IMG/VR virus record: IMGVR_UViG_3300006754_000063
Location: 1-35,177 of that record
Strand: one strand, 5' to 3'
Length of the DNA: 35,177 nucleotides
DNA from: a virus
Position numbers and translations under genes: made by a program
Notes under the pieces: model-generated
Database searches by the model: none
Told to the model about the DNA's origin: nothing
Seen by the model: the letters and a program-made list of their open reading frames with translations, nothing else
Shown: positions 1 through 35,177 of the stretch, piece by piece
Numbering within the stretch: position 1 is the first letter of the stretch
Layout: each line of letters opens with the position of its first letter

Positions 1-1517
1 ATCAATTCTTTAAAATAATCTTGTCTTGTCATCCAACTATAGATGACTAAACACATTACTAAATCGTCTGTGTGTCCATCATCTGCTTCAAATGATTGTT
101 TTTTTGCAACAAATGTGGTCAATTCGTTGATTATTTCAATATCTTCAATTATTAATTTATCCTCTTCTATGAGACTTTTTAAAACAGAACATCCAATCTT
201 TTTAACCGGGACACTTGTCGTGACTCCCATTTTCATATTGGTTCCTGATTTACCAAAACCAGAAGATATGGTTTGACCCTTTGCTCCTTTTGATGAACAC
301 TTGAGAATATTTTCATATTCTAGATCATAGTGAACAATATCTGCTACTTGACCGCCAATATCATTCACTTCAACCAACACGTAGGCATCGTTATATTGTT
401 TTGCCACAGCGACAATGGCCGTAGGAAACACCATCGGGGAAACAATATTATTTCGGTATCGTGCTACTACTTTATGGGGCATTTCTGTAGCATCAATTAC
501 ACAAAATGCACTATAATCATTCCCCTGGCCCCTAGAGGTATCTGCTGTTAGGAAGTATGTTCTGTCTTCTCTGGCTTTTTTATATATCCACAGACCATCA
601 TTATTCTTAATTAAAGGTTCGGAATATGTCAAATCTCTGAGTTTTTCGGATTCTATTAAAGTATTTTGGCTGCCAATAAATTGACATTCAAATTCAATTT
701 TAAATTGATGCTCACTAGTGTTGGCAATTGTTTTCTTTTTCCAGGCTTCGTCTCTAAGAGGCCCGCCAGGATATTGCGGAACTTCGTTCCAATTTACTTC
801 AATTGCCTTATATTCATTCTTTCCGGGCTCTCCCTCTTTTTTGGTGGCACCCTTCCAGAAGTAATAATACATATTTAGACCGTTTGGGGTGGACACCATG
901 AATACTTTAGTTGTTTGACCGGCACTGATAGTCGGATATACCGAACTAAAGAATTCTTCCGCGACGTTGTTTGGAACGTGTCCGAATTCATCAAGCATTA
1001 CGAGATTATAAGAACCACCACGAATTGCACTAGATGATGTCGAAGAAGCAATAATTTTAGAACCATTTTCAAGTTGAAGGGAGTTTTTATTCCATTCAAT
1101 TATTCCTTGTTGCAACCACACTGGAATATATTCATATGTAAGTTTAAGCCTGCTTAAAATTTCTTTTGCTGTTGCTTGTTTATTTGCAAGAACAGCAACA
1201 GACATATTTTGATTGAATAGAATATAATGTAAAATGTACGAAATGAAAGTCAAACTCTTACCACTCTGCCTGGGAAGTTTTGCAATAACAAACCTGTTAC
1301 CGTGAGCAATATCTACAATTTCTTTTTGATAATCATATAAATTGAATGGAATTAGACCTTCGTCCAATGACACTACCTTGATGTATTTTTCAATAAAATA
1401 TTCAGGATCTTGTGAACATTTAACGTATTCTTCGACCTGTTCTTTCGTGAAGTCTATTTTCACACCGGCTTCTTTGAGGTTAACATTCCCCAAGTAGCCA
1501 CCCTTTTTACTAACCAT
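1..1517 (-). CDS. 17: Terminase large subunit, gp17-like (C-terminus beyond left edge)
   Basis: ATP-driven packaging motor and headful nuclease that docks at the procapsid portal. I translated it by hand from ATG at 1517; 505 codons stay open to the window edge, so the C-terminus is missing. ATPase domain: Walker A LPRQSGKS (residues 81-88, K87), Walker B VMLDEF with D176/E177, coupling motif VSTPNG near residue 210. RNase H-like nuclease: TADTSRGQGNDYSAF with D326, VEVND with E383, GHTDD with D484. The 57-residue spacing between D326 and E383 equals that of D401 and E458 in T4 gp17. The N-terminus is shorter than in T4 gp17 (Walker A near residue 161 there). The start ATG lies 5 bases before the gp16 stop (ATGGTTAG), with no clear Shine-Dalgarno, so translation is probably coupled to gp16. 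Identification is firm. Confidence 0.96.
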   Translation of the reverse strand, partial: MVSKKGGYLGNVNLKEAGVKIDFTKEQVEEYVKCSQDPEYFIEKYIKVVSLDEGLIPFNLYDYQKEIVDIAHGNRFVIAKLPRQSGKSLTFISYILHYILFNQNMSVAVLANKQATAKEILSRLKLTYEYIPVWLQQGIIEWNKNSLQLENGSKIIASSTSSSAIRGGSYNLVMLDEFGHVPNNVAEEFFSSVYPTISAGQTTKVFMVSTPNGLNMYYYFWKGATKKEGEPGKNEYKAIEVNWNEVPQYPGGPLRDEAWKKKTIANTSEHQFKIEFECQFIGSQNTLIESEKLRDLTYSEPLIKNNDGLWIYKKAREDRTYFLTADTSRGQGNDYSAFCVIDATEMPHKVVARYRNNIVSPMVFPTAIVAVAKQYNDAYVLVEVNDIGGQVADIVHYDLEYENILKCSSKGAKGQTISSGFGKSGTNMKMGVTTSVPVKKIGCSVLKSLIEEDKLIIEDIEIINELTTFVAKKQSFEADDGHTDDLVMCLVIYSWMTRQDYFKEL

Positions 1518-1971
1518 TATTATTGTCCGTTAAAGCCTTGGTTCTGCTTCGTGCCTGATTGATTAGGTCTTGAAGATCACTTGTTGAACCAACATAAATT
1601 GAATTGTTGTTTGTTTGGTTGATATTAATCTCTTCTTTATTAATTTCTTTCATTTGTTTATGAATAGAAATTAAGTCCTGATTAATCTCGGCAACATTTT
1701 TTATCATTTGAGATGCTACTTCATATGCTCTGGGAGAATCTCCCTCATATGCAACTTTAAGGATGCCTTCAATGGCATCTTTACCGGTATCAATCAACTC
1801 TCTCATATTATCTCTTGCAAGATCATAATCGGCGTTTAATTGTTTCTTCTTTAGATCATCTGTTACCTCTGGTGGTGTTTTGATTACCCGTACGGGTTTT
1901 ATTTCCTTACCTTCAAATTCCACATCGAGAGCATCCGATAATTTTTCATTAACAGATTTCTTTTCACTCAT
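1510..1971 (-). CDS. 16: Terminase small subunit, gp16-like
   Basis: Regulatory, DNA-recognising partner of the large terminase. The start chosen is MSEKKSVNEKL (ATG 1971), giving 153 aa, close to the 164 aa of T4 gp16. In-frame ATGs at 1980 and 1992 exist, but AGGAG lies 11 bases before 1971 and only 2 before 1980. The protein is hydrophilic and mostly predicted helical: an acidic N-terminus, a central helical stretch (AYEVASQMIKNVAEINQDL) that fits the coiled-coil oligomerisation core of gp16, and an Asn-rich tail. Its 5' end overlaps gp15 by 8 bases and its 3' end overlaps gp17. The identity rests on size, helix pattern and its place between gp15 and gp17 as in T4; the family is poorly conserved. 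Confidence 0.85.
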   Translation of the reverse strand: MSEKKSVNEKLSDALDVEFEGKEIKPVRVIKTPPEVTDDLKKKQLNADYDLARDNMRELIDTGKDAIEGILKVAYEGDSPRAYEVASQMIKNVAEINQDLISIHKQMKEINKEEININQTNNNSIYVGSTSDLQDLINQARSRTKALTDNNNG

Positions 1972-2704
1972 AGAATACATCGCTCCTTTCACCAGCCGTA
2001 GACCCGGTTGCTCTCACTCTAACATCATGTGCATCATTTATACTTGGCCATGCATCTCCTGTCACACCAAATATATCAACATAAGAATCTAGAATAACCT
2101 TAGTGGTTCTTTCGGGACCATAAACATATGTTTTTGCTGTAAATTCAAAACTACTTATAATACTTCTTCTAAAATCAAAATTACCTTCATAGTCCTCGAC
2201 TGTTGAAACTGAATTTAAAATAATAGGTATATCAACTTTTTTGTTTACTTCATTTACGTTTAAAGACACGATAAATTCTGGACTAAAATATGGTGTAATT
2301 TGTTCAATTATTTGTAAATTATCATCCATAGTTCGGGTGAATGCATATAGTCCAAATGTAATTGTGTATGGAACTTCTCTATAATTGAAAGTTGTTTGGG
2401 GACTGCTCAAGGCTGTTTTTGTTTTTCCCAGTTTGTTGATTTTTCTCATAGGATCATAGGAGAAATTTAAAAGATCAAAACCCAATCGAGGAAGTGATAT
2501 GTGAACTTTCGTATTATCTGAAATGGAACTAGATTCTTGAATTCTTCTAATGAATTTTTCTTTTGGTCCATATGATATCGGAACTCTAATAGTTTCTTTT
2601 GTTGTACCATCAGAATTTTTATGAACGAGATTAATATCATTGAATAGAGAACCAAACCCAATGACGAGTTTTCGAATTGCTTCATTATAGAATTGAGTAA
2701 ACAT
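1964..2704 (-). CDS. 15: Tail completion / sheath stabiliser protein, gp15-like
   Basis: In T4, gp15 caps the finished tail tube and sheath as a hexamer and forms the joint to the neck. This 246-aa protein begins MFTQFYNEAIRKLVIGFGSLFNDI and contains VPISYGPKEKFIRRIQ, a pattern typical of T4-like gp15 (T4 gp15 is 272 aa), followed by PRLGFDLLNFSYDPMRK and a central beta-rich domain (YTITFGLYAFTRTMDDNLQIIEQI). An AGAGGG Shine-Dalgarno precedes the ATG. It lies between gp14 and gp16, the same order as in T4. The C-terminus is short and polar. No Cys residues are present, unlike the fibre genes upstream. Confidence 0.92.
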   Translation of the reverse strand: MFTQFYNEAIRKLVIGFGSLFNDINLVHKNSDGTTKETIRVPISYGPKEKFIRRIQESSSISDNTKVHISLPRLGFDLLNFSYDPMRKINKLGKTKTALSSPQTTFNYREVPYTITFGLYAFTRTMDDNLQIIEQITPYFSPEFIVSLNVNEVNKKVDIPIILNSVSTVEDYEGNFDFRRSIISSFEFTAKTYVYGPERTTKVILDSYVDIFGVTGDAWPSINDAHDVRVRATGSTAGERSDVFYE

Positions 2705-2741
2705 CAGTAGCCCTCTTTATATCCTTGTTAAAGTGTTGTTT

Positions 2742-3671
2742 CTAGTACCCGCCCTCTGAAAAAGGATCAACGTCAGTAAAATCAAAGATGTCTTCCATAT
2801 CTCTAATTAACTCTATATTGTCATTATCACCAGCCGGTGCATTATCCTGTGGTTCTTGTGGAACAATAATAGTTGTGGTAGTCTTAGAAGATACTTCATA
2901 TTCTGCATTAGACACAGCACCTTTAATAGTTTCATCGGTGTCAGTAGAGAACGAACCAGACACATTAGTGATTGTTAGTTTAGTTGTGTCTCCATCCCAT
3001 TTGGTAGCAGTTGCCGTGGAAGTAGCATTCTCCAACAGCGCCGAACCACCAGTAACACCAATAACCTGATATACAGTTTCACCCTCAAAGAAATTCACAT
3101 AGGTGCTAGAACTAATCCTATCCCCCAGAGTGAGTTCAATAGCAAATTTCTTTCTCTCTTCCTCTACGGTATCAATATCACTGATTCCGGTGTCAATCTC
3201 CTCCATATTATAAGTGAAGGTTTCACACGTTAGTTTGTAGGTGAATAGTTTTCCTAATTGATAGAATGGATTTTCGTGTTCAACGAAGTTGATTTCAAAA
3301 AGTGTTTTGCTCAAAGGAAAGTAAATTAAATCTCCTTCTCTTGGCCGGGTGATATTTTCATATGCACCGACTGCATTTTCAAAACGTTTTCTGGATACCT
3401 GTAAAATTATAGAGTCTTTTATTTCTAGACCAAACTTTGCGATTAAATCACCTCGTCCGGAAAATCCGTCTATCGATTCAATATACATTTCAATTTCGTA
3501 ACCATCATCGAACTTTGAAATATCATCCTCACCGAATAGGGTATCCTCATTCACAAGAGTTCGGGGAATATAGATCATATCCTTCCCCATCATCTTTATG
3601 ATTTCGATAGTTATATCTTCGGTGACGTTTTGTTCACCAGAATATTCTTTAAAATATGGGTTGCGAGCCAT
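2742..3671 (-). CDS. 14: Neck protein, gp14-like
   Basis: With gp13, gp14 builds the neck that closes the filled head and receives the tail. The protein is 309 aa (T4 gp14 is 256). Recognisable pattern: MARNPYFKEYSGEQNVTEDITIEIIKMMG at the N-terminus, DMIYIPRTLVNEDTLFGED near residue 32, REGDLIYFPLSKTLFEINFVEHENPFYQLGK near 111, and LTCETFTYNMEEIDTGI. A Ser/Thr-rich beta segment (about 190-270) and an acidic tail (DIFDFTDVDPFSEGGY) follow. A GGAGA Shine-Dalgarno lies 10 bases before the ATG. It is 16 bases downstream of gp13 and 37 bases upstream of gp15, so is probably co-transcribed with both. Confidence 0.93.
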   Translation of the reverse strand: MARNPYFKEYSGEQNVTEDITIEIIKMMGKDMIYIPRTLVNEDTLFGEDDISKFDDGYEIEMYIESIDGFSGRGDLIAKFGLEIKDSIILQVSRKRFENAVGAYENITRPREGDLIYFPLSKTLFEINFVEHENPFYQLGKLFTYKLTCETFTYNMEEIDTGISDIDTVEEERKKFAIELTLGDRISSSTYVNFFEGETVYQVIGVTGGSALLENATSTATATKWDGDTTKLTITNVSGSFSTDTDETIKGAVSNAEYEVSSKTTTTIIVPQEPQDNAPAGDNDNIELIRDMEDIFDFTDVDPFSEGGY

Positions 3672-3687
3672 TTATGATGTTCTCCGC

Positions 3688-4494
3688 TTATCCAGTCATA
3701 AAATCAATGGGAAGTTCAACTTCAGATTTCATTTCTTCTCTAATTCTCAATACTTCTTCTTCTCCCTGTGCTATTAATTGATCTCCATTAAATGAAACAC
3801 CACCAGGCAATTGAACTCCTTGGAATTTTGAAAGGTTTTGGCCCCATTGTCGTTTTACCAATGCCGTGAAGTATCTTTTTAAGTGACGGTCGTTCCATAT
3901 TTCTGGGAACGTGTTAGGATCTAATTTAACGTATGCATCTATTATTAAACTTTCCCCGGCATTTAGTTCCTGTCCCCAATTCATGTCTATGTGTAATTTA
4001 TTAGTAACCTTACTGAACCTGATATTCTTTTCGGGCTGAAAGAAATCGGTCAGCAGGCTAATGTATCTTTTTGTCGAATCGTAACTTGCAAGCCCCATTG
4101 AACTATTACCACCCAATCCTCTGTTAATTCCAAAATAATCCATAAGAGCCATTTGATATCTTACGTCAAACATGTTAATATTTGCAAAATCACCAAATTG
4201 AAATATCTTTGTTACAGTCACAATATCTTGTCCGGTTGGACCATCTCCACTAAAACCGTTCACTGGCCCGAGATTATTTGTGTCAATGTAGTTGTTTGCT
4301 ACATCGTCTGCTGTGACGTTATATGTGAAATATGCCTTTTCCACGCCATCGAAATGTCTTTCAACGAAATAATCCAAGGCATCGTCTAATCGATCCTCGG
4401 CTTGTTCGTAATCAACATTAATTTCAACAACTGGATAACCTAGAGTTCTAAAAGCATATTCTATAAGTGTTTCTCTTGAAGTTGGTCTTGCCAT
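3688..4494 (-). CDS. 13: Neck protein, gp13-like
   Basis: Neck (head-completion) protein acting with gp14 after DNA packaging. The start chosen is MARPTSRETLIEYAFRTLG at 4494 (268 aa) because AGGAGA lies 6 bases upstream; a longer in-frame ORF begins at 4527 but would read through the terminator hairpin. The conserved gp13 N-terminus is clear: ETLIEYAFRTLGYPVVEINVDYEQAEDRLDDALDYF, then DIVTVTKIFQFG, MFDVRYQMALMDYFG, and a C-terminal RHLKRYFTALVKRQWGQNLSKF followed by QLPGGVSFNGDQL. T4 gp13 is 309 aa. It is the first gene of the neck-terminase block and sits directly after a hairpin terminator candidate. Confidence 0.94.
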   Translation of the reverse strand: MARPTSRETLIEYAFRTLGYPVVEINVDYEQAEDRLDDALDYFVERHFDGVEKAYFTYNVTADDVANNYIDTNNLGPVNGFSGDGPTGQDIVTVTKIFQFGDFANINMFDVRYQMALMDYFGINRGLGGNSSMGLASYDSTKRYISLLTDFFQPEKNIRFSKVTNKLHIDMNWGQELNAGESLIIDAYVKLDPNTFPEIWNDRHLKRYFTALVKRQWGQNLSKFQGVQLPGGVSFNGDQLIAQGEEEVLRIREEMKSEVELPIDFMTG

Positions 4495-4517
4495 ATAAAA
4501 TCTCCTATTATATGTAT

Positions 4518-4551
4518 AAAACAACAAGCACCCCTACAGAGGTGCTTGTTG
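4518..4551 (-). terminator. Hairpin, probable rho-independent terminator before gp13
   Basis: Perfect 11-bp inverted repeat: CAACAAGCACC at 4522-4532 and GGTGCTTGTTG at 4541-4551. On the minus strand the stem can extend by a T-G and a C-G pair to leave a TGTA loop, and it is followed by TTTTATA. It lies 52 bases after the stop of the 218-aa gene and 24 bases before gp13, so it would end transcription of the upstream unit or attenuate read-through into the neck genes. The U tract is short, so efficiency is uncertain. Confidence 0.7.
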
Positions 4552-4603
4552 CTTCGTGATAATAAAATATTTTTCTTTATTCTTCTTAATTTTGCTCTAT
4601 ATT

Positions 4604-5260
4604 TTACTTATTTTCCTCTTTTTTCTTCTTTTTCATTTCTTCTATTTTTCTTTTTTGGGCTTCTGCCATTCTTTTTTGTGATTCTTCCATTGCTTTTTTC
4701 TGTTCTTCTGTCATTTCGGGTAGAGTTACTGGAGTTCTTTCCATTTCTTTGTAGGAAATATTTTCGATGTAATGTTTTCTTGTTTCAGGCTCTTCTGCTT
4801 CTTCTGGGGTACTTGGTCTGTAGTTAGTAAATCCAGGCATTTGAAGAGGACACGTTACTTTTGGATAATCTAATTTACTATATTCATTAGAATCTGCAAT
4901 CAACCAAGTTCCTTTTCGGTCTCCACATCCACACGCACCACAATATTTCTTTCCTTCTCCACCCTCAACTTCACTCGGCAATAAGTGTTCACATGGGGGA
5001 AGTTCACCGTTCATGTGTTCATTTCCTATACAACTCAAAACTCTTAATTGTTTGGTTGCTCTGTTGATCTTTTTATTGCCAAGTCCTCGGGAGGTGAGAG
5101 AGGTGGCAAAATTCTGGACCATACTCATTTTCTTTTTAAAGAATCCCCCTTGATCCGGAAGATCTTGTTCTTTAAATTTCTTTTTATTTTTACCACAGTT
5201 GCACCCCCTTTCTTTGGACGCTTCGCCTGGAAGTGGGGTTTGATTCATACTTTCTTCCAT
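4604..5260 (-). CDS. Unknown protein with a YCGACGCG Cys cluster and charged helical tail
   Basis: 218 aa, no assigned function. N-terminus CNCGKNKKKF, then a basic segment (FATSLTSRGLGNKKINRATKQLRVLSC), an acidic linker with two Cys (SCIGN...PPCEH), and the core YCGACGCGDRKGTWL ... KLDYPKVTCPLQMPGFTNY (about residues 106-147). The paired Cys look like a small metal-binding or disulfide site. The C-terminal ~50 residues are Glu/Lys/Met-rich and should form one long helix. I believe the GACGCGD...PKVxCPLxMPGF pattern recurs in T4-like marine phages, but this is from memory. AAAGGAGAG precedes ATG 5260. The gene is bracketed by a promoter candidate and a terminator, so it may be expressed independently of the fibres. 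Confidence 0.82.
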   Translation of the reverse strand: MEESMNQTPLPGEASKERGCNCGKNKKKFKEQDLPDQGGFFKKKMSMVQNFATSLTSRGLGNKKINRATKQLRVLSCIGNEHMNGELPPCEHLLPSEVEGGEGKKYCGACGCGDRKGTWLIADSNEYSKLDYPKVTCPLQMPGFTNYRPSTPEEAEEPETRKHYIENISYKEMERTPVTLPEMTEEQKKAMEESQKRMAEAQKRKIEEMKKKKKEENK

Positions 5261-5281
5261 ATTAATAAAACTCTCCTTTAG

Positions 5282-5289
5282 AATTTATA
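5282..5289 (-). promoter_or_regulatory. Possible late promoter, TATAAATT
   Basis: The minus strand reads TATAAATT, 7 of 8 matches to the T4 late consensus TATAAATA, about 22 bases before ATG 5260 and just ahead of the AAAGGAGAG ribosome site. That spacing matches the exact TATAAATA before gp25. Confidence 0.45.
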
Positions 5290-5291
5290 AA

Positions 5292-5319
5292 ATGATACAT
5301 TAAATAATACAATTGTCAA
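5292..5319 (-). promoter_or_regulatory. Possible sigma70-type promoter (TTGACA-16-TATCAT)
   Basis: In the 67-base gap before the 218-aa gene the minus strand has a perfect TTGACA (5319-5314), a 16-base spacer and TATCAT (5297-5292, 5 of 6 to TATAAT). It is the only such match I noticed in an intergenic gap of this window, and could allow transcription by unmodified host polymerase. Confidence 0.45.
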
Positions 5320-5327
5320 GGACAAAT

Positions 5328-6329
5328 TTAACACTCATTATATTTTTTACAGGGGCTATTTGGAGAATTTGAATTACAATCGAACCACATGCATCTATGT
5401 AATTCAGTAACAAAAAGTTTCTTTCTAGAAGTATTTTGATTATTGGATGTTTTTTTGTTTTTTACTATGGAATTCCATGTTTGTTTTTGTGATGTGTCTA
5501 AATTAGAAATATAAAACTCAGATGGGAATTTATTCGATATGTCGATAAGCCTGTCAAAACAAAAACTGTCATGTGTACAATTTAAAACTTTAACATTATT
5601 TTCATTTTCCCATCTACATTTTGGTGTAGAAATACAGAACCCCTTAGGATAAGAATAACAATTATCACAGCACGGTGTTGTTTTATCGCACGATTTATAA
5701 AAATAATTCTTTCCAAACTCACCAAAATCTGATAATTCTTGTCTGGTTGCAGAAACATGAGTTCCATACCCAGAAGAATTTAAACCATCTGAATTTATAA
5801 ATTCATTATTTTCAGAATAATCATCAATAAAATTTTGGGGATTAAATTCATTATCAGATGCAATAATATATAAATTCGTAGATTCTATTTCTACACCAAG
5901 AGGATTTTTCTGTGGTGTAGAAATCCCACCCTGTATTCCACACTGTTCGCACGACAATTGTGCATTATTAGAATCAGAAATTTCAATTGTTATTATGTTT
6001 TCTTCTTTAGCGGTTGAGTTTATGTTTGGTAGCCATTTTTTCTTATGAACACATGCGATGGCTTTAATGTTTTCTATGGTATTTAATAGAATATAATGAT
6101 TTTCTAATATTTCATCTTGTACGTATATAATATCTCTACCGCCAGATTTGTCCCGACACTCTCTGTTGTCCATGACTGACATACTCGGAGACACATTAAA
6201 TGTATTATATGTGTCGTGTTTTTTGAGAGTATATCGACAGCATGTTGATTCTTTTAATCTTCTATTTTTAAGATCAAAATATCTTTTTTGGTTCTTCTTT
6301 AATTTGTCGATTATTTTTTTGTTTTTCAT
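5328..6329 (-). CDS. Unknown Cys-containing protein following the giant fibre gene
   Basis: 333 aa from ATG 6329 (MKNKKIIDKLKKNQKRYFDL); this start is 2 bases past the stop of the 1943-aa gene, whereas a longer ORF from 6359 would overlap it. No clear Shine-Dalgarno, so translation is probably coupled. The N-terminus is strongly basic. Cys clusters occur at CCRYTL, LSCEQCGIQGG, SCDKTTPCCDNCYSYPKGFC, CTHDSFC and the very C-terminus (CMWFDCNSN...CKKYNEC). The central part has a beta-like pattern (ENIITIEISDSNN, STNLYIIASDN) and is Asn/Ser-rich. There is no signal peptide or membrane segment. By position it could be a fibre-associated or assembly protein; that is inference only. I do not recognise a family. 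Confidence 0.75.
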   Translation of the reverse strand: MKNKKIIDKLKKNQKRYFDLKNRRLKESTCCRYTLKKHDTYNTFNVSPSMSVMDNRECRDKSGGRDIIYVQDEILENHYILLNTIENIKAIACVHKKKWLPNINSTAKEENIITIEISDSNNAQLSCEQCGIQGGISTPQKNPLGVEIESTNLYIIASDNEFNPQNFIDDYSENNEFINSDGLNSSGYGTHVSATRQELSDFGEFGKNYFYKSCDKTTPCCDNCYSYPKGFCISTPKCRWENENNVKVLNCTHDSFCFDRLIDISNKFPSEFYISNLDTSQKQTWNSIVKNKKTSNNQNTSRKKLFVTELHRCMWFDCNSNSPNSPCKKYNEC

Positions 6330-6331
6330 TA

Positions 6332-9300
6332 TTAGCAATCCGGTGTGCCTTGTGTACATGGAATATTAGCGTCATCGCATGATTTGAATAGGTGCATTGA
6401 TGCATGTTCATCAAATAAATCGTAGCAGTATTTTACTATAGACTCCCCGGACAGCATCACACAATATCCCTTGCCGCAACATGCTCCCCACAATTGACCA
6501 TTTTTGCATTCATCATCTTCATCTGTACATTCATCACAATTATAGCAATAATTTTCATTATTATCACATTGAGATGCAAAAGGAACACCCCCAGCATCAT
6601 AACAATTTTGAGGTGTATCATAATACATGCAAGTATAATTTAAACAACAATTTGCATCATTACCACTACCACAATTATTATCGCATAACGTTAGATTATT
6701 ATAGAATGTACCATTGCTCTCATTGCATTGTTTTTGTGTCATTGCAGAACAATCAGAATTAACACAGCAATAACCCCATACATCGTCGCATGGCGTCGAA
6801 GCACACGGCACACCATCACCGTAATACGAGCCTCCGGCGTTGAAGCACTCAGTCTCGGTCAAAGTCTGACAGGAAGTGCCGACACAGCACGCTCCGTCGG
6901 GGTCTGAATTACACAGAGAGCAATTTTCAACACCAGAGTAGTATGTTCCCTCATGCACCAAAACACATACGTTTTCATTCAATCCAGTATAGCAATCTGT
7001 CTCGGTACAACAAGTAGATGTTATTGGACATGTAACATCACCACATTCTGTCAAATTACCTTGCCATTTACCACCACCCTCTATACATAGAGATGACTCA
7101 TCTAGTTCGACACAATTTCCTTCTGTGCAGCATGCTCCGGTTGTGCATGGTGTTCCCCATGTAACACCATCAGCGTCTATACATGTGCTTCCTTCACCGA
7201 GCCAGGTTGTATTAGAACCAAGATAACCATCATCACACAAATATTCATGTACTATAGCACAATATGTTGGATTATATGGGTTATTTATATAAATTCCAGG
7301 AGTGTAGCAACATGCGCCCAACGGGTAGTCGTACACAGAAGTATCGCAAACACCGTTAGAACATTTAGCACAATCGACTACTGATTTTTTCTCTGCGGTG
7401 GGATCGCCCACACCCCTCCGCGCACACCGCCCGCCGGGTCCAAGCCAAATGCCTCCAATTTCATCTTCACAATACGACCTTGTAAAAAATGAACGGCATG
7501 AACGGCTGGTGACATCATCTGTTTGAGAAACTATTGGCTCGCAATCATCAATACAAGCCCAATCATCTATACCAGGATAAATACCTGAAAGTTCTGAACA
7601 GACTTCTTTGTCTGCGTGAACGCCCAAACCGTTTGATCCACTGTTGCCACAACACCAACCATGTTCCATATAACATTTACCATTTAGACAGCATTCTCCA
7701 AGTGCATAATCTATTGGTTTTGGTTTTCTATATTTTCCAAGACCTATATTATCCATGGGACCACTATGATCTTTTGCTGGGTATATTGCTATAGGTGGAC
7801 CAGCCCAGAACGAAGAATGCAGTATGGTTCTCCAATCACCAACTTCTGCATCATCCCAAAAGCAAAATTCATTAATACTTGTTTCAAGTTTTTCAGGCTG
7901 GAGTATTACATCTTCTGAATTATGTAAAAATGAATTCTCATCAACAAACTGCATACTACCATACGGAATAGAAGGTGTGGCCAAGCCCCCTCCGGCAAAG
8001 TACATAATCTCCCAAGGCAATGAATTATAAAATATTCCTGTCATTTGACAGCAACCAGTACAACCAGCACACGATAAGCAATCTATGTCGTCGGTATTTA
8101 TCATATCCCCATATCGACTACACCTCTGATCAGTGTGTTCCCAATCCTCCCCACCGCCACCATCATAATAACCTATATCTAGCCATGAGGTTCCAAAATG
8201 AGGGTGTAGATCCATGCAAGTTTCAATAGTCATGAGATCACCACAACTACAAGTTCCTCTGGTAGGATCTAACTTAGAATCAATATCATCCCCCTCTTCA
8301 ACCCAACAACATGTACCAAGATCATCAACCAAACAGTCGAAAATAGGTAAATCACATTCAACAGAACCATCACTGCAACATGTAGCATCATTTTCTGATA
8401 TCATATTTCCACTACAAGCGCTCGAAGGAGATGGCGTTTGGTTAACAGGATCACAAGTATCACAGCCCCCACCCGAATTGGCATATGTGTATTCCTCACA
8501 GGAACCATCGGAACAACAATACGTTCCTTTGTGGCAGGGGCTATCATCACATGATAAACCAGCATGCCATATTGCATTATTTGGGTCATTGTTATATACT
8601 AAACATGTCGTTTCGTCATATGGAAAGCACGAAATATCACAAACAGAATCACAATTTCCTCTGGTATGAACACAACAACATCCATCGGAAGAAATATCAC
8701 CACATTCTAAATTGCTTATAATATCTAAAGGAACTTCATTTATAGAAGTAAACCTTGGAGAAAGTGGCACACCATATTTTCCACTATAAAGATAATCATA
8801 TGAGACACAATCATACCAATTATCGGTTTCAATAATTCCATGCGTTGATGTACAACAAACAATTTTATCAAGGTCAGGAGCGGTTGGTGGGTTAAAAATA
8901 CCCATCATAAATTCACAAGCACCTCTTGTGTAGGTATTCGATTCGGGTGTTGTGTTTCTTGTGTTCCAATTAACGTCATTTTCAATACCATCAAAGAAAA
9001 TCAATGGTGATTGTTTATTTATTGTTGATGCCCAGCGTGCATTTGGAGGAAGATAACACTCACCAAATTCAGCACAAGATGTACATTCATAGTTAACAGA
9101 ATATTGAGGGTAATTTTCTGGATGACAGTCCATACAATGGAATATATTATCAGGTTCATTTTGATTTAAGCATATCGATCCCTCTTGATTTGAAGAATCC
9201 GCATACAACAATTGAGGCCATCCATCATATTGTAAAAATGAAGTGTCATATGTTTCGTTGGTTGCTCTGTTGTCCAATAAAATACTGAATGTTTCTGTTA

Positions 9301-12163
9301 TTGGGTTTTCGGGAACTCCAGTTTCCTCTATTTGAACAGCACTATATGTGCAATCATTATCACCGAAAGGACAAGAACAGGGCGTTCCTCCGCCCTTCCA
9401 AGTTTTATATTCTCCTACACATTCTTCTTCTTCTGTTTCCTCACATGTTCCATAATATTCATCACAGCATGCACCTAACGCAAATAGTACTTCACAATCA
9501 ACATCAAAGCATGACCTATTAACATTAAAAATTCCGCCCTGTTCAGAGCAATATGTTCCGCTTGATTCTATGCAATTAAATTCATTCAAACAACAAGCAC
9601 CAAATTCCTCACATCCGCACAACAAATCATTATCACAATCGGAACCGTGTCCCATGAATATACCAGCACATTCGTATTGGGTTGAAATTATACATTCGTA
9701 TTGTTGTATATTCCCCCATAATGTACAACAAGCACCCTCTAGGGGAACATGATCACAACAATCAACAACACCACAAGTGGCACCAGGAATCCACGTTCCA
9801 TCCAAGAGTTGACATTGTAGTTCACTAATACATCCATGGGGCGTTCCATCTTGTAGTGTTGGCTGAACGCAAACATACTCGTCTTCAAGAGAATCTTCTG
9901 TTTCTATATTTACACAACAAGCACCCTGTTCATCACATGGGTCACAACAGAAATCCTCTCCTACTATATCGCAGTCAATACAATTGCTTGTCTCGTCGCC
10001 GGGAATTGGAGCAAACGACCTACAGTCGCAGGGTTCACCACAGGGGCAATCCTGATCAGGTTGGCAGTACCCGCAGCGGCAGCCACAAACATCGCCCGGC
10101 TCGCACCCCCCCGAAGTACACGGGTTCTTATAATCATTGGGATCGTCACAGGCTCCACACGAAACTTGGACATCATTCGAGATATTATCACACGAATATT
10201 CAGGATTGTGCTCGTAACATGTTATGAAGTACCGGTCCATCGAGCCTCCGGTGCACCCTTCCGTCTCATCCGTTACTGCTTTATATTCATACCACTGCAT
10301 GACTTGGTCACAATCACAAATCCCGACACCATCTTGACACACATAGGAATATTTACAACAAAAACCACAACCTAACGATGTATTGCATTCATCGTAGGAT
10401 AAACTACTACACTCTCTGGTGCTATAAAACGAATTACCACCGCCGTCACATATAAATCCCGTTTCTTCGGAGCATGTGTGTTCACAGTCTGTATTTGTTT
10501 TGTCGCAACACGCCCCCACAGAACATTTTTCAAATTCAGAACAGGAAACATTATTTTTAAATGTTCCTCCTAAACTTAAACATTCTCCTCGGGTCATCAA
10601 ATTATCAGAATCATCAGTATCTTTACATGTTATATCACTAGTGGAATTAATATCTAAGCAACAAGAACCAATAGCATTTAAATCACATATGTCTCCGCCG
10701 CATTGTTCCCCAGAATAAAACACACCACCAAGAATATCACAATGGTGTTCATTTGGAACTTCTATACATTCTTGATCTACACAACATATTCCGGGATTTG
10801 TTACATCACACCAACTACAATTTGGACCCCATTCATAATCAAACCAAACACCGGGTCTACTGTCACAATAAAAAGAAGTTACGTCTCCAATACACACACC
10901 ATCGTTTGCGCAGCACAAACCCTTTGTAGGACAAGGGATTTCGGGCCAAAATGTTCCACCAAATTGATAACATTTTGTGTTCAATATGTCATCAAAACAA
11001 TCTCCACCAAGACAACAAATTCCATTTAATATTTCACCATCATCACCAAAACAACTCAAAGAGCAAGGACTTAATAAATTAAATGTTGGATTTAACAATT
11101 CAGAAATACAATAATCATATGTCACATAATCAACACAAGCATCAAAATATTGCTGTGATTGTTCATCATATTCGGTGTAGCAACAAGAACCAATAGAGGC
11201 TTCTATGATTTCACAACTCTCTTTTTCGTGATTTTTAGAAACTAGAACAATTTCCCAATCTTCGTTGGGTTTTCTGGTAAAATGAAGAACATTTAAACCA
11301 CAACCTAACGATGTATTTTCTTCAATTTTAAAATCAGAAGGAGTGTCCCAAATTTCGTTTCCATCTATTAGTGCAGTAAATGATAGATATTCATCACTTC
11401 TAAAATCTCCAGTAACTCCTTGGATACCAATTGGTGTTTGGATTTTTATAATTGAGGTGTTGGTAATGTCTAGGAAAATTCCTTCGCCTCGAACACAAGG
11501 ACCACCTAAACAATCTCCCCCGGTTATACCAGCCCATTGTGTTTTTTCAATTGAATTGATTAATAGTGTATTTAGTGCATACGGGTTTAATGTATTATTA
11601 AATTCAAAATCCATGACTCCACTAGAAGAATCATAATCAAGAAGAGAAGTCATTGCTTCGTCTTGATTGGACGAACCATCAGTCGAAGAAGTTATTATAA
11701 CCTTTTCGTTTTCTAGTGTACCATATGCTGAATTTTGAGCATCATTGTTACCCACAATAATAATAGCATCGTCTTCTTGTAATACTTCAATAGAACCACT
11801 TCCGGTAATGCTCTTAAAATAAAATGTGGTTCCAGAACTTCCAATCAGTGCTTCTTTAAAAATATCAGCACCAGTATTACCCGAAGGGATTTCAAATGTT
11901 ATACCATACGCATCATATATGGAAATGTTTTCTGCTGTCAATCCGGACAGTCCAAAGGTAACACCATTTGACAGTTCTAAAATTAATAAGTTTTCTGTAG
12001 TTTCACCGCCGATAACATAAAAACCAGTAGGCCCAGTGGGTCCAGTGTCCCCAGAAGGACCAAGATAAGGTCCAGTCGGTCCTATAGGTCCAATTGGACC
12101 AGTGGGTCCGGTTGGACCATCAACTGACCTCGCATTGATGCGGCTACTTCCAATATAAACCAT
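6332..12163 (-). CDS. Giant collagen-like, Cys-repeat virion protein (probable adsorption fibre)
   Basis: 1943 aa. Order of parts: leader MVYIGSSRINARSVD; collagen-like Gly-X-Y run (residues 16-47, GPTGPTGPIGPIGPTGP type); a globular module (about 50-150, with GADIFKEALIGSSGTTFYFKSI and IEVLQEDDAIIIVG) related to those in the next two paralogues; a beta-rich stretch (about 150-320) with WEIVLVSKNHEKESC; then about 1600 residues of Cys-rich repeats to the C-terminus. Typical unit: GACC-x(3-10)-C-x(4-8)-C-x(3-5)-GG-x(1-2)-aromatic-x(3-6)-C-x(3-5)-C, with close to 30 CC pairs, e.g. GACCVGTSCQTLTETEC and NCCLNYTCMYY. The segment CEPGDVCGCRCGYCQ is especially Cys-dense. No DUF1566 domain is seen. 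Role inferred as a receptor-binding fibre or whisker in the T4 gene 11/12/wac position. The reading frame is continuous; a TCTAAATA motif lies 26 bases upstream. Confidence 0.88.
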   Translation of the reverse strand: MVYIGSSRINARSVDGPTGPTGPIGPIGPTGPYLGPSGDTGPTGPTGFYVIGGETTENLLILELSNGVTFGLSGLTAENISIYDAYGITFEIPSGNTGADIFKEALIGSSGTTFYFKSITGSGSIEVLQEDDAIIIVGNNDAQNSAYGTLENEKVIITSSTDGSSNQDEAMTSLLDYDSSSGVMDFEFNNTLNPYALNTLLINSIEKTQWAGITGGDCLGGPCVRGEGIFLDITNTSIIKIQTPIGIQGVTGDFRSDEYLSFTALIDGNEIWDTPSDFKIEENTSLGCGLNVLHFTRKPNEDWEIVLVSKNHEKESCEIIEASIGSCCYTEYDEQSQQYFDACVDYVTYDYCISELLNPTFNLLSPCSLSCFGDDGEILNGICCLGGDCFDDILNTKCYQFGGTFWPEIPCPTKGLCCANDGVCIGDVTSFYCDSRPGVWFDYEWGPNCSWCDVTNPGICCVDQECIEVPNEHHCDILGGVFYSGEQCGGDICDLNAIGSCCLDINSTSDITCKDTDDSDNLMTRGECLSLGGTFKNNVSCSEFEKCSVGACCDKTNTDCEHTCSEETGFICDGGGNSFYSTRECSSLSYDECNTSLGCGFCCKYSYVCQDGVGICDCDQVMQWYEYKAVTDETEGCTGGSMDRYFITCYEHNPEYSCDNISNDVQVSCGACDDPNDYKNPCTSGGCEPGDVCGCRCGYCQPDQDCPCGEPCDCRSFAPIPGDETSNCIDCDIVGEDFCCDPCDEQGACCVNIETEDSLEDEYVCVQPTLQDGTPHGCISELQCQLLDGTWIPGATCGVVDCCDHVPLEGACCTLWGNIQQYECIISTQYECAGIFMGHGSDCDNDLLCGCEEFGACCLNEFNCIESSGTYCSEQGGIFNVNRSCFDVDCEVLFALGACCDEYYGTCEETEEEECVGEYKTWKGGGTPCSCPFGDNDCTYSAVQIEETGVPENPITETFSILLDNRATNETYDTSFLQYDGWPQLLYADSSNQEGSICLNQNEPDNIFHCMDCHPENYPQYSVNYECTSCAEFGECYLPPNARWASTINKQSPLIFFDGIENDVNWNTRNTTPESNTYTRGACEFMMGIFNPPTAPDLDKIVCCTSTHGIIETDNWYDCVSYDYLYSGKYGVPLSPRFTSINEVPLDIISNLECGDISSDGCCCVHTRGNCDSVCDISCFPYDETTCLVYNNDPNNAIWHAGLSCDDSPCHKGTYCCSDGSCEEYTYANSGGGCDTCDPVNQTPSPSSACSGNMISENDATCCSDGSVECDLPIFDCLVDDLGTCCWVEEGDDIDSKLDPTRGTCSCGDLMTIETCMDLHPHFGTSWLDIGYYDGGGGEDWEHTDQRCSRYGDMINTDDIDCLSCAGCTGCCQMTGIFYNSLPWEIMYFAGGGLATPSIPYGSMQFVDENSFLHNSEDVILQPEKLETSINEFCFWDDAEVGDWRTILHSSFWAGPPIAIYPAKDHSGPMDNIGLGKYRKPKPIDYALGECCLNGKCYMEHGWCCGNSGSNGLGVHADKEVCSELSGIYPGIDDWACIDDCEPIVSQTDDVTSRSCRSFFTRSYCEDEIGGIWLGPGGRCARRGVGDPTAEKKSVVDCAKCSNGVCDTSVYDYPLGACCYTPGIYINNPYNPTYCAIVHEYLCDDGYLGSNTTWLGEGSTCIDADGVTWGTPCTTGACCTEGNCVELDESSLCIEGGGKWQGNLTECGDVTCPITSTCCTETDCYTGLNENVCVLVHEGTYYSGVENCSLCNSDPDGACCVGTSCQTLTETECFNAGGSYYGDGVPCASTPCDDVWGYCCVNSDCSAMTQKQCNESNGTFYNNLTLCDNNCGSGNDANCCLNYTCMYYDTPQNCYDAGGVPFASQCDNNENYCYNCDECTDEDDECKNGQLWGACCGKGYCVMLSGESIVKYCYDLFDEHASMHLFKSCDDANIPCTQGTPDC
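6781..6905. other. GC-rich repeat module inside the giant fibre gene
   Basis: Hand counts give about 62% (6781-6840) and 58% (6841-6900) G+C against about 35% in ordinary parts of the gene. The island covers one complete canonical repeat, DPDGACCVGTSCQTL through GVPCASTPCDD. Confidence 0.75.
7391..7442. other. GC-rich patch inside the giant fibre gene
   Basis: The 7381-7440 line counts 41 of 60 G+C even with a T-run at its left end. It encodes the IGGIWLGPGGRCARRGVGD segment of a Cys repeat. Flanks are AT-rich. Confidence 0.7.
10010..10270. other. GC-rich, Cys-dense segment inside the giant fibre gene
   Basis: 10021-10080 counts 37 of 60 and 10081-10140 counts 34 of 60 G+C. It encodes the densest Cys block of the window (GDVCGCRCGYCQPDQDCPC and GEPCDCRS), which departs from the GACC unit pattern and looks like a separate inserted module. 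Confidence 0.75.
10362..10384. repeat. 23-bp direct repeat, copy 1
   Basis: 23 bases identical to 11295-11317 in the same orientation and reading frame, encoding NTSLGCG plus a flanking base on each side. The two places are otherwise dissimilar (NTSLGCGFCC here, NTSLGCGLNV there). Confidence 0.85.
11295..11317. repeat. 23-bp direct repeat, copy 2
   Basis: Second copy of the repeat at 10362-10384, lying before the first Cys repeat of the 1943-aa protein (ENTSLGCGLNVLHF). It may mark recombination within the gene. Confidence 0.85.
12023..12118 (-). repeat. Collagen-like Gly-X-Y region of the 1943-aa protein
   Basis: Residues 16-47: Gly at every third position (16-31 and 35-47, one register slip at PYLG), mostly GPT/GPI triplets. 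About ten triplets are enough for a short triple-helical neck and imply a trimer. Confidence 0.9.
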
Positions 12164-12183
12164 AAATAGAATTCCAAATGTTA

Positions 12184-15100
12184 TTAATTATTTAGACAGC
12201 CTCTCATACCATCATCTATCGAATTGTCGTTTTTCCATGAATTTTCTTTATTATATTGTTTTCTGGAAATACTAATATCTCCCGGATCATAATCGTTTAT
12301 CCATGTATCTGTGTCTGCTGAATATACTAAAACTCTTCTAACTAATCTTAGTGCAGCAACTTCCTCATCACGAAGTGGGGTAATTGTCATACCTTCACAT
12401 AGGCTTTGGGAATCATATCCACAATGATGATGGTTTAGTCCGGGATGGGGATATCCATTAAATATTTGACATGACATCCTGTGGGCATTCCCAGCCTTTC
12501 TTCTTATTTCATCTTTATCTATATTTGAATCGTCGGAGGGCAGCGAATTCCAAATGGAATCAAAATCATTAATGTGATGATAACTTGGACCCATATTTCC
12601 GTCATGTCCCTCAAACGAATCCCAATCCCAATTAAATTTCATATGTGTTGGTCGAACATGACTTCCATTAAACGGATTGACGTACCATCGGTCAGCACTT
12701 GTAGAAGACCAATATGTATCTTCTACTAGAGGTTTATGACCATTACCAATCAGTTGATTATTTAAGTTGGTGTTTTTCGTAGCCCAATAAACATAATTTA
12801 GTTCTGTGAGACTTGGGATATACCAATCCGAATAATTAGTTTGATAATCAAACCGTTCTCCGTCGTTCATTACTCCCGTGTTGTTAATGTTTGAGACATT
12901 CCACAAACAGGAATTGTTTTGGTTAATCGTTTCCCAATATTCCTGATACGATTCTTTAAATTGTTCTGAAGAATTATTAATATCTGTTGAAGAAACGGAG
13001 TCAGGCCAAAATGAAGCATTCCATCTTTCATAATCTTTACCATCTCCAAAGAACCATAAATTTTCTTTATATGATGTGTCATCAAACATTCTTGTATTTA
13101 ATAAACCATCATATTCCGTTGTTTCAATTATATCACCAACAAACGAACCATCTTCATTTATATTAGCATTCTGCATTGTCCCCCAGTTTAACATATAATT
13201 GATATCAGAATCAATTTTATTGGGGTTTACGATATCAACGGGAGATAACACTAGAGCCCAGCGGCGATGTAGTTTATCCTTTCCGTAAATTTTATTTGCA
13301 AAGTGCGTATAATGAGGATTATGTGGATGGATCGGGTTGTTTCTTGTTCCTTCAGTCCAACCATATAGAGACATTAAAGAAGGATATATCTGTTCACCCT
13401 TTGAATTTATATCCCATTTGTTATGTGTATTACAATATGAACTGTATGGAGTTTCAACATAGAAATCTTGATAATAACCTTCACCGGGCGATACGTTATA
13501 TCCATATGGACAACCATAAAGATATGGATAGTAAACATTATACAAGAATTGATTATCGCCCGAAGGAGTAGCACAACGGGAATCAAAATCTGGTTTAAAA
13601 GAACAAATATCATAATCTTCAGAATAAAGATTTGAAACATGATCAGAATTAGTTAGTGTGTATGAATATACTACATCAGGGGCAATGTGATTTTCATACG
13701 GATTCCAACCATAATTAATATCTTTATTTTGTTCTTCTGGGGTCTTGCTGTAAAGGTCGGAGTAGTTTTTATAATTTTTACCATTAGACAATTTTGGACC
13801 GGGGTTATCAGAATTGATGTCTAAAGATTCCCACTCCATTCCGGGGAGATATTTGATGGTATCTCTAGAATGTTTTTCGATTTGTTTTTTAATTTGACCT
13901 TTAGCAAGAGGATATCGATGGTCACCCAACACATCTCCATAATCACAAGTATCGTCATGACCAACATAACCGATAAAATAACCACCCAATTCTTCGTAGT
14001 ATTTGCCCGGCACATACTGAACAGTTTTCTCTTGTCTTTCGTTTGTTAAACAAGGATTGCAATTTGGAGTTTCTGAGGAGAATGGATTCGATGACCTACT
14101 ACCACCACTTCCGCCTGAATATTGTGAGCAGGGAGAACCAATACAAGTTGGTAATTGAGAATTAAAAATACCACCTTGCACAAAACATTCATTCTCCGTT
14201 ACATGAACACAGGTATAATTTTCTCCTTCTGAATCAGGAACACAGCATGCTCTTTTTTGGGTATCTCCTGGGAAGGAGCAGCATTCAACACATCCCGCAT
14301 CCATATAGTCTGGTGTGCAGCATAAAGTATTGAAACCATAAAATGCCCCACCCGTCTCTGAGCACATCGGCGGAGACATTTGCATGCATCTTTTTATTCC
14401 TTCTGGTGTTGTGGGGCAATTTCCTTCATCATCACAAGGAGGAACTTCGTTGTGACAACAAGCACCTGTTTGAAGTCCACCAAAACAGCAAAGGGCATCA
14501 TTGCAAATCATATCATACCACACACCACCAACACCAATACAAATTTCTTGTGTAAAGTTAAAGCAACTTCCTTCGATACAACAAGCATTATTTTCTGTAC
14601 TACATGGATCAGGACATTCGAATGTACCACACGGAACTGATGCAAATGATCCCTTCAGAGTGTCACAGTTATTTTTTGTTGTTGGGTAACAACGTCCCCA
14701 CAAACAACAACTACCACTCGAAACACAATCCGGTCCTTCTGGTCTATTATAACAAGAATTTAAATCAAAAACACCACCAACAGAATCACAATATGCATCA
14801 GTTACATAATCAAGACAGAGATGGTCTATAGTTTCTTCGTTATCATCATCAGTACATAAACAACAAGAACCAAAATTATAAGAATATGGTGTTAGAAATG
14901 GATCTGTTATTTTTTCAGTCTTCTTGAAGTAATATACTTCTTCACTTCCACCAGAAACTCCTAAATTAATACCATATGTGTTACCGTTGTCTCCATAATG
15001 TGAAAATGGTATAGATCTAAATTTTTCGGTGTCTGTAAAGTCATTTGTGATTTCATGAGAATTTGTTGGTGGTACTGCGGGATCAGAAATGATATTTCCG

Positions 15101-15663
15101 CTTGAACTGTCTTCTCTAAATTCTCCTGCTAAATGATATAAATTTCCGTATGTGAAACCAGAACCCAAATGATCAAATTTAGTATATTCGTCTGTTCCCT
15201 GAGCACTGTTCCCACTGTTCATATACAAGAAATTGTTTGCAGTATTACCAATTATACCATATGTGTATTCATTACCATGAATAACAATAGTGTCTGTGGA
15301 CGAATCGATTGTTAAATCACCAGAAGAATATATTCCCCGAAAATATGCAGTTGAACCAGATGTTCCTTGAATTACAATTCCATATGTGCTTCCTTCTTTA
15401 GTACTTAAAACTTCGATAAGGGCATCATTTGGATCTCCGGTTAATCCCCGAAATCCAGTAGTTCCAATGGTTGTTCCATCTGTCAATTCAAAGATAACTT
15501 TATCGTTACCTTCACTAGTAGCACCAATAATACCAATACCCCTTGGTCCCACTGAACCCGTTGTACCAGTATAACCTGTGGCTCCGACAAGACCAGCAGG
15601 ACCAGTGTTTCCGGTTGGTCCCATTGCTCCTATGGTTGGTATTGTACTACTTCCGTTTATCAT
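12184..15663 (-). CDS. Collagen-like fibre protein with Cys repeats and C-terminal DUF1566/Lcl-type domain
   Basis: 1159 aa. Leader MINGSSTIPTI; Gly-X-Y run (residues 12-44); globular module (about 45-130, VIFELTDGTTIGTTG, GSTAYFRGIYSSGDLTIDSSTDTIVIHG) related to the flanking paralogues; about eight Cys units (SCCLWGRC, NACCIEGSC, GACCHNEVPPC, RACCVPDSEGENYTC) from about residue 265 to 520; a Tyr/Asn-rich middle region; and from about residue 946 a DUF1566-like domain with DWYIPSLTELNYVYWATK, TYWSSTSADRW and AALRLVRRVLVY. In Legionella collagen-like protein a domain of this family follows the collagen repeats and binds glycosaminoglycans, so receptor binding is a reasonable inference. The start overlaps the preceding stop as TAATG. 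Probable trimeric adsorption fibre. Confidence 0.88.
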   Translation of the reverse strand: MINGSSTIPTIGAMGPTGNTGPAGLVGATGYTGTTGSVGPRGIGIIGATSEGNDKVIFELTDGTTIGTTGFRGLTGDPNDALIEVLSTKEGSTYGIVIQGTSGSTAYFRGIYSSGDLTIDSSTDTIVIHGNEYTYGIIGNTANNFLYMNSGNSAQGTDEYTKFDHLGSGFTYGNLYHLAGEFREDSSSGNIISDPAVPPTNSHEITNDFTDTEKFRSIPFSHYGDNGNTYGINLGVSGGSEEVYYFKKTEKITDPFLTPYSYNFGSCCLCTDDDNEETIDHLCLDYVTDAYCDSVGGVFDLNSCYNRPEGPDCVSSGSCCLWGRCYPTTKNNCDTLKGSFASVPCGTFECPDPCSTENNACCIEGSCFNFTQEICIGVGGVWYDMICNDALCCFGGLQTGACCHNEVPPCDDEGNCPTTPEGIKRCMQMSPPMCSETGGAFYGFNTLCCTPDYMDAGCVECCSFPGDTQKRACCVPDSEGENYTCVHVTENECFVQGGIFNSQLPTCIGSPCSQYSGGSGGSRSSNPFSSETPNCNPCLTNERQEKTVQYVPGKYYEELGGYFIGYVGHDDTCDYGDVLGDHRYPLAKGQIKKQIEKHSRDTIKYLPGMEWESLDINSDNPGPKLSNGKNYKNYSDLYSKTPEEQNKDINYGWNPYENHIAPDVVYSYTLTNSDHVSNLYSEDYDICSFKPDFDSRCATPSGDNQFLYNVYYPYLYGCPYGYNVSPGEGYYQDFYVETPYSSYCNTHNKWDINSKGEQIYPSLMSLYGWTEGTRNNPIHPHNPHYTHFANKIYGKDKLHRRWALVLSPVDIVNPNKIDSDINYMLNWGTMQNANINEDGSFVGDIIETTEYDGLLNTRMFDDTSYKENLWFFGDGKDYERWNASFWPDSVSSTDINNSSEQFKESYQEYWETINQNNSCLWNVSNINNTGVMNDGERFDYQTNYSDWYIPSLTELNYVYWATKNTNLNNQLIGNGHKPLVEDTYWSSTSADRWYVNPFNGSHVRPTHMKFNWDWDSFEGHDGNMGPSYHHINDFDSIWNSLPSDDSNIDKDEIRRKAGNAHRMSCQIFNGYPHPGLNHHHCGYDSQSLCEGMTITPLRDEEVAALRLVRRVLVYSADTDTWINDYDPGDISISRKQYNKENSWKNDNSIDDGMRGCLNN
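12189..12196 (-). promoter_or_regulatory. Possible late promoter, TCTAAATA
   Basis: The minus strand reads TCTAAATA, 7 of 8 to the T4 late motif and containing CTAAATA, a variant I recall from T4-like cyanophages. It overlaps the stop region of the 1159-aa gene and lies about 26 bases before ATG 12163. Confidence 0.5.
14090..14875 (-). repeat. Cys-rich repeat block of the 1159-aa fibre
   Basis: About eight xCC units (SCCLCTDD through ACCVPDSEGENYTC...SPCSQ), the same unit as in the 1943-aa protein, including the GGVW/GGAF/GGIF turn. Ends in a Gly/Ser linker (SGGSGGSRSS). Confidence 0.85.
15532..15630 (-). repeat. Collagen-like Gly-X-Y region of the 1159-aa protein
   Basis: Residues 12-44, 11 consecutive Gly-X-Y triplets (GAMGPTGNTGPAGLVGATG type), with fewer Pro than in the sister genes. 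Confidence 0.88.
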
Positions 15664-18635
15664 TATTGATTAATCTCTTTGTTTTTGTCCTTCAATAGAG
15701 GAGGAATATTCCATAAAGTATTCCCATCGCCAGTTGCTCCATAATATCTAGTATCACAACGAATCAAACGAATGGGTCTAACCTTACAGGTTTCTTCTGT
15801 TCTTTTCTTTTTCTTGGTTATGAAATTGTTTGAAATTCCGTTTAGATCAAAATTCATACTCCAAGCAACGCTTCCGGCGACCATATCGTTTTCATTTGTG
15901 AACAAACCCTCATGGGGAAGTGTTGGGAACACATTTGTTAATATGTTTATATTATTTTCATCAAAAGAACCGGTCGATGACCAATGATAACCCCCCAAAG
16001 GAATACCATCATTTTTCATTAGTTCTATATTTAAGTTAAATCCGTGTGGATTATCATCATCCAATAAGCAATGTGCTGCTAAGAATGAAAGTTCATCATA
16101 ACTGGGGATATACCACCCTGAAACATTTTCTGGGTTTCCTGTTATTCCTTGTGAGTCAGATGTTAAACCATCATCTAATAGACGAGTGGCCCGAATTGCA
16201 GAGATATAATCTGAAGTTAATCCAGGACCAAAATCGGATGAGGAATATGAATACTCTCCTGTATATCCTTCATGGAGAATATTATCTGCTGAAACCATTC
16301 GAATTGAATTATAAAGACCCCAGTTTCTGTGCCACATACCATTTGCATTTTGGAGAGGTCGAGTTAGTAATTTTTCATATGGGTATTCACCGTTAGCGTG
16401 TGCTTTTTTCTTACTCGTAAAGGTATTAGAAACCACATCTTCCAACGAGAGGTGTCCTTGTTTATAATTGTACCAAAATCCCTCTTTATAATTTAAGAAT
16501 CTTTTATGATAATCAAGCGAAATATCATCATATTCACCATATTGGTTATATAATGGTCCCCAAGAACTTCCGTTGTTGTTCCAATAGAATTCTGTAGTAG
16601 CACCCGAAGATTCTGGGTATGTCACAACTTCACGGTCTCCCGTTATTGCAATAGGTTCCATCGAAACAATCATTAGATATGAATCTGGATTTGTTATGGT
16701 TTCCTGAGAGTATTCTGATTGGTCCAACGAGAATCCATAACCGTGATAATCGTGTTTATTAACATACAAACCACCACTGACCCCATTGCTCCCATTAAGG
16801 AGTGATCTATAATCGGTGTTTCTTCCACCAAACGCAGTGGCACCAAAACACATACTTTGACCGGGTTTAAACATTCCAACCACCATACCACCAGCATACA
16901 GATCGCCAGTCTGTAATGGTATTCCATCAACCAAAAACGAACATTCTTCTCGGCTTAAATTACCTTTGACGGAGGGACAACTAATATAATCACACGAAGA
17001 TCCAGCACCCGCAAACAAACCACCACCTTTCATGCAGTCTGTATATGAATAATTATCATAACAAATTTTATCTATACAACAACCTCCTGTTCCAGAAGAA
17101 CAGGGGGTTTCCTTGTTGCTCGTGTCCCACTTATAAAGGCCATAATCGTTGCTTTGACAAGGAGTGCCGGTTTCTCCAAAAAAGAATCCATGATCCATGC
17201 AAGTTTCTAATATTCCATTGACACAGTGTCCCAGACCATCACAACAATATCCCATTTTAATCTCGGTGAATTTACAATCCGTGTCTGTGCATTTAACCCC
17301 ATCGCCGTTATACACAGCAACATATTCATCCAACAAATCAAAATTTATACATTCGTTTGCTGTAATATTATCATAGCAAATGAATTTTTCTTGAGAACCA
17401 ACTTTTCGTATACAACAGGCTCCTCGACCATAGCAAATGTTTCCAGTATTTCCACTATTTCCTGTATATCCACATGTAGTTCCGGAACCATAAAAATACC
17501 CATCGCATAATGATTGTTCGATATGAATACAATCATCAATTCCTTGGCAGCATGCTCCAGTACTACCTAAATTACTAGCATTTGCCGAGACTGGTTTACA
17601 AGAGAATAAAGAATCTTCGTCGAATTCCCCGTTTCTATAAACGGGTATCCCATACCAAATGTTATTTTTTGAAAAGAAGTTTGTAATATCAATCCCACCA
17701 CTAAAACAAGGTTCCTTTTCAAACGGGAATATAACATTTTGACTAAATCCAACTTGAGACGATCCACTAACACCATCAGTAACCAACATAAATGTATTGG
17801 TTTGGGTCCGGAGATGTTCAGGAGGCGATTGTATATCAAAGAAACACGCTGCATACTTATCAGAAGCAGAAATGCCCCAACTCACAGAATTATCTAAGCC
17901 ACGAATATCAAAATATACATTATGATGATTTTTAATTTCTGATGGAAACAATTCTACATTTAATGCAGTCAACCCATCTATTGAATTTTCTCTGTCTTCA
18001 ACATAATAACCTTCTTCGTTTGTTGGATTCTTAGTTGTTCTTTCTTTATGGGAAAAATATTCTGCAAAATTTTTATTAACAAGAGTTAATGGTGTTCTTG
18101 TGTTTTCTTCTGATGGATTATATCTTGTTCGAGGAATTCCCGTAATTATTCCAGAAGAATTAACACCAATTATATTTCCAGTTTCTCCGCCCCCCGTTAC
18201 ATTAACATAACCAAAGGTTCCCCTATCGAAAATAATTTCAATCCCTTCTTCGTTTGTGTGGAGAGAGACATCACCCGATGAACCAAGTACCCTTAGTGTT
18301 AACGAATTTGTATCGACACTCTCTTTAAATAATGTAGCCCCGGCAACACCAGAAACATTTTCCCCAGCAACAAACAATTTAACTTCATTGTTGGGAGGAC
18401 CAACAATTTCATTATTGGTGGTCACACCAAAAGTAGTACCATCAGCATTTATGAATGTTGTTAATACTCTTTGGTTAGAATCTAAAGTTATTCCAACAAT
18501 TGAAGGACCGGTGGAACCAGTGGATCCAATATCAAATCCCATTATCCCTCCAGGACCAGTTGGTCCTGTTGGCCCTGTTGGTCCTGTTCGGCCTTTTTCT
18601 ATGTGGTAATAACTACTTCCATGGAATATAGGCAT
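15663..18635 (-). CDS. Collagen-like fibre protein with short Cys block and C-terminal DUF1566/Lcl-type domain
   Basis: 990 aa from ATG 18635 (MPIFHGSSYYHIEKGR). A TTG four codons upstream is possible, but the ATG start aligns the leader with MVYIGSS and MINGSS of its paralogues and leaves a 4-base gap after the previous stop. Collagen-like run at residues 15-44; globular module (about 45-155, LTTFINADGTTFGV, GATLFKESV, GSSGDVSLHTNEEGIEIIF); four to five Cys units (ACCQGIDDC, ACCIRKVGSQEKFIC, YCCDGLGHC, CCIDKICYDN) between about 360 and 555; a middle domain with many Tyr and Gly; and a DUF1566-like C-terminus from about residue 840 (GWYIPSYDELSFLAAH, GYHWSSTGSF, VAWSMNFDLNG, VRPIRLIRC). Probable trimeric adsorption fibre, first of three paralogues. 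Confidence 0.88.
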   Translation of the reverse strand: MPIFHGSSYYHIEKGRTGPTGPTGPTGPGGIMGFDIGSTGSTGPSIVGITLDSNQRVLTTFINADGTTFGVTTNNEIVGPPNNEVKLFVAGENVSGVAGATLFKESVDTNSLTLRVLGSSGDVSLHTNEEGIEIIFDRGTFGYVNVTGGGETGNIIGVNSSGIITGIPRTRYNPSEENTRTPLTLVNKNFAEYFSHKERTTKNPTNEEGYYVEDRENSIDGLTALNVELFPSEIKNHHNVYFDIRGLDNSVSWGISASDKYAACFFDIQSPPEHLRTQTNTFMLVTDGVSGSSQVGFSQNVIFPFEKEPCFSGGIDITNFFSKNNIWYGIPVYRNGEFDEDSLFSCKPVSANASNLGSTGACCQGIDDCIHIEQSLCDGYFYGSGTTCGYTGNSGNTGNICYGRGACCIRKVGSQEKFICYDNITANECINFDLLDEYVAVYNGDGVKCTDTDCKFTEIKMGYCCDGLGHCVNGILETCMDHGFFFGETGTPCQSNDYGLYKWDTSNKETPCSSGTGGCCIDKICYDNYSYTDCMKGGGLFAGAGSSCDYISCPSVKGNLSREECSFLVDGIPLQTGDLYAGGMVVGMFKPGQSMCFGATAFGGRNTDYRSLLNGSNGVSGGLYVNKHDYHGYGFSLDQSEYSQETITNPDSYLMIVSMEPIAITGDREVVTYPESSGATTEFYWNNNGSSWGPLYNQYGEYDDISLDYHKRFLNYKEGFWYNYKQGHLSLEDVVSNTFTSKKKAHANGEYPYEKLLTRPLQNANGMWHRNWGLYNSIRMVSADNILHEGYTGEYSYSSSDFGPGLTSDYISAIRATRLLDDGLTSDSQGITGNPENVSGWYIPSYDELSFLAAHCLLDDDNPHGFNLNIELMKNDGIPLGGYHWSSTGSFDENNINILTNVFPTLPHEGLFTNENDMVAGSVAWSMNFDLNGISNNFITKKKKRTEETCKVRPIRLIRCDTRYYGATGDGNTLWNIPPLLKDKNKEINQ
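16975..17560 (-). repeat. Cys-rich repeat block of the 990-aa fibre
   Basis: Four to five xCC units ending at GGGLFAGAGSSCDYISCPS. Same unit as in the 1943- and 1159-aa proteins, but the shortest of the three blocks. Confidence 0.82.
18504..18593 (-). repeat. Collagen-like Gly-X-Y region of the 990-aa protein
   Basis: Residues 15-44: Gly at 15, 18, 21, 24, 27, 30, 33, then 37, 40, 43 (one register slip), with GPT triplets and GST triplets. Confidence 0.9.
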
Positions 18636-18639
18636 AACA

Positions 18640-19875
18640 TTATCCAATCACTCTTGAATTTAAAAGAGCAACGTCATCTTTCAAGTTACTAATTTCAAGA
18701 GCAATATCGTCGATTGTTGGTGTTGTAGCAGAGGTATTTGTTGTTGATGCTGTTAAGATGTCTCTAACTTCTAATTCTTCTACAGAAACTTTACTAGGTA
18801 CATAGACTGCTTGTGTTGTCTTGATTCGTAGGAGGGGAACCATCTGAATGGATGTTGGAGAACCAAAAACATCAATTATACTATCGCTTGTTGATTTATA
18901 TTGGGGTGTGAAAAATTTGGTCATTCCGTTTGATTTTGCTTTAGATGTTGATTTATGAATTGTAATAAAAGAATTTGAACTGCTGAAATTGTCCTCAGTT
19001 GATTTCTTTTTAATTTCATATTTGTTATTAACCAAATCAACATTTTCAATTGTTCCTTGTGTTTTAGAAGTTCCTGTTCCTTGTGATATGTTTTTACTTT
19101 TGTGTGACAAATTAGCATTATATTCCGAAGTAAGTTCGACTTCTTCAATATAACCATATTTTGGTTTACCCGAAGAGTCTTTATATACAGAATATAACGA
19201 TTGATAAGTTGTAGTAGAAAGTTCATGAGAACTTCTTGCATCCACCCATGTGTCATTTTTAGAAGTAATTTCTTCAACCAGATCCGTTGGGACATAAATT
19301 AAACTTCCCACTGGAGGACTAGATAAGTCTTCTCCTGCTACCGCTCCGCCAACTTCATAACCGATATAATTTAAAACTACACCGTTATAGTCATCAATAC
19401 TAGTCCTGGAAAGGAGAGGCTTTGTAATCCATGTTTGGGTTGTTGGTGCAAGATTTTCTAGTTCGCCAGCAGTTATACCACTAAGGAAAAATACATCATT
19501 CCCGCCACCAAGCCCCCCAGTATTACCGTCCGCATCAGGCACATAATTAAATTGTTCTGAAGGATACACAATAAGTCCCGAAATAACCACGTTGGCATAA
19601 TTTATGTCGTCATCGACAGTTTCGATTATTCCAAAAACTTCAGAAGTCGCAGGAGAATCGGCTCTAGCCTTGGCAAATTTGTTTTCACTGACACTTCCGC
19701 TACGAACATCATAAAAGATAACATCACCACCCGTTACTCCGCCCAATGAAGAATCAAAACCACCAGAAAATCCACTCTCATTAATGGTAACAAACAACCG
19801 AGATCCCGAATTGATTTGTAAATCACGAACTAAGAGATTGGGGGTTATATTTGATGTGTTTGAACAACTATTCAT
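18640..19875 (-). CDS. Virion structural protein sharing a module with the adjacent tail fibre
   Basis: 411 aa, family not recognised. N-terminus MNSCSNTSNITPNLLVRDLQI. Residues about 50-177 form a module with FAKARADSPATSEVFGIIETV, VVISGLIVYPSEQ, DVFFLSGITAGEL, TQTWITKPLLSR and NGVVLNYIGYEVGG. The same order of motifs (ARA...A.GI...G, GxxFF, GYVSKPMM, GFVVQYRGVYL) is found in the 749-aa fibre. The middle is Ser/Thr/Lys-rich, and the C-terminal ~35 residues (TPTIDDIALEISNLKDDVALL) should form a short coiled coil, suggesting oligomerisation. GAGGAA precedes ATG 19875. Located between the tail fibre and the collagen-like fibres, it may be a connector or attachment protein; that is inference. 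Confidence 0.78.
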   Translation of the reverse strand: MNSCSNTSNITPNLLVRDLQINSGSRLFVTINESGFSGGFDSSLGGVTGGDVIFYDVRSGSVSENKFAKARADSPATSEVFGIIETVDDDINYANVVISGLIVYPSEQFNYVPDADGNTGGLGGGNDVFFLSGITAGELENLAPTTQTWITKPLLSRTSIDDYNGVVLNYIGYEVGGAVAGEDLSSPPVGSLIYVPTDLVEEITSKNDTWVDARSSHELSTTTYQSLYSVYKDSSGKPKYGYIEEVELTSEYNANLSHKSKNISQGTGTSKTQGTIENVDLVNNKYEIKKKSTEDNFSSSNSFITIHKSTSKAKSNGMTKFFTPQYKSTSDSIIDVFGSPTSIQMVPLLRIKTTQAVYVPSKVSVEELEVRDILTASTTNTSATTPTIDDIALEISNLKDDVALLNSRVIG

Positions 19876-19885
19876 TTAATTTTCC

Positions 19886-22135
19886 TCATAGGTTATCATT
19901 AAGATCAGCATCTGCAACGTAGTGGATTGAAATGTTATCTAAAAGAACGGCTCCGTTAACAACTGCAATTCTAGCACCCTTCTTGTTAACAGTATTTTCA
20001 ATACTATTAAGACCAACGGGGCTGACTCTAATTCTTTCATTAAATCCCTTAGAACCAGAAGTTAATCTAACGTCTTGACATGCGGTTCTATTAAAACCAT
20101 CTCCTGTCTGACCACTCTTTGGAGAGAACACAAGGAACGTTGGATCTTCTCTCATTTCTATAGGGAATCTGTGATAATAATCACCTGATTGTGTTATGGG
20201 GAAATCTATTACAGTATAGTCAGGCAGACACTCTGTTACCATAGTTTCCGACATATTCTGTTGATCTAATGAATAGGTTCTTTGATAATACCTACTACAT
20301 TTTTGCAGTTCATCGTGGAGATTTGTTGGCTCGAACGGAGTGGCAGAATAACCATATTCTATTTTTACCTGTGCTAAATCAATAACATTTTCATTGTTCG
20401 AAATATCAAACCCCAAAGCAACATAATGTGAATCACCACTTGGTGCTTTTGCAATTTCGGGTGCTTGGAACACTAAAGTATGCTTTGACCAGTTATTTGA
20501 TAATATAACACTGTCGTCTAAGGTATTTACTGTATAGTCGCTATTACCATCGTAATTTTGAGTCCATACAATTCCCAGCGTCGAACCAGAAACATCTGCT
20601 TTACCATAGAAAGATAATGTTAAATCATCATTCCTAATGGAAGTGACATCTTCTATTCTGTTTTCAATATAAACTTTATCGGAAGCAGTAGATCCTTCGA
20701 TTATATGTTGTGTTTGGACATAATAAGTCGGGTTTCCTTCGACTTCTGTTTGATTTGAAGCAAAGGACATTCTTTGGATACTAGCAGTTATTCCGGCTCC
20801 GCTGGTGACACCATCATTACGAACCCAACGGTCAGCAAAATATGTGCTTTCGGTTCCGGCATATTGAGATATTCCTATTCCTCTTTGCCAAACATCAAAC
20901 CCGCCGTTTATTAGGAGATTGTGGCCCCCACCGCCTCCACCACTAACGCCATTTGGGGATAGACTTTTAAATAGTGTTGACATTTCTCCGGGACGAGGAG
21001 CACCATCAGCCACCTGATTTAATATAACACCTACCTTTTCGCCGCCATTGTCCCAGACGTTAGCAAACGGTTTTGCTAGGTCTCCGGGTCGGTCGGATAC
21101 TAGTTCGCCATCCGACCCCAAGAACAAAAGACCTGTTTTAGTTGACGGGAAGGGATTTATATATCCGGTAACTGCTACTTCAATTATTTGACTTGTTAAT
21201 TGGCTTATAACAACACCAACTGCATCATGAGCAGTTTCAACCACACCGCCATCATCACTCGAACACCAGAACCAGTCATTATATGCACTTCTTCCATGTG
21301 TGTCGCCAGTAAAATCAATGCCTGGTTTATAGCCAACAATCTTACCGTTTGAAAATCCATGTCCACCGACCCCCAAATCAACCGGTGTACTGAGGTAATT
21401 ATATGCTGATGCAGAAGATCCACTAGATCCTGAGAGATATACACCCCTATATTGAACCACAAATCCGGCATCTGCACTCAAACCAACCATCATAGGTTTG
21501 GAAACATATCCCTCGATTGCGGGTTCTTCGGGAGTCATCATTCCCGCATCATTTCCGTCCACAAAGAAAATACAACCGGCACTAATTCCGCCCGTGGTGA
21601 CTATTGAGGAAAGATCATCGCCCTGTACTCGTCCGAACGGAGTTATTTGTAGATAATCGGTTGTTATTTCCGAAACAAGACCAATGGCTTCCGCATTGGT
21701 TTTTGTGTTTGCTCGGGATTTAAAAACGTATAAATTATCATAGCCAGAAGAAGATCCCATCCCGATAGGATTACCAAAAGAAAATCCAGCATGGGTCCAG
21801 CCGCTTGGTCCGGGAAAACTTCCGGATGCAGTAGAGCCATAAATTCGATAATTCATCGAAGATGTTTGACTATTTCCCATATCATAATCAAGAATGCCAT
21901 CAATCTTGACATTATCTAAAAATGTTATTCCGTTGGGCACTTCGTTGTTTAGCGAAAATGTGGCATCTCCAGAGGCATCAATAGACACATTAATACCATC
22001 CCCGGAAAGACCATCATAGACTCGAAGACGATTTAATTTTTCAATTATTTCATCGTTTTCTTTGGTTATCCAATCATAAAATGTATCCGCAGCAGCCAAT
22101 GGATTTATTTGGTAATCGTTATTTTCTACGCCCAT
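19886..22135 (-). CDS. Tail fibre-like protein (gp10-position / fibre) with NLLINGGFDVWQRG module
   Basis: 749 aa. N-terminus (about 10-40) DTFYDWITKENDEIIEKLNRLRVYDG is the virion-attachment pattern seen in structural proteins of T4-like marine phages. Two copies of the ARA...GI...G module follow (about 128-237 and 245-375; copy 2 has AHDAVGVVISQL, GLLFLGSDGEL and GGEKVGVIL). After a Gly-rich hinge (SGGGGGGHN, about 398-406) comes NLLINGGFDVWQRG...YFADRW, a beta-sandwich module common in phage tail fibres, ending with VKIEYGYSATPFEP and CSRYYQRTY (about 590-621), then a C-terminal tip. Likely host-surface binding. It has its own late promoter (TATAAATA) and AAGAGGAA ribosome site. Confidence 0.85.
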   Translation of the reverse strand: MGVENNDYQINPLAAADTFYDWITKENDEIIEKLNRLRVYDGLSGDGINVSIDASGDATFSLNNEVPNGITFLDNVKIDGILDYDMGNSQTSSMNYRIYGSTASGSFPGPSGWTHAGFSFGNPIGMGSSSGYDNLYVFKSRANTKTNAEAIGLVSEITTDYLQITPFGRVQGDDLSSIVTTGGISAGCIFFVDGNDAGMMTPEEPAIEGYVSKPMMVGLSADAGFVVQYRGVYLSGSSGSSASAYNYLSTPVDLGVGGHGFSNGKIVGYKPGIDFTGDTHGRSAYNDWFWCSSDDGGVVETAHDAVGVVISQLTSQIIEVAVTGYINPFPSTKTGLLFLGSDGELVSDRPGDLAKPFANVWDNGGEKVGVILNQVADGAPRPGEMSTLFKSLSPNGVSGGGGGGHNLLINGGFDVWQRGIGISQYAGTESTYFADRWVRNDGVTSGAGITASIQRMSFASNQTEVEGNPTYYVQTQHIIEGSTASDKVYIENRIEDVTSIRNDDLTLSFYGKADVSGSTLGIVWTQNYDGNSDYTVNTLDDSVILSNNWSKHTLVFQAPEIAKAPSGDSHYVALGFDISNNENVIDLAQVKIEYGYSATPFEPTNLHDELQKCSRYYQRTYSLDQQNMSETMVTECLPDYTVIDFPITQSGDYYHRFPIEMREDPTFLVFSPKSGQTGDGFNRTACQDVRLTSGSKGFNERIRVSPVGLNSIENTVNKKGARIAVVNGAVLLDNISIHYVADADLNDNL

Positions 22136-22158
22136 TTAGATTCCTCTTAATACTGTTA

Positions 22159-22166
22159 TATTTATA
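22159..22166 (-). promoter_or_regulatory. T4-type late promoter, TATAAATA
   Basis: Exact match to the T4 late consensus on the minus strand, in the 37-base gap between the 267-aa gene and the tail-fibre gene, 24 bases before ATG 22135. Implies a gp55-type late sigma factor with gp33/gp45-type co-activators elsewhere in the genome. Confidence 0.75.
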
Positions 22167-22172
22167 ATACCA

Positions 22173-22976
22173 TCACCACTTGTTTATTAATAAATTATTC
22201 ATATATCGAATTTCAGACCTATAACCAGAAAGAACTTTTATTATTGGACTAACTGTAGTGCCGCCCACCGCTCCATTATCTAAACTAGTTATACTTATTT
22301 TAATTCTATCGGCGGTGGCTGATGTTATACTGCTACCTTGTTCGGTTTGGTCTTCTAGTGTTTCGTCAATAGACGAATTTACATGAGAAACATTAACCGC
22401 AAATCCGACATAATATTCCCCACCAGTTTTTGGTAATCCGCCTTTAGTTATATCGTCATTTAAATGCATCCAAACTTTCAAACCTTTAAACCGGCCAAGT
22501 GGCGATTCTACCAAATACCAACCCTTTCTGCAAGTAACACTTATGCTGTTGGTTCCAATAACAACACTAACTAAATTAGTATTTGCATTTGAAGTTAGAG
22601 ATGGGTTATTAAATGGATAGAGAGGAGTAGTACCAGACCACCCAGGACCATGAACAACTAAACCGGTTCCATCATCTTGACCAATTCCAATTGTATCCTC
22701 GTGTATTAGACCATCAGATCCCCCATTATAATCACTATCCCACAACAGACCAGGACCACCCAACCAGTTATGTTGCATTTGGGTTGTTAGGGATGACATT
22801 CGATAAAAATGATCTTGAATTTCATTTACTTCAGCAGCCTGTAGTGGTTGTCCCGGCTTAAACGCAACCATCACATAATTATTAGCATTGCCAGTATTTT
22901 CATGTAAATTAACACGACTAAAATACGGTGATTGATCTAAGTAAAATGTATCAGGTCCAAATGGTTCGAATGACAT
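22173..22976 (-). CDS. Virion structural protein with FKPGQPLQAAEVNEIQ motif
   Basis: 267 aa, function not established. The N-terminal part (about 1-70) includes YVMVAFKPGQPLQAAEVNEIQDHF, a motif class (FxPGxxLQAxEhNxxQ) that recurs at the N-terminus of baseplate- or fibre-linked structural proteins of marine myophages. The rest is beta-rich (LVSVVIGTNSISVTCRKGWYL, YYVGFAVNVSHVNSS, SPIIKVLSGYRSEIRYMNNLLI). Size and position after gp8 match T4 gp9 (288 aa, the fibre-socket protein), but I see no direct sequence support for that identity. TAGGAG precedes ATG 22976. Confidence 0.78.
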   Translation of the reverse strand: MSFEPFGPDTFYLDQSPYFSRVNLHENTGNANNYVMVAFKPGQPLQAAEVNEIQDHFYRMSSLTTQMQHNWLGGPGLLWDSDYNGGSDGLIHEDTIGIGQDDGTGLVVHGPGWSGTTPLYPFNNPSLTSNANTNLVSVVIGTNSISVTCRKGWYLVESPLGRFKGLKVWMHLNDDITKGGLPKTGGEYYVGFAVNVSHVNSSIDETLEDQTEQGSSITSATADRIKISITSLDNGAVGGTTVSPIIKVLSGYRSEIRYMNNLLINKW

Positions 22977-22987
22977 AGTCTAAACTC

Positions 22988-24784
22988 CTAGCAGTACGAT
23001 TTAACAATTCTAAAGGTTAATAGTTGAGTGGGTTCTCCCACAGAAGGTAAAGATATGGAAGTGCTTGTTTTTGTATAAACCACACTTCCGCTTCCGGGAA
23101 CAACATCACTGAGATCACGACTAACTATACTATAATAAGTACCAGTATCAGATGAATTCACAAGACTTGACGCAGATGTTCTGTCGGATTCGGCTGTTGA
23201 AGGATTGATAAAAACTTCCAACTCTTTATTTGTGGGTGTAGTGTCATCCAGAGAAACAGATTGCATTTGACCTGCGGATACATTTTCATTATCCACAAAA
23301 CGAGCAAATTCTGCTTCTTCAAAACTGCTCATGTCTGTTGTTAATATTCTATATTTGTCTGTTGCTCTGTAGAATGTTGTTGCTTCTTTTTCTTGTTTAT
23401 CAGATCCTAATATTTTAGTATTATCAGATGATTTGAGTTCAATGTTTCTGGCTATTCCATAAAATTTAAAAGATTGTTGAGTTGTGCCAACATTATCGGA
23501 TATTTCAGAAGATCTAATTTGAATATTGTACATAATATTACAAGCACTTAATAGTTCTATAGGATTGACTGCTATTCCATCAACTTTATCAATATTAATT
23601 TCAATTCTGCTTTCAAAGCCCTGCGCACTAATAATTTGAATATCTTTATATCCTGATCCAGATGAAACGACTTCGATTCCATGAATTATGTTGGTTTTAT
23701 AAATGTCTTTATATGTTTTAAATCTTAAAACCGCCCCAGAGCCAGTGGAACTATCTATTTCTATTTCTGGGTTTGAATCATCAACAGTAAGATCCGAAAT
23801 GCTAAGATTCGCAGCATCAAAAAACACAGAGATAATTCGTCCATCGTTACCAGAAGATTCTGTTTCTGTTGCTGATTGAAATTTTTCATTGTTCTGTGAA
23901 GGGATGGTGGAAGAATTGATTTTTTCTACTTGGGTTTTAGTTTCTTTTGAACATGAGCATGGAGTATCCACACAAGACAAGCAACTATTAGTTCCCTCGG
24001 TGCTTTCAGTAAATAATGCTTCCATCCCCAAACGTCTTGAAATTTCGAGGCACTCATAGCATTTTATATTTGTTATTGTTTTATAAAGTTGACCGGGTTC
24101 ATAATATGCGTCTCCGACCGAATCATAAAAATAATTTTCATGGTAAAGACAACACGAACCACATGTAGTGCTGTTAGAGCCACACATTTCAGTTGCACTT
24201 GAGGAAAATGTTCCGGCCTTTGTTATTTCTGTAAATTCATCCAATGAAGGAACTGGTAACCATTTTCCGGTCAAAAATGATTGTAGTTTCCAGTCGATTT
24301 TATATAAAGGAAGCCACGAATACCCATCTGAGTATTTTTGAATACCTGTCGTGTGGGTTGGTTCGACACTAGACCCGCTTGTGTGTCTTAAATCGTAACG
24401 ATTGTGTTCGTTATCAGAAACACACATATAAACTATTCTGTTATTTTTATTATATGCATAAAAAGATTCAGCACCAGATTCTTGTCCAGCCGATCTGTAG
24501 GGATGATATGATGTTTCCCGAGACCAATCAATTCTAGGGATAACAAGTGCAATATCTTTCTTGTTTAATGTCTTATGAAAACAAATTGAATTTAAAACAT
24601 TAGCATCCTCGAAAAAGTTATTACCACCTATACTAGAATTTTTTCCAACGTTAATTGGATTTTGAACGCCACCCATAAAGAAAGTATAGAAATTAGGAAT
24701 GCCGTTCACATTGGTGCCAAAATTATTGTAAATCATTTTGGCATTCTGAACCCCAATTTGTCTGGAAAAATTATTTGAAGTCAT
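22988..24784 (-). CDS. 8: Baseplate wedge protein, gp8-like, with Cys-rich insertion
   Basis: 598 aa, much longer than T4 gp8 (334 aa). The N-terminal half has the gp8-like pattern of marine T4-like phages: FYTFFMGGVQNP, DIALVIPRIDWSRETSYHPY, SFYAYNKNNRIVYMCVSDN, then TTGIQKYSDGYSWLPLYKID and LTGKWLPVPSLDEF. An insertion at about residues 198-282 carries a Cys module (TTCGSCCLYHENY, CYECLEISRRLG, CLSCVDTPCSCSK) like those of the collagen-like fibres. The C-terminal half returns to a beta-rich pattern (NIIHGIEVVSSGSGYKDIQI) and ends in Ser/Thr-rich sequence. In T4, gp8 is a dimer in each baseplate wedge. It begins one base after the gp7-like stop, so translation is probably coupled. Confidence 0.86.
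   Translation of the reverse strand: MTSNNFSRQIGVQNAKMIYNNFGTNVNGIPNFYTFFMGGVQNPINVGKNSSIGGNNFFEDANVLNSICFHKTLNKKDIALVIPRIDWSRETSYHPYRSAGQESGAESFYAYNKNNRIVYMCVSDNEHNRYDLRHTSGSSVEPTHTTGIQKYSDGYSWLPLYKIDWKLQSFLTGKWLPVPSLDEFTEITKAGTFSSSATEMCGSNSTTCGSCCLYHENYFYDSVGDAYYEPGQLYKTITNIKCYECLEISRRLGMEALFTESTEGTNSCLSCVDTPCSCSKETKTQVEKINSSTIPSQNNEKFQSATETESSGNDGRIISVFFDAANLSISDLTVDDSNPEIEIDSSTGSGAVLRFKTYKDIYKTNIIHGIEVVSSGSGYKDIQIISAQGFESRIEINIDKVDGIAVNPIELLSACNIMYNIQIRSSEISDNVGTTQQSFKFYGIARNIELKSSDNTKILGSDKQEKEATTFYRATDKYRILTTDMSSFEEAEFARFVDNENVSAGQMQSVSLDDTTPTNKELEVFINPSTAESDRTSASSLVNSSDTGTYYSIVSRDLSDVVPGSGSVVYTKTSTSISLPSVGEPTQLLTFRIVKSYC
23940..24190 (-). repeat. Cys-rich module inserted in gp8-like wedge protein
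   Basis: At least ten Cys within about 85 residues, beginning CGSCCLYHENY and ending CSCSK. The SCCL opening and spacing resemble one unit of the fibre repeats. Typical gp8 has no such segment. Confidence 0.75.
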
Positions 24785-24785
24785 T

Positions 24786-25874
24786 TTAGCATCCTAGTTC
24801 CGTGCAAGAAGTTAAACCAATATTCGGACTTACCGATAAATTACACATTTCATACAAGTCTCCTATATTTATATCACCAAAATTGCCACCCCCGCCAATA
24901 GGTTCGTCCCAATCGGGAAGAACATGTGTTGGGTATGCTACATCATTTAATGGGTCGCTATCAGCGTTGGAGTTATAATAAGGCAGAGTACACCCGGTAC
25001 AAGAATTGATGGTTTCATCTGTATTTAGAGTATATGGTAAATAATTTCCTAATATTGGGAATTCACAAAATATTTCAATATCATCAGGTCCGGTTGGACC
25101 TTCCCAATCTTCAAGAGAAGTTTCAAATAATATTTTTGTTCCGACAGGATGCAATACAGATTTGATTGCATCCTTATATACCGGCACACCATCTCCGTTT
25201 GGGAATATATCATCAAAAAATGGATCATCTGGATCAATAACAGCATTTATGATGTATGTGAATGGCTGAAACCAGTCTCCGTCCGTTAGTGGGTTTTCGT
25301 TTAAATGGCTTCCGTATTTAGGATAAATGTCGTCGTCTGTTTTCCCCCGATTTAAATGAAAAACCAGCCTTCCTGGATAATCAAAATCGGCTGTAATACC
25401 GAATAGATTTCTTAAAAAATATTGATAGGATTCTTCGGATCCTTTTTTGTGATATAGAGAAGTTTTTACATTTTTTATAAAACTTCTTAATTTTTCAATA
25501 GGAACACCGAATAAAGAATCACCACCAATTAAATGTTCTGGAAATGAAGGCAAGAATGTTTTCGAATATTTTTTTAGTAGAATTTCTGGGGTCGTATCGA
25601 GGTCGAGATAATTTAAAAATCCACCCAATTCTAAATTATAACCAGATCCTTTGGACGAATATAACCAATCATAATATGCTTGGAAAAAATTTATGAAAAT
25701 GGATTCGTTTGAACCAAATTCGTTGTGTATCCATTTTGGTATTTGGTCTCTAACATCTCGAAAGGAGGAATCGACCATAGCAGAAGATTTCCCAAACAAA
25801 GAATTTATTGTTTCTTGTCGTTTTCTGTGCTTATATTCTTCATTTTTTTTAGATTTGTTATAATACGGAAACAT
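24786..25874 (-). CDS. 7: Baseplate wedge protein, gp7-like N-terminal part
   Basis: 362 aa. Pattern typical of the structural protein following gp6 in marine T4-like phages: RDQIPKWIHNEFGSNESIFINFFQAYYDWLYS, LNYLDLDTTPEILLKKYSKTFLPSFPEHLIG, and FIKNVKTSLYHKKGSEESYQYFLRNLFG (about 130-160, the strongest segment). These fit the wedge family that includes the N-terminal region of T4 gp7 (1032 aa), but this protein is only a third of that length. The C-terminal ~90 residues hold CTGCTLPYYNSN and a Gly-rich loop, and it ends CTELGC. One base separates it from gp6 and one from gp8, so the three wedge genes are translationally coupled. Confidence 0.78.
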   Translation of the reverse strand: MFPYYNKSKKNEEYKHRKRQETINSLFGKSSAMVDSSFRDVRDQIPKWIHNEFGSNESIFINFFQAYYDWLYSSKGSGYNLELGGFLNYLDLDTTPEILLKKYSKTFLPSFPEHLIGGDSLFGVPIEKLRSFIKNVKTSLYHKKGSEESYQYFLRNLFGITADFDYPGRLVFHLNRGKTDDDIYPKYGSHLNENPLTDGDWFQPFTYIINAVIDPDDPFFDDIFPNGDGVPVYKDAIKSVLHPVGTKILFETSLEDWEGPTGPDDIEIFCEFPILGNYLPYTLNTDETINSCTGCTLPYYNSNADSDPLNDVAYPTHVLPDWDEPIGGGGNFGDINIGDLYEMCNLSVSPNIGLTSCTELGC

Positions 25875-25875
25875 T

Positions 25876-27639
25876 TTAACCTCGGGGTTCTATAGATGCA
25901 GTGGTAATCACATTAATTTTTATATTTTCCTTTGCAGTAAACACTAATTCTTCTTGTGGAAGAATTGTCGTTATTGAAAAGGAATTAACTGAAACACCAG
26001 CATTAATTTCCACCAGACCCGTGATATAATCAACAGTTCCGGCTGTTTCTGAAATGATATTTTTAACCCCATTGATATAATTAAATGCAATTATATTGTT
26101 GGTGCTTGGATTGTCTTGTAACCAAAAAGGTTCATTCGACAACGTTGATGTTGTTATTTGTGAAGATGAAATTGTATCACCGGCAAATGAACCTCTAACA
26201 AGTGTAGTTAAGAATTTAATTTTTCTTTTATCGGTAGAAGTTGGTTGTGTGTTTTTCATTTTTAATGATATACCAGAATCAGAAATTGTTAATGCTTTAT
26301 CTTTCTTTTTTAGTTCCTCGTTGATTTGAGTTTTATCAAACACAGTGTTAAATTCTTCAGTTTCATAAAGAGAATTGACTGCGGATTCTACTATAGCATT
26401 CAGTTCGTCTTGGGATCTGGGAGTGTCGTTTGGATTATAAAAACCATTTACGTTTACTATAAGTGAAAATGATTCTGAGGGAATACATTCAGAAAATATA
26501 GTAACGGGTAGTTTAGTGTCAAGAAAAGAAGAAGCATCTACACATTCTCCGTCATTATCAAAAGACATTAAAACTTTTCCATACTGTGGCGGAGATGCTT
26601 CGTCTCCGCCCCAGAGAGAAAAATTATTATATGATTTTTCTTGCAATAGACTAATACAGTCATCTTTTGTTACTGCCCTATCTTGGGCTGCAAACCAGCG
26701 AGGAGCATAAAAACGTATACTGTCTAAATTTGGTCCATTACTTCCACCAGAAGAAGATGATAATGTTGTTATTTCATTATTCCCAGAAAGAGCATCAGCA
26801 TCAGAACCTTTTATGACATCATCTGTTTCGAAAGAAAACACTTCATTGCCATCAGTGCCACTGCTTAAAACAAAAGACAACTGAACTTTATCGTTTGTTT
26901 CTATTTTTCTACCAACAGATATATTTTTTAATTCTTCTTCCAGTCCACCGAATATAATTTTAAATCCTTTTGAATCTCTTTCTAGCCAATATAATTTTTG
27001 ATCTTCGCCCACATTAAGTGCTATGTTCGAACTAAGAACATATTCGTCCCATGTTGATCCCCCATCATCACTTACTTCAACAATTAATGAAGAAATATCA
27101 ATGTTTGGATAAGCATCTAATGATATACTTTGTGATTCTATTTCAACGACAAACACCTGATCAAAAATTATATTTTTGGCTTCATATAATTCTATAGACG
27201 GATGTTTCCCCTGACTGTCTAGTGTATAGTCTTGATATGCAACAAACACAAAAGATTCGTCGCTACCGGTTCCTTTAAATTTATGTTCTAATTTTTTTAT
27301 CACATTACCCTCTCCCCCCTTGGTCATAGAAACAGTAGCAACGGCACTGTTATATCCCGGAACTGCATACCCAAGAGGTTTTGTTAGTGATATTAGAGAT
27401 TCTTCTTTTTGAGCACTATCTAAAAACATTTCGTTAGCAATCATGTTCGTATAAAAAGCATAATATAAGGTATTATAGGATAAGAGATCAATCAAGGTAG
27501 ACATAGCAGAACCGTCATACGTATAGTCGTTTAAATATGAAGCAGCACCCACCTTTTCGGTTTGAAGAAAATTAATAATACTATTTCGTATATCTTCAAA
27601 TCCTAAATTTCCTATGTTTATTCTGTTTCCTGCTACCAT
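25876..27639 (-). CDS. 6: Baseplate wedge protein, gp6-like (baseplate J family)
   Basis: Core wedge protein; gp6 dimers form the continuous ring around the T4 baseplate. 587 aa (T4 gp6 is 660). Strong N-terminal signature: GFEDIRNSIINFLQTEK, YDGSAMSTLIDLLSYNTLYY, AFYTNMIANEMFLDSAQKEE, SLISLTKPLGYAVPGYNSA. The middle holds SLDAYPNIDISSLIVEVSDDG and a KLYWLERDSKGFKIIFGG strand. The J-like part continues with IRFYAPRWFAAQDRAVTKDD (about 310-330) and SFSLIVNVNGFYNP. The ATG follows the gp25 stop with no gap (TAAATG). No unusual Cys content. Identification is firm. Confidence 0.96.
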   Translation of the reverse strand: MVAGNRINIGNLGFEDIRNSIINFLQTEKVGAASYLNDYTYDGSAMSTLIDLLSYNTLYYAFYTNMIANEMFLDSAQKEESLISLTKPLGYAVPGYNSAVATVSMTKGGEGNVIKKLEHKFKGTGSDESFVFVAYQDYTLDSQGKHPSIELYEAKNIIFDQVFVVEIESQSISLDAYPNIDISSLIVEVSDDGGSTWDEYVLSSNIALNVGEDQKLYWLERDSKGFKIIFGGLEEELKNISVGRKIETNDKVQLSFVLSSGTDGNEVFSFETDDVIKGSDADALSGNNEITTLSSSSGGSNGPNLDSIRFYAPRWFAAQDRAVTKDDCISLLQEKSYNNFSLWGGDEASPPQYGKVLMSFDNDGECVDASSFLDTKLPVTIFSECIPSESFSLIVNVNGFYNPNDTPRSQDELNAIVESAVNSLYETEEFNTVFDKTQINEELKKKDKALTISDSGISLKMKNTQPTSTDKRKIKFLTTLVRGSFAGDTISSSQITTSTLSNEPFWLQDNPSTNNIIAFNYINGVKNIISETAGTVDYITGLVEINAGVSVNSFSITTILPQEELVFTAKENIKINVITTASIEPRG

Positions 27640-28044
27640 TTATCTTACTCTCTCTATTGAAAGGACTAATGAATCTTGAACTGGTTCTTTTGGGTTGCCT
27701 ATAATATACTTAAAAATAATTTCAAAACTTAAAATGTGTTGGTCGATAAGTGAATCGTCAATACGAACTTTTTGTAACAATACTCTAGGTTCAAATATCT
27801 CTAATTGGTCCCTAATTTCACTATTTAAAGAATAGTGAGATCCTTGATCATATAATTCGAATAATATATCAGCGAGGTTGGACCCCATTCGAGATTTAAA
27901 TGGTCGTTCTTGCTTATGGGTTAATATGATATTCTTAATAGATTGTTTTATCGAATTTTCATTTGTTTTAATGTTAACATCATCACTAAAACTATTTTTA
28001 GAGAACGAAAAATCAACATCGGAATATTTTATTTTTTCAGGCAT
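27640..28044 (-). CDS. 25: Baseplate wedge protein, gp25-like (GPW/gp25 family)
   Basis: 134 aa, nearly the same as T4 gp25 (132 aa). gp25 joins the wedge core next to gp6 and gp53 and links to the first sheath ring. Signature: NSIKQSIKNIILTHKQERPFKSRMGSNLADILFELYD (about 30-66), with the conserved TxxGERPF-like turn here as THKQERPF, then RDQLEIFEPRVLLQKVRID and a C-terminal strand FEIIFKYIIGNPKEP. A TATAAATA late promoter lies 18 bases upstream and an AAAAAGG ribosome site follows it. First gene of the tightly coupled gp25-gp6-gp7-gp8 group. Confidence 0.96.
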   Translation of the reverse strand: MPEKIKYSDVDFSFSKNSFSDDVNIKTNENSIKQSIKNIILTHKQERPFKSRMGSNLADILFELYDQGSHYSLNSEIRDQLEIFEPRVLLQKVRIDDSLIDQHILSFEIIFKYIIGNPKEPVQDSLVLSIERVR

Positions 28045-28062
28045 GTAAAAACCTTTTTAGAA

Positions 28063-28070
28063 TATTTATA
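28063..28070 (-). promoter_or_regulatory. T4-type late promoter, TATAAATA
   Basis: Exact late-promoter consensus on the minus strand, inside the 29-base gap between the 281-aa gene and gp25, 18 bases before ATG 28044. It would drive the wedge operon gp25-gp6-gp7-gp8. Confidence 0.78.
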
Positions 28071-28073
28071 AGA

Positions 28074-28919
28074 TTAATTTTCAATTTCTACATCTATTTC
28101 TTTAAAGTGGGAGTCTAAGGAATCAAATCGATTTGTGTCCCGAAGGAGAGAAATGTTCATAGTATGATTTGTGGTGCCAATGATAATATGTTCTATTGTT
28201 GAAATTAACCATTTTCCGTTGTGTTTTCTTTCAGGAAGAGAAGATTTAAATTTGAAATTATCTTCAATTTTAATAACATTTCCAGGTCGTAGTGAGAAAT
28301 CTCCATTCGCCGTTAATATAGATTTTTTGGACATAATGGTGCTCATCAACATATTTCGATATAACGGGGTATGTTTGGGGGTATTCCAATACATCGCATA
28401 TGTTCTATTATATTCTAAATAATCTTTAAATTTTGAATTAATACATGGACACGAACAATTTAACTCTGATTCCGGATTATTCCAATCACATCCCAACCAC
28501 TCGGACCCCAGATTGCTTTCAATTAAAGAACATTCGTCTATCGATTCCCTTAATTCTTTTAATTCTTCGTCTGTGGGTCTGGGATCCATTTCCCCATTAC
28601 TTTTTATCCAATCATGAGCATCATTTGGATTGTTAAATGATTTAACTTCATCTCCGCCTTCACTTAAAACTTTATACCGATTTCCGTCTGTTATATTATC
28701 AGATTCATCAAAAAACACAGTTTCTTTTCTGGGTATTAGATCTTGACACGGACAATTGCAGTATGGTTCATCTTCTGAGCATTCACTGTTGTCTACAAAA
28801 TCCTCTGGATTTGAACATCTAGCAGTTTCATCATAACCGTAGGTAGAATGGCCAATTCTCATTGATGGCCATGTATTGTTGGCAAAAGATGAAAGTTGTA
28901 TAAAAAAGTCTGGAACCAT
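28074..28919 (-). CDS. Small virion protein with hub-like C-terminal barrel and Cys inserts
   Basis: 281 aa. N-terminus MVPDFFIQLSSFANNTWPSMRIGHSTYG. Two Cys knots with the same form, YCNCPCQDLIPRKE (about 53) and LNCSCPCINSKFKDYLEYNR (about 154), flank a charged linker (residues 70-140). The C-terminal ~100 residues (NGDFSLRPGNVIKIEDNFKF, KHNGKWLISTIEHIIIGTTN, HTMNISLLRDTN) match the pattern of the C-terminal domain of contractile-tail hub proteins (G-D-x-x-L-x-x-G, then G-K-W-h-h-x-x-I-x-H, then N-h-x-L-x-R-D). It may therefore supply the last domain of the gp27-like hub encoded two genes upstream. AAAGGA precedes ATG 28919 and a TCTAAATA motif lies upstream. Confidence 0.75.
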   Translation of the reverse strand: MVPDFFIQLSSFANNTWPSMRIGHSTYGYDETARCSNPEDFVDNSECSEDEPYCNCPCQDLIPRKETVFFDESDNITDGNRYKVLSEGGDEVKSFNNPNDAHDWIKSNGEMDPRPTDEELKELRESIDECSLIESNLGSEWLGCDWNNPESELNCSCPCINSKFKDYLEYNRTYAMYWNTPKHTPLYRNMLMSTIMSKKSILTANGDFSLRPGNVIKIEDNFKFKSSLPERKHNGKWLISTIEHIIIGTTNHTMNISLLRDTNRFDSLDSHFKEIDVEIEN

Positions 28920-28937
28920 TGTAAATCCTTTATTCTA

Positions 28938-28945
28938 TATTTAGA
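28938..28945 (-). promoter_or_regulatory. Possible late promoter, TCTAAATA
   Basis: Same 7-of-8 variant as at 12189-12196, again overlapping the stop codon of the preceding gene and about 19 bases before the next ATG (28919). Confidence 0.45.
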
Positions 28946-31727
28946 AATAACTACAATTTTCTGAAAGATCTGTGTTTTCATGAGTCGAAGAGCAGCAACC
29001 ACACTCATCAAAAACGAGAGTTCCTTTATCCTCATATGTGTCAGCACCACTTATCCACCAACAATCTAGATCTGAACAATTTTCATTTGGAACATTTGTG
29101 TCATCCAATGGGACGGGGGGTTGGCCTGCGTTGGTCCATCGGCCACATTGGTCAAATGACATAAAATCATGTGGTGTGAGTGGATAATTTCCAGAAGATA
29201 AATCCATTCCGGGTTCCCACCAATATTCAGGGAATGCATCAGTTGCTGATATATCTTCTCCAAAACGGTCTATACAATGGTGTGCTGAACTAATATATTC
29301 AAGATAATGATCATTATAATATTGAGTACTACCAAGGGAGAAAAAGTAACCCCACAGAATGGATTGTGTTGCAAGAAACGGGGATCTACAACTATCCATC
29401 AATTCAGAAAAGAATTCAGAATCCCAGTGCCAATTATCTGGTTCGTTGCAACAAAAATCATCATCAAAATCATCGTCTGTACATGCGGGGTCTATACAAT
29501 AGCAACGACCAGTGTGGGTGTATATGTTTCTGTAGCGAGTTGGTAATTTATACTCTGGAAATCCTGTTTGGTCGCAAACTAAAGGAAAGGTAACAAAGTG
29601 ATCATTAACGTTTATACCAGCAGATACCTTACCTCTAATATCATCGGTGTTTCCAGTAGAATATGCTGTGTAATCTGGCCTAAAATCATCTCCAAGTTCA
29701 TTTGCAGGTATTGGACCGCCTGCCATCCCACTACAATAATCCATCACATTATAGCCATAATACAATGGGTCACATTCCCAATTCGGAGGAATATTAAAAT
29801 CGTTTGGTCCTGTGCCTCCAATAAATAAATTTATATTTAGTTCTTCGCACGACACAGCACAATGTGGATATGTTGCAGGACTAATTTTTTCTATAAAAAA
29901 GGAATTTGCCTGATATAATTTTTCTTCATCACATGGACATATATTTACGTCTTCGTCTTCTATTATATTTGTGTGATAGCAGGGACTACGGTGTTTTGTT
30001 TTGAAAATTTCTGTGAAATTTTTCATATATTTTGTTGTTTCATTTACATCTACTAATAGGATATTATCCCTGTCTGCCGTACCACGAACAAGAGTATCAT
30101 TTTCTCTGTAATTTCCCGGAGCAGGTTCCAATTCCCATGTGTGTGGATTTACCCACGGAATTGGAACGCGACATGGATCACGTTGTATTCCATCAGAAGG
30201 TGAGTATTGCGCCGACCAAGCATAACCACCAAAAGTTGAGTCATTCCACGGAAATCCGCGAGCACAAGTTCTAAAATTCAAAAATTCACCACCAAGAAGA
30301 TCATCGCCACATTCAACCAGACTACAATAATAATCTTCCCACGGGTCTCCGGGGTGTTCTGCGGGTTTGTCGGCATCAAAATGAGGCCAATGGTTATATT
30401 GATTAAAGAATTTATCTACACTGACATTTTGTGGAACTGGATCATCAGGAGATGATATTGTTGTATAGCATCCAGTTTTTCCCCCATACGATTCTAAACA
30501 CGAATGACCAAAGCAATTTTCCTCATTTACACCTATAGGACAGGCATTAAATTTGTAATTTGCAACTTCTTCTCCCCACTCTTCTATAAATTTGTTTTTT
30601 AATTTATAGTAAAATATATGTTCACCCAATAAAGCCGAAACTTGTTCGGGGAATGGGTTTAGACCCCTTGGATCATTATTAAAATCAGAGTGGTCTTCAT
30701 ATCCAGGGAAGGCATGATAAGGAGTAGTACTGTCTAACATGGGAATTACATTATGTAATTCCCATTCATTTCCATAACAATCTTTGGGTCCAGTATAACC
30801 GGGATCATTCCAAGAATCCCATCTCCACAATTTGTGATATCTCGAAGTGTCTTCAACACCAGAAATGAAAATAATATTCTGGGGATATGGATTCATTTCT
30901 CCATCTTCTAAAATTTGAGGGCCAAATCGTTCTATGAGAGAACCATAAACATTATTTACAGTTTCTGTTAATGAATCTATATTTTTTCCGGGTTTACTTA
31001 AGTTTGGTAATCCTTCACAAATGTCGTGGTTGGTCGTATCAAACTTTAAAAACGGTAAGTCGTAACAATCCGGAGGATTGTATACACACCCACCATTAAA
31101 TTCTGGGAAAAAACTAGAACATGTACTTTCACAATCTGATGCCCATTGGTAATTTAAACAAACATTTCCTGGCTCTGTAAAATCACAATCTTCAGTATCA
31201 TATAGCGCATCTGGATTAAGGGGGCTAACGCAACCTCGAACACAATTAGATTGTTGTGCTCCTCTTTCTGGATGAGCACCGCAATAAGAATTCAAATCAT
31301 AACGTTGGATTTCATCTTTATTTTCGCATGCAACGTCAATATCATATAAATTCCATTGAAAATCAACAACACATTCAAATCCAATTCTAACTAATCCTGT
31401 TTCCGAATCAACATATTGATTATCTATTTGATATGTTTCTGCTTTTACTTTTGGGTGTATTATGTCTTCGTCTAATAAACACCAGGGAGTGTGCTCTGAC
31501 ATCCAAAAGAGATATTCTTTATATTGTGGGACGTATATGTCCTCATAAGTAGGGCAATCATTACACGTTGTGTTGCTGGGATGGTGAAAATGGTACTCAT
31601 TTAAAAGATGAAGTCCGGGACCATATTCATAAATTGACGGGTTTGACATCTTTGTCGGCACATTAAAGGTAATATAAGCCGAGGGTTCTTTGTAGCAATC
31701 ACAGCAACAACCATTATATGAAGTCAT
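28941..31727 (-). CDS. Large Cys/Trp/Tyr-rich virion protein, unknown family
   Basis: 928 aa; not recognised. Begins MTSYNGCCCDCYKEPSAYITF and ends ECGCCSSTHENTDLSENCSYF. Many Cys throughout, often paired or in tight sets (CVRGCVS, FCCNEPDNW, GRCYCIDPACTDDD, NICPCDEEKLY), with many Trp, Tyr, Pro and Asp; strongly acidic overall. It lacks the GACC...GG repeat periodicity of the fibres, so this is a different disulfide-type fold or set of folds. There is no lysozyme motif, signal peptide or membrane segment. The start shares one base with the stop of the hub gene (TAATG). It stands in the hub region, where T4 places gp5 next to gp53; a central spike or hub accessory role is possible, as is a fibre-like role, but neither is shown by the sequence. 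Confidence 0.72.
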   Translation of the reverse strand: MTSYNGCCCDCYKEPSAYITFNVPTKMSNPSIYEYGPGLHLLNEYHFHHPSNTTCNDCPTYEDIYVPQYKEYLFWMSEHTPWCLLDEDIIHPKVKAETYQIDNQYVDSETGLVRIGFECVVDFQWNLYDIDVACENKDEIQRYDLNSYCGAHPERGAQQSNCVRGCVSPLNPDALYDTEDCDFTEPGNVCLNYQWASDCESTCSSFFPEFNGGCVYNPPDCYDLPFLKFDTTNHDICEGLPNLSKPGKNIDSLTETVNNVYGSLIERFGPQILEDGEMNPYPQNIIFISGVEDTSRYHKLWRWDSWNDPGYTGPKDCYGNEWELHNVIPMLDSTTPYHAFPGYEDHSDFNNDPRGLNPFPEQVSALLGEHIFYYKLKNKFIEEWGEEVANYKFNACPIGVNEENCFGHSCLESYGGKTGCYTTISSPDDPVPQNVSVDKFFNQYNHWPHFDADKPAEHPGDPWEDYYCSLVECGDDLLGGEFLNFRTCARGFPWNDSTFGGYAWSAQYSPSDGIQRDPCRVPIPWVNPHTWELEPAPGNYRENDTLVRGTADRDNILLVDVNETTKYMKNFTEIFKTKHRSPCYHTNIIEDEDVNICPCDEEKLYQANSFFIEKISPATYPHCAVSCEELNINLFIGGTGPNDFNIPPNWECDPLYYGYNVMDYCSGMAGGPIPANELGDDFRPDYTAYSTGNTDDIRGKVSAGINVNDHFVTFPLVCDQTGFPEYKLPTRYRNIYTHTGRCYCIDPACTDDDFDDDFCCNEPDNWHWDSEFFSELMDSCRSPFLATQSILWGYFFSLGSTQYYNDHYLEYISSAHHCIDRFGEDISATDAFPEYWWEPGMDLSSGNYPLTPHDFMSFDQCGRWTNAGQPPVPLDDTNVPNENCSDLDCWWISGADTYEDKGTLVFDECGCCSSTHENTDLSENCSYF

Positions 31728-33679
31728 TATTTACACCTGCATAATCCATCATGAGCGTTCACCACATCAAAGAAATATATATCCTTTGGAATTAACGGAT
31801 CAGGAGAGTCTTCGTCTTCTTTTTGCGGATGGATGGAATTTAAAATATAACTTGGCATTCTATACATCTGTACGACATGCCCATGAAAATTAACTTCTAT
31901 GTTTTCGTGATCTATATCACATGGATTGTCTTCGACTTTAAAATAACCACCAACAGGCATCATTTGATGTCCTTTGGGATATTGGTTTAGTTTCTCACTC
32001 GCAACATTAACCCCAGGTCCAACAAATATATCATCAGCAGTTGCTCCCTCTGGTCTGGTGTTCATTAATTCGTTAATGTTATAGGCAGGTCTTGACCATT
32101 CTATGTCCCCCTCTTCCTGATACGATCCGGACAGTCCCTCGGGAACACTAACAACCACCAATGGCGAATTATCAGAACTGAAAGTTTCGATATCATCCTC
32201 ATATCCCTCAACAAAACTTTTAGGCCAAATTTCAACTTCTCTCCACTTATATTCATAAATTCCCCCGCGAGTTTCGTTTAATTCTTCGACAGGAATAAAT
32301 TTCGATTCCTCGATAACGGCCAAGAAGTGATCTTTTATTATGGGTTTTTTCGCACAGCAGATTCGGTTTTCATAAATGTCCCATTTTGTTTTTAGATTTA
32401 TTTTTTTTCTATATTCTTCTTTTAATTCTTCAACCGGACCTTTAATATCATTTCTTATTGTTTTTAATTTTTCATAGTCTAAGTCGGTTTGGTCAAATAT
32501 ACATTGCCATTGTTTTTCTTCTGCCTCGCCAGATTTATCTTCGTAACGGTCGGTTGGCACTGGGTACAATCTGTTAAATTTGGGAGAGAAATAACCATAG
32601 ATGTTATCCCCCAGTTTAATTTTCTTGTTGTAAGTTTTAGTATATTCGTCTTGTACCAGGGGATTTTCTTCTACTGTTTTCCACTTTCCAAATTCATCCG
32701 AATAGTTAAATTCTATTCTTTCTTGAAGGATAGAATCTTGAACATCAATATAATCAAGATAAGGATTTGCGTAATTCGGTTTTATATAATCATAATGTGA
32801 ATTAAAAGCACCAATGTCAAACAATTTTAATGTGTTATTATCTTCCTCGGCAACAAACGATATTATCTTGGTTGTATATTCTAATATACCCTCCTTCGAC
32901 CCGATTGTGTTGTATGTTTTAACGGTATCTTCCCCCAACAAACTCTCAATAGATCTAAATCTCCATTGTTTCAAGTCCCTCCAAAATAAATAATTAGGAG
33001 CATATGAATTGTCTTCGGGAACAGAATTTTCAGAAAGATTAATTAAAGTTTGAATAACTGTTTGATCATACTCTTCTGGTTTGCCCCAAGGATATGATTT
33101 TGTATTTTTCTTAAACCAAACAGCATTTTCAGTATTTTCTGCATCAAATTCTTCGTCGGAAAAATATTTTCTTTGAATGGTTTGTACTAATCCCGATTCT
33201 TTATCGGAAGATATTTTCCCTATAAATTCTACATCAGTTAGTTCAATCTCCGAATTGCTTAATATGTTATATTCACAAGAAACAAATTCGATTAATATAA
33301 AAATTCCAGTAGTGGTTGTTGGAAATTTAATTTTCTCATGAATAGAATTTATATCTCCTATTGTTTGGGCAGAATATGCGCACAACACAAGTTCAATGGT
33401 AGAATTCTCCACAGATGGAGTTTCTACTTTAATAGAAATAACTTCTTCACCGGTAAAATTGAATTCATCAAAAATTAATCCAGTTTCTTTTATTATTAAA
33501 GAACCACGAACAAAAGGAGAAAAAAGACTTTCTTCTAAAACCAATGCTGCTAATATATTTTGAGTTTCGGATGGGACTATCGATAATGAGTTTTTAATGG
33601 ATTTGGAATCATAGTCATATTTTGAAATAATAATTTCATTTATTGTAATATCGCCATCTCTTGTATATTCATTTGCCAT
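31727..33679 (-). CDS. 27: Baseplate hub protein, gp27-like
   Basis: 650 aa. N-terminal pattern: MANEYTRDGDITINEIIISKYD, LVLEESLFSPFVRGSLIIKET (typical of hub first domains), then FTGEEVISIKVETPS, VEFIGKISSDKE, and at about 170-260 KNTKSYPWGKP, QTLINLSENSVPEDNSYAPNYLFWRDLKQWRFRSIESLL. The last is the strongest hub motif (N-x-L-F-W-x-x-x-x-x-W-x-F-x-S-I-x-x-L). The later part includes FGKWKTVEENPLVQDEYTKTYN and CCAKKPIIKDHFLAVIEE. T4 gp27 is 391 aa and forms the trimeric torus around the spike. The C-terminus ends YFFDVVNAHDGLCRCK without the expected final barrel domain, which seems to be on the 281-aa gene. AGGATAA precedes ATG 33679. Confidence 0.82.
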   Translation of the reverse strand: MANEYTRDGDITINEIIISKYDYDSKSIKNSLSIVPSETQNILAALVLEESLFSPFVRGSLIIKETGLIFDEFNFTGEEVISIKVETPSVENSTIELVLCAYSAQTIGDINSIHEKIKFPTTTTGIFILIEFVSCEYNILSNSEIELTDVEFIGKISSDKESGLVQTIQRKYFSDEEFDAENTENAVWFKKNTKSYPWGKPEEYDQTVIQTLINLSENSVPEDNSYAPNYLFWRDLKQWRFRSIESLLGEDTVKTYNTIGSKEGILEYTTKIISFVAEEDNNTLKLFDIGAFNSHYDYIKPNYANPYLDYIDVQDSILQERIEFNYSDEFGKWKTVEENPLVQDEYTKTYNKKIKLGDNIYGYFSPKFNRLYPVPTDRYEDKSGEAEEKQWQCIFDQTDLDYEKLKTIRNDIKGPVEELKEEYRKKINLKTKWDIYENRICCAKKPIIKDHFLAVIEESKFIPVEELNETRGGIYEYKWREVEIWPKSFVEGYEDDIETFSSDNSPLVVVSVPEGLSGSYQEEGDIEWSRPAYNINELMNTRPEGATADDIFVGPGVNVASEKLNQYPKGHQMMPVGGYFKVEDNPCDIDHENIEVNFHGHVVQMYRMPSYILNSIHPQKEDEDSPDPLIPKDIYFFDVVNAHDGLCRCK

Positions 33680-33686
33680 AATAAAA

Positions 33687-34643
33687 TTATCCTATTTCAA
33701 CAAAAACAGTTTTTCCTCTCTGACCAGGTGTTTGTATTAAATTTTTTATTTCTTTGAATATTTTTTCTTTAAAGTGGGGATGAATTAATTTTATTTGCCT
33801 TTTCGAGTCGTTTTCTGCTAACAATTTATTTTCAATTGTTTCAGAATCCACTGGAGAATAATCCAATCCATTTATATAATGATATAAAACAGAATCAGAA
33901 GAATCGCACAATCCTCCAGTGTCTCCATTTGGGTAATTGATATCATTTATGTTCCCTGTGCTTCCATATGGATTTACGATAAATCCATCTTGATAAAAGG
34001 CCGATATAGATTCTTTTGTATCAATTGATTTTTTTATTTGGGATTGAAATATGTTACTTGTACATGCAGTACTACCAGAAATCATATCTATTTTTCCCGA
34101 ATCATTTTCTCGGAATATTGTAATATAATCGTCTTCGTTTAAAGAGCCAACGATTCTGGAAGAATCTATTCTAAAAAAATTAGAATCCCAGTCATCAACT
34201 ATTGCATAGTTTTCCATGCTTGATGTTACTCCGTCTGGGCATCCTGGTTCGCCCATTGTACATCCCTCAGATTGGGCGATAACATCATTTACTTTAAAAT
34301 CTTTAATGTCATTTATAAAATATGATTTCCCTCCAAAATAAAGAACACTATTTAGTTGTCTTTGAAGTTGGGAAGAACTTTTTGGCCATTCTTCTAGTGG
34401 GTCAATAATGTCATTAGACATTAAAACTAACCAGAACCATCGAGAACTTCCATAAAAATCTATAGCCACATCCTCGGGAGATTCTCCGTCTTTTATTGTA
34501 TAATCGATATATATTCTGTGATTTGAGAGGGTCGTTTTCGAGAAACGAACTCGTTGAAACACATTACCAAGATCTACCAACATACCACCCGTGGTTCCGG
34601 TTAAATCATAATTGAAAATTTTTGGAAACAATTCTAAAAACAT
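33687..34643 (-). CDS. 53: Baseplate wedge protein, gp53-like
   Basis: 318 aa against 196 in T4 gp53. N-terminus MFLELFPKIFNYDLTGTTGGMLVDLGNVFQRVRF and the diagnostic segment YIDYTIKDGESPEDVAIDFYGSSRWFWLVLMSNDIIDPLEEWPKS (about 47-90, LysM-like), which lines up with GSPRPEELANAIYGNPQLYW of T4. The C-terminus has KRQIKLIHPHFKEKIFKEIKNLI, equivalent to RQIKII in T4. In between lies an insertion of about 120 residues with CTMGEPGCPDG and other beta-rich sequence. gp53 closes adjacent wedges together in the baseplate. AGGAA precedes ATG 34643. Confidence 0.92.
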   Translation of the reverse strand: MFLELFPKIFNYDLTGTTGGMLVDLGNVFQRVRFSKTTLSNHRIYIDYTIKDGESPEDVAIDFYGSSRWFWLVLMSNDIIDPLEEWPKSSSQLQRQLNSVLYFGGKSYFINDIKDFKVNDVIAQSEGCTMGEPGCPDGVTSSMENYAIVDDWDSNFFRIDSSRIVGSLNEDDYITIFRENDSGKIDMISGSTACTSNIFQSQIKKSIDTKESISAFYQDGFIVNPYGSTGNINDINYPNGDTGGLCDSSDSVLYHYINGLDYSPVDSETIENKLLAENDSKRQIKLIHPHFKEKIFKEIKNLIQTPGQRGKTVFVEIG

Positions 34644-34662
34644 TTTAATTCCTATTCATGGG

Positions 34663-34680
34663 GGTGGATGGCCATCCACC
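34663..34680. repeat. 18-bp perfect palindrome
   Basis: GGTGGATGGCCATCCACC, self-complementary over all 18 bases with no loop, in the gap between the tail-tube cap gene and gp53. No T-run follows on the minus strand, so it is not a typical terminator. Confidence 0.85.
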
Positions 34681-34713
34681 TTTGCTGCTTTATCCCACCT
34701 TTGCTGCTTTATC
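34676..34713. repeat. 19-bp tandem duplication at the 3' end of the tail-tube cap gene
   Basis: Minus strand GATAAAGCAGCAAAGGTGG occurs twice in direct succession (34713-34695 and 34694-34676), identical. The first copy encodes DKAAKV; the second begins one base out of frame and brings the TAA stop. Confidence 0.92.
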
Positions 34714-35177
34714 AAATAATTGTGCAAACACACCCAATTTTGATCTTGCTACAGCCTCTTTAGTGTCCTCGTCGAAGTAATTGGGCTCTAATTCAAAAAA
34801 TACTAATGTTAATTTTGTAGCAGACGGACTGAATTTAGAAGCATCTTGATTACTTATTGCCCGTGGTCCTTCCGGCATTTTATCAATAATACATTCAGCC
34901 AAAACGGCAAGTTGAAAATTTAAATCCCATTCGGGATCTTTTTCTCCGCCGGGACTTTTTACAATTTCAATATCCCATAGACTGGGATGAATGGCACCAA
35001 AAAGGTCGGAACCAACTGTACCAGTTGGATACACCTGTTTTCGAAGTGAATGACACATTTTACTTATAGATTCGGCTTCTTTAATAGTTTTAGGGACCAT
35101 ATCAAAATTAAAATGAAATTTTCTAATATCAGCGCCCTGAAAAACACTATCCCCGGCCTGCACATCCACCCAACCAA
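34690..35177 (-). CDS. Tail-tube cap/initiator protein, gp48/gp54-like (N-terminus beyond right edge)
   Basis: C-terminal ~162 residues only. The frame is open to the right edge; the apparent start GTG 35169 is internal because GW codons precede it in frame. Visible pattern: DIRKFHFNFDMVPKTIKEAESISKM, LRKQVYPTG, AIHPSLWDIEI, NFQLAVLAECIIDKMPEGP, SATKLTLVFFELEPNYFDE. This fits the gp48/gp54 family, which caps the baseplate hub and starts tail-tube polymerisation; which of the two is not decidable from this part. It lies directly upstream of gp53. A 19-bp tandem duplication changes the last residues: one copy would give ...KAAKVDGHPPP, but two copies end at ...KAAKVG. Confidence 0.8.
   Translation of the reverse strand, partial: GWVDVQAGDSVFQGADIRKFHFNFDMVPKTIKEAESISKMCHSLRKQVYPTGTVGSDLFGAIHPSLWDIEIVKSPGGEKDPEWDLNFQLAVLAECIIDKMPEGPRAISNQDASKFSPSATKLTLVFFELEPNYFDEDTKEAVARSKLGVFAQLFDKAAKVG

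Follow-up and report, generated by a model that had tools for sequence, protein, structure and literature searches.

Paired DUF1566/Lcl-like tips are predicted on Cys-repeat proteins in the tail module of a T4-like virus

Two neighbouring genes in a viral record of 35,177 bases (the window, meaning the whole stretch of DNA analysed) probably encode a pair of virion adhesins, P0002 and P0001, which would serve a T4-like phage as short-fibre or whisker-like proteins and attach to a host-surface ligand; we put the probability of this reading at about 0.6. Both proteins open with a short collagen-like run, continue through a region of Cys repeats and end in a C-terminal domain, here called the tip, which is predicted to share the fold of DUF1566 (Pfam PF07603, Lcl_C) and of the C-terminal domain of the Legionella adhesin Lcl. 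The minus strand of the window carries a T4-like tail module with the following features:

1964..3671, minus strand: T4-like neck protein and gp15 tail sheath stabiliser, downstream
6332..12163, minus strand: P0003 (type C), 1943 aa with 196 Cys; collagen-like N-terminus and Cys repeats in common with P0001 and P0002
12184..15663, minus strand: P0001 (type B), 1159 aa; short collagen-like run, Cys repeats and a DUF1566-like tip with long insertions
12187..13323, minus strand: P0001 tip, residues 781-1159; AlphaFold2 model aligning with 4eps and 8q4e
12658..12936, minus strand: PF07603 Lcl_C match in P0001, 21.6 bits, sub-threshold (34.9)
15532..15630, minus strand: P0001 collagen-like run of 11 Gxx triplets, residues 12-44
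15663..18647, minus strand: P0002 (type A), 994 or 990 aa; short collagen-like run, Cys repeats and a DUF1566-like tip
15666..16967, minus strand: P0002 tip, residues 561-994; AlphaFold2 model aligning with 8q4e and 4eps
18531..18593, minus strand: P0002 collagen-like run of 7 Gxx triplets, residues 19-39
18640..19875, minus strand: 411-aa protein, upstream of type A
19886..34643, minus strand: T4-like fibre (phrog_4492) and baseplate genes (gp6-like, gp25, gp53 and others), upstream of P0002

The length of P0002 depends on its start, a TTG at 18647 giving 994 aa and an ATG four codons on (18635) giving 990. Both tip genes are sited between T4-like baseplate and neck genes, the location expected of a T4-like tail adhesin, and comparison of gp15 gives Pelagibacter phage Mosig (47.5%) and cyanophages as the closest isolates. 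The window further contains short tandem repeats (19-24 bases) at 34676-34713, where an exact 19-mer stands in two copies, and at 4574-4715.

The prediction that places both tips in the DUF1566/Lcl_C fold group, which is C-type-lectin-like, is a strong one that draws on structure models and profiles together. AlphaFold2 models of the tips as monomers reached a pLDDT of 76.1 and a pTM of 0.79 for P0001, and 81.0 and 0.90 for P0002. Foldseek alone gave neither tip a PDB match at E<=0.001, and VIA-align was then run on Foldseek's top chains, 26 for the P0001 tip and 239 for the P0002 tip. For P0001 this placed 4eps first, at Z 8.4 over 163 aligned residues (rmsd 4.0), and 8q4e, the solved C-terminal domain of Lcl, second (111 of 131 residues, rmsd 3.9) at Z 7.9, where a Z under 8 may reflect just a common arrangement; the next row, langerin, stood at 3.4. 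The same order was obtained for P0002, with 4eps at Z 11.1 (residues 563-962, 203 aligned, rmsd 4.0) and 8q4e at Z 8.7 (residues 570-962, 123 of 131, rmsd 2.9), followed by C-type-lectin-like proteins at Z <=4.8. The assignment is strong because these two structures, which a bacterial DUF1566 profile also finds, head both lists, with lectin-like domains next. Against the BFVD, the two best Foldseek matches of the P0002 tip (E 0.004 and 0.016) were both proteins of uncultured phages, the second of them named 'Collagen triple helix repeat' (probability 0.96). The classical sugar motifs of C-type lectins are EPN, QPD, EPD and WND, and none of the four is present in either tip.

Motifs had first pointed to this domain, the preliminary description having read WYIPS...EL, YWSST-type and VR.(I/V)R motifs in both proteins. 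The first two hold for both, as WYIPSLTEL at 947 and YWSST at 984 in P0001 and as WYIPSYDEL at 845 and HWSST at 888 in P0002, while the third is found in P0002 (VRPIR at 956) but not strictly in P0001, which has ALRLVRR near 1106. Written as a degenerate DNA pattern, the motif pair matched once in the window versus 0/100 shuffles. By predicted fold and profile the tips are divergent relatives of PF07603 that fall below curated membership. Its curated cut-off is 34.9 bits, and Lcl_C scored 21.6 bits against P0001 in a six-frame search (E 5.6e-6 for one genome), 20.9 bits against a P0001 fragment (E 4.6e-4) and 15.0 bits against a P0002 fragment (E 0.03), so we do not file them as curated members. 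Full-length hmmscan of P0001 and P0002 listed neither for Lcl_C, and longer P0001 tip fragments likewise had no Lcl_C match. PHROGs matches were mostly to the collagen-like stretches, and phrog_4245, a family of unknown function, matched P0001 at 920-999 (E 0.005; E 4.3e-6 for one genome). Searches of PDB sequences with phmmer, using the full proteins and the P0001 tip, returned nothing useful.

Since Pfam was suggestive but sub-threshold on the window proteins, relatives were gathered by a motif scan of viral contigs, which yielded at least 119 stretches. Tips that scored at least 85 bits against those of the window were retained, giving at least 36 of type A and at least 52 of type B, or at least 28 and at least 39 after removal of near-duplicates. 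In the type A alignment (A2, 26 rows) the window row replaces the identical L079, and two further rows are omitted, L082 being an identical but cut sequence and L092 a divergent one; in the type B alignment (A1, 39 rows) the window row replaces the identical L015 and L064 is shortened; the bacterial DUF1566 set (A3) uses 44 of 75 references. Among the matches listed, Lcl_C was detected at E<=0.01 in 38/39 type B and 14/26 type A alignment rows; the window's own two rows miss this level at the alignment's fragment length, and shorter fragments of them match. The cut-off of 34.9 bits was reached by 3/20 records of relatives.

Profile comparison carried the assignment further. With hhalign, type A matched the bacterial DUF1566 set at 98.4% over 74 columns and type B at 97.8% over 48 columns; all 44 domains of that set match Lcl_C, and its profile retrieves 8q4e at E 9e-16. 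This comparison, equivalent to the check proposed in the preliminary description, could have returned no DUF1566 or Lcl match, or another fold; together with the structural matches it bears out the claim that the tips are DUF1566/Lcl-like. The profiles of the two tips matched one another at 98.3%, so the tips are homologous, yet they form two separately conserved groups, and the earlier view that there are two distinct tips holds as well. Because viral and bacterial members had been picked by motif, 14 motif columns were then masked. The match fell to 65.9% (E 5.7e-5) for type A and to 6.4% (E 0.006) for type B, versus 0.0-0.3% in column-shuffle controls, and the sequence evidence therefore leans on the motif used to choose most members. 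A further 16 members (14 of type A and 2 of type B), which came from synteny or from their overall similarity and not from the motif list, carry the tip as well. Searched against PDB sequences, the type B profile retrieved 4eps (E 0.0011) and 8q4e (E 0.031) among penicillin-binding proteins at similar E, and the type A profile retrieved neither structure.

The relatives form a large family of proteins of about 1,000 aa, built, among the matches listed, from an N-terminal Gxx run (in 56/64 long members), Cys repeats and a tip. The family splits into P0002-like (type A) and P0001-like (type B) members, each separately conserved, and the genes recur in one order: fibre, 411-aa protein, A, B, C, a 4604-like gene, a 3688-like gene, neck and gp15. 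Among the matches listed, A precedes B in 42/42 viral loci with both, B precedes C in 56/56 and the 411-aa gene precedes A in 26/26 with both. A T4 Gp23 capsid gene was found in five of the seven longer records searched. Types were assigned by best BLAST hit of the whole protein, tip included, so the presence of a tip in 52/52 type A genes, among the matches listed, is partly circular. Of type B genes, 12/68 among the matches listed have no tip, seven being cut by the locus end and five being complete by manual reading of coordinates: L097, L106 and L118 (370-371 aa), L023 (Cys repeats, no Pfam family) and L063. The last, at 10875-14051 (plus strand) in type B position, has a sub-threshold VWA match (PF00092, E 7e-4) in place of the DUF1566 tip, and the five together therefore speak for a modular C-terminus. 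The tips themselves carry large lineage-specific insertions. In some relatives a third gene with a DUF1566 tip, but no collagen run, lies between the P0003-like and 4604-like genes; examples are L252 4357-6960 (minus strand, 868 aa) and L253 5684-8245 (plus strand, 854 aa), with 40 Cys each.

The N-terminal part is common to P0001, P0002 and P0003 and opens with the collagen-like run, and all three proteins carry Cys repeats of the CC..C....C....C kind. The runs of P0001 and P0002 are genuine though short: residue shuffles reached the 11 triplets of P0001 in 0/20,000 trials and the 7 of P0002 in 6/20,000, and PF01391 (collagen) scored a sub-threshold 16.5 and 11.7 bits (cut-off 27.2). No DUF1566 match was found in P0003, and no Pfam family apart from a sub-threshold collagen match. 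Its Cys content of 10% (196/1943), in many CC..C....C..GG repeats, is out of the ordinary for a protein that assembles in the cytoplasm. All 11 differences between the window and the near-identical L007 over 16 kb fall at 10053-10174, 9 of them within 15 bases, and change five residues of P0003, marking a local variable spot.

How such proteins would work can be proposed in outline. Each would form a homotrimer started by its short collagen-like run, with the shared N-terminal part anchoring it near the baseplate or neck and the Cys-repeat region as a stalk, and the DUF1566-type domains at the C-terminus would bind a host-surface ligand, probably a glycan. The two tips descend from a common ancestor and are kept as two separate conserved lines, and they therefore probably read different, non-redundant ligands. 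Binding on the host surface is favoured because the tips are modular, separately conserved and sited among tail genes. The top matches to 4eps and 8q4e, the unmasked profiles, the baseplate-to-neck position, the fixed order, the modular C-terminus and the BFVD match named for collagen all count for the adhesin reading, whereas the Foldseek null, the masked profiles, the purifying selection on the tips and the absent sugar motifs count against it.

Conservation is the ground on which this reading meets its main rival. Receptor-binding tips often diversify. Full-length conservation was assessed on relatives hand-picked from 56, 18 of them of type A and 28 of type B. The Lcl_C core is the best conserved part of type A, at 49.1% mean pairwise identity versus 24-27% for residues 49-355; in type B the mean identity is 36.5% for the core, 37.9% for the upstream tip and 40.7% for the Cys region, and 21-24% for residues 49-262. 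Between P0002 and its closest relative among the matches listed, L006, dN/dS was 0.099 for the tip, 0.069 for the core and 0.163 for the Cys region, and contigs near-identical to the window differ from it at 11-22 positions, all within P0003 and none in the tips. Tips that rank among the better conserved parts of their proteins, with a dN/dS as low as 0.07-0.10 in P0002 and with variation confined to P0003, would suit a domain with a chiefly structural role, one that caps the C-terminus of the trimer, keeping the fibre in register and perhaps nucleating the collagen-like run, and that leaves receptor contact to other gene products, for instance the phrog_4492 fibre or P0003. Such conservation makes the cap the main rival, but we consider it unlikely on balance, as a general cap would need no two separately conserved versions, should not be missing from five complete genes of type B and would hardly call for large lineage-specific insertions.

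The adhesin reading leaves the nature of the ligand to be weighed, and here the preliminary description had gone further, suggesting that the tips bind sulfated polysaccharides as Lcl does. Lcl binds sulfated glycosaminoglycans through a basic upper surface (R342, K369, K380, K385, K391). The whole tips of the phage proteins are acidic, with net charges of -24 (P0001) and -18 (P0002) and pI values of 4.9 and 5.0, and a positive net charge was found in 5/39 type B and 0/26 type A tips of relatives. At the two positions that could be aligned safely, by manual mapping, R342 and K369 correspond to L952 and A990 in P0001 and to Y850 and S894 in P0002. Because the tips are acidic and these equivalents are non-basic, Lcl-type binding of sulfated glycans is not supported. 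The broader version, in which a basic face grips sulfated or other anionic host polysaccharide, shares the predicted fold of the Lcl C-terminal domain and could appeal to a KKKKR cluster of P0002 near the strand region that holds K391 in Lcl; against the overall charge and the lost basic residues we judge it very improbable. A local basic patch may exist on the phage tips, and putative glycan binding as such is plausible.

Attachment of virions to non-host matter (particles, mucilage or algal polysaccharide), which would raise the encounter rate, is a reading to which we give scant weight: tips conserved over many contigs would suit a common environmental ligand, but paired, positionally fixed genes beside baseplate genes suit host contact equally. 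The tips look stable rather than diversified by a retroelement, since they are conserved, show low dN/dS in P0002 and are invariant in near-identical contigs, and since RVT_1 was found in 0/30 of the viral records carrying tip genes (up to 157 kb, all possibly fragments); hence, even though DUF1566 is reported to be the commonest Pfam domain among the targets of diversity-generating retroelements (DGRs) and to be so used by Bacteroides phages (PMC6642488, PMC8143477), a DGR acting on them from outside the fragment is the least probable of the readings. In the window, repeats at least 40 bases long fall into two families, one of collagen type and one with three copies of 40 nt.

Extending the adhesin reading beyond the window, we tentatively suggest, as a possibility rather than an expectation, that widespread uncultured T4-like viruses carry a fixed, retroelement-free adhesin set, in which one stem, opened by a short collagen-like run as trimer starter, bears two (in some relatives three) separately conserved, lectin-like DUF1566 tips that would read different, slowly evolving host ligands simultaneously, the Cys repeats maybe being cross-linked or metal-bound outside the cell.

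Among known systems, Lcl is one of the closest. The preliminary description had called the arrangement Lcl-like, and what stands of this is the likeness of the predicted tip fold, the W.[IL]P..EL and YWSS core and the collagen-like run carried on one polypeptide with the tip. The label fits only loosely because the phage run has 7-11 triplets at the extreme N-terminus and is separated from the tip by more than 500 residues that include the Cys-repeat region, whereas the elongated collagen region of Lcl runs into its C-terminal domain (PMC11162425). The phage tips also differ from Lcl in being acidic, in their large insertions and in scoring below the curated cut-offs of Pfam and NCBIfam, the NF046116 model (adhesin_Lcl) giving 17.3 bits against P0001 versus a cut-off of 500 and no match to P0002. 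The C-terminal domain of Lcl is trimeric, and the phage tips were modelled here as monomers. Bacterial ORFs selected by motif rarely combine these parts, with at least 5 successive Gxx triplets in 4/113 and Cys repeats in 0/113. Collagen runs of greater length, 18 to 42 triplets, do stand before a DUF1566 motif in the viral L042, L094 and L116 and the bacterial L144 and L184, which come nearer to the true Lcl architecture than P0001 and P0002. The top structural match of both tips, 4eps, is the Bacteroides ovatus fimbrial protein BACOVA_04982, a bacterial fimbrial protein rather than a phage gene product, and the comparison covers the tip-like part of its chain.

DUF1566 tips and collagen repeats are each already known from phages. 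The Bacuni phages of Bacteroides uniformis likewise have DUF1566 proteins of the C-type-lectin fold group (PMC8143477); theirs are DGR targets, whereas the tips described here are conserved rather than diversified and come from records in which reverse transcriptase was found in 0/30. The Kyanoviridae (pelagimyophages and cyanomyophages) offer the closest genomic parallel, since their host recognition cluster or structural operon, for which collagen repeats and major-tropism-determinant domains are reported (PMC7029224), occupies the same baseplate-to-neck interval. They differ in that Lcl_C was detected in 0/8 of the isolate or single-cell records checked, and P0001, P0002 and P0003 had no tblastn match in 50,697 phage records, a collection in which no isolate of this virus group was found; tblastn likewise found no phage record for the 411-aa protein or a type A relative. 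A paired, stable Cys-repeat form of DUF1566 in T4-like viruses was not found described in the open-licence PMC literature searched. In the published work drawn on here phage DUF1566 tips are hypervariable DGR targets, and here two conserved, positionally fixed tips are met instead; the same fold, conserved and fixed in many uncultured T4-like viruses, may therefore be a general, stable receptor-binding module, for which residues 781-1159 of P0001 and 561-994 of P0002 are the candidate domains with which to search for host ligands.

Follow-up and report, generated by a model that had tools for sequence, protein, structure and literature searches.

A hypervariable Cys-rich protein encoded between the two parts of a predicted split baseplate hub in uncultured T4-like phages

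In contractile injection machines, which include phage tails, type VI secretion systems and extracellular injection systems, few parts are as well conserved as the hub and the spike. In T4 and in its relatives with an intact hub, the gp27-type hub is the product of a single gene and is about 390-435 aa long. Bacteriophage lambda has a split hub, gpL/gpJ. To our knowledge, split hubs occur only in non-contractile tails (lambda, gene transfer agents), and our searches of the open-access literature turned up no account of a contractile phage in which a variable gene separates the parts of a split hub. In RcGTA and roseophage R4C, both with non-contractile tails, the hub is split as hub and megatron, and four hub cysteines of RcGTA bind an iron-sulphur cluster (PMC7296036, PMC10276861). 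Phage 0305phi8-36 has an enlarged hub, gp147, with added and swapped domains (PMC2147016), and cyanophage A-1(L) has a four-domain hub (PMC10966104). Cysteine networks, such as those of phage Milano, can hold a baseplate together. A two-chain hub and a variable tip module are already known in kind. What is new here is a predicted two-chain hub in contractile T4-like phages, which suggests a novel construction of the tail tip.

The window, by which we mean the whole stretch of DNA that was analysed, is 35,177 nt long (positions 1 to 35,177 of IMG/VR virus record IMGVR_UViG_3300006754_000063). Its features are collected in Table 1. Like T4 gp27, the hub of the window has gp48/54, gp53, gp25 and gp6 as neighbours. 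In contrast to T4 gp27, it is encoded by two genes, hubN and hubC, which have long Cys-bearing extensions and a third gene, for a protein of 928 aa, between them.

Table 1. Features of the window, in window coordinates, and the evidence for each.
Feature	Position	Strand	Basis
Three large fibre genes with Cys repeat	6332-12163, 12184-15663, 15663-18647		GACC..C..C..C copies 14, 4 and 4
gp6 baseplate wedge, tree marker	25876..27639	-	phrog_219, PF21379
gp25 baseplate wedge	27640..28044	-	PF04965 above cut-off, phrog_261
hubC, predicted C-terminal part of the same hub as hubN, 281 aa, completes second tube domain	28074..28919	-	phrog_350, hhalign
Spacer before hubC with ribosome-site-like AAAGGA	28920..28940	-	sequence
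928-aa Cys/Trp/Tyr-rich acidic ORF (hub-gap protein)	28941..31727	-	homologues in same gap
Core segment III, residues 372-411, ...LKNKFIEEWGEEVANYKFNAC...C	30495..30614	-	homologue alignments
Core segment II, residues 215-293, ...CYDLPFLKF...RFGPQILEDGEMNPYPQNIIFIS...	30849..31085	-	homologue alignments
Core segment I, residues 76-121, PWCLLDEDIIHPK...VRIGFECV	31365..31502	-	invariant residues in homologue alignments; locally confident in AF2
CCC motif, residues 7-9 of the 928-aa protein	31701..31709	-	17/20 middle ORFs
TAATG stop/start overlap of hubN and the 928-aa gene	31725..31729	-	sequence; translational coupling
hubN, predicted N-terminal part of gp27-type hub, 650 aa, C-terminal extension ending DGLCRCK	31727..33679	-	phrog_350, hhalign
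hubN C-terminal DGLCRCK (DGxCxC motif)	31730..31750	-	16/17 vs 0/13 association
gp53 baseplate wedge	33687..34643	-	PF11246 above cut-off, phrog_232

The hub family phrog_350 (436 positions) was matched by hubN at positions 14-306 (E=5.5e-14) and by hubC at positions 342-427 (E=4.4e-8). When the two families were aligned with the intact hubs by hhalign, the hubN family covered columns 33-261 (E=6e-16) and the hubC family columns 332-414 (E=1e-11). The matches show that in this T4-like virus two genes share the predicted hub: hubN and hubC jointly cover one gp27-type hub, so that the 928-aa gene sits within a split hub gene. In nine records, the 157 kb and 123 kb contigs among them, phrog_350 matches were confined to the split hub parts; therefore no second hub is present in those nine records, which are fragments of up to 157 kb. 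Sequence searches of the PDB with hubN, hubC and the intact hubs gave nothing real.

We examined the link to T4 gp27 itself with a six-member gp27 alignment. The intact hubs matched this alignment over most of the hub length (E=8.5e-6) and hubC matched the gp27 family at residues 294-367 (E=7e-6); the match of hubN to gp27 33-211 was weak (E=0.03), with the register unchanged. The hub is cut at about positions 261-332 of the intact hub, inside the natural interruption of the second tube domain, which in gp27 is made of residues 207-239 and 307-368 (PMC3004832). As judged from the alignments, one barrel would thus need completion by two chains. Like the split hubs of RcGTA, R4C and lambda, the hub of the window has the gp27 ring on two chains, here at the profile level. 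Hubs of the RcGTA/lambda type have a whole tube domain per chain, whereas here the cut falls within the second tube domain, and the gene in between encodes a hypervariable Cys-rich protein, unlike in RcGTA, R4C and lambda. Hub cysteines are common to RcGTA/R4C and the present locus, where conserved Cys residues are found.

Programmed frameshifting was rejected, as the frame between hubN and the middle ORF varies by locus, mostly with spacers of 6-21 nt. Own starts and ribosome-site-like spacers, again in varying frames, were present at 19 loci, and an own start and a spacer precede hubC in all relatives compared.

The plus strand across 28941-31727 holds 42 stops, which places the 928-aa ORF on the minus strand, where its ATG overlaps the upstream stop codon as TAATG. 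The ORF is unchanged in four further contigs. When it was compared with the gene of L009, its nearest relative, identity was 60% per aligned residue and the changes at codon positions 1, 2 and 3 were 31, 25 and 51%, respectively. Since the differences are concentrated at third codon positions, the ORF is truly coding and not a chance reading frame. Such third-position-biased change is kept by hubN, the 928-aa gene and hubC alike.

The 928-aa protein contains 50 Cys (5.4%), 2.6% Trp and 6.5% Tyr and has a net charge of about -100. Its N-terminus is MTSYNGCCCDC and its C-terminal region reads ECGCC...NCSYF. Pfam, NCBIfam and the annotated phage collection were searched with no match, and a marginal match was obtained to a PHROG of 67 positions without known function (E=0.0012); the predicted protein represents a family new to the libraries searched in this analysis. 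The profile of the fibre Cys repeat (GACC...C...C...C unit), which finds copies in all three fibre genes of the window (Table 1), found 0 copies in the 928-aa protein. The original prediction, made from the letters and the reading frames, had described a large, acidic protein, Cys-dense from its first to its last residues, with no recognised motif and no fibre repeat unit, and coupled to a hub gene by TAATG. Composition, termini, library searches and the repeat count all agree with that description, the upstream gene matches phrog_350, and no spike or fibre family was matched with confidence. The observations are thereby confirmed and the interpretation is supported in part; the split of the hub had been missed.

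Like the 928-aa protein, the Cys-rich fibre proteins of the same virus have a high Cys content. The fibre Cys repeat is also present in some relatives of the 928-aa protein, inserted in L011 and appended in L112 (one copy each), and other middle ORFs have 3-8 copies. The fibre genes of the window (6332-18647) have collagen-like GPTGPTG starts.

Scanning with gp6 and with hubC yielded well over a hundred loci. The 928-aa protein, hubN, hubC and the fused hub of L034 had no match in the phage collection and no cultured relative there, so every relative comes from IMG/VR, and species genomes scanned with hubC contained no relative, which leaves no clue to the host. Homologues of the 928-aa protein occupy the same gap in L009, L011, L171, L014, L112 and L175. 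The synteny check proposed with the original prediction has thus placed relatives at the same position in a large uncultured clade, and the 928-aa gene belongs to a syntenic set and is not an isolated orphan.

Four layouts occur in the clade of the window. In the first, a middle ORF (264-2604 aa, 1.4-12% Cys) separates the parts of the split hub; the second is a split hub without a middle ORF (L042, L043, L130, L144 and L157), the third a Cys-rich insert inside hubN, and the fourth a single fused hub ORF of 1457-2016 aa. In more distant T4-like relatives (L050, L052, L055, L059 and L072) the order is gp53, an intact hub of about 415-435 aa, gp5-type spike/lysozyme, gp25 and gp6. The predicted hub of the clade is cut or expanded at one main point, and the gap is usually filled by an extra ORF; the loci of the second layout indicate that the module is dispensable for some split hubs. 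A gp6 tree built by a quick method, in which L175 is a long branch, separated 49 expanded- or split-hub rows from 11 intact-hub rows by one branch with support of 94. The intact, fused and split states need six changes on this tree, which gives at least five switches between fused and split. L175 (L175:2209-8406) and L176 have a 1068-aa middle ORF of the 928-aa family at another point of the hub, and by inspection the C-terminal hub ORF of L175 (438 aa) holds a KW..IE segment that is found in hubN of the window.

The middle part of the fused hubs was expected to be homologous to the 928-aa protein, but BLAST and inspection show a different insert. This insert is common to the fused hubs L109:4299-8672, L034:855-5897 and L016:7053-9557 and has motifs like LGQDPYGFDIAVK and SYVRVEFESPI. 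L031:266-8544 has a 2604-aa middle region with 10.8% Cys and a CCC start, plus an extra ORF of 158 aa before hubC. Another family of middle ORFs, found in L098:5786-7951 and L105:5684-7954, has a segment like WEWIRNWVxSGGKLVIMGE beside Cys repeats, which is possibly a Rossmann-like domain. In L042, whose split hub lacks a middle ORF, the gp53-type wedge protein (L042:4970-6778) carries a long added part that matches RCC1 repeats (PF13540, E=1e-14). The Cys motifs that are common in the clade, CC of hubN and/or those of hubC, are missing from the hubs without a middle ORF in L042, L043 and L035.

The interval between the hub and gp25, where the 928-aa gene sits in the window, is filled in the intact-hub relatives by the gene for gp5 (phrog_430, Gp5_OB), and none of the T4 gp5 domains was found in the 928-aa protein or the clade. 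A search for PF06714 (Gp5_OB) gave a match in 5 of 5 intact-hub records, in one case below the curated cut-off, against 0 of 25 records with a split or expanded hub, the 157 kb and 123 kb contigs included; all records of the clade are formally fragments, so the absence of gp5 is strong and not final. The general OB domain PF04717 and a T4-type lysozyme were both lacking in nine split- or expanded-hub records. There was no phrog_430 match in the window, in its 42 kb twin contig or in the large contigs, and PF06714 was likewise missing from the twin contig. A weak phrog_430 match in the L157 record proved to be an endolysin-like LysM-lysozyme and not a spike. The 928-aa protein is no member of the gp5 family by any of the searches made, PF06714, PF04717, the lysozyme domain, a beta-helix and phrog_430 all being unmatched. 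The original prediction had noted that no gp5-type lysozyme is visible in the window, in agreement with the phrog_430 search, and had seen here the place of a spike or a hub accessory. The gp5 gene of the intact-hub relatives bears out this placement, in which the identity of the next gene as hubC had been overlooked.

The 928-aa protein is 56% identical to that of L009, compared with 78-91% for 13 neighbouring tail genes, one fibre gene included; this ranks the predicted protein last in conservation among the 14 tail-module genes compared with the nearest relative. Against L011 and L014 it was again the most divergent or nearly so. Core segments I-III are common to all homologues, and elsewhere the sequence is replaced or lengthened. 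Cys residues 7, 8, 9, 83, 190, 221, 396 and 410 are invariant across the homologues.

The invariant residues 7-9 form a CCC motif. CCC was found within the first 15 residues of 17 of the 20 distinct middle ORFs. Of the 764 other ORFs with 200 aa or more, 11 had a CCC start, all of them copies of middle ORFs in overlapping loci, so this start occurs in none of about 750 other ORFs. Before CCC middle ORFs, hubN ends in DGxCxC in 16 of 17 cases; where the middle ORF is non-CCC or missing, it does so in 0 of 13. The pairing is carried by two to three clades, and the Fisher value of 1e-7 is therefore overstated. We infer that the C-terminal end of hubN is tied to the start of the middle protein through cysteines, by a disulphide or a metal.

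On balance, the 928-aa protein is probably a variable, envelope-facing module that is held by the split hub and takes the place of gp5. It would be a structural part of the central hub, in which the DGxCxC tail of hubN may be tied to the CCC head by a disulphide or a metal. The protein would hang from the distal face of the hub ring, the site of gp5 in T4, and would there contact the envelope of the host as a variable module that engages a receptor or the envelope itself. Its exposed loops may be swapped and lengthened from virus to virus. As in gp147 and the hub of A-1(L), tip functions would be taken over by way of added, swapped domains. In those two hubs a single hub chain carries the domains, which can be recognised as cell-wall enzymes, in contrast to the separate gene without an enzyme match found here.

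The favoured reading could be refined to a metal-dependent adhesin with a von Willebrand A (MIDAS) domain as its core, which is possible, if rather doubtful. For the 928-aa protein, AF2 gave a poor model (mean pLDDT 33). The core of the smallest homologue, L112, which is 324 aa long, was modelled moderately well (80-89 in blocks), and its alternating strands and helices would suit such a domain. The full vWA metal-site motif, DYSGSM...GGGT/FGT...FLSDG, is present in the middle ORFs of L127 and L141, the latter of 294 aa, with a weak match to the CobT-vWA Pfam family (E=0.043). L112, which has a partial MIDAS (IDVSGS) just after the last strand of core segment II, is a sister phage of L141 in the gp6 tree, and this also speaks for the domain. 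Against it, the MIDAS residues DxSxS, T and D are missing from the 928-aa protein, that is, the predicted protein has lost the DxSxS motif, and Foldseek with the L112 model found no significant fold match in the PDB and BFVD. Profile comparison also failed to join L141 to the L112/928-aa core, so that homology of the two groups was not accepted; one short match was found between L014 and L141 (E=7e-4). An alpha/beta core, possibly von Willebrand A-like, is the leading guess for the fold.

An adhesin or fibre-like role at the rim of the baseplate rather than at the hub, with no link to the hub genes beyond a common operon, is unlikely for the 928-aa protein. Fast evolution is usual in receptor-binding proteins, and the fibre Cys repeat of L011, L112 and other middle ORFs would fit such a protein, but the 928-aa protein has neither the repeat nor a collagen-like start, and the true fibre genes are 10-20 kb distant. 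Moreover, the place between the hub parts is kept across very divergent phages and the CCC/DGxCxC pairing is specific to hubN. A central spike or needle replacing gp5, as a trimeric puncturing tip, is distinctly unlikely. The protein does occupy the gp5 interval, and the gp5, VgrG-type OB and T4-lysozyme domains are missing, but no beta-helix repeat or OB domain was detected in the 928-aa protein, and a needle would hardly tolerate a tenfold range of length, with zero in several phages. A spike gene of another type may also lie elsewhere, all records being fragments.

Hub assembly factors, such as T4 gp26/gp28/gp51 and lambda gpK/gpI, are encoded beside or between hub genes, and of the genes that lie between hub parts, in lambda (L-K-I-J) as well as in gene transfer agents (g13-g14-g15), some have no structural role. 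By this precedent the 928-aa protein could be a non-structural assembly factor, and its coupling to hubN would suggest co-folding. We regard this as decidedly improbable, for an assembly catalyst would hardly be so large, acidic and hypervariable or contain 50 cysteines, and the gene is missing in some split-hub phages. That the hub was broken by accident, through an assembly error, gene decay or the insertion of a mobile element, for example an intein, is hardly credible even though the cut lies inside one conserved protein family, and is refuted by its recurrence in dozens of contigs and many lineages, identical in four contigs, with three genes that show third-position-biased change, own starts and a conserved hubN end.

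Returning to the module held by the split hub, we put forward tentatively that this T4-like clade has dropped gp5 and that its tail tip may consist of a hub whose two chains share a barrel, with a Cys-anchored variable protein plugged in between. In a widespread uncultured clade, the predicted hub has repeatedly been cut or joined near one point; the cut contains the least conserved tail gene, and the spike gene is lacking. These phages therefore offer a testable case of a tail tip rebuilt around an exchangeable module, and raise the question of how they puncture the cell without gp5. If the reading of a plugged-in tip is true, receptor engagement and the tip would be one exchangeable part at the centre of the hub.
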